Assembly (NCBI GenBank): GCA_030950365.1
Contig: JAUZRQ010000001.1
Coordinates: 1 to 64,000 of the forward strand
Direction: 5' to 3'
Length of the DNA stretch: 64,000 bases
Source of the DNA: Candidatus Zhuqueibacterota bacterium
Lineage (GTDB): Bacteria > Zhuqueibacterota > Zhuqueibacteria > Zhuqueibacterales > Geothermadaptataceae
Part shown: piece by piece, positions 1 through 64,000 of the stretch
Layout: the number at the start of each line of letters is the position of its first letter
Position numbering within the stretch: position 1 is the stretch's first letter
Position numbers and translations under genes: made by a program
Notes under the pieces: model-generated
The model's database searches: none
What the model was told of the DNA's origin: nothing
What the model saw: only the letters and a program-made list of their open reading frames with translations

Positions 1-1126
1 GCTGCTGAATCTCTGTCCCCAATGCCAGAAACCGCTATTGGCCCGGTATGATCTGGATGCCGCCCGCAAACATTTTTCTCGCGACCATATCGACCGGCAG
101 GAGCGCTCATTATGGCGCTATGCCCCCATGCTGCCGGTCAAAAATCCCAAATTTCGTTTCAGCCTTGGCGAAGGCTTCACACCCCTGCTTTCCGTACCAT
201 CGTGGGCCGAATCGATTGGGCATGGGACCATTTTCGTCAAGGACGAGTCGGCCAATCCCACGCTGTCGTTCAAAGCTCGCGGCCTGGTGATGGCGGTTTC
301 GCGCGCCGCTGAGCTGGGCGTCACAAAAATTGCCATCCCCTCGGCCGGTAATGCCGCTGGCGCCACCGCGACTTACTGCGCCCGCGCCGGCATCGAATGC
401 CACGTGTTCATGCCTGCTGACGTGCCCGAAACCTTCCGCATCGAATGCGAGACCCTGGGCGCGCGGGTCAATCTGGTGGACGGCCTGATTACCGATTGTG
501 GCAGGCGCGTGGCCGAGCTGAAAGAGAAGCACAACTGGTTCGATGTCTCCACCCTGAAGGAGCCGTACCGCATCGAAGGCAAAAAGACCATGGGCTACGA
601 GCTTGCCGAGCAATTCAACTGGAGTCTGCCGGATGTGATCGTTTATCCCACAGGTGGTGGCACCGGACTGATCGGTATGTGGAAGGCGTTCGATGAGATG
701 GAGAAGCTTGGCTGGATTGACGCCAGGCGTCCGCGCATGGTGAGCGTGCAAACCACCGGGTGCGCGCCGATTGTGCGGGCTTTTGAAGAGGGGGCCGACC
801 ACGCTGTGCCCTGGCAAAACGCCAGCACCGTGGCTGCGGGCCTGCGCGTACCGGCGGCCGTGGGCGATTTTCTCATGCTGCGCGCCCTGCGCGAAAGCAA
901 CGGCGCCGCCGTGGCCGTGTCCGATGATGAGCTCCTTGACGAACTGGCGCGCTTTGGCGCGGCCACCGGCATGCTGGTCTGCCCGGAAAGCGCGGCCGCA
1001 CTGGCCGCCACACGGAAGCTGGTGCGCTACGGCTGGATCCGCCCCGAAGACCGCGTGGTGGTGTTCAACACCGGCTCCGGACTGAAATATCCGGAAGCGA
1101 TCAAAATGGCGTTGCAACAGCGCTGA
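1..1126 (+). CDS. thrC: Threonine synthase, 5' end cut by window
   Basis: PLP-dependent threonine synthase, which converts O-phospho-L-homoserine to threonine. The reading frame is open from base 2 to the left edge: it reads a CPQCQKPLLARYDL-like N-terminal segment, matching the Cys-x2-Cys zinc-like lead of the long threonine synthases, so the gene starts before the window and the TTG at 38 is not its start. The PLP lysine lies in the NPTLSFKARG motif (Lys codon at 272-274), and the glycine-rich phosphate loop is the TGGGTGLIG stretch near 650-675. The C-terminal part has the GSGLKYP ending typical of the family. The family call is firm; a related PLP enzyme such as a cysteate synthase is less likely. 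No downstream partner is seen within 500 bases, so it is probably the last gene of its transcript. Confidence 0.9.
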   Translation, partial: LLNLCPQCQKPLLARYDLDAARKHFSRDHIDRQERSLWRYAPMLPVKNPKFRFSLGEGFTPLLSVPSWAESIGHGTIFVKDESANPTLSFKARGLVMAVSRAAELGVTKIAIPSAGNAAGATATYCARAGIECHVFMPADVPETFRIECETLGARVNLVDGLITDCGRRVAELKEKHNWFDVSTLKEPYRIEGKKTMGYELAEQFNWSLPDVIVYPTGGGTGLIGMWKAFDEMEKLGWIDARRPRMVSVQTTGCAPIVRAFEEGADHAVPWQNASTVAAGLRVPAAVGDFLMLRALRESNGAAVAVSDDELLDELARFGAATGMLVCPESAAALAATRKLVRYGWIRPEDRVVVFNTGSGLKYPEAIKMALQQR

Positions 1127-1203
1127 GCAAGTGTGCAAGCATCTGACTGGTCATTGCCATGGCGGAAAGTTTTTTGCTTGACGTCGTTTTGTGTGGGTAA
1201 TGG

Positions 1204-1239
1204 TTTGACAGGATTAACAGGATCGACCGGATGAATTAG
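1204..1239 (+). repeat. 9-bp degenerate tandem repeat (ACAGGATnn units), first copy
   Basis: Three consecutive 9-base units read GACAGGATT, AACAGGATC and GACCGGATG, flanked by TTT and AATTAG. The reverse complement of the same kind of array lies at 1388-1414, so the two form an inverted pair about 150 bases apart. Function unknown; it resembles small dispersed intergenic repeats found in many environmental genomes. Confidence 0.6.
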
Positions 1240-1387
1240 AAGGTTTACTCTGCGACTGTCAGATTGTACATTATACTTGCTACAAATCATGAATTGCATT
1301 TCTTGAGTTGATAATTAAAGGAGCTTTTATCGGAATAGCTTTTTTTCAACAATTCATGGTAATTCACCTATTCCAACATTGAATTTT

Positions 1388-1414
1388 TCCTGTTTATCCT
1401 GCATATCCTGTCAA
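1388..1414 (-). repeat. 9-bp degenerate tandem repeat, second copy (inverted)
   Basis: Reads on the plus strand as TCCTGTTTA, TCCTGCATA, TCCTGTCAA, which is the reverse complement of the unit type seen at 1204-1239. A further worn copy is seen at 45689-45710. Confidence 0.6.
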
Positions 1415-1439
1415 AAAAAAACGCGCAGCCCATATTGCT

Positions 1440-1488
1440 ATGCCGGCCTTTCAACAGCCCCCATTAGGTCGCCGGTGAAAGCCGGCAT
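1440..1488. repeat. Inverted repeat / hairpin upstream of rocD
   Basis: The left arm at 1440-1453 (ATGCCGGCCTTTCA) pairs with the right arm at 1476-1488 (TGAAAGCCGGCAT) with a single bulged base and a 22-base loop. There is no T run after it, so it is not a standard terminator. It could be a leader structure for the aminotransferase gene or a remnant of a small repeat. Confidence 0.55.
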
Positions 1489-1695
1489 GATAGATAACTA
1501 CACCGGATAATAGTGAATGAGTTACCGAATTTGTAGCTCTGACCGACCAGCGATCCGCGGAAAAATGCAAATTGGCGTTGCTGATTTCAAATAAAAGGCG
1601 TATTTTCAGGAGATGGTTTCCGCCGTCGGCTCCCCCGAAATCCATCAACCGTGGTTTCAAGTGGGTCACTTGCAGCACGAAAGGAGAACCAATCG

Positions 1696-2904
1696 ATGAA
1701 CACGCAGGAATACATTGCTCTCGAAGATCAGTACGGAGCGTACAACTACCATCCACTGGATATCGTGATTTCTCGCGCCGAAGGCATCTGGGTATATGAT
1801 GTGGACGGCCGCAAATATCTGGACTTTCTGAGTGCCTATTCCGCCGTCAACCAGGGCCACTGTCATCCGCGCATTTATCAGGCCATGGTGGAACAGGCCA
1901 AAAAGGTCACACTCACTTCGCGTGCGTTTCGCAACGATCAGCTCGGACTGTTCTGCAAAGAGCTGGCGGAGCTGTGCGGGATGGAAATGGTGCTGCCCAT
2001 GAACTCCGGCGCCGAAGCGGTGGAAACGGCCATCAAGGCGGCGCGAAAGTGGGGTTACACCCAAAAAGGCGTGGCGCGCGATAACGCCGAAATCATCGTG
2101 TGCCGCAACAACTTCCATGGTCGCACCACCACCATCGTGGGCTTTTCCACCGAAGAGCAGTACCGCGATGGCTTCGGACCATTCACCCCCGGTTTCGTGA
2201 TCATCCCATATGGCAATATTGAAGCGCTGAAACAGGCCATCAACGAAAATACCGTGGCGTTCCTGGTCGAGCCGATTCAGGGCGAAGGCGGCATTCTCAT
2301 TCCGCCGGAAGGCTTTTTGACCGAAAGTAAAAAACTCTGCCAACAGAACAACGTGCTGTTCATTCTGGATGAAATCCAGACCGGTCTTGGACGCACCGGC
2401 AAACTGTTCGCTCACCAGCACGAAGCCGATGCCGAACCCGACATGATCATCGTTGGCAAAGCGCTGTCTGGCGGATTTTATCCCGTGTCGGCGGTGGTGA
2501 GCTCAAAAAGCATCCTCGGTGTCTTCAAACCGGGCGACCACGGCAGCACGTTTGGCGGCAACCCACTGGCCTGTGCCGTGGCGCGGGAAGCCCTGCGCGT
2601 GATTGTGGATGAAAAGCTAGCCGAGCGGTCGGCGGAACTCGGGCATTATTTCATGCAGCGGCTGCGCACCATTCAGAGCAAGCGCGTTAAAGAGGTGCGT
2701 GGACGCGGCCTGTTCATTGGCGTCGAATTGCATCCGGAGGCCGGTGGCGCGCGGCGGTTCTGCGAGGCGCTAAAGGAGGAGGGCCTTTTGTGTAAAGAGA
2801 CACACGAGCACGTGATCCGGTTTGCGCCACCGTTGGTCATCGGCAAAGACGACATCGACTGGGCGTTTGAGAAAATCAAATCGGTGCTGGAAGGCCTCGA
2901 GTAA
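1696..2904 (+). CDS. rocD: Ornithine aminotransferase (class III)
   Basis: Ornithine--oxo-acid aminotransferase, a class III PLP enzyme moving the delta-amino group of ornithine to 2-oxoglutarate, giving glutamate semialdehyde; cytoplasmic, arginine/ornithine breakdown or proline supply. The 402-residue length is right for the family. The N-terminal part carries [15 protein letters not shown] and [15 protein letters not shown], which are diagnostic for ornithine aminotransferase rather than acetylornithine aminotransferase. The PLP aspartate is in [14 protein letters not shown], and the Schiff-base lysine is Lys255 in [16 protein letters not shown]. The start at 1696 is chosen because AAGGAG lies 9-15 bases before it; an in-frame ATG further upstream (1651) has no such site and adds a non-conserved lead. 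It stands alone with a long leader. Confidence 0.93.
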
Positions 2905-2937
2905 TCCTGCAGCTCGGACGACCTTGAAATGCAATTG

Positions 2938-2985
2938 AACCGGATGCGGAGCGGCAAGGCAGTTCGCTGACTCCGCATCCGGGTT
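2938..2985. repeat. Strong inverted repeat between rocD and next gene
   Basis: The left arm 2938-2951 (AACCGGATGCGGAG) pairs with the right arm 2971-2985 (CTCCGCATCCGGGTT) with one extra base and a 19-base loop. No T run follows. The right arm ends two bases before the ribosome binding site of the next gene, so the structure could shield or set off that site, or act as a terminator for rocD. Confidence 0.6.
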
Positions 2986-2999
2986 CAGGAGGATGCAGC

Positions 3000-3800
3000 A
3001 TGCAGTGTGGAATGGCGGGACGCAGGGACGTGAGGGAGCATCGAGGAACAGGTGCGCTATCGTGGAGGCTGGCGTGGAAATGGGCGCTCATGGCAGCGCT
3101 GATGTTTCCGGCATCATGGCCGGCCAGCGCACAGCGGCCGCAAACCTACACGCTTCGCGGACAGATCGTTTCGCTGGTGGATGGCCTGCCTTTACCGGGC
3201 ATCCGCGTGCAACTCAAGGGCACTTCGCTAAGCGCGGTGACCGATTCCACTGGTACCTTCGTCATCCGCAAAGTGCCGCAGGGCGCATACGAGCTTGTGG
3301 CAAAATATCCGGATTTCGAAGCCACGATCCTGAAAAACATCCTGATTCCGCCGCGCAAACGGCAATCGTTTGTGTTCACGCTCAATCCGGTAACCCAGCC
3401 GCCACCTCTGCCGCTGTCTCCGGATGAGCTGGCCGATTCGCTGGCGGTCCTCGAGGGCAGGGTCAGAGTGGTCATCGATACCTTTCGCACTTGCTATGAA
3501 AAAGGCTGGCTGGTTTTGAAAGCCGTGGTGGCCGGCCGGATCATCGAAAGCTATTTGTATCCGCAGCGCTGGCGACTGCTGCCGGCGCCTGAGCTGGAAT
3601 TCCGGTTTCTGTTTGTGGTGCCCGCGGGTAAAATCTATCACCTGTATCTGCTGTGGCAGGAAGAGGGCAAAGGCTTTCTCAAGGAAACCATTCTGCATGT
3701 GTTCCGTCAGCGCGACCTTGCTCGACGTTTCGATCTAAAACAAAGCCGACACATCAGCGACATCCGGGAAACTATCAATCTTTCGAAAATCTGGCGATGA
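3000..3800 (+). CDS. Secreted protein with carboxypeptidase regulatory-like domain
   Basis: Unknown function. The N-terminus has a basic region followed by a hydrophobic stretch (WKWALMAALMFPASWP) and an ASAQ cleavage-like site, so export to the periplasm is likely. Residues about 47-125 form a beta-sandwich of the carboxypeptidase regulatory-like type: LRGQIVSLVDGLPLPGIRVQ, then TDSTGTFVIRKVPQGAYEL. The rest, rich in aromatic and aliphatic residues, is not recognised. Such domains occur in outer-membrane transporters and surface proteins of FCB bacteria. The start at 3000 is placed by AGGAGG at 2987-2992. The stop overlaps the start of the patatin gene (ATGA), so the two are probably co-translated. 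Confidence 0.75.
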   Translation: MQCGMAGRRDVREHRGTGALSWRLAWKWALMAALMFPASWPASAQRPQTYTLRGQIVSLVDGLPLPGIRVQLKGTSLSAVTDSTGTFVIRKVPQGAYELVAKYPDFEATILKNILIPPRKRQSFVFTLNPVTQPPPLPLSPDELADSLAVLEGRVRVVIDTFRTCYEKGWLVLKAVVAGRIIESYLYPQRWRLLPAPELEFRFLFVVPAGKIYHLYLLWQEEGKGFLKETILHVFRQRDLARRFDLKQSRHISDIRETINLSKIWR

Positions 3801-4663
3801 TCGCAAATCTGAAATTAGGATCACCGCGGGTGGGACTGGCTCTCAGCGGTGGCGCCATCCGCGGTGCGGCGCACATTGGCGTGCTCAAAATATTCGAAGC
3901 TCAGGATATCCGAATCGACTGCATTTCGGGCACCAGCATTGGTGCAATGATTGCGGCGCTGTACGCATTCGGCAAATCGCCCGCCGAAATTGAAGCCATC
4001 GCACGTGATTTCAACTGGCTCGATATCAGCAAATTCATCCTTCCCAAACTGGGCTTGCTATCCAATGAAGAAATGGGGGATATGCTGCATGAGCTGCTCG
4101 GGCCGGTGAATGTCGAAAACGCGCCCATTCCGCTGGCCATTGTGGCCACGGATATCAACACCGGCGAAAAAATTGTCTTTCGCCAGGGGAGCGTGGCGCA
4201 TGCCGTGATGGCCAGCACCTGCATTCCGGGGATTTTCACCCCCATCAACGATAACGGCCGTTTGCTGGTGGATGGATTGCTGGTGGAGAATGTGCCCATT
4301 TCACCGCTGCAAAAGATGAGCGCAGACATCATTCTGGCGGTCGATCTCAGCGGCGACCGCCAATACAAACAGGCCGACGACATCATCGATGTGATTATGA
4401 ATTCGTTTGAAATCGCCGTGGACACCACCACGTTATACCAACTCAAAGCTGCGGATGTGGTGATCCAGCCGAAGGTGTCGGAGTTCAGTCGCACTGATAC
4501 CAGTCAGGTCGGGGAGCTGATTCGGCGGGGCGAGATTGCGGCGCTTGTGGCGGTGCCGGTCATCCGCGATTTGATCGAGAGGAAGCGCCGTACCGGCTTT
4601 TTAGATCTCTTGAAGCAATGGATGCGGCGTCCGTCCCGGCCGATTTACGTGAACCGGCCGTAA
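3797..4663 (+). CDS. Patatin-like phospholipase
   Basis: Serine lipid acyl hydrolase of the patatin / RssA-like group, probably acting on phospholipids at the membrane surface. Visible motifs: the oxyanion loop SGGAIRGAAHIGVL at residues 17-30, the nucleophile elbow GTSIG at 45-49 (Ser47), and the catalytic aspartate in LLVDGLLVENVP (DGL in place of the usual DGG/DGA). The 288-residue length agrees with the short bacterial members. The start at 3797 overlaps the stop of the previous gene by ATGA; an upstream in-frame start would overlap that gene deeply and add unrelated sequence. No signal peptide or membrane segment is seen, so it is likely cytoplasmic. Confidence 0.9.
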   Translation: MIANLKLGSPRVGLALSGGAIRGAAHIGVLKIFEAQDIRIDCISGTSIGAMIAALYAFGKSPAEIEAIARDFNWLDISKFILPKLGLLSNEEMGDMLHELLGPVNVENAPIPLAIVATDINTGEKIVFRQGSVAHAVMASTCIPGIFTPINDNGRLLVDGLLVENVPISPLQKMSADIILAVDLSGDRQYKQADDIIDVIMNSFEIAVDTTTLYQLKAADVVIQPKVSEFSRTDTSQVGELIRRGEIAALVAVPVIRDLIERKRRTGFLDLLKQWMRRPSRPIYVNRP

Positions 4664-4854
4664 CTTGTAGAAAGGCATTTTGGGAAGCCACGGATTCACG
4701 CAGGTGGAACTCGGATCATTCAATCCGAAACTTAGCAGCATTCGGGGGCTTTAAAATTGAGCTTTGAAAGCGAATTAATAGTTATGACCGGATTGAAAAG
4801 GAGGCAATCCGCATTTCCCTGTTGTATCCGGCAGCATTCCCTCTGGGCTCCTGC

Positions 4855-5697
4855 TCATCCATCCAGCCCGTGTTCCTTCCGGTATCGCTCAATCGCTTCA
4901 ATACTGTAATCCCGCTGCGTGCGGCAGGATTTGCAGATGAAATGCGGCTCGCGCGAGCAGATCGTATGCGTCTGCACCTGCCAGCCGCATTGCACACATT
5001 TCAGCGTGTGCCGTTTCCAGCCCCGTCGCAGGGAGGCGCCGCAAACGCCGCAGATGCTGTCCTGGTAGCCGAACAGCACCTGGCGCGCCGTGCGCCATGC
5101 CCAGCCCGATGTCGGCCACAGCATACGCGTTTTCCGCTGGATCCGGCCAGCGCGGACAGCGGCAAAAACCTCCGCCTGATTGCGGCCGGGAACTAAATTG
5201 TAACACCGCCCGATGGTTTCAATGGCTTTGGCATCCGAATTGGCCACCAACGGAATGCGTTTGCGGCGTGTGAACAGCCACGCAAGACTGTTAGGCCAGA
5301 AAAACGGTCCGGCGCGGTAGTTGAACACCTCGATGGCATCGACCGACAAATGGGCGAAACGGCCCACCGGCGCGACAGACGCCACTCCTAAAAACGGATG
5401 CGGCAGGATGGCCAATCCGCCCTGATCGTGGATAAGCGCGACCGTTTCCTCGGCGCTGCAAAAATCCGGCACGTTTTCCTGCAGGCCGATGCCCAGGATA
5501 TGTCCGTCGCGCGAGTGGATTTCTTTGCCCACGAAAATCAGCGCGTTGTCCAGGCGGCGCTGCAGCCAGCGCGCAAAATCGATTTCCCAGAAATTGGTGA
5601 TGGCGAAACCGTCGACACCGATGGCTTTGAGATGACGCCGGATATCGGCGAGACGGTGGAAACGCCGGATATGTACATGAAAGTCGATCTTCAGCAT
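4855..5697 (-). CDS. PHP-domain hydrolase with C-terminal zinc ribbon
   Basis: Polymerase and histidinol phosphatase (PHP) fold metal hydrolase. Metal-ligand motifs visible: DFHVHIRRFH at the N-terminus, GKEIHSRDGHILGIG, AILPHPFLG and VANSDAKAIETIG. These fit small PHP phosphoesterases such as the 3',5'-nucleoside bisphosphate phosphatase type, substrate unknown. After about residue 210 a Cys-rich tail follows with CGVC, CVQC, a lone Cys and CKSC, which looks like a double zinc ribbon; this is not usual for PHP proteins. The gene points away from the penicillin-binding operon and shares a short (137-base) divergent region with it. 280 residues. The PHP call is firm; substrate and role of the tail are open. 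Confidence 0.8.
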   Translation of the reverse strand: MLKIDFHVHIRRFHRLADIRRHLKAIGVDGFAITNFWEIDFARWLQRRLDNALIFVGKEIHSRDGHILGIGLQENVPDFCSAEETVALIHDQGGLAILPHPFLGVASVAPVGRFAHLSVDAIEVFNYRAGPFFWPNSLAWLFTRRKRIPLVANSDAKAIETIGRCYNLVPGRNQAEVFAAVRAGRIQRKTRMLWPTSGWAWRTARQVLFGYQDSICGVCGASLRRGWKRHTLKCVQCGWQVQTHTICSREPHFICKSCRTQRDYSIEAIERYRKEHGLDG

Positions 5698-5704
5698 CTT
5701 TCGC

Positions 5705-5733
5705 TTGATTTTTTGGCAAATTGCGGATATAAT
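5705..5733 (+). promoter_or_regulatory. Sigma-70 type promoter for the membrane protein/PBP operon
   Basis: TTGATT at 5705-5710 and a perfect TATAAT at 5728-5733 are separated by 17 bases. It lies about 100 bases upstream of the start at 5835 and close to the 5' end of the divergent PHP gene. Confidence 0.6.
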
Positions 5734-5834
5734 AATTTTTCGGCGCGGATGCCGCCATCAGCAAGTGTGTGAGCTGGCCATCTACTATCCACGGCAATCG
5801 AAATCCATGGTTCTAAAATACAAAAAATTCGGCC

Positions 5835-6710
5835 ATGAGCAATCCAAAAAACCTGACGGCCTACCGTACCTGGAATCGCAAGTATTGGATGTTGGCGCTG
5901 GCGCTTTTAATCGCGCTGACCGGTCTCGAGGCCAGGACCTATTTTGTGGAAAAAGCGCTGGGGCAGTATCTGGCGTGGCAGAATCCCGGGCGTGAGAAGG
6001 TCGGCCGGCAGTGGCAGGTGGAGCAGAAGCGGTTGCTGGCTGGCACGCGGCTGGAAAAAATCTCCAAAGAGTTGCGATCGCGCGAAAAGCAGCTTGCCTC
6101 GATCCCCAATTTTCTGGAGCTGATCCGTCGTGTGCTGCAGGAAAATCAGCTCGTTATTCCGGCGCAGCATTTCATCCGGCTGTATCACACGCTGCCGTTT
6201 TTCCTCAAAGAGCACGTCATAGCGCCGGATTCGCTCATTGCGCTGCGGCTGCAGGATCGCCTCGATAACGTCATCCTGAACCGCGAAGCCGACGGCGTCG
6301 AAATGGTGCTTATCGATGCGCAGTCGCGCATCGAAAACATCCTGTACTTGTCCAATGAATTGTTGGATGTGTTTTTCAAGCACGGCCAGTCGGAAGTGGT
6401 GGACGTGACCAGCGATCCGCGCTTTGCCGGGCGGGTGTTCCGGTTTGAGCTGTTCTGGCAGAATCTGTCGCAATTGCCGAAGGGTATGCAAAACAACTTC
6501 CTGCAGGCCATGCCCGATTTATTGACCCTGGCCGGTCCCACGGCCAAAGTGGCCATTTCCAATAAAATTTCCGAAAACCTCGTCGAAGTGGCGGTGGCGC
6601 CGGATAACTTTCGTGCGGTGATCTACTATCTGCCCGAGGACTGGATCATCAATTTCGTCTCGACCCTGGAATACCCCTGGATGCAGAATGAAGAGCAAGA
6701 TATTTTATAG
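5835..6710 (+). CDS. Unknown single-pass membrane protein coupled to PBP gene
   Basis: Not recognised. The N-terminus has a short cytoplasmic piece, then one hydrophobic segment (WMLALALLIALTGLEA, residues about 18-33), so most of the 291 residues are probably periplasmic. A charged helical region with coiled-coil character follows (residues about 55-100), then a mixed alpha/beta part of unknown fold. The gene overlaps the following penicillin-binding protein gene by 23 bases, which implies translational coupling and suggests a role near the cell wall, perhaps as a partner or regulator of the synthase. The start has no strong ribosome binding site. Confidence 0.65.
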   Translation: MSNPKNLTAYRTWNRKYWMLALALLIALTGLEARTYFVEKALGQYLAWQNPGREKVGRQWQVEQKRLLAGTRLEKISKELRSREKQLASIPNFLELIRRVLQENQLVIPAQHFIRLYHTLPFFLKEHVIAPDSLIALRLQDRLDNVILNREADGVEMVLIDAQSRIENILYLSNELLDVFFKHGQSEVVDVTSDPRFAGRVFRFELFWQNLSQLPKGMQNNFLQAMPDLLTLAGPTAKVAISNKISENLVEVAVAPDNFRAVIYYLPEDWIINFVSTLEYPWMQNEEQDIL

Positions 6711-8685
6711 TTTCGTTGCTGGCGCTTCACTTTTGCTGCTGACGCTGTACGGCGGCTTCTTGTGGCTGTCCGCCGATCTCCCGTACATTCCATCCGATTT
6801 GCGCCACCTGATTTATGCCCAGCCCACCGAAATCTACGCCGACGATGGCACGCTGGTTTATACGCTTGGCGGCCAGCGCTACGTGCCGCTGAACAAAATC
6901 AGTCCGTATTTCCAGAAAGCGGTGGTGGCTGCCGAAGACGGCCATTTCTGGCGGCATCACGGCATCGATAAGCTGGCCATGCTGCGGGCGTTTTACCGCA
7001 CCGTGTTTTTGGGACAGACGCAAGGCGGCTCCACCATCACCCAACAACTGGCAAAAAACCTGTTCTTCACTTTTAAAAAACGGTTTTTGCGCAAGTTCAA
7101 GGAAATGCTCGTGGCGATGCAACTGGAGAGCATGTTCACCAAAGAGCAAATCCTGGAAGCCTACTGCAATTTGATTTACTTTGGCGGCACGGCCTACGGC
7201 GTTGAAGATGCGGCGCAGCAGTTTTTCGATAAATCCGCCAGCGAGCTGACCCTCGCGGAAGCGGCGCTACTCGCGGGAATCATCAACTCGCCGCAGGCCC
7301 TGAACCCGTTTTCGCATCCGGAAGCGGCGCGCCGGCGCCAGGCGCTGGTGCTGCAGCGGATGAAGCGGCGCGGCTTCATTGATGAAGCCACCTACGCTGC
7401 GGCTTTGACGGACACGCTGGTGTTCTCGCAGCGGCCCCGCCGCAGCAACGATTTCATCGACCACATTTTGACCCTGGCTACCAAACGCTTCGGCGAAGAG
7501 GCCGTGTTTTTCGGCGGGCTGAAAATCTACACCACCCTCGATTCGGACCTGCAGCGCCTGGCCGAAGAGGAGCTGGCCGTCGGACTGGCGCGGCTGGAAG
7601 CCGAACTGGATTCCACTGGCATGCCACTGCAGGGCGCCATCGCGGTGATTTCCATTCCCACCGGCGAAGTTAAGGCGCTGGTGGGCTCGCGAAAATATCT
7701 GCCCGGTGGATTCAATCGCGCGGTGAGCCAGAACCGGCATGTGGGGTCGGGCATCAAGCCGTTCATTTACTATGCGGCGTTCGAGAAGATGGGCTTGAAT
7801 CCGGCGTCGGTTGTGGTGGATAGCGCCAGCATGTTCTACACCGAAACAGGCAAACGCTGGATGCCGCGCAATTTCGATCGGCGTTACCACGGCCCGATGA
7901 TCATCAAGTCTGCATTCCTGCAATCCATCAATGTCATTGCGGCGCAGCTCGGCTACCAGCTCACGCCGCGAGTAATGAAGGAGACGCTGCGGCGTTTTGG
8001 TATCGAGGCGCCGATCCCCGAAGTGCTGCCGCTGGCGCTGGGCACGGTGGGCATTTCGCCGTTGGAAATGGCGGCGGCCTACAGCATTTTCGCCCGCAAC
8101 GGCGAGTATCTGCGCCCGGTTTTTCTTAAACGGGTCGAGGACATTGGTGGCATGGTGCTGGATCGCGCGTTTATTTTTGGCGAGGAGCGGTTGCAGCCGG
8201 CCATCAGCTATCAGGTGCTGGACATGATGCGCGGTGTGATTGAGCAGGGCACCGGTCGATCCGTGCGGCTGTCCGGTTTTCTGGCGCCGGCGGCGGGCAA
8301 AACTGGTACCAGCACCGAATTCACGGATGCCTGGTTCACCGGCATCACCACCTCGCTTGCGGCATCAGTCTGGGTGGGCTACGATCGCATTTATCGTCTG
8401 TACACCAAAACCGGTCGCGGCGTCACCGGCGGCTATGGCGCGGCGCCCATCTGGGCCAATTTCATGAAGCGCGCCATGAAGCGCTACCCTGCACGGGAAT
8501 TCCGCATGCCGGATGGACTGAAACGCATCATGGTGGATCCGCGCACCGGCTGGCCGGCCGTCGATCCTGCCGAGGGCATGACGGTGGTTGTGCCCGACAA
8601 TTTCTGGCCTGGCCTTCCCACGGATGCCGCCCCGCGTCAGTGGCTCCCGCCGGCGGATAGCCTGCCGCAACTCCGAAATCAATAA
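6688..8685 (+). CDS. Class A penicillin-binding protein (transglycosylase/transpeptidase)
   Basis: Bifunctional peptidoglycan synthase of the PBP1A/1C type, anchored in the inner membrane by one N-terminal segment (residues about 7-27). The glycosyltransferase 51 domain has the motifs AAEDGHFWRHHGID (catalytic Glu83), GGSTITQQLAKNLF, KFKEMLVAMQLE and LEAYCNLIYFGGTAYGVEDA. The transpeptidase domain has SxxK as SGIK (Ser354), SxN as SIN in QSINVIAAQL, and KTGT in AAGKTGTSTEF near residue 538. 665 residues, slightly short of the usual PBP1A because there is no long central insert or tail. It overlaps the upstream membrane-protein gene by 23 bases. Family assignment is firm; subtype (1A versus 2D-like) is not settled. 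Confidence 0.93.
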   Translation: MKSKIFYSFVAGASLLLLTLYGGFLWLSADLPYIPSDLRHLIYAQPTEIYADDGTLVYTLGGQRYVPLNKISPYFQKAVVAAEDGHFWRHHGIDKLAMLRAFYRTVFLGQTQGGSTITQQLAKNLFFTFKKRFLRKFKEMLVAMQLESMFTKEQILEAYCNLIYFGGTAYGVEDAAQQFFDKSASELTLAEAALLAGIINSPQALNPFSHPEAARRRQALVLQRMKRRGFIDEATYAAALTDTLVFSQRPRRSNDFIDHILTLATKRFGEEAVFFGGLKIYTTLDSDLQRLAEEELAVGLARLEAELDSTGMPLQGAIAVISIPTGEVKALVGSRKYLPGGFNRAVSQNRHVGSGIKPFIYYAAFEKMGLNPASVVVDSASMFYTETGKRWMPRNFDRRYHGPMIIKSAFLQSINVIAAQLGYQLTPRVMKETLRRFGIEAPIPEVLPLALGTVGISPLEMAAAYSIFARNGEYLRPVFLKRVEDIGGMVLDRAFIFGEERLQPAISYQVLDMMRGVIEQGTGRSVRLSGFLAPAAGKTGTSTEFTDAWFTGITTSLAASVWVGYDRIYRLYTKTGRGVTGGYGAAPIWANFMKRAMKRYPAREFRMPDGLKRIMVDPRTGWPAVDPAEGMTVVVPDNFWPGLPTDAAPRQWLPPADSLPQLRNQ

Positions 8686-9195
8686 AGGTACCCGTACCCA
8701 TTCTCAAAACAGATGCATCGTTTATCCATTTGAGTATCTAAGCAAACAACCTGCAAAGATAACAGCACTTCACCTCCCAGTTTAATTTGAGGGAGGAAAT
8801 TCCGTTCATTTCTGAAGCTGTCCTGCCCCCGTAGGCCTAGCCTAACCAAAATTGGCACACCACAAGACTAGCGAATCTGGTAATGCAACAGTAGCTAAAG
8901 ACAGAATGGCGACAGTCATTACACCTGTCACGCAAAAAAGACACATCGATATGCTTTTATTTCTTGGTTTTACCACAACGAAATTTTGGTCTATTAAAAA
9001 ATAGATAATTATGTTGCTTTTGTTTAATCATTTTATTGAACATTGTTTCCTTTCGGTTCAAAATAATCCAGAATGGTTACTAATCGATCAGCATTTTGAA
9101 TACAATTTAGCACAATCGTGTTTCATTTAAAATTTAATGAAACATCAGTTGTTGTAACTTTTTAAAAAACAAAGTACAAAGCCGAGATGCTTTAG
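8686..9195. other. Intergenic region, A+T-rich, no gene seen
   Basis: About 510 bases between the penicillin-binding protein gene and the first flagellar-regulatory promoter. The composition shifts from G+C-rich to A+T-rich at about 8.7 kb. A short inverted repeat (CCTCCC/GGGAGG near 8775-8796) is present without a T run. No RNA gene or open frame of interest is seen. Confidence 0.6.
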
Positions 9196-9211
9196 TGGCA
9201 TTATAATTGCT
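9196..9211 (+). promoter_or_regulatory. Sigma-54 promoter for flagellar regulator operon
   Basis: TGGCATTATAATTGCT carries GG at 9197-9198 and GC at 9209-9210 with the obligatory 10-base spacing, and agrees with the TGGCAY-N5-TTGCW consensus. Expected start of transcription is near 9222. It precedes the small CxC protein, the sensor kinase and the sigma-54 activator, which may therefore be autoregulated. Confidence 0.8.
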
Positions 9212-9273
9212 TAAATGCAGATACGGAGAAGTAGCGCTATTATCCATTGATCCATTGCAATCAAGGGCTGACT

Positions 9274-9543
9274 ATGGACGACCAGTTTATCGATTTCGCC
9301 AAAGTGCTTGCGGCAAGACAGCTGAAAGCCAGAAAGAAAGGTACGATTTTCAAGAGCGACGAGATCCGGCCGGCCGACAGGAAGCGGATTATCGGCGACA
9401 CCCGAGAGACGACGCCTGCGATTGCTCCCATCTTTGATGATAACCAGGAAATTCAAGGAGTTGTGGTCACCTGTAGCTGTGGACAGAAAATTCATGTCTA
9501 TTTTGAATATCAAGAAGCATCGAGCGGACCTGAACAACCATAA
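9274..9543 (+). CDS. Small CSCG-motif protein, first gene of regulator operon
   Basis: Not recognised. An 89-residue hydrophilic protein with a basic N-terminal half and a C-terminal beta-like segment around VVVTCSCGQKIHVYFEYQ; the Cys-x-Cys-Gly pair could bind a metal only together with another chain. The ATG at 9274 is preferred over an in-frame TTG at 9247, as the latter would leave little room for a leader. It is directly behind the sigma-54 promoter, and its 3' end overlaps the sensor kinase gene, so the three genes are probably one regulatory unit. Confidence 0.65.
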   Translation: MDDQFIDFAKVLAARQLKARKKGTIFKSDEIRPADRKRIIGDTRETTPAIAPIFDDNQEIQGVVVTCSCGQKIHVYFEYQEASSGPEQP

Positions 9544-10792
9544 GGTCCCGGCTATTTCTGGCCGGTCCAAGACGCTTAAAAAAGATTTAAAGACCTACAG
9601 CCAGATCATCCGACAGTTTACCGAAACGGTCGCCAATCTGGAAGAGGCTTACTCGCGACTTCAACAGCGGGTCGAAGAGCTCACCCTGGAGCTTCGCAAG
9701 AAAAGCTTTGAGCTGCGGCTGGAGAAGCATCAAAAAAGCAACATTCGTAGCTTTCTGGATTACGTATTGCTCAGTATGAATTCAGGCGTCATAGCCATCG
9801 ACAAAGAGGGCCGGATCACGGTCTTCAACCGGGCGGCAGAAACCATTACTGGTATTCACCGGCGGGAAGCGCTCGGCCGACATTATGCGGAGGTTCGGGA
9901 ACGGTTGGGATTTTCTCAAAATCCGCTCACCGCTTTGCAACACACGGAAGAATACATTGGCCTTGAAGGCCGTATCATCCAAAATCAGGCGTCCAATAAC
10001 GGGGACGTGAGGCATGTTCGGCGTTCAGTGACCCTCATTCGCGACAATGCCGGTCGTATTATGGGTGCCATGGAAATCATCGAAGACATTACGGAATTCA
10101 AGCGGCTTCACAAGGAATATCAGAAGGCCAGCAATCTGAACGCGTTGGGCGATATGGCCCGGCAATTTGCCCACAAGATCCGCAATCCTTTGGGCGGCAT
10201 CATGGGCTTTGCCGCGTTACTGAAGCGCGATTTTGACGAGGAAGATCCGCGGCGGATTTATGTGACTAAAATTCTCGAAGGCGCTTCCAAGCTGGACAAG
10301 TACATTTCCGATTTGCTGCTGTTTGCCCGGCCCATGAAACCAAAGCTGCAGCGGTATGAAATTCACGATTTGCTACAAAAAAACCTGCGCATCTCGGCCT
10401 CGCGTATGCAGCAGCCGCGGCGTTACGAATTCATCGAACATCCGCAGCCGCTGTTCTTGACATTGGACACGGATTTGTTTGCTGAAATTGTGAGCCACAT
10501 GCAGGAATTCCTGCATTTTTGGGCTCATAAGCACGAGCCGGTAACCGTACAGGTACAAGGACAGCCAGAGAAACACAGCGCAACGATTTCTTTTACATTT
10601 AAATTGATTAACAGTAGTCATGAACTTAAACTTAAAAAAGAGGAAGAAGCCACAGGAAGTTTCTTGTCTCAGGAAGAGGGGCTGTCTCTGGCAATCGTCA
10701 AACGGTTGACCGAGATTTTGGATGGCGTTTTTGTAATTTCAACCCAGCAGGATGGATTCATTGAAATTCGGTTGATATTTGCGATGAATTGA
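9494..10792 (+). CDS. PAS-domain sensor kinase, FlrB/FleS-like, with degenerate ATPase domain
   Basis: Cytoplasmic histidine-kinase-like protein placed before an NtrC-family flagellar activator, as FlrB/FleS precede FlrC/FleR. Order: N-terminal coiled coil (residues about 35-80), PAS domain (about 90-205, with SGVIAIDKEGRITVFNRAAE), and a dimerisation/phosphotransfer helix with FAHKIRNPLGGI (His near residue 227). The C-terminal part should be an HATPase, but the N box lacks the Asn pair (it reads IVSHMQEFLHFWAH) and no DxGxG G1 box is found; only a G2-like EEGLSLAIVKRL remains. ATP binding is therefore doubtful. The start is uncertain: ATG 9494 lies inside the previous gene, and a frame open to 9422 exists. 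Confidence 0.75.
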   Translation: MSILNIKKHRADLNNHKVPAISGRSKTLKKDLKTYSQIIRQFTETVANLEEAYSRLQQRVEELTLELRKKSFELRLEKHQKSNIRSFLDYVLLSMNSGVIAIDKEGRITVFNRAAETITGIHRREALGRHYAEVRERLGFSQNPLTALQHTEEYIGLEGRIIQNQASNNGDVRHVRRSVTLIRDNAGRIMGAMEIIEDITEFKRLHKEYQKASNLNALGDMARQFAHKIRNPLGGIMGFAALLKRDFDEEDPRRIYVTKILEGASKLDKYISDLLLFARPMKPKLQRYEIHDLLQKNLRISASRMQQPRRYEFIEHPQPLFLTLDTDLFAEIVSHMQEFLHFWAHKHEPVTVQVQGQPEKHSATISFTFKLINSSHELKLKKEEEATGSFLSQEEGLSLAIVKRLTEILDGVFVISTQQDGFIEIRLIFAMN

Positions 10793-10863
10793 TTTTTGAT
10801 TCTGACTAAAAATGGGCTTTCTAAAAATTATACTGCATCTTTGAACTAGCATCGAGGAGAGGG

Positions 10864-12273
10864 ATGGATAAGAAACATCGAGTTTTGATCGTGGATGATG
10901 AACCTCTCATTTTGGATCTTTTGAAAGAGACGCTGAAACGACGCTCGTTTGACGTGAATTTGGTGGACAGGGGGAAAGTTGCGTTAAAAACACTGGAATC
11001 GAGCCATTTTGATTTAATTATCACCGACGTTAAGCTGCCCGATGTGAATGGGATGGATATTTTGCGGCGGGCTAAAAAATTGCCGGATAGTCCGGGTGTG
11101 ATTATGATCACTGCCTATGGTACTATCAAGCACGCCGTGGAGGCGATGAAAGAGGGGGCTTTCGATTATATCACCAAGCCGTTCGAAATTGATGAGCTGG
11201 AAATCACTCTGGACCGGTTTTTTCGCGTGAAACGGCTTGAGCGCGAGGTTGATGTGCTTCGTCGGCACATTCAAGATGAATTTTCGCTGGAAGGAATCAT
11301 TGGTAAAAGCGCAGTCATGCAGCAAGTATTTGAGGCCATTCAGATGGTAGCTGGGACCAACAGCACAGTCCTCATCCGCGGTGAAAGTGGTACCGGCAAG
11401 GAAATGGTGGCCCGGGCGATTCATGCGCTGAGTCCTCGTAAAAAAGGCCCCTTCGTGCGCATGAACTGCGCTGCCCTGCCAGAAACTTTGGTGGATACAG
11501 AGCTATTCGGGCATGAAAAAGGTGCTTTCACAGGGGCCGTGGGCAGAAAGGATGGCCGCTTCAAAGCCGCGCACAAAGGCACTATCCTACTGGATGAAAT
11601 CTCGGAAATGGGTTTTCACCTCCAGGCTAAACTCCTGCGTGTGTTGCAGGAAAAGGAAGTGGCGCCGATTGGCAGCAACAAAACCGAACGTGTGGACGTG
11701 CGTATTCTGGCTACCACGAATCAGCCTCTGGAAGAGTGGGTTAAGCAAGGTAAATTCCGCGAGGACCTGTTTTACCGCCTGAACGTGGTGCCAATTATTC
11801 TGCCTCCTCTGCGCGACCGTAAAGAGGATATTCCGCTGCTAGTACAGCATTTTGTGGAAAAAATCTGTGCTATTAATGGACTACCCAAAAAGGAGATCGA
11901 TAAGGACGTTTACAAATTGCTACAGGAATATGATTGGCCGGGCAACATCCGGCAGCTCGAAAATGCGATCGAACGGGCACTGGTTATCAACAAAGGGGAT
12001 GTGCTGATGCCTGGCCATTTTTGGTTTCTTAAGAAAGAAATGCAAAAAATCGCCGGTCCCACGGCGAATTGCAAGCTGGCAGGAGTCAACCTGCGAGAAC
12101 TGGAAAAAAAAGCAATTTTAGATACTTTAGCCAAAAACAGAGGCAACCGTACTAAAACGGCGCAGGAACTGGGGATCAGCGTGCGCACTCTGCGCAACAA
12201 ACTTAAGGAATACCGGGAAAATAACGAAGTGCCTGAAGAATATATTATCTGGGTATATGAGTCTAAAGATTAA
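10864..12273 (+). CDS. Sigma-54 dependent response regulator (FlrC/FleR-like)
   Basis: NtrC-family activator, 469 residues, that would drive sigma-54 flagellar promoters. Receiver domain at residues about 5-120 with the acidic pair VDDE, phospho-acceptor Asp in LIITDVKLP, and Lys in ITKPFE. AAA+ domain with Walker A GESGTGKE (near residue 172), the sigma-54 contact loop GAFTGA (near 220), Walker B LLDEISEM, and an R-finger region. A Fis-type helix-turn-helix ends the protein (KTAQELGISVRTLRNKLKEY). A strong GAGGAGAGGG ribosome site precedes the ATG. The four sigma-54 promoters in this window are its likely targets. A strong terminator follows. Confidence 0.93.
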   Translation: MDKKHRVLIVDDEPLILDLLKETLKRRSFDVNLVDRGKVALKTLESSHFDLIITDVKLPDVNGMDILRRAKKLPDSPGVIMITAYGTIKHAVEAMKEGAFDYITKPFEIDELEITLDRFFRVKRLEREVDVLRRHIQDEFSLEGIIGKSAVMQQVFEAIQMVAGTNSTVLIRGESGTGKEMVARAIHALSPRKKGPFVRMNCAALPETLVDTELFGHEKGAFTGAVGRKDGRFKAAHKGTILLDEISEMGFHLQAKLLRVLQEKEVAPIGSNKTERVDVRILATTNQPLEEWVKQGKFREDLFYRLNVVPIILPPLRDRKEDIPLLVQHFVEKICAINGLPKKEIDKDVYKLLQEYDWPGNIRQLENAIERALVINKGDVLMPGHFWFLKKEMQKIAGPTANCKLAGVNLRELEKKAILDTLAKNRGNRTKTAQELGISVRTLRNKLKEYRENNEVPEEYIIWVYESKD

Positions 12274-12308
12274 TCATTGAATTGATTTCTTGATTTGTGC
12301 TTTTTTTA

Positions 12309-12348
12309 AGAGGCTTCGTTGTATCCTAAACGAGGCCTCTTTTTTTTT
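12309..12348 (+). terminator. Rho-independent terminator after the sigma-54 activator
   Basis: Arms 12309-12320 and 12329-12340 pair over 12 positions with one mismatch, with an 8-base loop, followed by eight T at 12341-12348. Confidence 0.9.
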
Positions 12349-12366
12349 GATATAGCGGTTTGAATT

Positions 12367-12393
12367 TAAAGAGAATGTCATAATAGCCGAATG
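12367..12393 (+). promoter_or_regulatory. Sigma-28 (FliA) type promoter
   Basis: TAAAGAGA at 12367-12374, 11 bases, then GCCGAATG at 12386-12393; the TAAAG and GCCGA cores and the spacing fit the TAAAGTTT-N11-GCCGATAA consensus. It lies about 50 bases before the response-regulator gene and after a terminator, so it is the likely promoter for the following four genes. FliA is encoded at 42812. Confidence 0.65.
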
Positions 12394-12441
12394 TTTTATT
12401 GAACCTCTTATCATGATTGATAATAAATAGGGAACAAACGT

Positions 12442-13362
12442 ATGGCACTTGAAGAACCAACCACAAAATCCATTGCTGAAAAAACGATAGACACGCAAGC
12501 TGAAGGCTCTAAGAATGAAGAGACGGAAAATGATGAGTCACAAGCTCAGGGTGACGTGTCGCAAAAGCATGAAGAGGGAGGAAATTCAGCAGATAGTAAT
12601 AGTATAAAAAAAGAAGATATCGATAAGTGGAAAATTAAGAAAATCCTGTTGATTGAGGATGATCTCGTTACACAAAGATTGATTTCGACAATTCTCAGCA
12701 AAAAGGGATACGATGTCAAGGTTGCCGAAAATGGGCAGATCGCTTTGCAGAAATTGAAATCATTCGACCCCGATTTATTCATCATGGATTTAAATATGCC
12801 GATCATGGATGGGACGGAATTGCTTAAACATCTTCGCAAAGAAAAAAAATATTTATTAAAACCAATCATTGTATTGACGTCGCAGCGGGATAAAGATTCG
12901 ATTGTAAAGGTAGCAACATACGGAATCGATAGCTACATGGCTAAGCCAGTGAAATTGGATTTGCTCGATCAAAAATTGGCAGAGTTTAGTCGCCCGGAGA
13001 CGATAATAAAACGGTTGGTAAACCTCAAAAAATTGATTGGTCGTCAAATCAATCGAATTGACGCGCAGAAAAAAAGTCTGAAAGCTCAGCTTCGTGTAAA
13101 ACAAGAAGAATGGGGAGAGGAGGAAAAACAGTTGTTGGCTAGAATAGCCCGTTTGAAAAACGCTCCTAAAAATCCTGTAAATACCATACGTCTCAAAGAT
13201 TTGAAAAGTAAACTTGCCAAAGAAAAATTAGCCTATCAGACCTGGCAACAGCAAATGAATCATGCATTGCAAAAGTTAAAAGATGAAAAAAAACGACTTG
13301 ATGAAGATTTGAAAAATGTCACCGAAATGCTGGACACCCTAAATCAAGGTCAAGCGAAATAG
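12442..13362 (+). CDS. Response regulator with acidic N-terminus and C-terminal coiled coil
   Basis: 306 residues in three parts. Residues 1-65 are acidic and low in hydrophobics, probably disordered. Residues about 66-185 are a receiver domain: KILLIEDD, phospho-acceptor Asp in FIMDLNMPIMDG, Thr/Ser in IVLTSQ, Lys in YMAKPVKLD. Residues about 186-306 are Lys/Glu-rich heptad-type sequence forming a long coiled coil. There is no DNA-binding or enzyme output domain. The output is thus likely by protein contact. First gene behind a sigma-28-like promoter; 8 bases before the HEAT gene. Codons are visibly A+T-rich compared with the genes at 1-8.7 kb. Confidence 0.8.
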   Translation: MALEEPTTKSIAEKTIDTQAEGSKNEETENDESQAQGDVSQKHEEGGNSADSNSIKKEDIDKWKIKKILLIEDDLVTQRLISTILSKKGYDVKVAENGQIALQKLKSFDPDLFIMDLNMPIMDGTELLKHLRKEKKYLLKPIIVLTSQRDKDSIVKVATYGIDSYMAKPVKLDLLDQKLAEFSRPETIIKRLVNLKKLIGRQINRIDAQKKSLKAQLRVKQEEWGEEEKQLLARIARLKNAPKNPVNTIRLKDLKSKLAKEKLAYQTWQQQMNHALQKLKDEKKRLDEDLKNVTEMLDTLNQGQAK

Positions 13363-13370
13363 ATAAGTCG

Positions 13371-15323
13371 ATGATTCTTTCTAAACAAAATCATGAAGAT
13401 GATATTACAAAGCAACATTTAAATGCTATTCGACAAGCAAAATCCACCATTGAAAAGCAAAACGCCCTACAGGATTTATTGCAATGTTATGGTGAAGATA
13501 GCGCAGCATTGCTTGTAACTTTGCTGGAAGATAGGGATGATGAAATAAGATCTATTGCTTTTCATGGTCTAAGTTTGGTGCCTTCCGAGAAATCGGCTGT
13601 TCTTCTCGCCACTTTCCTCGCTCATACAGATCTTCATGTTAGAAATCTTGTTGCAGAATTGCTTGTTCAATACAAAGCCATGGCTGTGCCAGCGTTACTT
13701 CGTTGTCTAAGCAACCCTAATAAAAAGGTGCGCAAGTTTGCCATTGATATACTCGGCCTCATTGGCGACCTAACAGTCACACCTGAGCTGGCAATATTGC
13801 TTGATAAAGAACAAGAGCCCATTGTTCAAGTGGCGATAGCAGAAGCGTTGGGAAACTTAAGGGCAGCGGAAGCTGTTGAGCTGCTAATGAGGCATATAGA
13901 CAGCTGTCCGGGAATGGCGCCGGTTGTTATTGATGCTTTGGGAAAGATAAATACCCAAAAATCTATCGGTTTTTTGCTTGAGGTGCTACAGAGAAACGAT
14001 TTCTATTTATCACTTTTTAGTCTCGAAGCGTTATCAAACGCATTCTATCCTGAGATCATTGATACTTTAGTAGAGAGGTACAAACGGATTCATCCTGAAT
14101 TGAAGACAAATTTTTTTAAAACCCTTTGTTCGATTTACCAAAAGTTGGATCCACCTCCAGCATCGAAGATTAACTTCTATCGCTTCAAAGATGATATTCT
14201 AAAAATCTTAAAGGAAACCGAAAATATTCAAGTGTTTTCTTCAATTTTTAACTCCTTGCCGGACGATTTTATTATTAAGATGTTTGTTCAGGTCTTGGAG
14301 TTATTGAATCACCAGAATCAAGATATTAATTATTTTGTCATTGAACGCTTAAAGCGGTTAGATAAAACCGAAATTCTAATTAAGCTTGATCAATACCTTG
14401 ATAGTATTTCAGCCCGTGGACATTTGGCCTTACTGAATTTGATTGGGGATTGCGATCTCGTTTGCGCGGAAAACATATTAAAAAAATTGGGTAATTCTCC
14501 AATTCCGGAGATTCGAAGAGTTGTGGCAGAAGTAGCGTCTGTATTTAATGGGGCTGAATTTGACTATATACTAATCCAGTTGGCTAACGATTCCGTTCAA
14601 TTAGTGAGGGAATCGGCCTACTTAGCCTTATCAGACCGTGCTTATTATGACCTCATTCCCATATTTGAAAAAGGCTTAGAAAGCCAGGTTCATAGCATCT
14701 TTCAAGTGAGTTTACATACCCTCGCCAGGCTAAGTCCAGGACTATTATACAATCATTTAGAAAAATGGCTTTCGGTAAATGATGGTGAACGACTTTTAAT
14801 GTTTCTCTCCTATATGCCTGAGAATTTCTTTCTTTCTAAACCCTTTTTAAAAACCCTTTTAGAGCATGTGAATATGAAAATTCGTATGTATGCCATACAT
14901 GCTTTTGAAACCATTAGTGAAGAGGTTGTACAGGATTGGATTGCAGCAGGGCAAGAGGATAAGCATCCAGATGTTCGCTTAGTTGCTCTCCGTGCTCAAA
15001 TTCGACAAAATGCGGCACGTGCAAAAGTGGCCATCTCCAGGGCATTGGACGACCAAGATTGTAGAATACAAGAGGTTGCTCTTGAAGCTACCAAACAGCT
15101 TTGTTTAACGGAAATGCTCCCCCAAATATATTCGCTACTCGGTTCATCCGATCGAAAAGTTCAGCTGAAAGCAGTGCAAGTGATTCAAGAATTGGGAGGG
15201 GCTAAAGGGATAACCAAAGCCAGGGAGCGTCTTTATAATTATGGCGAGAATGCAGATAACATCATTTCACTTGCCACTGACCAAAATTTATTTTCAGTAT
15301 TAAATCCGGATGAGGCCCAATGA
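13371..15323 (+). CDS. HEAT-repeat protein, 650 residues
   Basis: A long alpha-solenoid of HEAT-like repeats over nearly the whole length; repeats are clearest at residues about 50-200 (LVTLLEDRDDEIRSIAFHGL, LLRCLSNPNKKVRKFAIDIL) and again near 500-620 (LLGSSDRKVQLKAVQVIQEL). No enzyme motif, signal peptide or membrane segment. Such solenoids act as protein scaffolds. It lies between a receiver-coiled coil protein and a CheY-like protein with near-zero spacing, so a scaffold for signalling proteins is plausible, but this is inference. A+T-rich codon use like its neighbours. Weak ribosome binding site at the start. Confidence 0.8.
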   Translation: MILSKQNHEDDITKQHLNAIRQAKSTIEKQNALQDLLQCYGEDSAALLVTLLEDRDDEIRSIAFHGLSLVPSEKSAVLLATFLAHTDLHVRNLVAELLVQYKAMAVPALLRCLSNPNKKVRKFAIDILGLIGDLTVTPELAILLDKEQEPIVQVAIAEALGNLRAAEAVELLMRHIDSCPGMAPVVIDALGKINTQKSIGFLLEVLQRNDFYLSLFSLEALSNAFYPEIIDTLVERYKRIHPELKTNFFKTLCSIYQKLDPPPASKINFYRFKDDILKILKETENIQVFSSIFNSLPDDFIIKMFVQVLELLNHQNQDINYFVIERLKRLDKTEILIKLDQYLDSISARGHLALLNLIGDCDLVCAENILKKLGNSPIPEIRRVVAEVASVFNGAEFDYILIQLANDSVQLVRESAYLALSDRAYYDLIPIFEKGLESQVHSIFQVSLHTLARLSPGLLYNHLEKWLSVNDGERLLMFLSYMPENFFLSKPFLKTLLEHVNMKIRMYAIHAFETISEEVVQDWIAAGQEDKHPDVRLVALRAQIRQNAARAKVAISRALDDQDCRIQEVALEATKQLCLTEMLPQIYSLLGSSDRKVQLKAVQVIQELGGAKGITKARERLYNYGENADNIISLATDQNLFSVLNPDEAQ

Positions 15324-15327
15324 AACC

Positions 15328-15714
15328 ATGCAAAAAACGATTCTAATTGTCGATGACTCGGCCACAATTCGAAAATTGGTACGCCTGGTGATTGAATCGA
15401 TGGGCCACCATACAATCGAAGCGTCGGATGGCTTAGAGGCTTTATCAATACTTACTCATACCCGGTTAGATATGCTTATCACTAACCTGAATATGCCGAA
15501 TCTTGATGGTTTTCAACTTATTCAACAGGTACGTAAAAAATATCATAAACAAAATTTGCCTATTCTTATTTTAAGCAGTGAAGAGGAGCCTGAAATAGTT
15601 GAAAGGGGGTTTAACGCTGGGGCTAATGTCTATCTTTATAAACCTCTAATTCCGTGGCAGTTGCGACAGGAAATGAATAAAATTTTTACACAAGCGAAGT
15701 TAGGCCGTGATTGA
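15328..15714 (+). CDS. CheY-like single receiver protein lacking the phospho-acceptor Asp
   Basis: A stand-alone receiver domain of 128 residues with strong CheY likeness: acidic pair Asp9-Asp10 in LIVDDSATIRKLV, ITNLNMPNLDGFQL, and Lys in LYKPL. The position of Asp57 of E. coli CheY is Asn here (Asn53, codon AAC at 15484-15486), so ordinary acyl-phosphate formation is not expected. The ATG at 15328 is chosen just after the HEAT gene stop; another in-frame ATG at 15310 overlaps that gene. Next gene is a CheZ-like phosphatase. It may be a constitutive or decoy CheY. Confidence 0.85.
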   Translation: MQKTILIVDDSATIRKLVRLVIESMGHHTIEASDGLEALSILTHTRLDMLITNLNMPNLDGFQLIQQVRKKYHKQNLPILILSSEEEPEIVERGFNAGANVYLYKPLIPWQLRQEMNKIFTQAKLGRD

Positions 15715-15765
15715 AACATTGCAACTCCCCTGGGCTAATCTATTTATTAATTAGGGAAGACTATC

Positions 15766-16650
15766 ATGAGCCAAATAGATCTACAGAAAATATTAAATCA
15801 AATTGAGGAAATTCAAGCACTTTTTGTATTTGTTCAACGTGTGATTCCTTATCTTGAGGAAATAATTCGATTTGTTCAAGAAACAACACCATTGATGGAA
15901 GAAGTCAGCCAAAGTATTTTGGAATCTTCCAAAAAAATGCCAACAGCCGTGGCTGAACTGGATAAAGTATCTTCAACCACTGAAAGTGCGGCTTCCGATA
16001 TGCTTGACGGCATTGAACGTATGTTAGATACAATTAATAATTCCATAAGCTTGATTGACCAAATCAATGAATTTGAAAAAGAACGACTCATGAAAGAAAA
16101 AGCGCTTGTACTTAAATTGGCGGAGACTCTGGATGGCATTGAAGAAACACAGGCGGCCAATGTCAAACAAGCACTCGATGATTTTTATGAAGAATATCTG
16201 GCCAAAAACTGCTTGCAAAAATTGCGTCAAAATATCTTTTGTTTACAAAATGATGCTTACGAAATTATGAATTCATTGCAAATTCAGGATATCACCACGC
16301 AACAAATTATGGCTGCTAATGATCTCATCGAATCTGTACAATCAAAGTTGGTCGCGCTTACCAATCGTCTATCTTTTCTTTTCTCAGCGTCTTTTAATGT
16401 AGATTCCAGCCAAGTGAAGATTCCTGCCTCTATGAGTTTTAATACAATGCATTCCATTCAAGATATTAACAATGATGCTCCTGGGAAAACTGTGGAGACT
16501 CATGATTCGGAGGTCAGTACAAATGAGCATCCGAATGTCGATAAAATTATAAAGCCTGCAGAAAATTCAACGTGCCCGGTAATCGTCACGAAAGAGAAAC
16601 AGAGAACCAATGATGTGAATATTGAACAAGATCATTTTTTGCAGGAATAA
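15766..16650 (+). CDS. cheZ: CheZ-like phosphatase
   Basis: Helical protein of 294 residues. The diagnostic segment is SLQIQDITTQQIMAAN, matching the CheZ active-site signature (Asp and Gln four residues apart in QDLTGQVI); here they are Asp175 and Gln179. The long N-terminal helical hairpin fits the CheZ four-helix bundle, and the acidic, low-complexity tail (about 210-294) fits the flexible CheY-binding tail, although a clear conserved C-terminal peptide is not seen. It would dephosphorylate CheY-P in the chemotaxis output. AGGGAAG ribosome site before the ATG. Last gene of the A+T-rich block. The CheZ call is good but the sequence is divergent. Confidence 0.7.
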   Translation: MSQIDLQKILNQIEEIQALFVFVQRVIPYLEEIIRFVQETTPLMEEVSQSILESSKKMPTAVAELDKVSSTTESAASDMLDGIERMLDTINNSISLIDQINEFEKERLMKEKALVLKLAETLDGIEETQAANVKQALDDFYEEYLAKNCLQKLRQNIFCLQNDAYEIMNSLQIQDITTQQIMAANDLIESVQSKLVALTNRLSFLFSASFNVDSSQVKIPASMSFNTMHSIQDINNDAPGKTVETHDSEVSTNEHPNVDKIIKPAENSTCPVIVTKEKQRTNDVNIEQDHFLQE

Positions 16651-16661
16651 CCACTGCAAAA
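16637..16661 (+). repeat. Hairpin over the end of the CheZ-like gene
   Basis: TTTTGCAG (16637-16644) and CTGCAAAA (16654-16661) are perfect arms with a 9-base loop that contains the stop codon. No T run follows directly, so termination is possible but weak. Confidence 0.35.
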
Positions 16662-17003
16662 CAATTTGATGGTGTTGTAGATAGAAATAGGCAGCTTGCT
16701 TTTGGACGGTTTTCAAAGATGATGTTGACCGTTTTGCATGTCGAAAAATGGGAACTGGCAGGAAAATTCAACCGCCCCGGGGCAACTCCTTCCCCCTTCT
16801 CCCTCATCTCTTCTCCCTATTTTCTTAACAATTTAAATTATGGCCAGAATTTCATAAAAGTGAACCCGAAGTCATCTTTTTTTTAGAACTCAATGGTCTG
16901 CTAAGCGAGTTATTCTTATTGAATTGAGCCGTTAAAAAATTGTCATTTGCTTAAGCTAATAAGCTAAGTTTTAAGTGCAAGCCCTCTTGCGAAAATTCTC
17001 CGT
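16651..17003. other. Intergenic region before the flgB operon
   Basis: About 350 bases without a gene. It starts with the hairpin described separately, has a pyrimidine-rich stretch near 16787-16827, and ends at the sigma-54 promoter. No other promoter could be supported. Confidence 0.6.
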
Positions 17004-17019
17004 TGGCATGCAGCTTGCA
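17004..17019 (+). promoter_or_regulatory. Sigma-54 promoter for the flgB operon
   Basis: TGGCATGCAGCTTGCA has GG at 17005-17006 and GC at 17017-17018, exact 10-base spacing. Transcription would start near 17030, giving a very short leader to the ribosome site of flgB. Confidence 0.85.
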
Positions 17020-17050
17020 ATTTGCCAACCTGAATAATCAGGAGGGTGTC

Positions 17051-17467
17051 ATGCTATTAAAAGGACTTTTTAAGCATACGAAAATTCCGCTTTTGAGCAA
17101 ATCGCTCCGGGCTTCTGCCATTAGACAGCGGGTTATTGCCAATAATATTGCCAATTCAACAACCCTCGGGTATCGCCGATTGGATGTACGTTTTGAGGAA
17201 GATCTTCAAAAAGCGTTACGAAGAAAGAAAATCGATGGTTCTATGAGCCATCAAAAGCATATTCCAGTTGGTGGCCCCTCGGTGAGTCGAATCGAGCCGA
17301 AAGTTTATCGTATCGATGATGCGACGAATCCCAGTGGAGTTAACAATGTAGATATTGAGTTCGAGATGGCGCAACTTGCCAAAAATCAGATGCTGTATAT
17401 TGCAGCGGCAAAATTTGCCGCCGGCAACTTTGCTAAAATTAAAATGGCTATTCGGGGACGAGCATAA
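17051..17467 (+). CDS. flgB: Flagellar proximal rod protein FlgB
   Basis: Rod subunit next to the MS-ring, exported through the flagellar gate. The N-terminal helix carries the rod/hook-family motif RVIANNIANSTTLGYRR, and the C-terminus has MAQLAKNQMLYIAAAKFA, both typical of FlgB. 138 residues. The start at 17051 follows AGGAGG (17040-17045); an in-frame ATG at 17003 lies before this and adds a non-conserved lead. First gene of a long operon; 46 bases before flgC. Confidence 0.93.
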   Translation: MLLKGLFKHTKIPLLSKSLRASAIRQRVIANNIANSTTLGYRRLDVRFEEDLQKALRRKKIDGSMSHQKHIPVGGPSVSRIEPKVYRIDDATNPSGVNNVDIEFEMAQLAKNQMLYIAAAKFAAGNFAKIKMAIRGRA

Positions 17468-17513
17468 TGCTATTTCCGTGGCTTAATGAATAAAGTTAAG
17501 GAGACTGCTTCTT

Positions 17514-18014
17514 ATGTTAAGAGTGGGCGTACTTCCTTCAATCGATATCAGTGCAACTGGTCTTTCGGCGATGCGCCGAAAGATGAATGCGATCGCAAGC
17601 AACATTGCAAATGTAGAGACCACGCGTACAGAAGAAGGCGGCCCCTATCGTAGAATAGAGGTTCTTATGGAAGAAGGTCCGGAGCCTGTGGGGTTTCCAT
17701 TTATTCTGCGTCAATCTAGTGGAAGGTTGGCCGTTACCCACCAGAACCATTTGCAGGACATATATGAGAAAACGCCTGAAGATCGTAAACTGTTGCATGG
17801 CGTGGAAGGCAATATTCAAATAGCTGATGATCCTCCAAAACTGGTTTATGATCCAAACCATCCCGATGCTGATGAAAATGGTTACGTAGCCATGCCCAAC
17901 ATCAATGTCATTGAAGAAATGGTAGATTTGATTGTGGCAACACGAGCGTACGAGGCTAACCTGACTGTAATTCAAGCGGACAAAGAGCTTGCCAAAGAGG
18001 CTTTAAATATTTAG
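17514..18014 (+). CDS. flgC: Flagellar proximal rod protein FlgC
   Basis: Rod subunit working with FlgB. The N-terminal DISATGLSAMRRKMNAIASN and NIANVETTRTEEGGPYRR, and the C-terminal GYVAMPNINVIEEMVDLIVA with ATRAYEANLTVIQA, are clear FlgC signatures. 166 residues, a little longer than the usual 135-150 because of a middle insert. AAGGAGA precedes the start. Confidence 0.93.
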   Translation: MLRVGVLPSIDISATGLSAMRRKMNAIASNIANVETTRTEEGGPYRRIEVLMEEGPEPVGFPFILRQSSGRLAVTHQNHLQDIYEKTPEDRKLLHGVEGNIQIADDPPKLVYDPNHPDADENGYVAMPNINVIEEMVDLIVATRAYEANLTVIQADKELAKEALNI

Positions 18015-18046
18015 CTCGCCTAAGCTTCTTATGAAAACCACTCTGC

Positions 18047-18388
18047 ATGAGGGCGAATTCAGTGAAAATTCAAGGCTTAAGTGGGTCTCTCCAAATAAAA
18101 GCTAATGGAGAGCTCCGATCAAAACATCCAGATGAACGCGGTAGGACGGCGTTTGCTGAGCAACTAAACCGGGCTAACCAGCTTAGGGAACGCTCTGGTT
18201 TCAACCGGATGCGCCCCATACCAATAGTTGAGCTAAAGGAGCGGGAACTTGGTCGTGTTTTGAGTGAGAAAGAAGCAGATTATATTCGTAGGATATTCGA
18301 TACCAATCCGGTTGATTTGTGCTATAATGGACAGTGTCAAACTGAGAAATTGGGGCCGCTTGGCCGTAAAATTGATATTACTGCCTGA
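18047..18388 (+). CDS. Unknown small protein between flgC and fliE
   Basis: 113 residues, not recognised. N-terminal half polar; C-terminal half has a helix around LGRVLSEKEADYIRRIFDT, then a Cys-containing loop (DLCYNGQC) and a GPLGRKIDITA end. No signal peptide or membrane segment. The start is not certain: an in-frame GTG at 18062 is possible. It lies 32 bases after flgC on the same strand and before a 312-base gap, so it is probably in the flgBC transcript and may be a flagella-linked protein. Confidence 0.6.
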   Translation: MRANSVKIQGLSGSLQIKANGELRSKHPDERGRTAFAEQLNRANQLRERSGFNRMRPIPIVELKERELGRVLSEKEADYIRRIFDTNPVDLCYNGQCQTEKLGPLGRKIDITA

Positions 18389-18700
18389 ACCGAATCATTC
18401 GTTAGCCTGTTCAGAAAGATGTATAATATTATTATAATCTGCTGTTAATTATAGGAATCGTGCCACATTTGTGTTTCCTATTGCGGAACACAATGCTTTT
18501 GGAACCATGGTTATTATTTCCTCTCAAGTATAGAACATATAATCCCATAATTTTCTACACTACAATTTTGAAATGCCCATTTGGATCACTTGTTTAGCAC
18601 CCCTTTTTCTTCGCGCTGTTCTAACATTTTGCGAATCATGAATTTATTTGAGATAAGATGGAAATATGAGACTTGAAACAGCAGAAAGAGGCAAAATACC
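18389..18700. other. A+T-rich intergenic region before fliE
   Basis: 312 bases without a gene in the middle of an otherwise tight operon. No -24/-12 element with correct spacing, and no clear sigma-28 or sigma-70 site, could be found. It may hold an unrecognised promoter or a processing site for the fliE-led messenger. Confidence 0.5.
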
Positions 18701-19012
18701 ATGGACCTTCCGCCACTAAACATTGATGCACTTTCTGGGTTTCCACAAACTCGACTGCAGAAGGAAAAAGTCGAAAAGGACGATGCACAGGGGCAATCAT
18801 TTTCAGAAACGTTGAAATCGTTTTTGCAAGATGTTAATCAACTGCAAAAGGAAGCTGGCGAGCATGTGGAGGCACTCATCGCCGGAGAAACAGTTGACCT
18901 CCATGACGTGATGATTGCCGTAGAAAAAGCGAGCGTGAGTTTCGAAATGGTCATGGAAATTCGAAATAAGATATTAGAAGCTTATCAGGAACTGATGCGG
19001 ACGCAGGTTTAA
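18701..19012 (+). CDS. fliE: Flagellar hook-basal body complex protein FliE
   Basis: Adapter between the MS-ring and the rod. 103 residues, right length. Hallmarks are SFSETLKSFLQDVNQLQKEA, the middle LIAGETVDLHDVMIAVEKAS and the ending FEMVMEIRNKILEAYQELMR. AGAGG ribosome site. Followed by fliF after 54 bases. Confidence 0.93.
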   Translation: MDLPPLNIDALSGFPQTRLQKEKVEKDDAQGQSFSETLKSFLQDVNQLQKEAGEHVEALIAGETVDLHDVMIAVEKASVSFEMVMEIRNKILEAYQELMRTQV

Positions 19013-19066
19013 TATAGAAAACCGCGAGATGGAAAGAGTTCTTGAGAGATGGAGAAGGATATATAG

Positions 19067-20605
19067 ATGTTGAAAGAGTACAGGGACAAGATTGTTTCTT
19101 GGATAAAAGAAACCTGGCAAACGCTAAACAAATGGCAACGGATCGCTGCGATCGGAGGCGCGGCTGCGTTGCTCATCGCGCTGAGTTCCTTACTGTTTCT
19201 CAAAACCCAGCAGGAATATGGGGTGCTATTCGCTAATCTTTCTGAAAAGGATGCAGCAGCTATCCTTAACCAGTTGAAAGAAGAGAACATTCCTTACAGG
19301 TTGTCCAACGAGGGGACGACGATTTCAATTCCCAAAAAACTCATTTATGAGAAACGGCTGTTATTTGCTTCGGAAGGTTTGCCGCAATCGGGTATCATAG
19401 GGTATGAAATCTTCGATAAAAACAATATCGGGCTCACCGAGTTTGTTCAAAAGCTGAACTACAAACGCGCGCTGGAAGGTGAGCTGGCGAGGACGATTCA
19501 GAGTTTTGAGGAAATCATTAAAGCGCGTGTACACATCATGGTGCCCGAACCAACGCTGTTTATTGAGGATGAAAAACCGGCCACGGCTTCGGTGGTGTTG
19601 AATCTAGTACCGGGCAGGCGGTTGCGTCCTGAACAAGTCGAAGGCATTGCCAATTTGGTTGCCGCCAGTGTAGAAGGCCTGGAACCAGAAAATGTCACCG
19701 TTATCGATTCTCACGGCAAGATCATTTCCGATCGTTCCAGACGCAACCCCATTCTGGAATTGACGGCGAGCCAGCTCGAATTGCAACAGCGCGTGGAGCA
19801 GTATTTTGAAGAAAAACTGGCCACTCTGCTCACCGGCGTGGTCGGGCCGAACAATTATGTGGTGCGGGTGACGGCCGAGCTGGATTTCAATCAGGTGGAA
19901 CGCACCAAGGAAATTTATGACCCCGAAAGCAGCACCGTTCGCAGCCAGGAAAGTGATATTCAAACCGGCACCGATCCGAACAATCCCACGCGCACGGAAA
20001 ATGTGATCACGAATTATGAGATCAGCAAAACCGTGGAGCGCGTTGTTGGCGGCGTGGGCACGATCAAGCGGCTATCGGTGGCTGTGATGATCAATGGCGT
20101 GTACCGCACCGTGGTCACCCCGGAAGGTGAGGAGGTGACCGAATACATTCCGCGCAGTGAAGAGGAAATTCAGAAAATCGCCAGCCTGGTGCGCAACGCC
20201 ATCGGTTTTGACGAAACCCGTAATGACCAGATCGAAGTAACTAATCTTCCCTTTGATCTTACTGTAATTGAGGAACAGGAAAAATACCTACAAAAGATAG
20301 ATCAAAAGGAACTCATAGGGAAACTACTTTTCTGGGGCAGCATCCTTTTAGCCTTGATTACATTATTCATGCTTCTGCGCAGCATTTTTATGCGGTTGCG
20401 ACCGGAGTTGCCAGAACTCGTAGAAGAAGAGGAGCCGGAACTGGAAATAATGGAGATCCCTGAAGCAACCCGAGCTCGCATTCAAAAACGCGAAATGTTA
20501 GTAGAAATCGCTAAGGATAAACCCGATGAAGTGGCGAAGCTGATAAAAAGCTGGATGATTTTTCATGATGAAAGTGAAGAAGAGTTATGGAATTTGAAAA
20601 TCTAA
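19067..20605 (+). CDS. fliF: Flagellar MS-ring protein FliF
   Basis: Membrane ring base of the motor, 512 residues. First membrane segment at about residues 27-46 (AAIGGAAALLIALSSLLFL), ring-building motif domain with LSEKDAAAILNQLKEENIPY, the FliF signature RALEGELARTIQSFEEIIKA, and a second segment near residue 425 (LLFWGSILLALITLFMLL). The C-terminal cytoplasmic tail ends in a FliG-binding region (VAKLIKSWMI). The last 19 bases overlap fliG. Good GGAGAAGG ribosome site. Confidence 0.95.
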   Translation: MLKEYRDKIVSWIKETWQTLNKWQRIAAIGGAAALLIALSSLLFLKTQQEYGVLFANLSEKDAAAILNQLKEENIPYRLSNEGTTISIPKKLIYEKRLLFASEGLPQSGIIGYEIFDKNNIGLTEFVQKLNYKRALEGELARTIQSFEEIIKARVHIMVPEPTLFIEDEKPATASVVLNLVPGRRLRPEQVEGIANLVAASVEGLEPENVTVIDSHGKIISDRSRRNPILELTASQLELQQRVEQYFEEKLATLLTGVVGPNNYVVRVTAELDFNQVERTKEIYDPESSTVRSQESDIQTGTDPNNPTRTENVITNYEISKTVERVVGGVGTIKRLSVAVMINGVYRTVVTPEGEEVTEYIPRSEEEIQKIASLVRNAIGFDETRNDQIEVTNLPFDLTVIEEQEKYLQKIDQKELIGKLLFWGSILLALITLFMLLRSIFMRLRPELPELVEEEEPELEIMEIPEATRARIQKREMLVEIAKDKPDEVAKLIKSWMIFHDESEEELWNLKI

Positions 20606-21603
20606 CAGGATTGCAAAAAGCCGCAATTTTAATGATTGCACTTGGGATTGATGTCGCATCCGAAGTGCTAAAAATTTTACCGGAAACGGACCTTGTGGAA
20701 GTAACCAAAGAAATTGCCAATTTACGTGAAGTCCCGTCGGAAATAATTGATCAGGTCGTGGACGAGTTTTTTGAGTTGCTGAAAGCACAAGAATTCATCA
20801 CCATTGGCGGGTTGGAATACGCTTCGAAAGTGTTGCAAAATGCGGTTGGCTCCAAAAAGGCCTTTGAAATTGTCAAAAAAGTGCAGTTCGCACAAGATCA
20901 GGCGATGCGGGGCTTCAATTTGTTGAAAAAGGCCGACCATAACCAGATTTTAAATTTAATCAATAATGAACATCCGCAAACCATTGCTTTGATTTTAGCG
21001 TATCTTGAACCGAAACAGGCAGCCAATATTTTAATGAGTCTGCCCTCGGAATTGCAGCAGGATGTGGTTTATCGCATCGCAAAAATGGAAAAAATTCCTG
21101 CGGATTTATTGACAGAAATTGAAACCGTTCTTAAGCAGCAACTGGAGTCGGTATATACGAAAGAATTGAATGAGATAGGCGGAACGAAGGCGGTAGCTGA
21201 AATTCTAAATATGGGCGGCAAAACATTGGAAAAACCCGTCCTGGAAGAAATTTCAAAACGAAATCAAGAACTTGCTCAAGAAATCCGCGGGTTGATGTTC
21301 ACTTTTGAGGATATTCAAAACCTGGATGATCGTAGTATTCAGCGTTTGCTTAAAGAAATTGATACAAAAATTTTGACAATTGCCCTTAAAGGCAGCACTG
21401 AGGAAATTCAAAACAAAATTTTGGCTAATATGTCTGAGCGAGCCGCATCCATGATTAAAGAAGAGATGGAGTTTCTCGGGCCCCTGCGGGTTAAGGAAGT
21501 GGATGAAGCGCAGCGACAAATTGTGGAAATTATTCGAACCCTTGAAGAAGAAGGAGAAATAGTGATTATGACGGGTGAGGGAGGCGATGAATTTATCGTT
21601 TAG
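20587..21603 (+). CDS. fliG: Flagellar motor switch protein FliG
   Basis: Rotor switch protein, 338 residues, three-domain layout. N-terminal FliF-binding part (LTGLQKAAILMIALGIDVAS), middle EHPQTIALILAYLEP with the EHPQ motif, and the C-terminal torque domain with FTFEDIQNLDDRSIQRLLKE. The C-terminal charged helix that meets MotA is present (SERAASMIKEEMEFLGPLRV). Overlaps fliF by 19 bases and fliH by 17 bases, so these are coupled in translation. Confidence 0.95.
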   Translation: MEFENLTGLQKAAILMIALGIDVASEVLKILPETDLVEVTKEIANLREVPSEIIDQVVDEFFELLKAQEFITIGGLEYASKVLQNAVGSKKAFEIVKKVQFAQDQAMRGFNLLKKADHNQILNLINNEHPQTIALILAYLEPKQAANILMSLPSELQQDVVYRIAKMEKIPADLLTEIETVLKQQLESVYTKELNEIGGTKAVAEILNMGGKTLEKPVLEEISKRNQELAQEIRGLMFTFEDIQNLDDRSIQRLLKEIDTKILTIALKGSTEEIQNKILANMSERAASMIKEEMEFLGPLRVKEVDEAQRQIVEIIRTLEEEGEIVIMTGEGGDEFIV

Positions 21604-22282
21604 ACTAACTCGAAAGGTACGAGCTATTTCAGATCGACCATTTGAACAAAAGAAAAATATAGAACAGCCAGCGATAGGATCAATTACCGAGTCGCTTTCA
21701 GATAGGCAAAAGACGATAAATAATGAAGTTGCCGAATCACCACCAGATCAACCTGCAGTTGTACCTGACGAAAGCGACATTCAAGAACGCATTTATCAGC
21801 AAGCTCAAAATTTAGCCAATGAACTTGTTGAAAAAAATCTACAGCCGCTACGGCAAATGTTGCAAACGGCCATCGCTGAACTTGAAAAGCAAAAACAAAC
21901 ATTTTTTGATCAGATTGAGGAGGCAGCGGTGCGTTTAGCTCGGGAAATGGCAAAAAAAATTGTCCGCAAAGAATTGGAAACAACAACGGATATTATAGTA
22001 ACAACGGTGAAAGAAGTGATCGCAAGATTGGCTGGGGCCGAGAAACTCGTCCTTCGATGCCACCCGGAAGATGCAAAGCTGCTGATGCGAAATCAGTCAT
22101 TCCAGGAATGGTTAAAACAACATGAGTCGGTTTTAAAGATAATCGACGATGAAAACATAGATCGCGGCGGTTGCTTTGTAGAATCAGATCGCGGTGCAAT
22201 TGATGCGACGATTGCAACCCGGCTGCAAGAGCTCGAACATCAATTGTTTGGACATCCTGATGAAGTGACAGGTGGTGCATGA
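21587..22282 (+). CDS. fliH: Flagellar export regulator FliH
   Basis: Stator of the export ATPase and regulator of FliI. 231 residues with an unstructured N-terminus, a coiled coil (about residues 70-125) and a C-terminal V-type ATPase E-subunit-like domain ending in GGCFVESDRGAIDATIATRL. The family is recognised by KIVRKELETT and VLRCHPEDAKLL. The ATG at 21587 is preferred over an in-frame GTG at 21575. Overlaps fliI start by ATGA. Confidence 0.88.
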   Translation: MNLSFRLTRKVRAISDRPFEQKKNIEQPAIGSITESLSDRQKTINNEVAESPPDQPAVVPDESDIQERIYQQAQNLANELVEKNLQPLRQMLQTAIAELEKQKQTFFDQIEEAAVRLAREMAKKIVRKELETTTDIIVTTVKEVIARLAGAEKLVLRCHPEDAKLLMRNQSFQEWLKQHESVLKIIDDENIDRGGCFVESDRGAIDATIATRLQELEHQLFGHPDEVTGGA

Positions 22283-23598
22283 AACTGTTTCCACACCTCT
22301 TAAACAAACTTGAACAAATCGATCCTTTCGTTCCATTAGGAACTGTGACCCGTATTACGGGCAACATGATCGAATCGCATGGCCCCGATTTGGGACTAGG
22401 CGATTTATGCAAGATACAAATGTCGGATGCGCCTAGACCGTATTATGCCGAAGTTGTTGGCTTTCGGCAAGGTTCTTTGCTTTTAATGCCTCTTCAAGAA
22501 ATCGAAACTTTACGCCCAGGAGCAAGAGTTGTATTTCATTCACTTTCGGGCTTGGTACCAATGGGAGATGCGCTGATTGGCCGGGTTCTCAATGCGCTTG
22601 GTGAACCAATCGATGGAAAAGGACCGATTCGGGCGCAAACATTTTGCCGATCTACCACGCAGCCTCCACCGCATCCGCTAAAGCGATTGCCAATAACGCA
22701 AGCGTTAGAAACTGGCATACGCGCAATCGATGCGTTCTTGACCATTGGTGTAGGACAACGTATTGGGATTATGGCCGGAAGCGGGGTGGGTAAAAGTGTT
22801 CTATTTGGTATGATTGCTCGCCGGGCAAAGGCAGATGTGAATGTCATTGCGTTGGTTGGAGAGCGAGGTCGAGAAGTTGCGGAATTTCTAGATCGCGACC
22901 TTGGGCAAGCGGGGATGCAGCGTAGTGTCGTGGTGGTTTCTACGTCGGATGAAATGCCGATTCTTCGACGCAAGGCAGCCTTTCTGGCTACTACCATAGC
23001 TGAATATTTCAGAGACCAGGGTAAGCGGGTTATTTTAATGATGGATTCATTAACCCGTGTGGCTATGGCGCAAAGAGAAATAGGATTATCCGTTGGGGAA
23101 CCGCCCACTACACGCGGTTATACTCCTTCGATGTTTTCCCTAATTCCCCGGTTGTTAGAGCGAGCGGGCAATAGCGATCGAGGCAGCATCACCGGTATCT
23201 ATACCATTTTGGTAGAGGGAGATGATTTTGATGAACCAGTAGCTGATACGGCTCGGGGTACCCTGGACGGTCATATTGTTTTGTCACGCGAATTGGCGGC
23301 TCGAGCCCATTTTCCAGCAATCGATGTTTTGCAAAGTACCAGTCGTGTTATGCCCATGGTAGTATCCCGTGAACATTTTGAAAATGCCCATTTATTAAGA
23401 GAATTACTGTCGATTTATCGTGAAAATCAGGACCTCATCAATATTGGGGCTTATCAAAAAGGCAGTCATCCCAAAATTGATCAGGCCATCGACCATATCG
23501 AAAGTCTGAATGCATATCTCCGTCAGCGCATGGATGAATATTCATCCTTTGAAGATACCCTTTTGGGCCTAAACCAGTTAGCACAGGCATTAAAATAA
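22279..23598 (+). CDS. fliI: Flagellum-specific ATPase FliI
   Basis: Export ATPase related to the F1 beta subunit. Walker A is MAGSGVGKSVLFGMIAR (near residue 166), Walker B is VILMMDSLTRVA, and the family-typical GLSVGEPPTTRGYTPSMFS follows. 439 residues, usual length. In the fliH-fliI-fliJ block, with start overlapping fliH. Confidence 0.95.
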   Translation: MKLFPHLLNKLEQIDPFVPLGTVTRITGNMIESHGPDLGLGDLCKIQMSDAPRPYYAEVVGFRQGSLLLMPLQEIETLRPGARVVFHSLSGLVPMGDALIGRVLNALGEPIDGKGPIRAQTFCRSTTQPPPHPLKRLPITQALETGIRAIDAFLTIGVGQRIGIMAGSGVGKSVLFGMIARRAKADVNVIALVGERGREVAEFLDRDLGQAGMQRSVVVVSTSDEMPILRRKAAFLATTIAEYFRDQGKRVILMMDSLTRVAMAQREIGLSVGEPPTTRGYTPSMFSLIPRLLERAGNSDRGSITGIYTILVEGDDFDEPVADTARGTLDGHIVLSRELAARAHFPAIDVLQSTSRVMPMVVSREHFENAHLLRELLSIYRENQDLINIGAYQKGSHPKIDQAIDHIESLNAYLRQRMDEYSSFEDTLLGLNQLAQALK

Positions 23599-23613
23599 GC
23601 AAACGGAGCTAAC

Positions 23614-24096
23614 ATGAAACCCTTTAAATTTACTTTGGAGCAGGTTCTCCATCTGAAGGAAGGTTTGAAAAAACAGCTAGCGGGGGAAGTATATGGACTT
23701 GAGCAACAAGAGGCCCAAGTGCAAAAGCGATTGGAGAAACTTAGCAACGAGTGGCGCCAGGAAAGTGATGCATTATCCAGGGAAGCAAGCAGTCTGTTGT
23801 CTGCTGAATACCGTTTGCGTGCAACCTATTTGGATTATTTGAATCAGCAGATTGAAGACGAACGGCAAAGGTTGATGGAGATCAGTCGTCATCTGGCAAT
23901 CAAAAGGGAAAAGCTGTTACAGTATGCCCGTGAGCAAAAAATATTGGAAAAAATTCGTGAAAAGAAGCGCATTGAATTTCACAAAGCCGAGAAGAAGCGT
24001 GAGCAGAAGCAGATTGATGAATTATCTACCTTACGCTATCAACGGGATATCGGCGAAAGTATTCATTCTCAGAATGATTCGGATGGATTGCCATAG
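23614..24096 (+). CDS. fliJ: Flagellar export chaperone FliJ
   Basis: Coiled-coil protein of 160 residues, the central stalk-like partner of FliI that also escorts export substrates. N-terminus KFTLEQVLHLKEGLKKQLAG is typical of FliJ, and the remaining sequence is nearly all charged helix. Gap of 15 bases after fliI. Its end overlaps the next gene by 23 bases. Confidence 0.88.
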   Translation: MKPFKFTLEQVLHLKEGLKKQLAGEVYGLEQQEAQVQKRLEKLSNEWRQESDALSREASSLLSAEYRLRATYLDYLNQQIEDERQRLMEISRHLAIKREKLLQYAREQKILEKIREKKRIEFHKAEKKREQKQIDELSTLRYQRDIGESIHSQNDSDGLP

Positions 24097-24676
24097 CCTG
24101 GTGTGGCTTCGCGATAATCAGCGGGGCAACGTGAAAATTGCTGTTTCGGTTATCTTGTTTTCAATGCTCTCTTTTGTTTTAACGTTTGCAGTTATGTGGC
24201 TTGCAATTGTAGGCCCGCAAAATCCGTTTGTCGATCAAACCGAAGAGCAGACTTTACAAGACCTGGCACGAGCCGATTCATTGCGAGCTATCGAAAGCAA
24301 GTTGGAGCAGGAGATTGTAATCCAACAAGAAGAATTGCAACGCTTACAGGGTTTGGCAGATAGTTTAAAGCAAGAAATTGATTCTCGTGATCGTATCGTC
24401 AAAAAGCTTGAGCAAGAAATCCAGCGCTTGCAAAGTCAAATTGCAGGGGTGGGAGATGAAAGACTAAAAATGCTGGCAAATATTATTGCCGGATTATCCC
24501 CTGAAAATTTAGAGAAAATTACAGAAAATATGGATGTCAATCTCTTGGTTTCGATTGTGTTAAATTTATCACCACGAAAAGCGCAAAACGTATTGAATGC
24601 GATGGAACCCCGAAGGGCAGCCATTATCGCAAGGGAAATGGCTAAAATTAAAAATAGGTTCACAAGTGGAGGCTAA
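24074..24676 (+). CDS. motE: MotE-like membrane protein with MgtE-type domain
   Basis: One N-terminal membrane segment (about residues 22-45), a coiled coil (about 65-125) and a C-terminal MgtE N-like domain (LSPENLEKITENMDVNLLVS). This is the layout of MotE/FlbB, which positions the stator protein or acts as a chaperone in Epsilonproteobacteria and Spirochaetes; the function here is inferred. The start is not certain: ATG 24074 overlaps fliJ, and a GTG at 24131 is possible. The gene sits between fliJ and fliK, as in other genomes. Confidence 0.75.
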   Translation: MIRMDCHSLVWLRDNQRGNVKIAVSVILFSMLSFVLTFAVMWLAIVGPQNPFVDQTEEQTLQDLARADSLRAIESKLEQEIVIQQEELQRLQGLADSLKQEIDSRDRIVKKLEQEIQRLQSQIAGVGDERLKMLANIIAGLSPENLEKITENMDVNLLVSIVLNLSPRKAQNVLNAMEPRRAAIIAREMAKIKNRFTSGG

Positions 24677-24678
24677 TA

Positions 24679-26748
24679 ATGGCAACCAATTTCATAATGT
24701 TCCTGAATTCTAACTATCGCAATAATAGTATGTTGGGAGGATTTATGGAGTCCAATAAAGACATAGCCCGGGTTCTTCGGGGGGCCGAACTTGCCGGAGA
24801 AGACAGTATGGAATTTCAAAGCTTACTACAAAATAGAGTGCAAGGGCCTAAACGTACTGCAACGTTTTGGGGTGATAAAGACACCGATGAACGTCAAGAA
24901 GCCTTTTTACCTATTATTATGGCGGCCTCTCTGGCAAACGCCCTGCCCATAGGGGAACCTGTGGATATCGGGGATGCGAATTCAATGAATGGTGAGCAAA
25001 ATCTTCCAAACGCTTCTTTTCGGAATGAGAAAAATTCCCAGGTGGGAAATCAAAAAGCCTCCCAAATATCCTTTGCCTTATTAACTGAGGTGTCCACAGC
25101 ATTAAAGAATATGACGAATCAATGGAATTTGGATGAAACTGCCCTGGGTGATGCGCCTTTATTATCGATAAATGACTTGAAAAATGTGGTGCTAGCGGCA
25201 AGAAATCATCCAGATTTTTCAGCCAATTTTGTAAATCAAGTTTCTATAAAGGCGTCGCTCCAGGGGGTATTTCCTGAAGCTTTGACTGAGAAGTTGCAAT
25301 TGCACCATGGCGCGGAACCCATAAAGCCGAAGCCTATTTTGGTCGCTTTGCAGGCCGAAAATTTGCAATCGCAGTATCGACTTTATCCAGCCTTGTTATG
25401 GCGAAAGGAATCTTCAAATGCGTTTGCCGCCATTGATGCCAAAACTCCTTTATTAACGACGCAGATAATTGGGCCAAATGGCTTTCAGGATATATCCAAT
25501 GAAATTATTATAATTTCGTCTCAAAGTCCTGTTTTCGAGAAGCTTACGGTCTATGAAGGCAACCTAACTCCGCACATTCCGAAAGAAGTCAATCTGGAAT
25601 GGATTGAAATTACATTCCAGCAAGATGAAGTGAAATTGCAAACTCCGTTTCAAAATTCTGTTGCCAAACCAGTGCATGCTTCGTTGGTCTCCTCTAGAAA
25701 GGAATTCCAGACCTGGCAGAATCTGCTTGCTGAGTGGAACCAGAGCTTGCGACAAATTTTTGCTGAACAGTATAAAAATGAAGCTCAGGATTTGAATCAT
25801 TCCACAGGAGAAGAAACTAAATATGTTCATCATAAAGATATAGCTAGAAATATCCATACTCCGTCACCAAATTTGAAAACATGGTCTTTTGCTTCTATAA
25901 TATTGGATCAAGCGGGACGTGAGAAGAACTTTAGAGAACGGCAAGGATACCAAACGCCTGCAGGAGGCGCATTACGTTCAGAGAAGTTAGACCATCTTAT
26001 GCAATTGAGAAGCGCTGGAAAAGCATCTAATAAAATGCCGCTCTTTCCAATTGATGAGAATCAGGATCAATCTAAGCCATTGGCAAATAAGGAAAATTTC
26101 AGCACACCATCACACGATGCTAAGGAGACAGGTGCAAAGACAAATTACATGATACAACGCCATAAAGGAAAGGTAGAATATCCAGAATTACAAAAAGAGG
26201 CTAACTATGTGCCTCGCCCGGAAAGTTCATCCATTGCGTTCGGACCGTTTCAACGAAAATCATTTGGATGGGACGGAAGGATGCCCGGCCCAACTAAAGT
26301 GCGTGAGGCTGAACGTGTTTTCCTTCAGCAAGAGCGAAAGTTGACGTTTGAGAATCTAAAGCAGCAAATTCGCTCTCAAATAACTCAAGATATGTCCACC
26401 ATTCGAATACGATTAAAACCGGAAAAACTTGGTCAAATTTCCATGAAATTGGAAATGCAGGCCGGGCAACTGAGCGCAAAAATTTGGGTGGAAACCAAAG
26501 CAGTAAAACAATTATTGGAAAGCAACCTTGATCATCTCAGGGAAACCCTTTTTGAGAAAGGAGTGAAAGCAGAACGACTTGAAATTCGCCTGGCTCCGCT
26601 CCCTGCTAATGCCAATAAGGATGAAGGAGCGCAACCGAAATTTGAACATCCGTCTGATCAACATCGGCATTCAAAGTCAGACCAAAATAATTCAGGGTCA
26701 AGGAAACGTCAAGAACGCAACAAGCCCGATTTTCGACACTTTTTATAA
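24679..26748 (+). CDS. fliK: Flagellar hook-length control protein FliK
   Basis: 689 residues, a long secreted ruler. Most of the N-terminal part is low in conserved sequence. The C-terminal Flg_hook domain (about residues 555-650) is clear: TIRIRLKPEKLGQISMKLEM and AKIWVETKAVKQLLESNLDH. The domain binds FlhB to switch export specificity. TGGAGG precedes the ATG. Poor conservation of the middle is normal for FliK. Confidence 0.85.
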   Translation: MATNFIMFLNSNYRNNSMLGGFMESNKDIARVLRGAELAGEDSMEFQSLLQNRVQGPKRTATFWGDKDTDERQEAFLPIIMAASLANALPIGEPVDIGDANSMNGEQNLPNASFRNEKNSQVGNQKASQISFALLTEVSTALKNMTNQWNLDETALGDAPLLSINDLKNVVLAARNHPDFSANFVNQVSIKASLQGVFPEALTEKLQLHHGAEPIKPKPILVALQAENLQSQYRLYPALLWRKESSNAFAAIDAKTPLLTTQIIGPNGFQDISNEIIIISSQSPVFEKLTVYEGNLTPHIPKEVNLEWIEITFQQDEVKLQTPFQNSVAKPVHASLVSSRKEFQTWQNLLAEWNQSLRQIFAEQYKNEAQDLNHSTGEETKYVHHKDIARNIHTPSPNLKTWSFASIILDQAGREKNFRERQGYQTPAGGALRSEKLDHLMQLRSAGKASNKMPLFPIDENQDQSKPLANKENFSTPSHDAKETGAKTNYMIQRHKGKVEYPELQKEANYVPRPESSSIAFGPFQRKSFGWDGRMPGPTKVREAERVFLQQERKLTFENLKQQIRSQITQDMSTIRIRLKPEKLGQISMKLEMQAGQLSAKIWVETKAVKQLLESNLDHLRETLFEKGVKAERLEIRLAPLPANANKDEGAQPKFEHPSDQHRHSKSDQNNSGSRKRQERNKPDFRHFL

Positions 26749-26777
26749 ACTTCACCTAATTCCATGGAGGTTTAAAC

Positions 26778-27458
26778 ATGCTTGATGGTGTTAACATGAG
26801 CTCCCAAAATTCTCATGAGTCTTTTGGGGCAGCCGAAAGTCGTATACAGCAAGAATTGGGAAAAGATGCTTTTCTCCGACTTTTAGTCACCCAGTTGAAC
26901 TATCAAGATCCTCTGGCTCCAATGCAGAATGAGGCTTTTGTGGCACAGTTGGCGCAGTTTAGCGCTCTCGAACAAATGCAAAATATCAATCGCAACCTGG
27001 AAGAGTCTATTAATGCGGATATTTTGCTTAATAAAGCTATGAATAATTCTTTAGTGACTACCTTAATTGGGAAAGACGTTGTAGCAAATACCAATCTCTT
27101 TTCTTATAGCAAGGACGGTTCTATTGAGTTAGGTTTCCGACTTTCGTCACCGGCACGAGAAGTCACAATTGAAATTTATGACTCAAATGGTCAATTGGTT
27201 CGAACCCTGAAAATGGAAGGACTGTCTGCCGGTGAGCATTTTTTTCAATGGAACGGTCAAGACCAGAAGGGGAAAGAGGTTCCCGAGGGTCAATATACGT
27301 TTCGTGTGAGTGTCAAGGATGGTGAGAATAGGCAAACGCTCCCCACTTTCATTCGCGGGACCATAACAGGCGTTCGCTATGAGGAGGGGGTGGCTTATTT
27401 GCTTCTGGGGGATTTAGAGCTAAGTCTTGGAGATGTTCAGAAAATTGTGCAAAGTTGA
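26778..27458 (+). CDS. flgD: Flagellar hook assembly scaffold FlgD
   Basis: Hook-cap protein, 226 residues. N-terminal DAFLRLLVTQLNYQDPLAPM is the FlgD signature, followed by FVAQLAQFSALEQMQNI. A FLN-like/tudor domain covers about 95-190 with VTIEIYDSNGQLVRTLKMEG. GGAGG precedes the start. Next gene begins 12 bases after. Confidence 0.95.
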   Translation: MLDGVNMSSQNSHESFGAAESRIQQELGKDAFLRLLVTQLNYQDPLAPMQNEAFVAQLAQFSALEQMQNINRNLEESINADILLNKAMNNSLVTTLIGKDVVANTNLFSYSKDGSIELGFRLSSPAREVTIEIYDSNGQLVRTLKMEGLSAGEHFFQWNGQDQKGKEVPEGQYTFRVSVKDGENRQTLPTFIRGTITGVRYEEGVAYLLLGDLELSLGDVQKIVQS

Positions 27459-27470
27459 TGAGGATTGCTT

Positions 27471-27884
27471 ATGGAAATCGTCAAAAATCAACATGGTGGT
27501 TCTGAGCTTCATGCACTAGAAACAATCCGCGGACAACTCAAACCATCAAAGTCGAGGATCAAGCAACAAAACAAAACTCAAGAGCCTGAGTTCGTAAAAT
27601 TATTCAATCAAGCTGTTGAAAGACAGTATCAACTTCACTTTTCGAGACACGTACAGGACCGTTTTCAACAAAGACAAATTTTCCTGAATGGTAAGCAATT
27701 AGAGGAAATTCACCAAGCGGTTCAACTTGCTCAACAGAAAGGAATAAGAGATTCGCTCATCGTAACAAAAGATTCGGCTTTTATTGTAAATATTCCTAGC
27801 AAAACTGTGATTACGGCTATGGAACGCGATGCCACTCGCTTTCGTGTTTTTAACAATATTGATGGAGCGGTGATTACAACCTGA
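27471..27884 (+). CDS. Flagellar operon protein (TIGR02530-like)
   Basis: Small conserved protein between flgD and flgE, 137 residues. The C-terminal part fits the flagellar operon protein family: LHFSRHVQDRFQQRQIFL, LEEIHQAVQLAQQKGIRDSL and IVNIPSKTVITAMERD. Function unknown in the family; it may act as a hook-assembly factor. ATG 27471 is preceded by GATGAGG. The neighbours are those expected for the family. Confidence 0.85.
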   Translation: MEIVKNQHGGSELHALETIRGQLKPSKSRIKQQNKTQEPEFVKLFNQAVERQYQLHFSRHVQDRFQQRQIFLNGKQLEEIHQAVQLAQQKGIRDSLIVTKDSAFIVNIPSKTVITAMERDATRFRVFNNIDGAVITT

Positions 27885-28029
27885 GCTTTGTATTCCGAGT
27901 TCCAAGGCGCGAAAAAGGCAGGACCTCTTTGAGGAATGCCTGGCTATGGATTGACCGAAATAGCCTATGCGCCAGACACCGTACTTTTGTCCCTTTGAAT
28001 AGCATTCTTCAGGATAAAACAGAACTTTC

Positions 28030-28057
28030 TTACCAGGCAAGCCTTTCTTGCTGGTAA
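28030..28057 (+). repeat. Hairpin in the flgE leader
   Basis: Arms 28030-28041 (TTACCAGGCAAG) and 28047-28057 (CTTGCTGGTAA) pair with one bulged base and a 5-base loop. It lies about 25 bases before the ribosome site of the hook gene and has no T run. Confidence 0.45.
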
Positions 28058-28094
28058 TGAGGGTTATCACAATAAACTCGAGGAGGTCGTTGTT

Positions 28095-30137
28095 ATGTTG
28101 CGATCACTTTTTGCCGGTGTGTCTGGCCTTCGAGGTCATCAACTAAGAATGGATGTAATTGGTAATAATATTTCCAATGTAAACACCATAGGTTTTAAAG
28201 CAGGACGCGCGAACTTTCGTGAACTTCTGGCCATAACCTTAAGGGGGGCCACTCGTCCGACTAGTACAACGGGCGGTACAGATCCATTGCAGATTGGTCT
28301 GGGGATGGGAGTTTCGACTATAGATACCATTTTTTCTCAGGGCAATCTTGAAACCACGGGTAAGATTACAGATTTAGCGATCGATGGGACCGGATTTTTT
28401 ATTTTACGTTCTGGGAAAACTAAGTACTATACGCGAGCGGGCGCTTTTAGTTTTGATAGTAATGGACGCCTCGTAGATCCGGCCAGTGGCTGGGTCGTTC
28501 AAGGAAAAATGGCAGACGAATCAGGCAACATCCCTTCCAGTTCGGTTATTGAGGATATTATTTTGCCCTTTGGCCAAAAGGCACCTGCCAAAGCAACTAC
28601 AAAGATAGAATTTACGGGTAATCTTGACGGTAGCCAGGTGCCGCTTCCGACCATTTTAGATACCGGAATCATTCTGGCGATTGAAAAAGCCGGGGATAAT
28701 ACCGATATGAACGGTCTTTACGCAAATGGTCAAGCCAATTCTTTTATTACCGGATTGGTAGCCGGTGTCACTACAATTACTGTAAACGACGGTACCACCG
28801 AAAAGACTTATACCTATGTGCAAAATGATACTGCAGTCGGTAATGGTCAATTTCGATCTCTGGATGATTTGATCGCTGAAATTAATAATGATTTTGAAAG
28901 CACTTCTTTTAGGGCGGCGTTGGATAGCAATGGTGCCATTGTCATGACGGATACTTCCGGTGTAGCACACACCTTGAAATTTACCAGTAATAATCCTGTA
29001 TTGCAAACCGCTTTTGCAGCAGCGAATGGAGAAGTTGATAGTTCGAGTAACAAAACCACAAAAACCGATGAATTTTCTCGCTTTGCCAATAAAAATGAGA
29101 AACTCATTAATCTGAGAAATTCCATCGGTACCAATATGGGGCTTGTTGCGGGTAATGTAATCGAGGTATCAGCCGTTGTCGGTGATACCAGCGTAAGTGG
29201 ATCGATTACTGTTACCGATACCATGACCCTGGAAGATTTGACCAATGAATTGAATACTATTTTAGGTATTAATTCCTTGCCTGGAGTGAGTATCGATTCC
29301 GATGGTTCCATAACCATCCAGGGAGATCCTGGTGAAGATAATGCCATTAGTTCGGTTGCACTACGCGTGGCTTCGAATACGACATTTAATACAGCCATGA
29401 GTTTTGTGGTTGAACAAGAAGCTAAAGATATTACCCATAGTGCAAGTATTACGGTTTTCGATGCATTGGGCGAAGAACATGTCATTACTCTTACGTTTAA
29501 AAAGACGTCAGTTCGCAATCAATGGACGTGGACGGCAACTACCAGTGGAGACGAAATCATTTCTAGTGGCAGCAGTGGTAAAATTACATTTAATGCCAAC
29601 GGCTCACTCAATTCTTTTACCTTTGACAATGGATTAACCACACTAAAAATTGATCCCAATAATGGTGCGGAAGTTATGGATATCAGTTTAGATGTCGGGA
29701 CATTGGGGGGCTATGACGGCATAACACAATTTGCATCAGCTTCAACTGCAGTCGCTCGTTATCAAGATGGGTATTCAAACGGCGATCTGGATGAAATTTC
29801 TATCGATCGCTCCGGCAAAATTACTGGTGTGTTCAGCAACGGCGTAACGAAGACTCTGGCACAGATCAGTCTCGCAACATTTAATAATCCCGGAGGACTA
29901 ATCCGGGTGGGCGGGAACGCTTACTTGCCGTCGGGCAATTCTGGTGTGGCTATCATCGGAGAAGCTGGCGAGAGTATCCAGGCTGAAATTATTCCTGGGA
30001 CGCTCGAAATGTCTAACGTGGATTTGGCGCAAGAATTCACCAACATGATCATTGCACAACGGGGATTCCAGGCCAACAGTCGAGTGATTACTACCAGCGA
30101 TGAGATGTTGACCGAGCTGGTTAACCTCAAACGATAA
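28095..30137 (+). CDS. flgE: Flagellar hook protein FlgE
   Basis: Hook subunit, 680 residues, longer than enterobacterial FlgE (about 400) because of extra outer domains (about residues 185-460). N-terminal helix SLFAGVSGLRGHQLRMDVIG and NNISNVNTIGFKAGRANFRE, C-terminal VDLAQEFTNMIIAQRGFQAN and ITTSDEMLTELVNLKR are typical. Preceded by GAGGAGG. A strong terminator follows. The leader of 210 bases contains a hairpin. Confidence 0.93.
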   Translation: MLRSLFAGVSGLRGHQLRMDVIGNNISNVNTIGFKAGRANFRELLAITLRGATRPTSTTGGTDPLQIGLGMGVSTIDTIFSQGNLETTGKITDLAIDGTGFFILRSGKTKYYTRAGAFSFDSNGRLVDPASGWVVQGKMADESGNIPSSSVIEDIILPFGQKAPAKATTKIEFTGNLDGSQVPLPTILDTGIILAIEKAGDNTDMNGLYANGQANSFITGLVAGVTTITVNDGTTEKTYTYVQNDTAVGNGQFRSLDDLIAEINNDFESTSFRAALDSNGAIVMTDTSGVAHTLKFTSNNPVLQTAFAAANGEVDSSSNKTTKTDEFSRFANKNEKLINLRNSIGTNMGLVAGNVIEVSAVVGDTSVSGSITVTDTMTLEDLTNELNTILGINSLPGVSIDSDGSITIQGDPGEDNAISSVALRVASNTTFNTAMSFVVEQEAKDITHSASITVFDALGEEHVITLTFKKTSVRNQWTWTATTSGDEIISSGSSGKITFNANGSLNSFTFDNGLTTLKIDPNNGAEVMDISLDVGTLGGYDGITQFASASTAVARYQDGYSNGDLDEISIDRSGKITGVFSNGVTKTLAQISLATFNNPGGLIRVGGNAYLPSGNSGVAIIGEAGESIQAEIIPGTLEMSNVDLAQEFTNMIIAQRGFQANSRVITTSDEMLTELVNLKR

Positions 30138-30147
30138 TCATCATTAA

Positions 30148-30185
30148 GAAGGGGTCCAGCCATTGGACCCCTTCAATAATTTTTT
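30148..30185 (+). terminator. Terminator after flgE
   Basis: Perfect 11-base arms at 30148-30158 and 30164-30174 with a 5-base loop, then AATAA and six T at 30180-30185. It would limit read-through to flbD and the mot genes or set a step in expression. Confidence 0.85.
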
Positions 30186-30216
30186 GAATCGATCGATATA
30201 TTAATGAGGTGAAAAA

Positions 30217-30441
30217 TTGATACAGGTAACGCGTCTTAACGGCTCAGAGATCATCATCAATGCTGAGCTCATCGAGACCATCGAGGCAGCTCCCGATACC
30301 ATCATCACCCTGACGACGAAATCGAAGTACGTGGTTCGAGAAGGGGTGGATGAAGTTCTTAAAAAGGTGTATCAGTACCGTCGTCGCCTCCGTTCCAACA
30401 ATTTCTCAGATGATCTGGATGATATCTCATTTAAAAATTAG
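30217..30441 (+). CDS. flbD: Flagellar protein FlbD
   Basis: Short (74-residue) protein typical of the flbD/ylzI family, located between hook and motor genes as in Firmicutes and Spirochaetes. IQVTRLNGSEIIINAELIET is the hallmark. The start is a TTG at 30217 with GAGGTG 7-12 bases before it. Function not known in the family. Sits 31 bases after the flgE terminator. Confidence 0.88.
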   Translation: MIQVTRLNGSEIIINAELIETIEAAPDTIITLTTKSKYVVREGVDEVLKKVYQYRRRLRSNNFSDDLDDISFKN

Positions 30442-30454
30442 GAATTAGGAAACG

Positions 30455-31228
30455 ATGGACATCGCAACGATCATCGGATTTGTACTGGGTATTGCTTCTA
30501 TTGTGCTATCAATTGCTGCTAACGGACCACTATCATCGTTCTGGGATCCGGGATCGGCGTTTGTCGTCATCGGTGGTACTATTGCTGCGACGTTCATCAA
30601 TTATCCGCTGAGTGATGTGCTGGGCATTGTCGGTGTATTGAAAAACGCGTTATTGTTCAAGGCGCCACCGCCCGGTGAAACCATCAAACAGTTGGTACAT
30701 TTTGCTGAAATGGCCCGCCGTGAGGGCATCCTGTTTCTTGAAAAAGAGATGAACAATATCACCGATCCTTTCCTGAAGCAGGGATTGCAGCTCGCTGTGG
30801 ATGGCACTGAGCCGGACCTAATGCGTAATATTTTGAGTACGGAAATCGCTTATCTACAGGAACGGCACGATACCGGCGCAGGAATTTTCGATGCAATGGG
30901 CGCGTTTGCACCTGCCTTTGGTATGATCGGCACTCTTATCGGTCTGATCCTGATGCTGGGCTCGATGGAGGACCCGTCTTCCATCGGTCCTGCCATGGCC
31001 GTGGCCATGATCACGACCTTCTACGGCGCGGTTCTCGCCAACCTGGTATTCCTGCCCATCGCCGGAAAACTCAAGGTGCGTTCCAGTCAGGAAGTCCTGA
31101 TCCGCGAATTAATGATGGAAGGTATCTTAGCCATGCAAAGCGGCGACAACCCGCGCCTGGTCGAGCAAAAATTGATTTCCTTTATCGCTCCCAAGCTTAG
31201 AGCGACGGTGAGAAAAGAGGAAGGATAA
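30455..31228 (+). CDS. motA: Flagellar motor stator protein MotA
   Basis: Proton- or sodium-channel stator subunit, 257 residues, four membrane segments (near 3-22, 31-50, 148-170 and 180-200). Typical MotA features are FVVIGGTIAATFINYPL, AMGAFAPAFGMIGTLIGLIL and the GAVLANLVFLPIAGKL region. Coupling ion cannot be told from this alone. Overlaps motB by ATG/TGA. Confidence 0.95.
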   Translation: MDIATIIGFVLGIASIVLSIAANGPLSSFWDPGSAFVVIGGTIAATFINYPLSDVLGIVGVLKNALLFKAPPPGETIKQLVHFAEMARREGILFLEKEMNNITDPFLKQGLQLAVDGTEPDLMRNILSTEIAYLQERHDTGAGIFDAMGAFAPAFGMIGTLIGLILMLGSMEDPSSIGPAMAVAMITTFYGAVLANLVFLPIAGKLKVRSSQEVLIRELMMEGILAMQSGDNPRLVEQKLISFIAPKLRATVRKEEG

Positions 31229-32076
31229 TGGCCGAGAAAAAACAAAAGTGCGATTGCTCTGGCGGCGCCCCAGGCTGGATGACCACTTTTGGCGATCTGA
31301 TGTCCCTTCTTTTAACCTTCTTTATTTTGATTGTATCGTTTTCATCGATACAAGAAGTCGAATTTCAAAAGGCCATAGGCTCCCTGAAGGGCGCACTTGG
31401 GGTGCTTACCTCAAAGCGATCGACCATTATGCTTTCACCTTTGAAGAACATCATGATGAATCTAAATATGTTCGCCATAGTGCGTCCAGAAATGGAGCGA
31501 TTGAAAGCCTTGCTGGAAAGCGAAAATTTCAAGAATGCGGTCAAGGTGGAGGAATTGCCCAATGCAATCAAATTTACCCTGCAGGACCAGATTTTATTTG
31601 ATTTGGGGAAGGCGAATTTAAAACCGACGGTTTTCCCGGTTCTATTGGAGATCGCCAAAATCGCCAGAAAAGTGGAAGGAAAGCTACGTATCGAAGGCCA
31701 TACGGATGATTTGCCCATTCGAACGCGAGAATTTCCTTCCAACTGGGAATTATCCAGCATGCGCGCCATTAATGTTTTGCACTATTTTGAAAACATGGGT
31801 ATCCCGAGCAACCGCCTTTCCTGTGTTGGATATGCCGATACCCGACCTCTGGTCCCTAATACTTCACCGGAAAATCGTGCCAAAAATCGTCGTGTGGAAA
31901 TTTATCTCGAAATTGAAAATAACACATCCGATTGGGAATTGCCGCTAAAAGCCTTTCAGGAAAAGTTTCAACTACCAGAAGCATCGGTGATCCGGAAATC
32001 GCAAGGGAGTGAAAATCATGGCGGACAAGGAGAAAGACAAAAAAAAGAAGAAGGACGAGGAGGACAAAGAAAGTAA
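31228..32076 (+). CDS. motB: Flagellar motor stator protein MotB
   Basis: Stator partner of MotA, 282 residues. The channel aspartate is in WMTTFGDLMSLLLTFFILIV, near residue 20. The C-terminal OmpA-like peptidoglycan-binding domain has IEGHTDDLPIRTREFPSNWE and LSSMRAINVLHYFENMGI. The N-terminal plug region is present. Its last 59 bases overlap fliL in another frame. Confidence 0.95.
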   Translation: MAEKKQKCDCSGGAPGWMTTFGDLMSLLLTFFILIVSFSSIQEVEFQKAIGSLKGALGVLTSKRSTIMLSPLKNIMMNLNMFAIVRPEMERLKALLESENFKNAVKVEELPNAIKFTLQDQILFDLGKANLKPTVFPVLLEIAKIARKVEGKLRIEGHTDDLPIRTREFPSNWELSSMRAINVLHYFENMGIPSNRLSCVGYADTRPLVPNTSPENRAKNRRVEIYLEIENNTSDWELPLKAFQEKFQLPEASVIRKSQGSENHGGQGERQKKEEGRGGQRK

Positions 32077-32545
32077 GCCCAAGTCGGGAGGAGTGATGAA
32101 GACCGTACTGATGATCGGTTTGCCTCTGATGGTGGTGCAAACCGGTGTGGCTTACTTTCTGATTTCCAAACTGGTGAAGGTCCCCCAAGCCGTTCAACAG
32201 GTGGAGGAACCCAAAGAAGAAGAGGCAGAGGAAGAGGAGGGGCCAACTAAACTCTTCGTCATCGAGGATGTCATCATCAATCCGGCCGGTACGTCCGGAT
32301 CGCGGTTTTTAAACAGCACCATTGCGCTGGAATATACCAGTCCCGACCTGGAACAGGAATTGACCGAAAAAGAGGTGCAAATTCGGGATATTCTGATCAA
32401 TATTCTGGCCAGTAAATCCATCCCGGAGCTGGACGGCCCTGAAGACCGTGAGGCCCTGAAACAGGAAATTATAGAAAAGTGCAATGCCTTTTTGAAAAAT
32501 GGAACAATAAAACGGGTCTATTTTTCCAATTTTATTATGCAATAA
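32018..32545 (+). CDS. fliL: Flagellar basal-body-associated protein FliL
   Basis: Single-pass stator-linked protein, 175 residues. A strongly Lys/Glu-rich cytoplasmic head (residues 3-25), a membrane segment (about 30-50), an acidic linker and the FliL domain with LFVIEDVIINPAGTSGSRFL. The ATG at 32018 follows AAGGGAG; an in-frame GTG at 32009 is less likely. It overlaps the end of motB by 59 bases, which couples their translation. Confidence 0.88.
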   Translation: MADKEKDKKKKKDEEDKESKPKSGGVMKTVLMIGLPLMVVQTGVAYFLISKLVKVPQAVQQVEEPKEEEAEEEEGPTKLFVIEDVIINPAGTSGSRFLNSTIALEYTSPDLEQELTEKEVQIRDILINILASKSIPELDGPEDREALKQEIIEKCNAFLKNGTIKRVYFSNFIMQ

Positions 32546-32560
32546 ACATCCGGAGCGAGC

Positions 32561-33553
32561 ATGGCAGAGATTCTGTCGCAAAGCGAAATTGATGCGCTAC
32601 TTTCGGATATCGAAGCCGGAGACGAACTTGCGGTTTTAGAAACCACTTCCAGCAAGAAGAAGCAGGTCAGTGTTTACGATTTTCGCCATCCCAAAATCGT
32701 TTCCAAGGAACATCTGCGCATTTTACAGATGATTCATGAGCGCTTTGCCAAGCTCGTAGAATCCTATTTGACCACAAGGCTGCGAGCGCTGGTCGATGCC
32801 AAGCTCATCGCCGTTGATCAGGTGACTTATTCGGAATTTATGCTTTCCATGAGCGATCCGAGCTGCATTTACATTATGAAACTGGAAAACCTGAACGGCG
32901 ATGCCATTTTGGAAATAACGTTGCCACTGGTGTTTTACATTATCGATCGGCTATTTGGCGGTGAAGGTAATAGTATCGATAAAATGCGAGAAATGACGCT
33001 CATCGAACAAAAGGTGATCGAAAAGGTAGCTGCTCAGTTTTCGGATGCCTTGAATACGGCGTGGAAGCAGGTGATTCCACTGGATAGCAGTATTGAGGCA
33101 TATCAAAGCCGTCCCAGTTTTATTCAGATCGCCGCGCTGGAAGAAATGGTGATTTCGATTTCGTTGGAAATCAATGTTCAGGAAACCACCGGTTTTCTGA
33201 ATTTATGTTTTCCATTTCAGGTGCTCGAAGAAGTACTGCCACAAATGACCTCGCAGCAGATGGTGCGTTCACGCATTAAAAAGTCTCCAGATGACAAGGA
33301 GGTAATCCATTCTCGCATTGTGAAGGCAAACATTCCGGTGCATGTGGAACTGGGCCGGAAGCAAATCACCTTGCGCGAGCTGGTGCAACTGGAGGTCGGC
33401 GATGTACTGAAATTGGACACGCGGGTGACAGACGATCTGCCGATTTTTATTAACAATATTGAGCGATTTCGTGGGAAGCCTGGTTTGTATCGTGATAGAG
33501 TTGCTCTTAAAATAGTGGGCGTCGAAAAAGAACAAATTGAAATTCTGGATTAG
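32561..33553 (+). CDS. fliM: Flagellar motor switch protein FliM
   Basis: C-ring protein, 330 residues, with CheY-P binding N-terminal motif ILSQSEIDALLSDI, the middle CheC-like domain (MSDPSCIYIMKLENLNGDAI) and a C-terminal SpoA surface with LGRKQITLRELVQLEVGDVL. All FliM parts are present, so it can respond to phosphorylated CheY. 15 bases after fliL. Confidence 0.95.
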   Translation: MAEILSQSEIDALLSDIEAGDELAVLETTSSKKKQVSVYDFRHPKIVSKEHLRILQMIHERFAKLVESYLTTRLRALVDAKLIAVDQVTYSEFMLSMSDPSCIYIMKLENLNGDAILEITLPLVFYIIDRLFGGEGNSIDKMREMTLIEQKVIEKVAAQFSDALNTAWKQVIPLDSSIEAYQSRPSFIQIAALEEMVISISLEINVQETTGFLNLCFPFQVLEEVLPQMTSQQMVRSRIKKSPDDKEVIHSRIVKANIPVHVELGRKQITLRELVQLEVGDVLKLDTRVTDDLPIFINNIERFRGKPGLYRDRVALKIVGVEKEQIEILD

Positions 33554-33580
33554 CGGAGCGGGTCCAAAAGGAGTGAATCG

Positions 33581-34504
33581 ATGCCAGATACGACGATCAA
33601 CGAAAATGTTCTAACAGCGCTGTACAATATCGAAGCCGCCATCAGTGAGAACTTTAAATCCATGATGGCCAGCGATGCTATGCTCTCCATCGAGATGGAG
33701 CTGCAGGAAATTAAAACCGCTGACTCCGAAGAGCTGTTGGGCCAATTTAATTCCTCGGTGCAACTATTCCAGTCGACGCTGGAATGGAATGACCAGACCG
33801 GACGCAACCTGTTCTTGATGCGGGAGGAAGATGCCAATGCGTTGCTGGCCCAGGTCACGGTTCAAAACGAGGCCATCGATTCACTAGACGTGATTTTCGC
33901 GAATTGGAATCTGGCAGCCACGCAATTTTTAGAAGAGAAACTAGGCCAGGCGCCGGCCTTCGGAGAAATAACATCTGAAACCCGGGAATTGAATAACGAC
34001 GATCTTCAGCCTGATGAGCTGTGGTCGATTTATCAGATCAAACTGGGGGACAATCAATACGAGATTCACCGAATATGTGCGTCTTTCTGGCAGGTGATGG
34101 CCGAAGCCGCCAACATCGATGTCACCACTGTGGATGATATTGACTCCTCTTCCGTTTCCGGGCTGGACGCCGAGCAGATCGAAGTGGAGAATGTCGATTT
34201 TGGCAATCTAAACCCGGAGATATCGGAGGATGACAGCATCGGTTCAATTGAGGTGCTGTACGATTTGAAACTTGATCTGGTTGTGGAGCTGGGACGCACC
34301 AAAAAGCCTATCCGCGAAATCCTGGAACTGGCCCGGGGCTCGATTATTGAGCTGGAAAAGTTAGCCGGCGACCCAGTGGAAATTTACGTGAACGACAAGA
34401 AATTGGCCGAAGGCGAGGTGGTGGTAGTGGATGATCATTTTGGCGTTCGAATTACCAATCTTCTTAAACCCGAAGACCGCATCAAGAGCTTAGGAGAAGC
34501 ATGA
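33581..34504 (+). CDS. fliN: Flagellar motor switch protein FliN/FliY with long N-terminus
   Basis: 307 residues. The last 85 residues are the SpoA domain of FliN (VVELGRTKKPIREILELARG, IVNDK-like loop, LLKPEDRIKSLG). The long N-terminal part (1-215) places it nearer FliY, but the CheC phosphatase motif is not evident, so the extension may be degenerate or another fold. Good AAGGAG ribosome site. Ends with the start of fliO overlapping by ATGA. Confidence 0.88.
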   Translation: MPDTTINENVLTALYNIEAAISENFKSMMASDAMLSIEMELQEIKTADSEELLGQFNSSVQLFQSTLEWNDQTGRNLFLMREEDANALLAQVTVQNEAIDSLDVIFANWNLAATQFLEEKLGQAPAFGEITSETRELNNDDLQPDELWSIYQIKLGDNQYEIHRICASFWQVMAEAANIDVTTVDDIDSSSVSGLDAEQIEVENVDFGNLNPEISEDDSIGSIEVLYDLKLDLVVELGRTKKPIREILELARGSIIELEKLAGDPVEIYVNDKKLAEGEVVVVDDHFGVRITNLLKPEDRIKSLGEA

Positions 34505-34971
34505 AATCCAAATTAAAACAGGGCCTGGCCTGGTTTATTCTTGGCGTTATTGGGTTGGCCGGACTGGTGGTTTATACTCTGGTCGACCCGGAGGTCATGG
34601 CTGGGAAAGCGTTAGTTGGCGAGCCTGCTTTTGCTCCAGGATACGGCTACGGCAAAATGCTATTTGTGCTTTTCGCCATTCTAACGCTTATGCTTGGTTT
34701 CGCCTGGCTAGGCAAGAAATTCCTGAATGGGCGATTTTTGCAATCGAAACAACAGTGGATTCAAATTCTCGATTCTGCCCTCATTACGCCAAGGAGCCGC
34801 ATTGTGGTGGTGCAGGCGCTGGATCGCATTTTAATTTTAGGTGTGACGGAACAGCAAATGAGCGTTCTGGCTGAAATCACCGATCCACAGACACTCAAAC
34901 GCATCGCTTCCGGTTCCCGTACCGATCAACAATCGACCTTTCAACAGTACTTGCATCGATTTAGCCACTAA
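34501..34971 (+). CDS. fliO: Flagellar biosynthesis protein FliO
   Basis: 156-residue membrane protein assisting FliP complex formation. Two hydrophobic segments (about residues 10-28 and 57-75) and the FliO domain WIQILDSALITPRSRIVVVQ. Located between fliN and fliP as usual. The sequence is poorly conserved in the family; context makes the call secure. Confidence 0.85.
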   Translation: MKSKLKQGLAWFILGVIGLAGLVVYTLVDPEVMAGKALVGEPAFAPGYGYGKMLFVLFAILTLMLGFAWLGKKFLNGRFLQSKQQWIQILDSALITPRSRIVVVQALDRILILGVTEQQMSVLAEITDPQTLKRIASGSRTDQQSTFQQYLHRFSH

Positions 34972-34985
34972 CCTTGACAGAAATT

Positions 34986-35753
34986 ATGATAGCTTTCCTG
35001 AAAAAAAACAGCGTCATCGCAGCGCTGCTTCTTGTATTTTGTGTGCTCATAGTGGGACAGCCGGCGCTGGCGCAACAGCCCGCTCCTAAAGTTTCCATTA
35101 CGGTGGACAACAGCGGTTCACCACGTGATGTAGCCTTGGGCCTTGAATTGCTGTTTATGTTCACCGTTCTTGCGCTGGCTCCTTCCATTTTGATTATGAT
35201 GACTTCATTTACGCGTATCATCATTGTCCTGAGTTTCTTGAAGCAAGCGCTTGGATTGCAGCAGATGCCTCCCAATCAGATGATGATCGGACTGTCTCTA
35301 TTTTTGACCTTTTTCGTTATGCAACCAGTATTCGATCAAATCAATCAGGATGCGTTTCAGCCATATATTAATGAAAAAATTTCCAGCCGTGAGGCCCTGG
35401 AAAAGGGGATGGCACCCTTAAGGGAGTTCATGTTCAAGCAAACCCGAGAAAAGGACCTGGCGCTGTTCGTACGGCTGGCCAAAGTAGAGCGACCCAACAC
35501 CGTGGAAGATGTGCCGACCCATGTACTCATTCCTGCATTTATTATTTCTGAACTGCGGCTGGCGTTTCAAATCGGCTTTTTGCTGTACATTCCGTTTTTG
35601 ATGATTGACATGATCGTGGCCTCGGTGCTGATGAGCATGGGCATGCTCATGCTGCCGCCTATTATGATTTCACTGCCGTTTAAATTATTGTTGTTCGTGC
35701 TGGTGGATGGTTGGTATCTAGTTATTGGATCGGTGATTGACAGCATCAGATAA
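34986..35753 (+). CDS. fliP: Flagellar export gate protein FliP
   Basis: Core of the export gate. Signal-peptide-like N-terminus with ALAQQ, then the FliP signature ILIMMTSFTRIIIVLSFLKQ, ALGLQQMPPNQMMIGLSLFL and MGMLMLPPIMISLPFKLLLF. 255 residues. ATG 34986 gives the expected N-terminus; an in-frame TTG at 34974 is possible. Confidence 0.95.
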   Translation: MIAFLKKNSVIAALLLVFCVLIVGQPALAQQPAPKVSITVDNSGSPRDVALGLELLFMFTVLALAPSILIMMTSFTRIIIVLSFLKQALGLQQMPPNQMMIGLSLFLTFFVMQPVFDQINQDAFQPYINEKISSREALEKGMAPLREFMFKQTREKDLALFVRLAKVERPNTVEDVPTHVLIPAFIISELRLAFQIGFLLYIPFLMIDMIVASVLMSMGMLMLPPIMISLPFKLLLFVLVDGWYLVIGSVIDSIR

Positions 35754-35762
35754 GGAGAAATC

Positions 35763-36029
35763 ATGACCCAGGAACTCGTGCTTTCCCTAATGAAAAATGC
35801 GTTGTGGACAGGCTTGATGGTCGCCGGACCGATCCTGCTGCTCGGCCTGATTACAGGCTTGATTATCGGTATTTTTCAAGCCGTGACCCAAATTCAGGAA
35901 ATGACTCTAACGTTCATTCCTAAAATCTTGGTGGTTGCCCTGGCCATGGCGCTATTTTTGCCATGGATGTTGAATACCATTCTGGATTTCACCCGCGAGA
36001 TTTTCAATCTGATCGCTACCATCCGCTGA
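35763..36029 (+). CDS. fliQ: Flagellar export gate protein FliQ
   Basis: 88-residue gate component with two membrane segments; GLMVAGPILLLGLITGLIIG and IFQAVTQIQEMTLTFIPKIL are typical. AAGGAG precedes the ATG. Unlike the usual gene order, a 460-base gap with a terminator and promoter follows before fliR. Confidence 0.95.
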   Translation: MTQELVLSLMKNALWTGLMVAGPILLLGLITGLIIGIFQAVTQIQEMTLTFIPKILVVALAMALFLPWMLNTILDFTREIFNLIATIR

Positions 36030-36335
36030 AACCAACCGTGATGTGTATTAACGGCATCCGCATGCCGGCTTCCTATCCACTTAAATCCCCTGCTATGCGA
36101 TTGCGGCAATTTTTGTCCATCGGCAATGCCGGATACCGGAAAGGTCGGAATGCCGGGGACAATGTCTATATGTTTACATATTTCAAGAGTTTTATTTGGG
36201 CATAAAGAATCCGGTAATTTTAGCCGATTCTCTATATAGATAAAAATATTCTAAATAGGCAGGCTTGACCTGTCCGCGGCAATCTTTGCCCAGCGATTTT
36301 GGTGCCATTATCACTCACCTTTATTTTAACCAACC
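36030..36335. other. Gap between fliQ and the terminator, no gene seen
   Basis: About 300 bases of sequence without a convincing gene; a short open stretch directly after fliQ (around 36040-36205) does not look coding. No RNA gene is recognised. This interrupts the normally tight fliPQR order. Confidence 0.5.
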
Positions 36336-36355
36336 GCCAAAGATTTTGGCTTTTT
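36336..36355 (+). terminator. Terminator between fliQ and fliR
   Basis: GCCAAA (36336-36341), 3-base loop, TTTGGC (36345-36350), then five T. A short stem, so efficiency may be partial. Confidence 0.6.
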
Positions 36356-36407
36356 AAAAAACAAGAGGTTATACTGTTACTGAAACATCAATCCATCTAC
36401 CGATTTT

Positions 36408-36423
36408 TGGCATATCCATTGCT
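36408..36423 (+). promoter_or_regulatory. Sigma-54 promoter for the fliR-flhBA operon
   Basis: TGGCATATCCATTGCT has GG at 36409-36410 and GC at 36421-36422, exact spacing. Start of transcription expected near 36434, 55 bases before fliR. Confidence 0.8.
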
Positions 36424-36489
36424 TTCTTTCCAGTGTACTTAGCCCTCTGAAATTCCATAATAACTGCGAGCGACCCAGTATATCCTCCG

Positions 36490-37263
36490 ATGATCGATCT
36501 TTTTTTAATCAAAGCTGAGACGTTTTTACTGGTTTTGGTGCGTATTTTGAGCTTTCTGGCGGTGGCGCCCTTTTTCGGACATCGCGGCTTTCCCATGTTG
36601 ATGCGTACGGCTTTGGCGCTGGTGCTGTCGTTCCTGGTGTTTCCCAACGTTGCCGCGCCGTCAGCCACCAGTCAGAGTGCTCTGGATTATGCAATTCTGG
36701 TGGGAAAAGAGGTCGCCGTCGGGCTTATTCTTGGTTTTATTAGTCAGTTTATTTTCTGGGGCGTCCGGTTTGGCGGTCAGATTCTGAGTTTTTTAATGGG
36801 CTTTTCTCTCGTTACCACCATTGCCCCGGATACTCGGGAACAGATTTCAATCATTGGCACATTTCAATGGCTGTTTGCTATCACCGTGTTTTTATTGTTA
36901 GATGGCCATTTTCTTCTCATCGAAGCGTTGGTCAAGTCGTTTCAGATTGTGCCCCTGGTGGAGGCCAAATTTTCATCCCGACTGGTTGCTCACACCGCTA
37001 AATTGAGCGCAGGGGTCTTCGTCATTGCGGTGCAAATGAGCGCACCGGTGCTGGTGACGATTTTCATGACAAATATTTCGCTGGCCATGCTGGCCCGTAT
37101 GATGCCACAGATGAACGTGTTCATCGTTGGTTTTCCTCTGACCATCTCCATTGGTTTTATTACGATGATCATTGTTACGCCCGTGTTTATTGTGCTAGTT
37201 CAGCACTTGCTGGGAGATCTACGCGAGAGCATAGCAATTATTTTGCGATTGTTGGGAGAATAG
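36490..37263 (+). CDS. fliR: Flagellar export gate protein FliR
   Basis: Multi-pass gate component, 257 residues. Characteristic segments: LSFLAVAPFFGHRGFPMLMR, VAVGLILGFISQFIFWGVRF and the MSAPVLVTIFMTNISLAMLA stretch. The ribosome site is weak (TCCGATG context), so expression may depend on the new promoter. Followed by flhB after 3 bases. Confidence 0.93.
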   Translation: MIDLFLIKAETFLLVLVRILSFLAVAPFFGHRGFPMLMRTALALVLSFLVFPNVAAPSATSQSALDYAILVGKEVAVGLILGFISQFIFWGVRFGGQILSFLMGFSLVTTIAPDTREQISIIGTFQWLFAITVFLLLDGHFLLIEALVKSFQIVPLVEAKFSSRLVAHTAKLSAGVFVIAVQMSAPVLVTIFMTNISLAMLARMMPQMNVFIVGFPLTISIGFITMIIVTPVFIVLVQHLLGDLRESIAIILRLLGE

Positions 37264-37266
37264 CAT

Positions 37267-38346
37267 ATGCCGGAAAACACCAGCGGCCAGGAGAAAACAG
37301 AAGCCCCATCGGCGCGAAAGCGGGAGGAAGCACGCAGACAGGGCCAGGTGGCCAAGAGTGTGGAAGTAAATACGGCGTTGGTGCTGCTGGCCGGTACAGC
37401 ATTTTTCTTTTTTGCCGGTCGCGGTTTGCTGACCCAAATCATGGTGTTCTGGAAGGAGCATTTTCAGCAGGTGGTGCTATTACCAGTTAACCAGGAAGAC
37501 TTGTTTGCGCTAATCAGTAGCCTGGGACTGAAAATCCTGTACATTCTCGGGCCGTTTCTGCTGCTGGTGAGTCTGGTCGGGCTGGCCTCCAATCTGGCGC
37601 AGGTAGGATTTATGTGGTCCACAGAAGCGTTGGCGCCGAAATTTGAAAAACTCAATATTATCGCCGGTTTTAAGCGCTTGGTGTCTCCGCGGTCGTTGGT
37701 GGAGTTGCTGAAGGGCCTTCTTAAGTTGACGATCATCGGCCTGGTCATTTATGTAACGCTGCATGGCAAAATCGAGCTGTTCTTTCAAATGATGCAGGAG
37801 TCGGTCGGTCATATTTTGCAATTTTTAGCACGCACCGCTGGAGAAGTGATGTTCAAAGTAGCGTTGGCATTGCTGCTACTGGCCGTCGCCGACTATGGTT
37901 ATCAGCGCTGGGAATTTGAAAAGAATTTGCGCATGACCAAAGAAGAAGCCAAAGAAGAACAAAAAATGGTCGAAGGCAATCCGCAAATCAAAGCCCGAAT
38001 TCGCGAAGTGCAGCGTTCGGCTGCCCGCAGGCGCATGATGGCGAAGGTGCCAGAAGCGGATGTGGTGATTACCAACCCGATTCACTATGCGGTGGCCCTG
38101 AAGTATGAACCAGGAGAGTACGCTGCACCGATTATCGTGGCTAAAGGGGAGCGCAAGATCGCCCAGCGTATCAAGGCCATTGCTGAAGAACATGGCGTGC
38201 CCATTTACGAAGATCCGCCCTTGGCGCAATTGCTGTTCAAACGCGGTGAAGTCGGACAGGAAATTCCCATCGATGCCTATCAGGCGGTGGCAGAAATTCT
38301 GTCCTATATCTACATGATGCGCAATCAGAAACCAAATCTAAATTAG
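37267..38346 (+). CDS. flhB: Flagellar export switch protein FlhB
   Basis: Substrate-specificity switch of the export gate, 359 residues. N-terminal EKTEAPSARKREEARRQGQV and four membrane segments, then the cytoplasmic part with the self-cleavage motif, here NPIH (Asn270) where most FlhB have NPTH. The cleaved C-terminal part goes on as YAVALKYEPGEYAAPIIVAK. GGGAGAATAG ribosome site. Confidence 0.95.
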   Translation: MPENTSGQEKTEAPSARKREEARRQGQVAKSVEVNTALVLLAGTAFFFFAGRGLLTQIMVFWKEHFQQVVLLPVNQEDLFALISSLGLKILYILGPFLLLVSLVGLASNLAQVGFMWSTEALAPKFEKLNIIAGFKRLVSPRSLVELLKGLLKLTIIGLVIYVTLHGKIELFFQMMQESVGHILQFLARTAGEVMFKVALALLLLAVADYGYQRWEFEKNLRMTKEEAKEEQKMVEGNPQIKARIREVQRSAARRRMMAKVPEADVVITNPIHYAVALKYEPGEYAAPIIVAKGERKIAQRIKAIAEEHGVPIYEDPPLAQLLFKRGEVGQEIPIDAYQAVAEILSYIYMMRNQKPNLN

Positions 38347-38356
38347 CTGAGGACCC

Positions 38357-40438
38357 ATGGCAAGTCTTAGCTTGACCATCAATACCGGACTACAACGGTT
38401 CAGCGATATTCTCGTGGCCGGCGGGGTGCTGCTGATTTTGGTGATCATGGTTATCCCAATCCCGACGCCCGTGCTGGATTTCTTGATTGCGCTGAATATC
38501 GCCATGGCACTTGCGGTGCTCATGGTAGCCATGTATATGACCGAGCCCCTACAATTCAGCGTTTTCCCGGGTCTGTTGTTGATTTTGACTTTGTTCCGGC
38601 TGTCGCTCAACATTGCATCTACGCGGTTAATCCTTGGGGAAGGCTTTGCAGGCAGCATCATCAGTTCATTTGGCAATTTTGTGGTTAAAGGCAATTATGT
38701 TGTTGGTTTCATTATCTTTCTTATTCTGGTCATCATTCAGTTTGTGGTGATTACCAAAGGGGCTGGCCGAATTGCCGAGGTGGCGGCGCGATTCACGTTG
38801 GATGCCATGCCTGGTAAACAGATGGCTATCGATGCGGATTTGAATGCAGGGCTCATTGACGAGGCTGAAGCAAGAAAACGGCGCGAGGACATTTCACGTG
38901 AAGCCGATTTTTACGGCGCCATGGACGGTGCCTCTAAATTTGTTCGCGGCGACGCCATCGCCGGATTGATCATCACTTTCATCAACGTGATCGGCGGCCT
39001 GATTATCGGTGTAGGGCAAAAGGGCATGGGGTTCGCCGAAGCCGCGCAGACGTACACGCTGCTCACTGTAGGTGACGGTCTGGTTTCGCAAATTCCGGCC
39101 CTGATTGTTTCCACCTCTGCTGGTATTATTGTCGCTCGTGCGGCCTCTAACTCACATCTTGGCCAAGATTTGATCAATCAGCTCCTGTTTGAGCCGCGGG
39201 GGTTATACATCATTTCCGGTGTGCTGGCTTTTTTTGCCATTACCCCAGGATTGCCTATGATGCCGTTTCTCACCCTGTCCGTATTGGCATTCATCACCGC
39301 TCGCTCCGCGAGATCGGCGATAGACAAAGAGAATGCAGAAGAAGTACAAAGCGAAAAAGAAAAGGAAGCCGAACCGGAGCCCATCGACGAAGTCGAAAAG
39401 TATTTGCACGTGGATCCGCTGGAACTGGAAATCGGCTACGGGCTGATCCCACTGGTGGATCCTGAGCACGGCGGCGATTTGTTGCATCGGATTACCATGA
39501 TCCGCAAGCAAGTGGCGCTGGAGCTCGGTATCATTATTCCGCCCATTCGCATACGGGATAATATTCAGCTCAAGCCTGACGATTACGTAGTGAAATTGCG
39601 GGGGCACGAGATTGCCCGCGGAGAAGTGCGCATGGGCTACTTCATGGCGCTGAATCCAGGCATAGTGAGCAAGACTATACGTGGCATTGAGACGGTGGAA
39701 CCGGCTTTTGGCCTGCCGGCCCTGTGGATCCCTGAATCGCGCCGTACCGAAGCTGCAGCCGCTGGATATACGGTCATCGAACCGGCAGCCGTTTTAGCTA
39801 CCCATTTGAAAGAATTGTTGAAACGACATGCGCATGAATTGCTGGGCCGTCAGGAAACCCAGAAGCTGATTGACCATGTGAAAAAAGACTACCCAGCGGT
39901 GGTGGAGGAGGTGATCCCGAATCAGCTTTCGCTGGGTACGGTCCAGAAAATCCTGCAAAACCTGCTCAAAGAGCGCGTCTCAATTCGAGACCTGGTACGC
40001 ATTTTGGAAATCCTCGGGGATTCCCTGCAGTTCAGCAAGGATCCTGACGTACTAACCGAATACGTGCGCAACGGCCTCGGGCCGACCATCCACGAACCGT
40101 ATTTATCGGAAGATGGAGCTATTTACGCCATAACCCTCGATCCGGCGTTGGAGCGTCGGATTTCCGAATCGGTGCGTAGCGGCGATAGCGTATTGAAAAT
40201 TCCCAATTTGCCACCCAATATGCTGAAGGAGATTTACGAACAGGTCAAAGCGCTTTCTGACAAGCTGATGGACGAAGGAAAACCAGCGGTTATGGTGGTT
40301 TCGCCAGGCGTACGGCTGTACACGCGCCGCCTGGTGGAAACGGTGTTCCCGGACCTCGCGGTTCTGGCCATCACGGAAATTCCAACGCACATTGAAATCA
40401 AATCGATTGGAACCATACGAGTGAGCCATGAGGATTAA
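38357..40438 (+). CDS. flhA: Flagellar export gate protein FlhA
   Basis: Large membrane and cytoplasmic gate protein, 693 residues. N-terminal eight membrane segments with LLILTLFRLSLNIASTRLIL and GKQMAIDADLNAGLIDEAEA, then a linker rich in Glu (about 325-345), then the cytoplasmic domain with VVSPGVRLYTRRLVETVFPD. Overlaps flhF by 11 bases. Confidence 0.95.
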   Translation: MASLSLTINTGLQRFSDILVAGGVLLILVIMVIPIPTPVLDFLIALNIAMALAVLMVAMYMTEPLQFSVFPGLLLILTLFRLSLNIASTRLILGEGFAGSIISSFGNFVVKGNYVVGFIIFLILVIIQFVVITKGAGRIAEVAARFTLDAMPGKQMAIDADLNAGLIDEAEARKRREDISREADFYGAMDGASKFVRGDAIAGLIITFINVIGGLIIGVGQKGMGFAEAAQTYTLLTVGDGLVSQIPALIVSTSAGIIVARAASNSHLGQDLINQLLFEPRGLYIISGVLAFFAITPGLPMMPFLTLSVLAFITARSARSAIDKENAEEVQSEKEKEAEPEPIDEVEKYLHVDPLELEIGYGLIPLVDPEHGGDLLHRITMIRKQVALELGIIIPPIRIRDNIQLKPDDYVVKLRGHEIARGEVRMGYFMALNPGIVSKTIRGIETVEPAFGLPALWIPESRRTEAAAAGYTVIEPAAVLATHLKELLKRHAHELLGRQETQKLIDHVKKDYPAVVEEVIPNQLSLGTVQKILQNLLKERVSIRDLVRILEILGDSLQFSKDPDVLTEYVRNGLGPTIHEPYLSEDGAIYAITLDPALERRISESVRSGDSVLKIPNLPPNMLKEIYEQVKALSDKLMDEGKPAVMVVSPGVRLYTRRLVETVFPDLAVLAITEIPTHIEIKSIGTIRVSHED

Positions 40439-41612
40439 AAAATTCAAAGCCGATTCGCTTAACGCTGCGCTAAAGCAGGTGCGTGAGCAACTGGGCGAAA
40501 ATGCGCTCATCCTGAGTACGCGGCGTCTTAAAAACGATCCAAGCGGACAGGCTTCCGTTGTTGAAGTGGTGGCCGCAGTGGATGAGATGACGGCGGCGAA
40601 ACAGAAGCGCATGCGAAAATCGCTTGCAAGCCAATCCCAGTCGGGCGGACGACGCACGCATTTTGCCGCCCGTATGTATCAGCAAGCAAGCAAGCCGGCT
40701 GAGGAGAGTTTTTCTACAGTAGATGCCACCGAATCAGAATCGTTGCGCCGCCAAATCGCCGCTGAATCAACAACGGTAACTCCCGTACCGGCCATTGAGG
40801 TTAACCATCCGGTGCTGATGCGACTGTTTACGGCATTAAAACTCGCCGGCGTGCATTATGAAATGATCCGCCGTTTGATGGGCTTTTTAAACCTGGAAAT
40901 TCCGCAAGGCGGGCTCAATGAAGCCGGGCGATTGCATGACGCCTTGAAAAACGGACTGCTACGATTCATTCGGTATTCACCTCTGGACATCCGGCAAGCG
41001 CCAAAGCCGCTGGCCATTGCCTTTGTCGGACCGACAGGCGTGGGCAAAACCACTACCCTGGCCAAGATTGCGGCGCGGCTAAAGATTGAGCAAAAGCAAC
41101 GTGTCGGTCTGGTGTCCATCGATACGTTCCGAATCGCGGCCATCGATCAGTTGCGCACCTTTGCGCATATTGCCGAACTCCCACTGAAAGTGGCGTATCA
41201 GCCGAGTGAACTGTCGCAAGCGCTGACCGAATACCGTGACATGGATTTCATTTTGATCGATACTACGGGCCGCAATCCGCGCAACTCGGAATACTTGCAT
41301 GAGCTGGCGCGATTTCTGGCGCCGGTGCATCCATTGCAGATGCACTTGGTGCTCAGCGCCACTACCCGCTACGCCGAAATGGAAGAAATCGCGCAGCAAT
41401 ATGGGAAAATCGGCTTTCACCGATTATTACTCACCAAAATCGATGAGGTAATGCATCCGGCGATTGTGCTGAATCTTTTCAAGCTATCAAATGTGCCGGT
41501 TACCTGGGTGACTAACGGTCAGAATATTCCGGAAGATCTGCTTGAGGCTGGCAGCGAAGCGTTATTGAATGCGATAATACGAGGATGGGATCTGAGCAAA
41601 TGGATCAGTTAA
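40428..41612 (+). CDS. flhF: Flagellar placement GTPase FlhF
   Basis: SRP-type GTPase that sets the place and number of polar flagella, 394 residues. N-terminal basic domain starting MRIKKFKADSLNAALKQVRE, then the NG domain: VGPTGVGKTTTLAKIAARL (P loop near residue 200), DTFRIAAIDQLRTFA, and DTTGRNPRN (G3, with Thr where DTAG is usual). Adjacent flhG points to the FlhF-FlhG pair of polar flagellates. Confidence 0.93.
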   Translation: MRIKKFKADSLNAALKQVREQLGENALILSTRRLKNDPSGQASVVEVVAAVDEMTAAKQKRMRKSLASQSQSGGRRTHFAARMYQQASKPAEESFSTVDATESESLRRQIAAESTTVTPVPAIEVNHPVLMRLFTALKLAGVHYEMIRRLMGFLNLEIPQGGLNEAGRLHDALKNGLLRFIRYSPLDIRQAPKPLAIAFVGPTGVGKTTTLAKIAARLKIEQKQRVGLVSIDTFRIAAIDQLRTFAHIAELPLKVAYQPSELSQALTEYRDMDFILIDTTGRNPRNSEYLHELARFLAPVHPLQMHLVLSATTRYAEMEEIAQQYGKIGFHRLLLTKIDEVMHPAIVLNLFKLSNVPVTWVTNGQNIPEDLLEAGSEALLNAIIRGWDLSKWIS

Positions 41613-42436
41613 GCGGATTGCGTCAGATTTTGCGTGAACAAACGGTTTTTGAGCCGCCGCAACCGGCTGCATTTCCGTGGATCTGGAGCATTTGCAGCGG
41701 CAAAGGTGGTACGGGTAAATCTCTGCTGGCCGCGGGAGCAGCGTTGACCCTGGCCCGTCAGGGCAAAAAAGTCCTGCTCCTGGACGGGGATTTTAACCTT
41801 CCCGGCCTGCAGGTGTTCTTTAATCACCTCGAGATATCAAACTTTTTTGATCATGCTGCCGATACCCTTCAAATAGGAAATTTCATCTCTGAAATAAATT
41901 CATATTTACACGTTCTGATGCCCAAATTCAGTCAACCATTGACTTCAGAGCGGCAAATGCAACTTTTGCTGGCTGTGCGTCAGCAACTCCTGCCCGAATA
42001 CGAAATCCTGGTTGCCGATTTACCTGCCGGATTTTCGGGCATTCACCGCTGGTTTGCGGAAAACAGTCGTCTTGTTACAATTATAATCGGGCAAGACTAT
42101 GGCTCGTTTGCCAATAGTTATGCGCTGATAAAGCTGATGAAACAGGTCAGCCCCTCCCTGAACGTGGGCATCTGGGTGAATCAGACCGAAAACGAAAAAA
42201 AAGCTCGGCTGCTGCACCGAAAGCTGAATCTAGCGCTGGATCATTTTCTCAAACAATCGGTCGAATTTCATGGCTGGTTGCCCTTTATCAGTAAAATACA
42301 GGAAGAACTGGCTGATACGCATCCAATGATTCTTTGGCCAGGCGACATGGACTTTTTCCGACGATTGAAATCGAATCTAATCCGGCAAATCCCAGTATTG
42401 ACTCGAAATGAGGTAGCTTTGCATGCGCACATATAG
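41600..42436 (+). CDS. flhG: Flagellar number regulator FlhG (MinD-like ATPase)
   Basis: ParA/MinD-family ATPase, FleN/FlhG type, about 278 residues. It begins with the DQ-x-GLR motif (MDQLSGLRQIL) that activates FlhF, then CSGKGGTGKSLLAAGAAL (deviant Walker A near residue 31) and LLDGDFNLPGLQVFFN. A C-terminal amphipathic membrane helix is not clear. Start at 41600 is favoured over ATG 41585 because of the conserved DQ-led N-terminus; both lie inside flhF. Confidence 0.9.
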   Translation: MDQLSGLRQILREQTVFEPPQPAAFPWIWSICSGKGGTGKSLLAAGAALTLARQGKKVLLLDGDFNLPGLQVFFNHLEISNFFDHAADTLQIGNFISEINSYLHVLMPKFSQPLTSERQMQLLLAVRQQLLPEYEILVADLPAGFSGIHRWFAENSRLVTIIIGQDYGSFANSYALIKLMKQVSPSLNVGIWVNQTENEKKARLLHRKLNLALDHFLKQSVEFHGWLPFISKIQEELADTHPMILWPGDMDFFRRLKSNLIRQIPVLTRNEVALHAHI

Positions 42437-42478
42437 CGAGTATAGTGAGTGGCACCAACGTATCGGGAGGATTGGGAC

Positions 42479-42766
42479 ATGGTTTTTAAAGTGTCTCTCA
42501 TACTGGCGATTCTGATCTATTTTGTTCAAATCATTTCTGGTATCCCGATCGAAAAAAGCATTATACGGGCCATGCTGTATTTTATTATTTTCTATTCGGT
42601 TATATCGATTAACCAAATTATCTATTTACATATGAAATTGCATATGATAAAACTGGAAGAAGCCAGGAAAGAGGAAGAAAAAAAGAAGCGAAAAGAAGAG
42701 CAACAAGCGAGAGTTGCAAAAACCTTGGCAAATTTTATGAAGGACCCCAAGAAAATGGAAGGATAA
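42479..42766 (+). CDS. Small two-pass membrane protein between flhG and fliA
   Basis: 95 residues, not recognised. Two hydrophobic segments (about 4-20 and 30-52) followed by a highly charged helix rich in Glu, Lys and Arg (ARKEEEKKKRKEEQQARVAK). ATG 42479 follows GGGAGG with 8-base spacing. Its place between flhG and fliA suggests a role near the polar flagellar site, but this is only context. Confidence 0.7.
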   Translation: MVFKVSLILAILIYFVQIISGIPIEKSIIRAMLYFIIFYSVISINQIIYLHMKLHMIKLEEARKEEEKKKRKEEQQARVAKTLANFMKDPKKMEG

Positions 42767-42811
42767 TTGGGTAACCATCTCTGTTAAACGTTTAAATAAT
42801 GGAGCTGCATC

Positions 42812-43579
42812 ATGCCGAACACCGAACAAGAAATTCTGTGGGAACAGTATCTGGCCGGCGGTGGGTCAGAAGTTCGCGAACAGTTGCTGCTGAAGTATTT
42901 GCCCCTGGTAAAATATGTGGCCGGAAAAATGATGGCAACGCTGCCGTCGTCGGTGGATTACGATGACCTGGTCAGTGCAGGGGTGATTGGTTTAATTGGC
43001 GCCCTGGAACGTTTCGATCCAAATATGGGAGTAAAGTTTGAGACGTTTGTGCTACCGCGCATTCGTGGGGCAATCTTGGATGAATTGCGCAAACTGGACT
43101 GGGCGCCGCGATCGCTGCGCTCCAAAGCCCGCAAATTCGACCGAACCATGCAGGAAATGGAAAAAGAACTTGGTCGAGCGGTGAGCGAACGCGAGGTCAT
43201 GGAACGTCTCGATATGAGCGAACAGGAATTGATCGCCCTAACCCGAGATGTCAATAATGCCATTCTGGTATCGCTGGATGGTCCGGGCATCGACGATGGC
43301 GAGCAGACCACATCAATGTATGACCTCGTGGAAAACACCACTTCAGATAATCCTTACAGTTCTATTGAAAAGGAAGAGATCAAACGGCTTCTGGTCAAAA
43401 CCATTGAGAAGCTGCCCGAGCAGGAAAAAATTGTCATGGCATTGTATTATTATGAAGAATTGACGCTGCGGGAAATTGGACAGGTGCTGAATATCACCGA
43501 ATCACGGGTGTCGCAGATTCACAGCAAGGCGGTCAATACGCTGCGGAATCTGCTGCTGGAGGAATTGACAAACTATTGA
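42812..43579 (+). CDS. fliA: Flagellar sigma factor FliA (sigma-28)
   Basis: Sigma-70 family, FliA subgroup, 255 residues. Region 2 (SSVDYDDLVSAGVIGLIGAL and VLPRIRGAILDELRKLDWAP) and region 4 (LPEQEKIVMALYYYEELTLR then SRVSQIHSKAVNTLRN) are typical. It would read the sigma-28-like promoters at 12367 and 43638. GGAGCT ribosome site. Confidence 0.95.
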   Translation: MPNTEQEILWEQYLAGGGSEVREQLLLKYLPLVKYVAGKMMATLPSSVDYDDLVSAGVIGLIGALERFDPNMGVKFETFVLPRIRGAILDELRKLDWAPRSLRSKARKFDRTMQEMEKELGRAVSEREVMERLDMSEQELIALTRDVNNAILVSLDGPGIDDGEQTTSMYDLVENTTSDNPYSSIEKEEIKRLLVKTIEKLPEQEKIVMALYYYEELTLREIGQVLNITESRVSQIHSKAVNTLRNLLLEELTNY

Positions 43580-43637
43580 TTGAATATTCACCACTAATAT
43601 ACAGGAGTATACCTGAGACTGTTGCGAAAATGTTATA

Positions 43638-43665
43638 TAAAACTGGCGATTTAGTAGGCCGATAA
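43638..43665 (+). promoter_or_regulatory. Sigma-28 type promoter before a small charged protein
   Basis: A perfect GCCGATAA -10 at 43658-43665 with TAAA at 43638-43641; the spacing is one base longer than the usual value. It lies 22 bases before the start at 43687. Confidence 0.65.
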
Positions 43666-43686
43666 TAAAAATAAAAACGGTTCATC

Positions 43687-44010
43687 ATGATTCGGCCTAT
43701 CGATCTACACGATCAACTTACCAAAACACCTCTCATTGAACGAGTGCAGCAGGCTGAAAAAGTGGCCGAAGAAGGCCAGCAGAAGTTTCAACAACTGATT
43801 GCGCAGCACACGGCTGAAAAACAGGTGCAAACGGCTCAACCAACGCATCAAGATGAAAAGATCGTTGATACTTATGAAAAACACCGACAAGCGCAACATG
43901 AAGACCAGGCTGAAAAGGATAAAGAAAAACAAAATACCGGCAAAAATGAACCTGATGAGGATGAACCGGTGATGACTCAGCTTGGTTTTGAGATTGATCT
44001 AAAGGCGTGA
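43687..44010 (+). CDS. Small charged flagellar-cluster protein
   Basis: 107 residues, mostly Gln, Glu, Lys and His with almost no hydrophobic core except the N-terminal and last few residues. No FlgM-type sigma-28 binding helices are visible, so it is not a clear FlgM, though it sits directly after fliA behind a sigma-28-type promoter. Proteins with this IRPIDLHDQL-like start are found in other flagellar operons without known function. Ribosome binding site weak. Confidence 0.6.
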   Translation: MIRPIDLHDQLTKTPLIERVQQAEKVAEEGQQKFQQLIAQHTAEKQVQTAQPTHQDEKIVDTYEKHRQAQHEDQAEKDKEKQNTGKNEPDEDEPVMTQLGFEIDLKA

Positions 44011-44148
44011 TTCCACTGTTTGCTATTCAGCCTGCCATGCTGCACGCACCAAACTACCTTTTGTCTCTGCAATTGTGAGCACCTGAAAATGCGACTCTGA
44101 ATGGGATTACCCATCATAGGACTTGCAACCAACATTCAGGACAACATC

Positions 44149-45636
44149 ATGAAATCGTACATTCAGATTTTGGGATATATACTGCCCACGCTGTTGGTCA
44201 TTCAGACCGCCTTTGGGTGGGCTCAGGTAAACAATGAAATCCGCCAGATTCAGATTCAGCAATTTGACCGCTTCTGGCGCCTGTCTTTTTACCTTAACCA
44301 GAGCACGAACTACCAACTGGAGGATTTTTCCCAGCAAAATCGCATCGCGATAAGCGTGCCCGCACGGTTGGCGGCCGGCGTCCCGATACCGAAGATTGGC
44401 GCTATAGATGTGAGAGTTAAAGCTACGGCAGCGGGCAGCCGGATTACCATTGCGCTTCCGCAGCCCTTCAAGTACGATCATTTCTATTTTCCCCCCAATC
44501 AAAAAATCGTGGTGGACTTTTATCCGTTGTTTGAATTTGAGTCGGCGTCGCAAAGTTATGAAATGGCCATGCGATCTTTGAGCCAGGGCGATACGGCGCG
44601 GGCAACACGGTTGTACAAGGCTGCTTTATTGCAAAATCCTGATCTTAAAAATGCGCTGCTGCGCCTGGGAGAGGTTTATTTTTGGCGAAAGGATACCGCC
44701 GCAGCCCGAACCGCGTTCGAACAGCTTCTCGGTCGAGCGCGGCCGGACATCGAGTCCCGCGCCAAGGCGTATTTGGACAGTCTGCGGCAGCTCCAGGCGC
44801 AAAGCGCAGATCAGCGAGGTGTTGCGGCGAAACAGGTTGACGAGTTGGCCGCCGCGGACAGCCTTACGTCGATTGCAGTAGTTGATACGGCGGGGGAAGG
44901 GGATTCGAGAAAGGCAATCAAAGCAACAACCACAGAAGAGAAGCAGACTCTCGCCAAACCGAATCCCATTATCGTGGCACGGCGAAAAATTTCCCGGCCG
45001 TTTTATGTTCAGCTTTTAGAGTGGCTGCAGCAAACTCCATCGGCTATTCCTGTGCTTCTTTTTGGAATGGTCGCATTGAGCGGCATCTTTTTTTGGACGT
45101 TGGCTCTCCGTCCGAAGAGGGGTTTCAACCCTAAAAAGCGCAGCAAAGAAGCGCAACGCATTAATCGCCTGCTAAAGCTAATTGAAAAAGGCAAGGGACG
45201 GAGCATTCCTGGAATTAACGACCAAGCTGAACCTGTCGAGATGCCCGCCAGGAAGCGGTTGAATGTTATCGATGAGCATGAAGTTTCACCTTTTGCCCCA
45301 AAAGCCGAAGCCCGCTTGGCGCGGTTACGTAATTTGGTGAATGAGACGGTGCTGCCGGAACGGCGATTGCCAGGAACACCGTCCGTTCGCCGACCAATTG
45401 CGACGGGTCTACACGAAGCGGCAGAACGAGACGGCATTTCCCAGAAGACTAAATTGCAGGAAATGGCGTCCAGTAAGCGGCAGGTGATGCAACTTGCCCT
45501 GCAGGGCAAATCTGTCACGCAAATTGCGCGTGAGCTGGATATGGGCGTAGGCGAGGTGGAGCTTATCCTTGGCTTTGGCGGCGGACGGCCGACGATTCCG
45601 GATAATGAAAATAGTGCGCTGGATTTTGGAGTTTAG
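44149..45636 (+). CDS. Exported TPR protein with membrane anchor and HTH-like tail
   Basis: 495 residues, unknown role. Signal-like N-terminus (LGYILPTLLVIQTAFGWAQ), then a beta-rich region (about 30-130) that resembles AMIN-type domains, two TPR-like helices pairs (about 140-215), a low-complexity linker, one membrane segment (IPVLLFGMVALSGIFFWTLA, near 305-325), a basic cytoplasmic stretch, and a C-terminal helix-turn-helix-like piece (LQGKSVTQIARELDMGVGEV). This C-terminal motif is akin to small flagellar-cluster proteins. ATG 44149 is preferred because it begins the signal peptide; an in-frame ATG at 44101 exists. Confidence 0.65.
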   Translation: MKSYIQILGYILPTLLVIQTAFGWAQVNNEIRQIQIQQFDRFWRLSFYLNQSTNYQLEDFSQQNRIAISVPARLAAGVPIPKIGAIDVRVKATAAGSRITIALPQPFKYDHFYFPPNQKIVVDFYPLFEFESASQSYEMAMRSLSQGDTARATRLYKAALLQNPDLKNALLRLGEVYFWRKDTAAARTAFEQLLGRARPDIESRAKAYLDSLRQLQAQSADQRGVAAKQVDELAAADSLTSIAVVDTAGEGDSRKAIKATTTEEKQTLAKPNPIIVARRKISRPFYVQLLEWLQQTPSAIPVLLFGMVALSGIFFWTLALRPKRGFNPKKRSKEAQRINRLLKLIEKGKGRSIPGINDQAEPVEMPARKRLNVIDEHEVSPFAPKAEARLARLRNLVNETVLPERRLPGTPSVRRPIATGLHEAAERDGISQKTKLQEMASSKRQVMQLALQGKSVTQIARELDMGVGEVELILGFGGGRPTIPDNENSALDFGV

Positions 45637-45688
45637 CGCTGTTGGATGGACGAAGGCTCTTAGTCGCTTTGTGTTGATAATTCCCCGA

Positions 45689-45710
45689 TTTATCCTGTGA
45701 ATGCCGTCAA
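45689..45710 (-). repeat. Worn copy of the 9-bp repeat
   Basis: TTTATCCTGTGAATGCCGTCAA on the plus strand matches, with changes, the unit order seen at 1388-1414. It lies in the short gap after the TPR gene. Confidence 0.4.
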
Positions 45711-45750
45711 TAAAAGAGCAAGCAATCCATACAATTCAACATAAAGCTAG

Positions 45751-46395
45751 ATGGATCTATCACCGCTACAGCAATTTTTGAACCGGGCGATTGCGCGCCA
45801 GATACCCCGAGCGCAATTCGAAGCGTTCTTTCAACTCAACCAGGTGAAGCGGGGCCGTGTGTTAAAAAAAATCGATGCTGTGCACTATCTCATCAAAATA
45901 GGTCCGTTTCGCCTGCTGGCCAAAAGCAACTTGTCGCTGCAACCCCATGAGCCAATCCTGGCCCGTGTCCTGGCGCTACGCCCGAATTTGCACTTGCAAT
46001 TATTGCCAGCGCCCAAAGAAAGGGCGGATCCCATCCGGAACCATTCCAATATTAGACCTGAGGTCACAGAGGAATTCGCCCAGACTGTTGTCCTGTATCT
46101 CGCCGATGCGCCACAAGCCGGTCATCCCATCCTGCGCGTTAGTTATTTTCCCCAGACTCATCCCAAAAGGCGGGCACAAATCAGCCGTATTACGTTGTTT
46201 ATCGACTATCCTTCTATTGGACGCACAGAAGTGACGGTGGAGAGCAATGAACAAGGATTGCATATAAACATCACCAGTTCAAATGCCCCATGGGTAGCTC
46301 ATTTGCTGCATACACAAGAGCAATTGCAATCCCGTCTCCAGCATATCGAAAGCAAAACTCGGGCGCAAATTTTCATCAAACATCGTGTGTTTTGA
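45751..46395 (+). CDS. FliK C-terminal-like protein
   Basis: 214 residues. The end (RITLFIDYPSIGRTEVTVES and the following helix) looks like the C-terminal FliK hook-length domain, and the next gene encodes a short FlhB-like protein; in Bacillus the ylqG-ylqH pair has the same layout. The N-terminal part is basic and hydrophobic without clear relatives. Hence it may be a second, non-canonical specificity-switch protein. Weak ribosome site. A hairpin at 46386-46403 spans its stop codon. Confidence 0.6.
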   Translation: MDLSPLQQFLNRAIARQIPRAQFEAFFQLNQVKRGRVLKKIDAVHYLIKIGPFRLLAKSNLSLQPHEPILARVLALRPNLHLQLLPAPKERADPIRNHSNIRPEVTEEFAQTVVLYLADAPQAGHPILRVSYFPQTHPKRRAQISRITLFIDYPSIGRTEVTVESNEQGLHINITSSNAPWVAHLLHTQEQLQSRLQHIESKTRAQIFIKHRVF

Positions 46396-46403
46396 AAAAC
46401 ACA
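46386..46403 (+). repeat. Hairpin across the stop of the FliK-like gene
   Basis: TGTGTTT and AAACACA pair around a short loop that contains the stop codon. Weak T tract, so it may be only a partial terminator. Confidence 0.4.
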
Positions 46404-46514
46404 CTAGCCTCATCAATTTTTATGCCAGAACAAAAGAGTGATTGTTTAAAGTCTGTCACAATTCGTAAAGAATAGGGCAAATCGCCGATATTTGAGGGAG
46501 AGGATCGGCTAATA

Positions 46515-46805
46515 ATGCAGAATAACGAAAGCCGTAAGCGTAGGAAGGCCGTTGCTTTGCGGTATGACTTTCCGGAGGATCAAGCGCCAGTTGTGGTGGC
46601 GAAAGGACTAGGCAAAATTGCCGAGACCATTCTGACCCTCGCACAGCAGCACAACATTCCTATTGCCGAAGACGGTATGCTCGTGGAAGAACTGCTGCAA
46701 TTAGAACTGAATTGCGACATACCTGAGGCGCTGTATGAAGCCGTAGCGGAAATTCTGGCCTATATTTTTCAACAACATCGTCAATATGAGCAAAAGGCTA
46801 CCTGA
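46515..46805 (+). CDS. FlhB C-terminal-like protein (FlhX/YlqH type)
   Basis: 96 residues equal to the part of FlhB after the autocleavage site (ALRYDFPEDQAPVVVAKGLG, AETILTLAQQHNIPIAEDGM). It lacks the membrane part and the NPTH motif. Family members are found as a second FlhB-like protein; Vibrio/Helicobacter FlhX can replace the FlhB C-terminus. Paired with the FliK-like gene before it. Confidence 0.85.
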   Translation: MQNNESRKRRKAVALRYDFPEDQAPVVVAKGLGKIAETILTLAQQHNIPIAEDGMLVEELLQLELNCDIPEALYEAVAEILAYIFQQHRQYEQKAT

Positions 46806-46808
46806 TCG

Positions 46809-47261
46809 ATGAGTGAAAAGCCACTGGAAGTCAGAGAAGTTTCCAATCAGGAACTGCAAATCACCCTCGTCAGCCGAAATGAACTCATCCGGGAGCTACG
46901 GCAAAAGGTCAAGTTTTTTGCAAAACAGCAAGGTTTCGATGATGAAGAGGTGTTTGATGTGCAATTGGCGCTGAATGAAGCTCTGGCGAATGTTATCGAG
47001 CACGCGTATCAGGGGGATCAAAACGGACGCATAGATATTAAATTTCACACTGATCAGAACGGTGACCTGGTGATTGTGATCAAAGATTATGGGCAAAAGG
47101 CCGATCCGGAATGCTTGAAATCACGCAGCCTGGATGAGTTTCGCGAGGGGGGCCTGGGATTGTATCTAATGGAAAAGCTCATGGATGTGGTGCAATTTGA
47201 CTTTTCCCAGGAGGACGGAACGGTTTTAACGCTCATCAAACGAAAGCATTGCCACAAATAA
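46809..47261 (+). CDS. Anti-sigma regulatory factor type serine kinase (RsbW-like)
   Basis: HATPase_c_2 protein, 150 residues. The N box is VQLALNEALANVIEHAYQG and the G boxes are IVIKDYGQKA and EGGLGLYLMEKLMDVVQF, all intact. It may phosphorylate the STAS protein encoded next. It is the first of a four-gene signalling group within a flagellar region. Confidence 0.88.
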   Translation: MSEKPLEVREVSNQELQITLVSRNELIRELRQKVKFFAKQQGFDDEEVFDVQLALNEALANVIEHAYQGDQNGRIDIKFHTDQNGDLVIVIKDYGQKADPECLKSRSLDEFREGGLGLYLMEKLMDVVQFDFSQEDGTVLTLIKRKHCHK

Positions 47262-47282
47262 GCGTGAAATATAGAGGTCGAT

Positions 47283-47618
47283 ATGGAGCCAACTATTGAA
47301 AAGCAGAATGATGTAACCATCATCAGGCCGGCAGGGGAGATCGACACGCACAACTGCGACTCGCTCAAGGACGTGATCCAAAAAGCGCTAAAAAGTGGCG
47401 CGAAGCGGTTGCTGATTGACATGTCGCAGGTGTCGTATCTGGACAGCGCAGCGCTGGGTGTGCTGGTGAGCGGATTCAAAAGCGCTCGCGAGTCGCGGGC
47501 GCAATTCAAGCTGGCCAACATGCAGCCGCCGGTGGCGAAGATTTTTCAATTGACCCGGCTGAGCAAGTTTTTCGATATCCACCAAAATTCGGATGAAGCC
47601 ATAGCCAGTTTCAAATAA
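47283..47618 (+). CDS. Anti-sigma factor antagonist (STAS domain)
   Basis: STAS domain of 111 residues with the phosphorylation site Ser55 in the SYLDSAALGVLVSGF motif. It would bind the RsbW-like kinase when unphosphorylated. Such pairs can regulate a sigma factor or, as in other motile bacteria, another target; no sigma-B-like gene is in the window. 21 bases after the kinase. Confidence 0.9.
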   Translation: MEPTIEKQNDVTIIRPAGEIDTHNCDSLKDVIQKALKSGAKRLLIDMSQVSYLDSAALGVLVSGFKSARESRAQFKLANMQPPVAKIFQLTRLSKFFDIHQNSDEAIASFK

Positions 47619-47634
47619 ACGAAGAGTAGGAGCC

Positions 47635-48168
47635 ATGGATCGTATTCAGGTGATTCGTGAACGGCTCGAGGAGCGCCGCGAGCGCTTCGGACAGCGTGAA
47701 ATGGACCATTTGTTGAACGAAGGATTTTCCGAATGTTTGAGTGCGCTTGCCGAGCAAGTGGAGTTTGAAGCAGCCACTCTGTACCTGATCTTGCGAGGCT
47801 CGAAAATGCTGCATCGCGTGGCCGATTACAACGGCGGCGTTAATTTCATCGATCGCGTACGATTTGATCATGGCTATGGGCTGTCGGCCTGGGTGGCACA
47901 GAAACAGCGTCCGATCTACTTGCCGGATATTCACCGCGGCAGCCGGCATGGTCACAAGCCTATTCGCTCGTATCTGTCGCTGCCGATCATTTTGCACGAT
48001 GAGCTTGTGGGAGTCATCAATTTTGCCCATACAAAACCTCATGCCTTTGAACGCACGGAAATGCTGTTGATTCGCAAGTTTATCGAGAATTTGAAACCGA
48101 TTATCAAAATTTTCTACCGATATCACGGCACACTTCGCTATGAAGAAAAAGATTTTGATCGTCGATGA
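47635..48168 (+). CDS. GAF-domain protein
   Basis: 177 residues, single GAF domain (about 35-170), with DHGYGLSAWVAQKQRPIYLP, RSYLSLPIILHDELVGVINF typical of the fold. No phosphatase or cyclase output domain, so it is a stand-alone sensor or a scaffold. Overlaps the next gene by 29 bases. GTAGGAG ribosome site. Confidence 0.85.
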   Translation: MDRIQVIRERLEERRERFGQREMDHLLNEGFSECLSALAEQVEFEAATLYLILRGSKMLHRVADYNGGVNFIDRVRFDHGYGLSAWVAQKQRPIYLPDIHRGSRHGHKPIRSYLSLPIILHDELVGVINFAHTKPHAFERTEMLLIRKFIENLKPIIKIFYRYHGTLRYEEKDFDRR

Positions 48169-49207
48169 TGACCTCAATCAACACAAGATCAATCAATTTT
48201 ATTTTAAGAAGCACGGTTTCGACGTCGTTTCGGCCTTTACGGGGGAAGATGGACTGGAGAAAATCTTGACCGAACGCCCGGCGCTCGTGCTGCTGGATTT
48301 CATGATGCCCGGCATGAATGGCGAACAATTTCTGCACATCCTGTGGAATGATCCGAAATATCAGCCTGTTGGCCGCACGCCGGTGGTGATGCTGACAGCC
48401 GCCGGTCACGAACGCGATTTTGTGGAAAAGCTAATGGACAGGGGGCTCGCCGCTTACCTGCAGAAACCCTTCGGCGAGCATGAGCTGATTAACGTGGTTG
48501 AGAATGTGCTGGTCAACCACGAAAAATACATGCACCAGGAGCAAAGTCTCGAGCATCTGCGCGAGAGTCTGGACTTTCTCAGCAATATTTTGCAAAATTT
48601 TCCAGGCATCATTTTCACAACCTCACTTGATGGTCGGATATCGTTTTTCACCGAGGGCAGCAATCCCATGCTGGAAACGCCCAAATCCAGTATCCTCGGA
48701 CGATTGCTTTTCGACTTTTTTGAAATCCAGCCACACGATTTGCAATCCATTTTATCCCGCCTCAAGGAAGACAACACGGCGATCACGATCGAAACCATTC
48801 TCAAGGATCATGGCGCCCATTCCTTCCCGGTCGAGCTGTCGCTATCGATATTCCGGGATAAAAACGGCCAGATCGCCGGAATCCTTGGTCTGGTCAAGGA
48901 CCTCACCCTGGTGAAAAAGCTGGAGCAGGAGAAGATCGAAAAAGAGCGGATTGCGGCGATTGTGCAGGCCATGGCCACGGTGAATCACGAAATCAACAAT
49001 CCGCTGACGCCCATCCTCGGGAATCTCGATCTGATTATGGAAGAGGCGCACCTGCTGCCAGACTCGGTGCGTTCCAAACTGAAGAGCATTCAGGAAAACG
49101 CGCGCCGCATTGCCGAAAATGTCCAGAAAATGCGCAACATTTCACAGCCCGTGTTCAAGCAGTATTATGACGGAGAGATGATCATCGACCTCGAAAAATC
49201 GCGTTGA
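48140..49207 (+). CDS. REC-PAS-DHp protein without catalytic ATPase domain
   Basis: 355 residues. Receiver domain at 1-120 (LIVDDDLNQHKINQFYF, Asp in VLLDFMMPGMNG), a PAS domain (about 145-265) and a histidine-kinase dimerisation/phosphotransfer helix pair with TVNHEINNPLTPILGN (His283). The reading frame ends right after the helix pair; no HATPase follows, and the downstream bases are the sigma-54 promoter of flgF. It cannot phosphorylate itself by the usual route. It may act as a phosphotransfer protein or as a partner of the RsbW-like ATPase encoded just upstream. Overlaps the GAF gene by 29 bases. Confidence 0.8.
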   Translation: MKKKILIVDDDLNQHKINQFYFKKHGFDVVSAFTGEDGLEKILTERPALVLLDFMMPGMNGEQFLHILWNDPKYQPVGRTPVVMLTAAGHERDFVEKLMDRGLAAYLQKPFGEHELINVVENVLVNHEKYMHQEQSLEHLRESLDFLSNILQNFPGIIFTTSLDGRISFFTEGSNPMLETPKSSILGRLLFDFFEIQPHDLQSILSRLKEDNTAITIETILKDHGAHSFPVELSLSIFRDKNGQIAGILGLVKDLTLVKKLEQEKIEKERIAAIVQAMATVNHEINNPLTPILGNLDLIMEEAHLLPDSVRSKLKSIQENARRIAENVQKMRNISQPVFKQYYDGEMIIDLEKSR

Positions 49208-49362
49208 GGCAGCCGCGGCCGCGGAATCAATCGCCCACCTCAGGTAAAAATTGCCGCTCGAAACAAACTGACCTCTTTTTCATTTTCTGAAGCCGTCAAA
49301 TCAACTTCTTGGAAAAAAAAATCTTAAGCGATTACGAACACTTAAAATAAAAGCCGGGGTCC

Positions 49363-49378
49363 TGGCATATCGATTGCC
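49363..49378 (+). promoter_or_regulatory. Sigma-54 promoter for the flgF operon
   Basis: TGGCATATCGATTGCC has GG at 49364-49365 and GC at 49376-49377, exact spacing. Start of transcription is expected near 49389, just before the AAGGAGG of flgF. Confidence 0.85.
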
Positions 49379-49406
49379 CGAAACAGAGGTAAAGCAAGGA
49401 GGAGTC

Positions 49407-50129
49407 ATGCTTCGAGGAATTTATACCGCCGCTGTAGGAATGATGGCGCGGCAGCGGCAACAAGAGATCATTTCCAACAATCTCGCCAACGTCAACACGG
49501 CCGGTTTCAAGTTTGATCGATTGTATTTTCGCAACACGATGGATGCAGCATCTTTAATTAATGGTGATCCGCAAAATGCGCCGGTCGAAGAATTCCGTAC
49601 AGATTTCAGTCAGGGCCGGCTGTACAAAACGGGTAGTCTGCTGGATTTTGCCATTGAAGGCGATGGTTTTTTTGTGGTGGAGGGGCCAAATGGCCCATTG
49701 TACACCCGCAATGGCCATTTTATAATAAACGATAGCCGTGAGCTTTTGACCGCAAACGGTCTGCCCGTAATGGGAGAGAATGGTCCCATCGTGCTGCCCG
49801 ATGGTGACTTTTCGGTGAACCATCGCGGAGAAATCCTCAACCAGGACAATGAGGTGATCAATCGGTTTGTGGTGGCGCAGTTTGGAGACCCGAAAGCGGC
49901 GCTGATGAAAGTTGGCAACAACTTGTATTCTCAGCGTGGGAATACGCCCGAGCCGGAAATGGTTGAGGCGCCGGTGCGGCAGGGATACCTGGAGAGCGCC
50001 AACGTCAATATCATTGAGCAAATGGTGGAGATGATCATCGTTTTGCGGGATTTCACCAACAATCAAAAAATCATTCAGGCGCAGGATGATTCGCTGCGCC
50101 GAGCAGTAAACGATTTGGGCCGGATTTAA
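49407..50129 (+). CDS. flgF: Flagellar rod protein FlgF
   Basis: Rod protein, 240 residues. N-terminal RGIYTAAVGMMARQRQQEII, SNNLANVNTAGFKFDR, and C-terminal LESANVNIIEQMVEMIIVLR are FlgF features. The start follows AAGGAGG; a further frame opening at 49374 lies over the promoter and is not used. 53 bases before flgG. Confidence 0.9.
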   Translation: MLRGIYTAAVGMMARQRQQEIISNNLANVNTAGFKFDRLYFRNTMDAASLINGDPQNAPVEEFRTDFSQGRLYKTGSLLDFAIEGDGFFVVEGPNGPLYTRNGHFIINDSRELLTANGLPVMGENGPIVLPDGDFSVNHRGEILNQDNEVINRFVVAQFGDPKAALMKVGNNLYSQRGNTPEPEMVEAPVRQGYLESANVNIIEQMVEMIIVLRDFTNNQKIIQAQDDSLRRAVNDLGRI

Positions 50130-50182
50130 ATAGTATCTGGCCAAAGAACAATGATCGTATTTGCAAGGAGCATGCAAGCATC

Positions 50183-50971
50183 ATGTTGAGAGCATTACGA
50201 ACCGCAGCAACCGGGATGTTCGCACAGGAGCTGATGGTGGACACCATTTCCAACAACCTGGCGAACATCAATACCACCGGCTTTAAAAAGGCGAAGGTGG
50301 AATTTCAAGATTTGCTCTACCAGAACCAGCGGGCCATTGGCGCGGCCAATGTACAAGGGGTGAACATCCCAACCGAAATTCAGATCGGTCACGGCACGCA
50401 GCCAGTGAGCGTGCAAAAAATGTTCTTTCAGGGCGATATCGCCCAGACGGACAATCCACTGGATATCGCCATCGATGGCAATGGTTTTTTTCAGGTCATT
50501 CGCAACGATGGCACCATTGGCTACACCCGGGATGGCTCGTTTAAGATCTCTGGTGATGGCCGGATCGTGACCTCGGACGGACTGGTGCTGGAACCCGAAA
50601 TCACCATCCCGCAGGATGCACAGGAAATTCACATCAGCCTGGATGGTGTGGTTTCGGTGCGCACCGCGGGCGAGGTGGCGCCGGTGGAAATCGGCCGCAT
50701 CGAGCTGGCGCGATTCATGAATCCGGCGGGTCTCGAGAGCATCGGCGGCAATATTTATTTGCCAACCGCGGCCTCGGGCGAGCCGATTACCGGGACGCCG
50801 GGCTTCGAAAATTTCGGTACCCTGCGGCAGGGCTTTCTGGAAATGTCCAATGTGCAGGTGGTGGAAGAAATGGTGAATTTGATCGTCGCTCAACGTGCTT
50901 ACGAGATCAATTCACGCGCCATCCGAACGGCGGACGAAATGCTCAACATCGCGGGTAACCTGCGGAGATAA
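50183..50971 (+). CDS. flgG: Flagellar distal rod protein FlgG
   Basis: Distal rod subunit, 262 residues. RALRTAATGMFAQELMVDTI, the SNNLANINTTGFKKAKVEFQ and LYQNQRAIGAANVQGVNIPT stretches are FlgG-specific; the last (absent from FlgF) is the marker for FlgG. The C-terminal NVQVVEEMVNLIVAQRAYEI is typical. AAGGAG precedes. Confidence 0.95.
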   Translation: MLRALRTAATGMFAQELMVDTISNNLANINTTGFKKAKVEFQDLLYQNQRAIGAANVQGVNIPTEIQIGHGTQPVSVQKMFFQGDIAQTDNPLDIAIDGNGFFQVIRNDGTIGYTRDGSFKISGDGRIVTSDGLVLEPEITIPQDAQEIHISLDGVVSVRTAGEVAPVEIGRIELARFMNPAGLESIGGNIYLPTAASGEPITGTPGFENFGTLRQGFLEMSNVQVVEEMVNLIVAQRAYEINSRAIRTADEMLNIAGNLRR

Positions 50972-50981
50972 TGAGGACAGC

Positions 50982-51956
50982 ATGATGAGGAAGGCTGCAA
51001 CAATCGCAATCTGGGCTTTGATTTTCGCTGCACCTTTTGGCGATAGATCGCAGGCGCAGGTGAAAAAATATGTCGTGTATTTGAAGCCCGAGACGGTGGT
51101 GGTGGGCCCATACATTTACTTGCATGAGATCTGCGACATCAAGCCCACATCCAAAAGCTTCATGAAAAAATTGCAGAAAGTGCGCGTGGCCAAAGCCGCT
51201 CCTCCCGGAGAAAGCAAGGATATTTCCATCAGTCAGTTGCGGCTGGTTTTGCGGCATGCCAGGCTGGAGAATTCCATTCGGCAGATTAAGGGCCCGAAGG
51301 TCATTCGGGTGAAAACCGGCCACAAAGATATCACCCGCATGCGCATTGAGGAGTCGATCGGAGCATATTTTCGTGAACAGCTGCGCGGCTTTACTGGCGA
51401 GTGGCGGCTGGAATTCCGACGCATCCCGGATAGCACGGCAGTGCCAATGGGCCCGTTTCGGCTTGTGGTGCAGCAGAAGAAGCCGGTGCGCCGTGGCTAT
51501 CAGCGCGTTGACGTGGATGTGCTGCAGGAGGACGTCCGCGTCAAACGCATTTCCGTGGGATTGGTTTTGCATACCTATGAAACCATTGCCGTGGCCAGGC
51601 GGCGGATCATGCCGAAAGAGCGCATCCGCGCTGGCGATATCGAACTCAAGCTGGTCGAAACCACGCATTTGTCGGGCGAACCGCTGCGCAGCCTTGTCAG
51701 TGATTCGATCTGGGCCCGGGTGGTGATTCCTGAAGGCAAAATCATCACCGATCGAATGGTCGAGCGCATTCCAGATGTCATTAAAGGAAGCTGGGTGGAA
51801 CTGGAAATCGAAGCCGGCCAGATTCGGTTGCAAACGCGAGCACTGGCGCAGCAGTCCGGCAATTGCAATGAGTGGATTCGAGTGTGGGTACGAGAAACAC
51901 GGCGGGTACTCAAAGGCCAGGTTTGTGGCAAAGGAAAGGTGCGGGTGGCATTATGA
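50982..51956 (+). CDS. flgA: P-ring assembly chaperone FlgA
   Basis: Periplasmic chaperone for FlgI, 324 residues with signal peptide (IAIWALIFAAPFGDRSQAQ). The C-terminal SAF-type region with ARRRIMPKERIRAGDIELKL and SIWARVVIPEGKIITDRMVE is typical. ATG 50982 is chosen (GAGGA before it). Overlaps flgH by ATGA. Confidence 0.85.
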   Translation: MMRKAATIAIWALIFAAPFGDRSQAQVKKYVVYLKPETVVVGPYIYLHEICDIKPTSKSFMKKLQKVRVAKAAPPGESKDISISQLRLVLRHARLENSIRQIKGPKVIRVKTGHKDITRMRIEESIGAYFREQLRGFTGEWRLEFRRIPDSTAVPMGPFRLVVQQKKPVRRGYQRVDVDVLQEDVRVKRISVGLVLHTYETIAVARRRIMPKERIRAGDIELKLVETTHLSGEPLRSLVSDSIWARVVIPEGKIITDRMVERIPDVIKGSWVELEIEAGQIRLQTRALAQQSGNCNEWIRVWVRETRRVLKGQVCGKGKVRVAL

Positions 51957-52543
51957 CCAATAGAATAAAGTATTTATTGATGGGAATCGTTCTGGGATTT
52001 TTGCTGGCTGCCAATGCGAAATCGCAGGAGCCCAACTTTTCTGGTGCGTTTAGCTTGTTTGCAGATACCAAAGCACATCGAATAGGCGATATCATCACCA
52101 TTCACGTTGTCGAGTTTTCCGAAGGCAGCCATCGGACCGATTCGCGCACGGAGAAAGAGAGCAAGATCGGAATGAAGGGGTCCGGGACCGGCGCGATGAA
52201 ATTCCTTCCCCTGTTTGGCGTAGAAACGCAGAATAATGTTAATTTCACGGGTCGAGGTGATACCAAACGTACAGGTGTTTTGCGGGCAAAAATGACTGCG
52301 CGCATCAAATCCATCGATGATAATGGCAACTACATCATCGAGGGGACGAGGGAAGTGGAGGTCAATAACGACCGAATGATGATGACCGTGACCGGCATAG
52401 TGCGGCCTGAGGATATTTCCAGCGACAACATCGTGATGAGTTACCAGATCGCCAATGCCAAAATCACCTATAGAGGAAAGGGACATGCGGATCGAAGCCA
52501 GAAACCGGGCTGGATTACGCGGATTTTTAACTGGCTATTTTAG
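51953..52543 (+). CDS. flgH: Flagellar L-ring protein FlgH, no lipobox
   Basis: Outer-membrane ring protein, 196 residues. Signal peptide (YLLMGIVLGFLLAANAKS) is present, but no Cys follows it, so it is not acylated like E. coli FlgH. Core: SLFADTKAHRIGDIITIHVV, VLRAKMTARIKSIDDNGNYI, EGTREVEVNND and VRPEDISSDNIVMSYQIANA. Its last 59 bases overlap flgI. Confidence 0.88.
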   Translation: MTNRIKYLLMGIVLGFLLAANAKSQEPNFSGAFSLFADTKAHRIGDIITIHVVEFSEGSHRTDSRTEKESKIGMKGSGTGAMKFLPLFGVETQNNVNFTGRGDTKRTGVLRAKMTARIKSIDDNGNYIIEGTREVEVNNDRMMMTVTGIVRPEDISSDNIVMSYQIANAKITYRGKGHADRSQKPGWITRIFNWLF

Positions 52544-53633
52544 CGCCGTCTGCCTGCTATCTGGCCTGCTACTTTTGGCGGTTCGGGCCGATGCAGGCGT
52601 GCGTGCCAAGGATTTGATCACCATTAAAGGGCTGCGATCCACGCGGCTGGTGGGATATGGCCTGGTGGTGGGCCTGGATGGCACTGGCGATACCTATCGC
52701 TCTATCGTTGCGCTGCAAACCGCTACCAACATGCTGAAACGGTTTGGCATCAACGTGCCGGCATCGCGCATTCGCTTGAAGAACATCGCCGCCGTCATGA
52801 TTACCGCGCAGGTGCCGCCGTTTCTGCCGGAAGGCAGCACCGTAGATGTGCTAGTTTCTTCCATGGGCGATGCAAAGAGTCTTGAAGGTGGGACGCTGAT
52901 TTTATCGCCGATGGTCGATGAAAATGGTACGCTATTTGCATATGCTCAGGGTGCGGTTTCAATCGGTGGGTTTAATATTGAAAGCATTGGGGGAGATCGA
53001 ATCCGAAAAAATTATGCTCTAGTGGGGCGCGTTCCGAACGGTGCAACTCTACTGAAATCAAATAATAATGTCACTTTTTCCGATTCGACGATCACCTTTG
53101 CACTCAAAGACCCGGATTTCACCACCGCGGTGCGGCTGGCTGAGGCCATTAACGGTAAATTTGGCAACGAAGTCGCCTCGGCGGTGAATGCGGCTCAAAT
53201 TCGTACACGCATCCCTGACGAATTTAAGCCAAAAATAACACAATTTGTTAGCATTATTGAAAATCTTGAAATAGATCCGGATGTGAAAGCGCGCGTGGTC
53301 GTGAACGAACGTACTGGCACAGTAGTCGTGGGAGAACACGTCACCCTGTCGCCTGTGGCCATTGCGCATGGCAACTTGCGTATTGAAATCCAAACCACGC
53401 CGGTGGTGTCTCAGCCGGCACCGTTTTCGCAGGGACAGACGGTGGTGGTGCCGCAAACCCAAACCACCGTGACTGATAATCAAGGGCAATTGCTGTATGT
53501 CGAAAATTCCGCCAGTGTCCGGGATGTAGCGCGGGCGCTGAATGCCCTCGGCGTTTCGCCAAGGGATATTGTGGCGATTTTTCAGGCACTCAAGGAAGCG
53601 GGTGCTCTTAAGGCAGAATTGATTATAATGTGA
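52485..53633 (+). CDS. flgI: Flagellar P-ring protein FlgI
   Basis: Periplasmic ring protein, 382 residues. Signal peptide (AVCLLSGLLLLAVRADAG), then RAKDLITIKGLRSTRLVGYG and LVVGLDGTGDTYRSIVALQT, the FlgI hallmark. The end has SVRDVARALNALGVSPRDIV. ATG 52485 follows GAGGAAAGG. Starts within flgH. Confidence 0.95.
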   Translation: MRIEARNRAGLRGFLTGYFSAVCLLSGLLLLAVRADAGVRAKDLITIKGLRSTRLVGYGLVVGLDGTGDTYRSIVALQTATNMLKRFGINVPASRIRLKNIAAVMITAQVPPFLPEGSTVDVLVSSMGDAKSLEGGTLILSPMVDENGTLFAYAQGAVSIGGFNIESIGGDRIRKNYALVGRVPNGATLLKSNNNVTFSDSTITFALKDPDFTTAVRLAEAINGKFGNEVASAVNAAQIRTRIPDEFKPKITQFVSIIENLEIDPDVKARVVVNERTGTVVVGEHVTLSPVAIAHGNLRIEIQTTPVVSQPAPFSQGQTVVVPQTQTTVTDNQGQLLYVENSASVRDVARALNALGVSPRDIVAIFQALKEAGALKAELIIM

Positions 53634-53637
53634 GCTT

Positions 53638-54384
53638 ATGGTTGAGCGACTATCCGACCTGACGCTGGCCAACGCCTTTTTCGATCGGCTACGGCAGAAG
53701 GCCGAAAGCCAGGACCTTGACCGACTTCACGAAGCCGCCGAGCGTTTTGAAGCGATTTTTGCCAATCTTCTTCTGAAATCGCTTCGCGAATCGATGACCC
53801 GATCAGGGTTATTCGGCGACGGGCTGCGCGGCGAAATTTACCAGGGACTGCTGGAAGAAAAGCTAAGCGAAGTTCTGGCCCGGCGTCGGCAGCTCGGTAT
53901 CGCGGACCTCATCATCCGGCAACTGACCCGCCAGCATCCTACGCCATCAACCGAACAACAATCCTCAGCATCCTCAAAAACGATCGATCCTCAGCAGCGG
54001 GAGCTCCTCGTAAAACGGGCCGCTCAGGCAAGCAATCTGCCTGCGCCGCTAATTTATGCGGTGATTGAACAGGAGAGCGGCTGGAATCCATTGGCTGTTT
54101 CATCCAAAGGAGCCAAAGGTTTGATGCAGCTCATGGATGGAACTGCAGCCATGTTGGGAGTAAAAAATGTATTCAATCCTCTGGAAAATGTATTGGCTGG
54201 GAGTGGCTATTTGAGAAAGCTTTTGGATGAATTTGGGAGGCTGGAGTTGGCACTGGCGGCTTATAATGCCGGTCCCGATACGGTGCGGCGTTACAACCTA
54301 ACGATTCCTCCTTTTCCTGAAACTCAAAATTACGTACGCAGCGTCTTAAATCAAATCAAAGCTCTCAACCTCGATATTAAGTGA
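53638..54384 (+). CDS. flgJ: FlgJ-type rod cap with lytic transglycosylase domain
   Basis: 248 residues in two parts: a rod-binding (FlgJ N-terminal) domain at about 15-100 (AERFEAIFANLLLKSLRESM) and an SLT-type lytic transglycosylase at about 125-240 (VIEQESGWNPLAVSSKGAKG, catalytic Glu146; LALAAYNAGPDTVRRYN). The enterobacterial FlgJ instead has a glucosaminidase-type domain. The enzyme would open the wall for the rod. Follows flgI by 4 bases and overlaps the flgN start area. Confidence 0.9.
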   Translation: MVERLSDLTLANAFFDRLRQKAESQDLDRLHEAAERFEAIFANLLLKSLRESMTRSGLFGDGLRGEIYQGLLEEKLSEVLARRRQLGIADLIIRQLTRQHPTPSTEQQSSASSKTIDPQQRELLVKRAAQASNLPAPLIYAVIEQESGWNPLAVSSKGAKGLMQLMDGTAAMLGVKNVFNPLENVLAGSGYLRKLLDEFGRLELALAAYNAGPDTVRRYNLTIPPFPETQNYVRSVLNQIKALNLDIK

Positions 54385-54392
54385 GGATGGTC

Positions 54393-54896
54393 ATGCGCAT
54401 TATTATTTCGCGGATTTGCGGTCTGCTGAATCGACAGATAGCTATTTATCGTCAGCTAATAGATGCAATGTTAGTTGAACGTAAAGCGCTTCTTGTCCGG
54501 GATATTGAGCATTTGCATGACGCGCTAGAGAAACAACAAGAGTTGGTTGATGAAATACATGATATAATGAAAGATTATGAAGAAGAAGTCGAAAACTTAT
54601 TTGAAAGTTTTGCAATACCGAGACACCCCTCGATAGAAACGGAACAATTGCTAAAAGCGAAACTTGGCCGGGACGCTCGACCTCTCGTACAACTCAGTGA
54701 AAAATTGAAAAAAGTCATCGAACGAGCTAAACAAGTGAATCGGGAAAATCAGAGAATTATAGAAGTTTCCAATGCCTTCTTTAAATCTTATTTTCGGCTC
54801 CTAACAGATATTCGGTCGCAAGCCTTTGGCTATACACATAAAGGCGTTGCTGATCGCGCTGCAGGACGTAATGTCGCTATTAACCATCGTATTTAA
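54393..54896 (+). CDS. flgN: FlgN-like export chaperone
   Basis: 167 residues, almost all helix, with the FlgN-type repeated helices (YRQLIDAMLVERKALLVRDI, HLHDALEKQQELVDEIHDIM) and location directly before flgK. FlgN escorts FlgK and FlgL. The ATG at 54393 is chosen over the GTG at 54381 because GAGG lies 8 bases before it. No flgM is found between flgJ and flgN. Confidence 0.75.
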   Translation: MRIIISRICGLLNRQIAIYRQLIDAMLVERKALLVRDIEHLHDALEKQQELVDEIHDIMKDYEEEVENLFESFAIPRHPSIETEQLLKAKLGRDARPLVQLSEKLKKVIERAKQVNRENQRIIEVSNAFFKSYFRLLTDIRSQAFGYTHKGVADRAAGRNVAINHRI

Positions 54897-54910
54897 CTTG
54901 AGTTTGCGCC

Positions 54911-56281
54911 ATGCCCGGTTTATTTGGAATCCTCGAGCTTGGAAAACGTACCCTTATTTCCCAACAGATCGCTCAAAGCATTGTTGGAAATAATATTGCT
55001 AATGTGAATACAGAAGGCTATTCTCGCCAAAGGACTAATTTTGAGCAAGTGGGATCGCTTCGTACTCCCTGGGGGACAATTGGCCTGGGGGTACAGGTTA
55101 AAAACATTAGTCGGATGCGGGATGCATTGGTTGACCGGTTATACCGGGATGCAAGCGCGACCTATCGCGAATGGGAAACCAAAGCCGGTTTTATGAGACA
55201 AATCGATGCGATTTTTACAGAAATTGATGATGCGGGGATCGGTAGCAAATTGGACGCATTTTTTAATGCCTGGAACGATTTGGCCAACGATCCAGAAAGT
55301 TCTCAACCTCGAATTGCCTTGCGGGAAAGTGCCAGAGCTCTTACCGCAGCCTTTAATGATGTTGCAAACAAATTGAAATGGCAAAAAGAGAATATTAATA
55401 CCCGCATATCGAAGGCCGTTGACGAATTCAATAACATTATTAAAAAGATTGCGGAGTTAAACACAAAGATTCCGTCCTCGGCGGCTAATAGCAGTCAGGT
55501 GAATGAACTTCTGGATGAGCGTGACCGCTTATTGGACCGATTGTCAGAAATGGCTGATATCCAGATTTTTGAACGGAGCAACCAGGGCATCGCTGTTTAT
55601 GCCGGCTCTACCAGTCTTATTGAAGGAAGCTATTATCAAGAGCTTACAACTACTATTGATATACAAAATGACCTCCCTGTCGTTACCGTTTTATTACCTG
55701 ATGGCAACGAGCTGGAGCCGACGAGTGGAGAATTCAAGGCTCTTTTGGAACTCAGGGATGAGATTATTCCAGAGTATGAAAATGATCTAAATACGCTTGC
55801 CAAAAATATCGTAGAGCAGGTCAATGCTTATCACAAAGTAGGCTATACTTTAGCTGGGGAAACAGGCTATAATTTTTTTGATAACCGTTATATCACAGCA
55901 GCTACCATTCGGATTGACCCCGATATTGAAGAGGATGCTAATAACATTATTGCGGCTGCCGAAGATGCAGCCGGGGATAATACCCAGGCGTTGCGCATCG
56001 CCTCTTTGAAAAACACAACCTTGATTGGGGATTACACTTTTCGAGATTATTATGCAAGCTTAATTACCAAAGTGGGTCTGGATGGACAAACGGCTGAAGA
56101 CCTTTCTCGCTCCAACGAAATATTGGTCAACCAAACTGTTCTTCAACGTGAAACCACGATTGGAGTTTCGCTGGATGAGGAAATGGTTAATTTAATCCGC
56201 TACCAACAATCCTACCTGGCAGCTTCACGTATGATAGCTACCGTGGATCAAATGATCGAAGCCATCATTAATTTGCGGTAG
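54911..56281 (+). CDS. flgK: Flagellar hook-filament junction protein FlgK
   Basis: First junction protein, 456 residues, rather short. N-terminal GILELGKRTLISQQIAQSIV, NNIANVNTEGYSRQRTNFEQ; middle NSSQVNELLDERDRLLDRLS; C-terminal GVSLDEEMVNLIRYQQSYLA. All are FlgK hallmarks. Weak ribosome site. Confidence 0.93.
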   Translation: MPGLFGILELGKRTLISQQIAQSIVGNNIANVNTEGYSRQRTNFEQVGSLRTPWGTIGLGVQVKNISRMRDALVDRLYRDASATYREWETKAGFMRQIDAIFTEIDDAGIGSKLDAFFNAWNDLANDPESSQPRIALRESARALTAAFNDVANKLKWQKENINTRISKAVDEFNNIIKKIAELNTKIPSSAANSSQVNELLDERDRLLDRLSEMADIQIFERSNQGIAVYAGSTSLIEGSYYQELTTTIDIQNDLPVVTVLLPDGNELEPTSGEFKALLELRDEIIPEYENDLNTLAKNIVEQVNAYHKVGYTLAGETGYNFFDNRYITAATIRIDPDIEEDANNIIAAAEDAAGDNTQALRIASLKNTTLIGDYTFRDYYASLITKVGLDGQTAEDLSRSNEILVNQTVLQRETTIGVSLDEEMVNLIRYQQSYLAASRMIATVDQMIEAIINLR

Positions 56282-56626
56282 AGATACACACCACACCAAA
56301 TCAGATTCATTTTTCATTCCTTAACTCGTTTATCATGGAATAATATTTGGTATTTGATAGCATGAGGAAAAGCGCTATCCTTCTTTCTTTATCCGCTGGC
56401 TTTCTTTGCATTCGGATAGATAATGATTGAGTGCTACAACCAGACGGCTACGTTGTTGTCACCAGAAATTTGACCTCAGGTAGGGAACAACCGTGATGGC
56501 AAGGATTGTTAATAATTTTTAAAAATATTCCTTGCTATATCGAGCGTTAACCCCTTAATTTTTATCATAATTGTCCGATCACCAAGAATGTACATGCCCC
56601 AAAAGGAGTATTTCTCTGGAGGACGT
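56282..56626. other. Intergenic region before flgL
   Basis: 345 bases without a gene. It contains the weak sigma-28-like site described separately; the -24/-12-like site near 56347 has the wrong spacing. No terminator for flgK is clear. Confidence 0.5.
56555..56581 (+). promoter_or_regulatory. Possible sigma-28 promoter before flgL
   Basis: TTAA at 56555-56558 and TCCGATC at 56574-56580 resemble a sigma-28 element with imperfect -35 and -10. It is 46 bases before flgL. Low confidence. Confidence 0.3.
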
Positions 56627-57532
56627 ATGCGTATTACCAATAAGCAGGTTTATTTGACCGTGCTCACCAATATAGAACGGCCGGCTCGAAGAATGCTGAA
56701 ACTTCAGACGCAGCTTTCCTCCGGAAAGCGCATCAACCGCTATTCTGATGATCCTTTGGCTGCGGGTGAGGTGGAGCGATATCGAGGGGAAAAAGCCAGT
56801 ACCTTACAGTATAAAAAGAATATTACTGATGGTTTAATGTGGATGCGTCAGACGGAAATAGCTTTGGATCGGCTCGAACAGAATATCATTCGTGCAAAAG
56901 CTCTTGCCGTTGAAGCGGCCAATTCAACCAAATCTTCTGATGATCGTCTGACCATAGCCAACGAAGTAAACCAGATACTGGAAGATGTGGTATCTATTGC
57001 CAATGCAAATTTTCGTGAGAAATATCTATTTGCTGGGATTCATACCAAACAACGTCCCTTTGTAGAAGTACGTGATTCCAACGGCTATATTGAATCGGTT
57101 ACCATGAGCGATGACAACACGGCCAGTCTTTATCGACTGGTCGGCAATGGTCTTCAAATCCAGGTGAACATCCCCGGCAAAGAAGTGTTTAATCTTACAG
57201 ATGGTCCGATTTCAACCCTAATCGATTTGCGGGATAGTCTTCAAAAAAATGATATCGATGGCATTAATGCTTCTTTAGCAGCGCTCGATAATGTATTAGA
57301 AAAGTCGCTTAATGCGCGGACAACTCTGGGCTCCAGGATGGCCCGTATGAACACTATGAAAGATGCATTGAGTACCACCGAAGTCGACATCGTTCGCAAT
57401 ATTTCCGAGCTTGAAGATGCGGATGTTGCTGATCTGATTATGAAGTTGACTTCGGAAGAAGTTGGCTATCGGAGTGCAATAGGGGCTGCTGCTCGTATTA
57501 TGCAAACCAATCTTGTGGACATACTCACTTAG
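56627..57532 (+). CDS. flgL: Flagellar hook-filament junction protein FlgL
   Basis: Second junction protein, 301 residues. N-terminal ITNKQVYLTVLTNIERPARR and KLQTQLSSGKRINRYSDDPL, C-terminal SELEDADVADLIMKLTSEEV are flagellin-fold and FlgL hallmarks. Start 56627 follows GGAGG; ATG 56588 has no such site. Followed by fliW after 14 bases. Confidence 0.93.
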   Translation: MRITNKQVYLTVLTNIERPARRMLKLQTQLSSGKRINRYSDDPLAAGEVERYRGEKASTLQYKKNITDGLMWMRQTEIALDRLEQNIIRAKALAVEAANSTKSSDDRLTIANEVNQILEDVVSIANANFREKYLFAGIHTKQRPFVEVRDSNGYIESVTMSDDNTASLYRLVGNGLQIQVNIPGKEVFNLTDGPISTLIDLRDSLQKNDIDGINASLAALDNVLEKSLNARTTLGSRMARMNTMKDALSTTEVDIVRNISELEDADVADLIMKLTSEEVGYRSAIGAAARIMQTNLVDILT

Positions 57533-57546
57533 GAGAATTGAGGCCA

Positions 57547-58026
57547 ATGGCAGCAAAATCAGGAACCACGAAAAAACCGAGCAAAGCGAAACGGAATCTC
57601 TCCCTGGAGCATCCCAGATTGGGGGCGGTGGAATATCTTGAAGAAGACGTGTATCATTTCCCGCAAGGACTGCTGGGATTTGAAAAACGAAAGCATTATA
57701 TCCTGGTCGAGCGAGAGGAGTACTATCCGTTTGTCTGGATGATCAGCACCGATGAACCGACCACCAGCTTTGTTCTGGTCAATCCGCTGATCTTTCTGCC
57801 GGACTATAATCCCAATATCTCCAAGCGTGAATTGAACGAATTGCAAATTGATAATCCGCAAAGCTTGCTGATGTACGTTATAATTACTTTGAATCGTGAT
57901 CCTTTAAAAACGACAGCCAATCTTTGCGGACCTATACTCATCAACACGGAGAAGAAAATTGGGAAGCAGTTGGTACTCCTTGATGACAGCTACTCGACCA
58001 AGCATCCGATACTTAAATCTGAATGA
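57547..58026 (+). CDS. fliW: Flagellar assembly factor FliW
   Basis: 159-residue regulator that binds flagellin and CsrA. It has a basic N-terminal extension (SGTTKKPSKAKRNLS), then the FliW core: YHFPQGLLGFEKRKHYILVE, PLIFLPDYNP, NPQSLLMYVIITLNRDPLKT and NLCGPILINTEKKIGKQLVL. The start at 57547 has GGAGAA before it. Directly before csrA. Confidence 0.93.
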   Translation: MAAKSGTTKKPSKAKRNLSLEHPRLGAVEYLEEDVYHFPQGLLGFEKRKHYILVEREEYYPFVWMISTDEPTTSFVLVNPLIFLPDYNPNISKRELNELQIDNPQSLLMYVIITLNRDPLKTTANLCGPILINTEKKIGKQLVLLDDSYSTKHPILKSE

Positions 58027-58050
58027 GCCGAAACGAAACGAGGAGAAGGT

Positions 58051-58326
58051 ATGTTAGTCCTGACAAGGAGGTTGGGCGAGACCATCGTAATCGGAGATGA
58101 TATCGTCATTAAGATCGTGGATATACACGGCAAGCAGATCCGTGTTGGCATCGAAGCACCGTCGGAGATCAGCGTCTATCGAGGCGAGATTTACGAGCGT
58201 ATCATGCAAGAAAACAAAGCCGCCGCCGAAGCCGCCGACGTGAATACCGATGCAATCGAGGAGAATGTCAAAAAGATCTTAGTAGAAAAATCCACCAATG
58301 GAGATAAGGTGGAGAAAGGGAGCTGA
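58051..58326 (+). CDS. csrA: Carbon storage / translation regulator CsrA
   Basis: RNA-binding post-transcriptional repressor, 91 residues, longer than usual (60-75) by a polar C-terminal extension. MLVLTRRLGETIVIGDDIVI and the IKVVDIHGKQIRVGIEAPSE type core are clear. The pairing with FliW suggests the partner switch where FliW frees flagellin mRNA from CsrA. GAGGAGAAGG ribosome site. Confidence 0.95.
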   Translation: MLVLTRRLGETIVIGDDIVIKIVDIHGKQIRVGIEAPSEISVYRGEIYERIMQENKAAAEAADVNTDAIEENVKKILVEKSTNGDKVEKGS

Positions 58327-58339
58327 AGCTCCCTTTTTT
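58315..58339 (+). terminator. Terminator after csrA
   Basis: Arms GGGAGC (58318-58323) and GCTCCC (58328-58333) with a 4-base TGAA loop that includes the stop codon of csrA, followed by six T (58334-58339). Marks the end of the flagellar cluster. Confidence 0.93.
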
Positions 58340-58587
58340 GTTTGCATTTATGATTCACCTTCGCTCTATGTCCCTATCTATCCGCTTTTTTTCTTACTAA
58401 ATTCTTCAATGAGTGTATAGGTTCCATACCGCAATTCCGTCTGACAATCCCATTTTAATTTTATCGACAAAAATTAAACTCTCTTAATACCTTTGGGTTC
58501 TTTTGCCGACTTTCCGAAAATGTACTGAGAGCGACAAACCAGAAAAGTCCTTTTTTGAGTCAGATATCCAATCCCCAAACAAAATCC
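58340..58587. other. Gap between csrA and the glycan genes
   Basis: About 250 bases, A+T-rich, without a gene. No clear promoter; the following gene starts with a weak ribosome site. Confidence 0.5.
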
Positions 58588-61500
58588 ATGAACCTCCAAC
58601 AGGAAATCCATTTAGCTGAAAAATTGTTCGAACAGGGCGATATTGCGAGTGCGCGCAAGCGGCTGGAGGCCCTGCAACGCCGGCATCCGTCCAATGCCGA
58701 GGTGCTGAACAATCTGGCTGTTATCGCGCAGGCCGAGGGCGACACCAACACCGCCCTACAGCTCCTGTGGAAAGCCTGGCAACATGATGCCGGCCATGCG
58801 GATGTGCAAAACAATCTGCTAACCGTGCTGATCGGCCAGGAAAAATGGGCGGCTATGGTGGCTTTGTGCGGCTTTTATTTGCGCCTACAATCAAAGCTGG
58901 CGAAACGGCCGCAGACCTGGCAAGACGCCCTGGAAACCGTCGTCCGGCAATGGATTTTGCATTATCTGGAGCACCCGGAGGCCGGATTCTGGCACGATCA
59001 TAAGGAGATGCCGGTTGCCCTAAAAAAGACGCTTGCCCAAAACGAGATCGGTCCGAAAAATCCAAAAGCTTTCTGGCAAACCCTGGCCGCCGCCATGACT
59101 GCGGTCGCGCTACACGCACAGACCGGGAAGGCGAGGCGGTGGCTGCTAAAGAATCCGCCTGGCGAGGCGCACAAACCGCTCTGGCAAGCTGTGCTGGCGG
59201 TACTCTGGTTGCTCGATTTCCGCGTGTATGAGGCCATCCATTTTGCAGAACCGCTGTTGGCAAAGCCGGAGACTCGGGATCTTGGGCAGGCGATGATGGA
59301 TCGCGCGAGGCAAATGGAACCGCGGCCCGAGGTAGATCAGGCGTATCGACGCTTGCTAGTGGTCATGGAAGAGGGCATCGGCAATATGGTGATGATGACG
59401 CCGACCCTGCGGGCACTGCGACAACGGTTTCCCGAAAGCCACATCGCCGTGATGGGCAAAAAGCCGAGCACCGATATCCTGACCGATCTGAATTGCGTGG
59501 ATGAAGTCCTGCACGGCTGGCAGGATGAGCGGTTCGATCTGGCACTCTGCGGCGTATGGAGTTCACAGATGCGACAGAGGTTTCAGCGGAAGTTTGACGA
59601 AAACGTGGAATTTGTGTACGCCGCTGACCTGCGCGTGGGGCTCGAGCACGAGGCCGAGGCCAATTTTAAGCTGGCGCGTTTTTTAGGCTATCGCGGCGAA
59701 ATGCCCATGCCTTCGGTCACCGTACGTAAACCCGACTTAAATGTGAAACTCAAAAAGCCGGTGGCGGTACTGGCCAATGCCTCGCAGGGCAATGGCGGCT
59801 GGGAGCGCAAGCGATGGCCGCACTATCGCGAGCTGGCGAAACGGCTGATGCAGAAGGGGTACACCGTGGTGGCTGTGGGGGGCATAGAGGAGGCGGAACG
59901 CTTTGGAGCGGATTACTGGCCGGCCGGCGTGATCGACTTGCAGGGACGGTTGAGCCTGCCCGAGACGGCCTGGGTGCTGCAAAAGGCCGACCTGTTTATC
60001 GGCAATGACAGTGCGCCCGCGCATCTGGCTGCGGCAGTGGGCACGTCGACGTTCGTGCTGTTTGGCGCCACGCTTATCACGAAAAACCGACCGCTGGGCA
60101 AAAACGTGCGCGTACTCACCCGCGATTTGGCCTGCAGCCCGTGCCAGTACACCGAACGCTGGCAAACCTGCCAGGACTGGCAGTGCATGATAGCCATGTC
60201 CCCGGAGTGGGTGCTGCAGGAAGTCGAGCGCGGCATCGAAACGCCGCGGCTGATGTTGGTGCGCAAGGACTACCGCGACCTGCGTCTGATTCGCCGGGAA
60301 GATGGGCTGATCCTGAGCGATGGCCAGCATGAGGAGCGGCTGGTGGTGCACCTGGTGGGCAAGGGCAAAACCAACTTTCCCTGGGGCATGGAAATCGAGG
60401 TGCAGCGTGTTCTGGAACAGATGGGCTGCGAGGTGTTCCACACCGATTATGTGGCCGACCGGCACGATTTCAAATACAAATTTCTGCGGCCGGCCCATTT
60501 GATGCTGGTGTTCCGGGGTAGCGGTATTCCGCCAGAGCTGATTCAGCAGGCAAGCTGCCGTACGGTGCTCTGGTATCAAGACGATGTGTTCTCTACCCGG
60601 CACGCACCGCGCGACCTGGCCTACAACGGGCGATTCTTCGATGCCGTGTACACCTTTGATTACAACGCCATCGACGCCTACCGTGAGTTCGGCATCCAGA
60701 AGGTGGACTGGTTGCCACTGGCCGCCGCGCCGGAAATTTATCACAAACAGTTCCTCGAGAAAAAATACGATGTGGTTTTCGTGGGAAATTTATATCCCAA
60801 TCGTAAGACGCTGGTTGAACGGCTATCAAAAAAGTTCGATGTGAAGGTATTTCAGGCTTATAACGAAGAAGCGGCCCAGATTTACAACCAGAGCAAAATC
60901 GTTCTCAATCTGGGCATCGGCCGCACGGGCATCCAGCAGCGCGTGTTTGAGGTGCTGCTTTGCGGTGCGTTTTTAATGACCAACGAGATCCCTAAAGAAG
61001 GCCGGCTGTTCGAGGACCGCAAGCATCTGGTGTATTTCAACGAAAACAACATCGAGGAACTGATTGCTTATTATCTCGAACACGAGGACGAGCGCGAACG
61101 CATCGCCGAAAACGGCTACCGGCTGGCTATGCAGAAACACACCTACCGCAACCGGCTGGAAAAGCTACTGCGCGATCAATTCGTGTTTGAAGAAGAAAGT
61201 GGGACTCGCTGGAATGAGCGGCGGCCGACTATCCAGGTGCGCGAGGCCATTCCGGGATTCCGTCCGGTAAACGTCGAGCGCATCCGGCAGCGGTTGCAAT
61301 CGCGCGAGCTGCGCATTTTTGCCGCCTTCCGCAATTTCAACTGGGAAAACCCCAATTTGCAGCCGGCGCTGGAATCTTTCGGCGCGGTGATTCGCTATGA
61401 CTGGCATGAGCATGGCTTCTCGCAATACGACCCGGGATGGCACGAATCGCGCAAGGCGCGCATGAACCAGCAACTGCTGGAAGCCGTGTCGCAGGCGCAT

Positions 61501-62292
61501 CAGCAGGCCTCCATCGACATCTTTTTCGGCTATCTCTCGGGTCGGCTGATTTTCCCAGGCATGCTGCAGGCCATCCGGCGGATGGGCATCCTATCCCTCA
61601 ACATTTATCTCGATGATGTCAAAGGCTTTTGGGGCAATCTGGAACCGACCGGGTTTTCCAGCATGATTGATATCGCCAATGGCTTCGATTTGTGCTGGAC
61701 CACGCACGAGCCGGCGGTGGCCTGGTATGAGGCCATGGGCGGACGGGCGATTTTTTTACCGCCGGGCGCCAATCCAGAGATTTTTCGGCCCATCGAAGGC
61801 ATCGAGAAAGACATCGATGTGGTGTTCGTCGGGCAGAAATACGGTCGCCGCGGCGAGATGATCGAGCGCCTGCGCGCCCTGGGCATCGATGCCCGTGGCT
61901 TTGGCCGCGGCTGGGATACCGGTGAGGTCTCGCAGGAAACCATGATCGAACTGTTCAGCCGCGCCCGAATCGTGCTGGGCATGGCCGAAACACCGGAAGA
62001 CCATGTAACCGAGCTGCAGATCAAAGGGCGCGATTTTGAAGTGCCTATGTGCGGTGCGCTGTATTTGACCCAGCACAATCCGGCGTTGCAGCCATTCTTC
62101 CGGTTTGGCGAAGAAATAGATACGTACCGCGACCAACATGAATTGATCAGCAAAGTGAGGTACTACCTGAGTCATCCTGAGCATGCCGAGCAGATCCGAC
62201 GGAAAGCCCGCCGGCGTAGTTTACGCGATCACACGTGGGAAGCGCGATTTCAGACGGCGTTCGAAGCGCTTTTGAATGCGGTATCGGAATAG
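58588..62292 (+). CDS. Giant multi-domain glycosyltransferase (TPR-GT9-CgeB-CgeB)
   Basis: 1234 residues with at least four parts. Residues 1-85: TPR-like repeats ([20 protein letters not shown]). Residues about 250-545: heptosyltransferase (GT9) fold with [20 protein letters not shown] and [17 protein letters not shown]. Residues about 585-870 and about 905-1234: two glycosyltransferases of the CgeB/spore-protein type ([20 protein letters not shown] and [20 protein letters not shown], each followed by an acceptor-side Glyco_trans_1_2 motif with [12 protein letters not shown] or [12 protein letters not shown]). No membrane segment. Together with gmd and the aminotransferase it suggests glycan assembly on the flagellin or surface polymers. 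The ATG at 58588 is preferred; an in-frame TTG at 58555 has no support. Confidence 0.8.
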
Positions 62293-62302
62293 GAATCAGA
62301 AG

Positions 62303-63475
62303 ATGCAAACTTCAGATCCGGAAAAAACGAAGGCCGGCGCAGGAAGGATAGCACTGATTACGGGCATCACCGGCCAGGATGGCAGCTATCTGGCCGAGCT
62401 GCTGCTGGAGAAGGGCTACATTGTCCATGGCCTGATTCGCCGTAGCAGCCATTTCAACACCACGCGCATCGACCATCTGTTCCAGGATCCGCACGAGGAG
62501 GAGGTACGGCTGTTTTTACATTACAGCGACCTCAGCGATTCCAGCAACCTGGCGCGTCTGCTCCGGCGCATCCGCCCGGATGAAATTTACCACCTCGGCG
62601 CGCAAAGCCACGTGCGCGTGAGTTTCGACATGCCGGAATTCACCGCCAACATCACCGGCATGGGCACCATTCGTCTGCTGGAGGCCATTCGCGAGGCGGA
62701 AATCGAGACGAAATTTTACCAGGCGTCCAGCAGCGAGATGTTCGGCAAAGTGCAGGAAATTCCGCAAAACGAGAACACACCGTTTTATCCGCGCAGTCCG
62801 TATGGTTGCGCCAAGGTGTTTGCCTACTGGACGACGGTCAATTATCGCGAGAGTTACGACCTGTTTGCGGTCAACGGCATCCTGTTCAATCACGAATCTC
62901 CCCGGCGCGGCGAAACGTTTGTCACCCGCAAGATCACCCGTGCCGTGGCGCGCATTAAAGCCGGATTGCAGCACGAGCTGTTTCTGGGCAATCTCGACGC
63001 CAGGCGCGACTGGGGCTACGCCAAAGAATATGTCGAGGCCATGTACCGTATGATGCAGCATCCCCAGCCTGAGGACTTTGTCATCGCCACCGGAGAATCG
63101 CATTCGGTGCGGGAATTCGTCGAGCTGGCGTTTGAACTCGCCGGACTGGACTGGAAGAAGTACGTAAAAATCGACCGCAAATACTTTCGCCCGGCCGAAG
63201 TGGACCTGCTTCTCGGCGATGCGTCGAAAGCGAAGCGGCTTTTGGGCTGGCAACCGAGAGTGAAATTTGAAGAGCTGGTGCGGCTGATGCTGGTGTCCGA
63301 TTTAAAGCTGCTGGCGCTGCAAATGGGCGGCTTTCAAGATGTACACGTGGTGGATACTCCGGTGCGGAACCTGGCCACGTTCAGGGAGACCTATGTCAAA
63401 CTGAGCCGTGAGGGTAGCATGCAGCAAAAAAATCTGGTGCAATCCATTGAAAAACTGGACGAAAACGAGTGGTGA
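62303..63475 (+). CDS. gmd: GDP-mannose 4,6-dehydratase
   Basis: Short-chain dehydrogenase fold enzyme making GDP-4-keto-6-deoxy-D-mannose, the precursor of fucose, rhamnose and perosamine. Rossmann motif [33 protein letters not shown], active-site YGCAK (Tyr-x3-Lys), and [20 protein letters not shown], which is highly typical for Gmd. 390 residues. The ATG at 62303 is chosen over 62276, which lies inside the previous gene. A DegT aminotransferase gene follows after 2 bases. Confidence 0.95.
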
Positions 63476-63477
63476 TC

Positions 63478-64000
63478 ATGGCAACGACTTTGCAAAAACG
63501 GCAGATTGGCGTCGGTGGGCTGAAAATCAGCGCCAGGGCGCGGCAATATGTGATGAATGCGCTGGATTCCAACCGACTGTCTATCGGCAAATACGTGCAC
63601 ACGTTCGAGGCCGAGTTCGCCCGGCTGCATCAGCGCCGGTTCGGCATCATGGCCAACAGCGGCACCAGCGCGCTACAGGTGGCGCTGGCCGCTATGAAGG
63701 AAAAGCACGGCTGGCAGGACGGCGACGAAGTGATCGTGCCCGCAATCACGTTCATCGCTACCTCCAACATCGTGCTATACAACCACATGCAACCGGTGTT
63801 TGTGGATGTGGATCCGCTGACCTACAATATCGATCCCGAAAAAGTTGAGGCGGCCATCACGCCGCGGACACGCGCCATTTTGCCGGTGCACTTATTCGGG
63901 CTGCCGAGCGATATGGAGCCGATTCTGGAAATCGCTGTCAAGCACAATCTGGCGGTACTCGAGGATTCCTGCGAGACCATGTTCGTGCGATACAAAGGCC
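63478..64000 (+). CDS. DegT/DnrJ/EryC1 aminotransferase, 3' end cut by window
   Basis: PLP-dependent sugar aminotransferase; the visible 174 residues hold the N-terminal half: SIGKYVHTFEAEFARLH, MANSGTSALQVALAAMKEKH, VIVPAITFIATSNIVLYNHM, VFVDVDPLTYNIDPEKVEAA, ILPVHLFGLPSDMEPI and EDSCETMFVRYKG. The Schiff-base Lys is outside the window. With Gmd just before it, perosamine synthase is a likely activity (GDP-4-keto-6-deoxymannose to GDP-perosamine), but other DegT enzymes cannot be excluded. The gene runs off the right edge. Confidence 0.85.
   Translation, partial: MATTLQKRQIGVGGLKISARARQYVMNALDSNRLSIGKYVHTFEAEFARLHQRRFGIMANSGTSALQVALAAMKEKHGWQDGDEVIVPAITFIATSNIVLYNHMQPVFVDVDPLTYNIDPEKVEAAITPRTRAILPVHLFGLPSDMEPILEIAVKHNLAVLEDSCETMFVRYKG

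Follow-up and report, generated by a model that had tools for sequence, protein, structure and literature searches.

A HEAT-repeat gene, a CheY pseudo-receiver and a putative CheZ in a reduced flagellar chemotaxis locus of Candidatus Zhuqueibacterota

Upstream of the flagellar gene flgB, the genome of a Candidatus Zhuqueibacterota bacterium carries a block of four genes encoding a receiver domain with a coiled coil, a HEAT-repeat solenoid, a CheY-like protein without the phospho-acceptor Asp and a CheZ-like protein. How did such a set arise, and what might it do? In the first-pass annotation it was taken for a possible new output module, with a HEAT scaffold bringing together active CheY-like proteins and inactive ones close to the switch or a phosphatase. 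We analyzed the locus within a contiguous stretch of 64 kb (the window). All four ORFs were found where that annotation had placed them, and the domain assignments were supported by Pfam, that of CheZ, with a sub-cut-off Pfam score, by synteny, motif and family profile (Table 1).

Table 1. Features of the locus and its surroundings, in window positions
Feature	Position	Strand	Basis or remark
Sigma-54 NtrC-type flagellar regulator	10864..12273	+	Upstream of block; equivalent place in sister genomes, 57-93% identity
Intrinsic-terminator-like hairpin GAGGC...GCCTC, then T9	12310..12348	+	Closes upstream regulator gene; read from sequence
Sigma-28-type promoter TAAA-N15-GCCGAATG	12367..12393	+	Motif scan; flanks kept in sister genome
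Receiver domain with helical/coiled-coil C-terminus, 306 aa	12442..13362	+	ORF, Pfam
HEAT-repeat solenoid, 650 aa	13371..15323	+	Pfam; ortholog of flagellar che operon HEAT gene
CheY1 ortholog, Asn for phospho-acceptor Asp	15310..15714	+	Overlaps HEAT gene; Pfam, alignment, tree
AAC codon, Asn at phospho-acceptor position (LITNLNMP)	15484..15486	+	Sequence, alignment
CheZ-like phosphatase (putative), 294 aa	15766..16650	+	Synteny, D-x3-Q motif, family profile
Gap at place of sister genera's cheA and cheB	16651..17050	+	tblastn
flgB	17003..17467	+	Begins conserved flgB-flgC-fliE-fliF-fliG run downstream of block
FliM with intact N-terminal CheY-binding peptide (ILSQSEIDALLS)	32561..33553	+	Sequence

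The first gene product contains a receiver domain (Pfam Response_reg, E=3e-26, residues 68-179) with an intact phospho-acceptor (FIMDLNMP), preceded by a low-complexity tail and followed by a helical one. The HEAT protein (Pfam HEAT_2, E=2e-34) was predicted as a single unbroken alpha-solenoid (single-chain model, mean pLDDT 92); its widely conserved core is the N-terminal ~240 residues. A fold search with this model returned generic HEAT solenoids only (importins, SF3b, PP2A A subunit), and these matches were rejected as a clue to function. The next protein is a recognizable receiver (Pfam Response_reg, E=2e-25) whose start, judged from orthologs, may be the ATG at 15328. As the first-pass annotation had noted, the phospho-acceptor Asp is indeed absent, so that the protein is not a canonical single-domain CheY; the acid-pocket aspartates, Ser/Thr and Lys are retained, and position K+2 is Leu. 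A recognized receiver without a residue needed for phosphotransfer is by definition a pseudo-receiver (PsR; PMC12632262). In PsR domains the Asp is commonly replaced by Glu, and Leu at K+2 is said to favor active conformations (PMC12632262). The window protein shares with them the receiver fold, the missing catalytic residue (here the phospho-acceptor) and the K+2 Leu, but it has Asn rather than the common Glu, and the rest of its active site is intact.

The fourth protein scored below the Pfam cut-off for CheZ (E=3e-4, 21.1 bits; cut-off 30.7). Three observations back its assignment: synteny with CheZ in the sister genomes; the catalytic residues D175-x3-Q179, a motif shared by 80 of the 80 CheZ loci we collected; and the family profile, whose top match in the PDB was E. 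coli CheZ (1kmi, E=4e-4). The model is a long helical hairpin (pLDDT about 80-90 over residues 10-200) for which Foldseek gave no significant match. The protein resembles E. coli CheZ in the Asp/Gln motif and possibly in the predicted hairpin; it differs in being longer, in its sub-cut-off Pfam score and in the degenerate C-terminal CheY-docking peptide (consensus SQDEIDKLF). It ends in TNDVNIEQDHFLQE, where nearly all other loci have an xQxEIDxLF-like tail, and a CheY-binding peptide is not recognizable there. A frameshift or truncation was ruled out, the missing peptide being found in no other frame of 16400-17003. A further CheZ of the window genome retains the docking tail, and in five sister genomes CheZ is single-copy. 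At three other loci (L108, L109 and L119) CheZ-like genes come in pairs, with the tail in neither copy, and tail loss was therefore rejected as a rule for duplicated CheZ.

The sigma-28-type promoter proposed for the block was confirmed. An exact TAAA-N15-GCCGA occurs in the 64-kb window only at this position, and its place and flanks are kept in the sister genome (TAAAGAGAAT...GCCGAAAGTTTTATTGAA in the window, TAAAGAGAAT...GCCGAATGTTTTATTGAA in the sister). When the upstream regions were compared, a similar terminator-like hairpin was observed at the equivalent place in the sister genome, and a comparable sigma-28-type site lies upstream of cheW in G002, a related genome. The A+T richness of the block is real (GC3 0.33-0.39, compared with 0.54 in the upstream regulator); however, it belongs to the window genome alone, the GC3 of the sister's block being 0.45-0.54, and is therefore no mark of an island. 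Horizontal acquisition was ruled out, as the NtrC-type regulator and flgB flank the block in sister genomes too.

The origin of the block becomes apparent from its relatives. At the equivalent place upstream of flgB, genomes G002-G005 hold a full chemotaxis operon, HEAT-CheR-CheY1-CheY2-CheZ-CheA-CheB. Sister genera showed the arrangement (CheW-)HEAT-CheR-CheY1-CheY2-CheZ-CheA(-CheB), as did about 60 loci of Ignavibacteria, Kapaibacteria, Kryptonia and Calditrichota/KSB1, often beside flgB-flgC-fliE-fliF-fliG. A scan of genome contigs with HEAT alone returned no matches, and the 80 loci gathered by a CheZ alignment search of genome contigs are thus not a census; among them HEAT is present at 66, in genomes of several phyla, and CheY1 accompanies it at every one. 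The order HEAT, CheR, CheY1, CheY2, CheZ, CheA is the same in all 63 loci having all six genes, with a median HEAT-CheR gap of 14 bp. Given this uniformity, HEAT is a standard component of the operon, and apparently one not described before.

Comparison of gene order and orthology shows the block to be a vertically inherited, reduced form of that operon. The window locus preserves the order of the HEAT ortholog, CheY1 and CheZ, all on one strand and near flagellar genes; it differs in having no CheW, CheR, CheA, CheB or CheY2 and in the added receiver-coiled coil gene, the Asn of CheY1 and the tailless CheZ. In the window's genus, a deep-branching one sampled by two incomplete genomes, the locus has shed CheW, CheR, CheA and CheB, the receiver-coiled coil gene took the first position (that of cheW in sister genera), and CheY1 lost its Asp. 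No remnants of cheA or cheB in the gap and no pseudogenes of CheA, CheB, CheR or CheW near the block were detected by tblastn, which gave only receiver-domain cross-matches elsewhere. In the window's species CheY2 has also left the locus; together with the second CheZ it now adjoins a further, complete che cluster.

These data bear unequally on the first-pass proposal. A HEAT gene does belong with CheY and CheZ: its occurrence at 66 of the 80 CheZ loci rules out the alternative that no other genome keeps the two together. A new four-gene module, with HEAT assembling active and inactive CheY-like proteins, is very unlikely. The single sigma-28-type promoter, the common direction of the genes and their retention together in both genomes of the genus agree with it. 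Sister genera and other phyla, however, hold the full operon with HEAT at the same place, so the block is not a free-standing module; the four-gene order is not exact even in the sister species, where a canonical CheY2 lies between the Asn-bearing CheY1 and CheZ. In the genomes surveyed, a single genus holds both the dead CheY and the receiver-coiled coil gene, whose only full-length relative is in the sister species.

The more specific question is which partner HEAT serves. Both loci of the genus retain HEAT and CheY1 and have dropped CheR, CheA and CheB, which argues for a HEAT-CheY1 partnership. Six che loci have no HEAT in place. L097, L099, L120 and L126 proved to have HEAT at another place in their genomes, which leaves L090 and L096, rather than four loci, as real joint absences of HEAT and CheY1; their genomes lack a convincing HEAT as well as a clear CheY1. 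These two absences and the presence of CheY1 at all HEAT-positive CheZ loci speak for the partnership, as does the L097 genome, which keeps HEAT-CheR-CheY1 together and apart from CheY2-CheZ-CheA-CheB. At nearly all loci HEAT is immediately followed by CheR and is closer to it than to CheY1; its true partner could therefore be CheR or the receptor array, in adaptation or array placement. HEAT would then still serve the array of the other cluster, with the Asn-bearing CheY1 nearby by chance. The HEAT-CheR adjacency recurs in that other cluster (C6), whose HEAT is a true paralog. We regard this reading as quite unlikely: the window's genus keeps HEAT without CheR at the locus, C6 has its own HEAT, and L090 and L096 keep CheR without HEAT, CheY1 missing there too. 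In L120 and L126 CheY1 is in the operon and HEAT elsewhere in the genome, an observation that counts against a HEAT-CheY1 unit.

Our preferred explanation, to which we give a probability of about 45%, is a reduced che operon in which HEAT-CheY1 was kept as a phosphorylation-independent unit while phosphate signaling comes from another cluster. Asn occurs in both members of the genus and Asp in 72 of the 73 CheY1 copies of the loci, the exception being the sister species; the tree unites the Asn pair (support 96/94) within the CheY1 clade (100/100). As to input, CheA, CheB, CheR and CheY2 are located elsewhere in the window genome. Cluster C6 comprises CheY2-CheZ and MCP-CheW-CheB-HEAT-CheR-CheY-CheA (its HEAT in the run HEAT237-CheR-CheY-CheA), with a TAAA-N15-TCCGATAA site before cheY2. 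The CheY-binding peptide of FliM is intact, which leaves the motor able to accept canonical CheY-P.

In the parent system, HEAT would plausibly serve as a scaffold tethering CheY1, a non-motor receiver, and perhaps also CheR, to the signaling complex or motor, and CheY2 would carry the phosphoryl signal to FliM. In the window's genus the CheA of the second cluster may drive CheY2/CheZ and hence the flagellum, and the leftover HEAT-CheY1 pair may persist as a constitutively bound, phosphorylation-independent unit that probably positions or biases the switch. The receiver-coiled coil protein would be the one input still responsive to phosphate, and the whole block would be made together with the flagellum from the sigma-28-type promoter. 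We infer that a phosphorylation-independent output or localization module is the most likely joint function of HEAT and CheY1.

Evolutionary rates could be read differently. Identities within the window's genus are 35% for HEAT, 48% for CheY1 and 51% for CheZ, compared with 72, 88 and 71% within the sister genus g2, whereas FlgB is similar (75 vs 79%). HEAT dN is 0.66 vs 0.20, and for a comparable divergence of the flagellar genes, dN of the three genes is about two to six times that in g2. Fading constraint would fit these values too, which counts against the preferred explanation: with chemotaxis moved to the other cluster, HEAT, CheY1 and CheZ would be remnants under relaxed selection, the Asn and the lost CheZ tail being steps of decay. 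The tail retained by the second CheZ, the single CheZ of the sister genomes and the low GC3 of the window genome alone agree with this. Yet synonymous distance between the two species is saturated and all four ORFs, 650 HEAT codons among them, are still intact in each (pN 0.32-0.44, pS 0.76-0.85), which argues for active maintenance. The promoter is conserved, the same Asn stands in two CheY1s with only 48% identity, the catalytic residues of CheZ are retained, and the receiver-coiled coil gene was newly added and conserved as well. We consider decay unlikely.

A HEAT protein in chemotaxis-type signaling has precedents. Halobacterium salinarum OE2401F, whose gene lies between the che genes and the motility genes, has CheD and OE2402F (CheF) as interaction partners and is essential for chemotaxis and switching (PMC2666748). 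It resembles the window protein in its setting amid che/motility genes and, in the protein itself, in the HEAT repeats; it differs in serving an archaeal motor, with CheF as partner and no FliM. In Myxococcus xanthus, the HEAT-repeat protein Cpc7 of the Che7 system is reported to have the single-domain CheY7 as partner (PMC11514114, citing Darnell et al. 2014). The window HEAT gene adjoins a single-domain CheY gene, but the Cpc7-CheY7 pair is described there as regulating development, not flagella.

A broader view, tentative and somewhat unlikely as a whole, is that the HEAT solenoid is a core flagellar chemotaxis part in several phyla of the Bacteroidetes/Chlorobi/Calditrichota region, acting as obligate scaffold for a second CheY that does not serve the motor. 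In the window's genus the solenoid would no longer be tied to its own kinase; retained together with a phosphorylation-dead CheY, it would regulate the flagellar switch, or where the switch is placed, independently of phosphate. Should the HEAT-CheY1 link be borne out, several little-studied phyla would possess a fixed extra component of flagellar chemotaxis that is absent from the E. coli and Bacillus models, and the two-CheY operon design would gain a directly testable partner protein. It would also provide a bacterial, flagellar counterpart to Cpc7-CheY7 and to the switching-essential haloarchaeal HEAT protein. The window's genus represents a natural experiment: kinase, adaptation and coupling genes are gone from the locus, and HEAT and CheY1 were kept with the phosphorylation site dropped, which points to a role not needing phosphate.

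The four-gene block proposed in the first-pass annotation is real, with its genes on one strand and separated by small gaps or overlaps. The first gene encodes a Pfam receiver domain (E = 3e-26) with an intact phospho-acceptor motif (FIMDLNMP), the second HEAT repeats (E = 2e-34) predicted to fold as a single solenoid (mean pLDDT 92), and the third a receiver (E = 2e-25) with LITNLNMP at the site, confirming the reported lack of the phospho-acceptor Asp. The fourth, described as CheZ-like, matched the Pfam CheZ family (E = 3e-4), but under the curated cut-off. The sigma-28-type promoter was recovered as the single exact TAAA-N15-GCCGA in the window, about 50 bases 5' of the first gene. The sister species has the identical element and flanking letters (TAAAGAGAAT...GCCGAAAGTTTTATTGAA); in both genomes the promoter is preceded by a hairpin terminator. 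A sigma-28-like sigma factor, MotA, MotB, FliM, and FliN are all coded within the window.

Coordinates of the block and of other features observed
Sequence	Positions	Feature
Window	12442-13362	Receiver-coiled coil
Window	13371-15323	HEAT protein
Window	15310-15714	CheY1 with Asn
Window	15484-15486	AAC codon at the CheY1 acceptor site
Window	15766-16650	CheZ-like protein; flgB lies 3'
Window	48140-49207	Receiver-PAS-HisKA protein (355 aa); ATPase domain not found in the ORF
Window	58555-62292	Multi-domain glycosyltransferase with TPR repeats (1245 aa), 3' of flagellar genes; possible role in flagellin glycosylation
L039 (contig C6, same genome)	2881-14660	Second complete che cluster; one of its ORFs (513 aa) has three CheW domains
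L139	2861-3751	FapA-like beta-solenoid gene between CheW and HEAT; Kapaibacteria-type genome, split operon
L140	2840-3769	As for L139

Full-length HEAT relatives are present in other genomes of the family. In two sister-genus genomes (G002 and G004) CheW-HEAT-CheR-CheY1-CheY2-CheZ-CheA-CheB lies upstream of flgB, CheY2 being the canonical CheY; two more (G003 and G005) carry the same complete operon there, minus the adjacent CheW. The sister species (locus L060) is a candidate division KSB1 metagenome assembly, which puts the window in that lineage too; its genes run in the order regulator, receiver-coiled coil, HEAT, CheY1 with Asn, CheY2, CheZ, flgB, whereas CheY2 is missing from the window's block. 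No full-length relative of the receiver-coiled coil was found in the family's other genera. The block originated from a complete che operon through gene losses and replacement of the Asp, with its promoter conserved and its frames intact.

Both species of the genus have Asn at the CheY1 acceptor, where the loci's 72 other CheY1s have Asp. In the tree the Asn pair groups together (support 96/94) within the CheY1 clade (100/100), on terminal branches of 0.70-0.74 versus 0.03-0.14 for the family's other CheY1s. Within-genus identity is 35% for HEAT, 48% for CheY1, and 51% for CheZ (72, 88, and 71% in the comparison genus g2), against 75% for FlgB (79% in g2); HEAT dN is 0.66 versus 0.20. The main rival explanation is decay of a redundant copy. 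In all four genes, however, pN is well under pS (synonymous distance is saturated) and the frames are intact, so they are under selection.

The window's CheZ retains its catalytic residues, and its C-terminal peptide, xQxEIDxLF in nearly all relatives, is degenerate. This peptide resembles the FliM N-terminus and the tail by which E. coli CheZ binds CheY. A single CheZ is present in each of five sister genomes, whereas the window's genome alone carries another, on contig C6, in which the peptide is retained. CheY2 of this genome, 79% identical to its counterpart in the sister, adjoins this second CheZ, upstream of MCP-CheW-CheB-HEAT-CheR-CheY-CheA and preceded by a TAAA-N15-TCCGATAA site. The HEAT protein of this cluster (237 aa, 5' of CheR) shares the conserved core of the operon HEAT. 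Since CheY2 and the second CheZ lie in this cluster and FliM has kept its N-terminal CheY-binding segment, the usual signalling route from CheA through CheY2 to FliM probably still works, driven from C6.

A CheZ alignment was scanned against about 85,000 genome representatives, giving 80 loci annotated by homology. HEAT lies upstream in 66 of the 80, and the order HEAT, CheR, CheY1, CheY2, CheZ, CheA holds in 63 of 63 loci with all six genes (median HEAT-CheR gap 14 bp); because loci were selected by CheZ, these counts reflect conservation of order, not natural frequency. In 30 loci flgB is also in the flank on the same strand. Sources include Ignavibacteria, Melioribacteraceae, Kapaibacteria, Kryptonia, Rhodothermales, Calditrichota, and KSB1 assemblies, and HEAT directly 5' of CheR is a regular operon member in many Ignavibacteria, Kapaibacteria, Kryptonia, and Calditrichota/KSB1 genomes (L055-L134). 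HEAT is mostly 400-490 aa long (620-650 aa in the window's family), with a conserved core in the first ~240 residues (RNLAxEIL, DxRKFxIDILG, NVxxAxxEALG). Three operons (L108, L109, L119) have two tandem CheZ-like genes, and neither copy encodes the C-terminal CheY-docking peptide usual elsewhere. At L061 (Glassbacteria) and L062 (Gemmatimonadales), no other che gene was recognised near the CheZ-like gene, whose product is 446 and 522 aa long, respectively.

CheY1 is present in every HEAT-positive locus. Six che loci with sufficient upstream sequence lack HEAT in place; whole-genome searches located it elsewhere in four. In one of these four, L097, CheW-HEAT-CheR-CheY1 forms a separate group. 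Only the L090 and L096 genomes yielded no convincing HEAT and no clear CheY1, and both retain CheR, CheY2, CheZ, CheA, and CheB. Conversely, CheR, CheA, CheB, and CheW are gone from the locus in the window's genus, and HEAT and CheY1 are retained. Together these patterns, though few independent events, tie HEAT more closely to CheY1 than to CheR.

HEAT may scaffold CheY1. Since the locus no longer encodes the kinase and CheY1 lacks the acceptor Asp, the two proteins would function independently of phosphorylation. Leu at K+2 has been reported to favour active receiver conformations (PMC12632262); its presence in the window's CheY1 fits such action, but the sister has Phe instead. The receiver-coiled coil would be the sole phosphorylatable member remaining, and the block's CheZ may act on other receivers.

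Two precedents weaken the idea of HEAT as a novelty in chemotaxis: haloarchaeal OE2401F is required for switching (PMC2666748), and Myxococcus Cpc7 reportedly binds CheY7 (PMC11514114). Neither setting, however, is a bacterial flagellar operon like HEAT-CheR-CheY-CheY-CheZ-CheA, of which no description was found in the open literature. HEAT as a standing operon member in several phyla is a broader and more interesting finding than the window's block.
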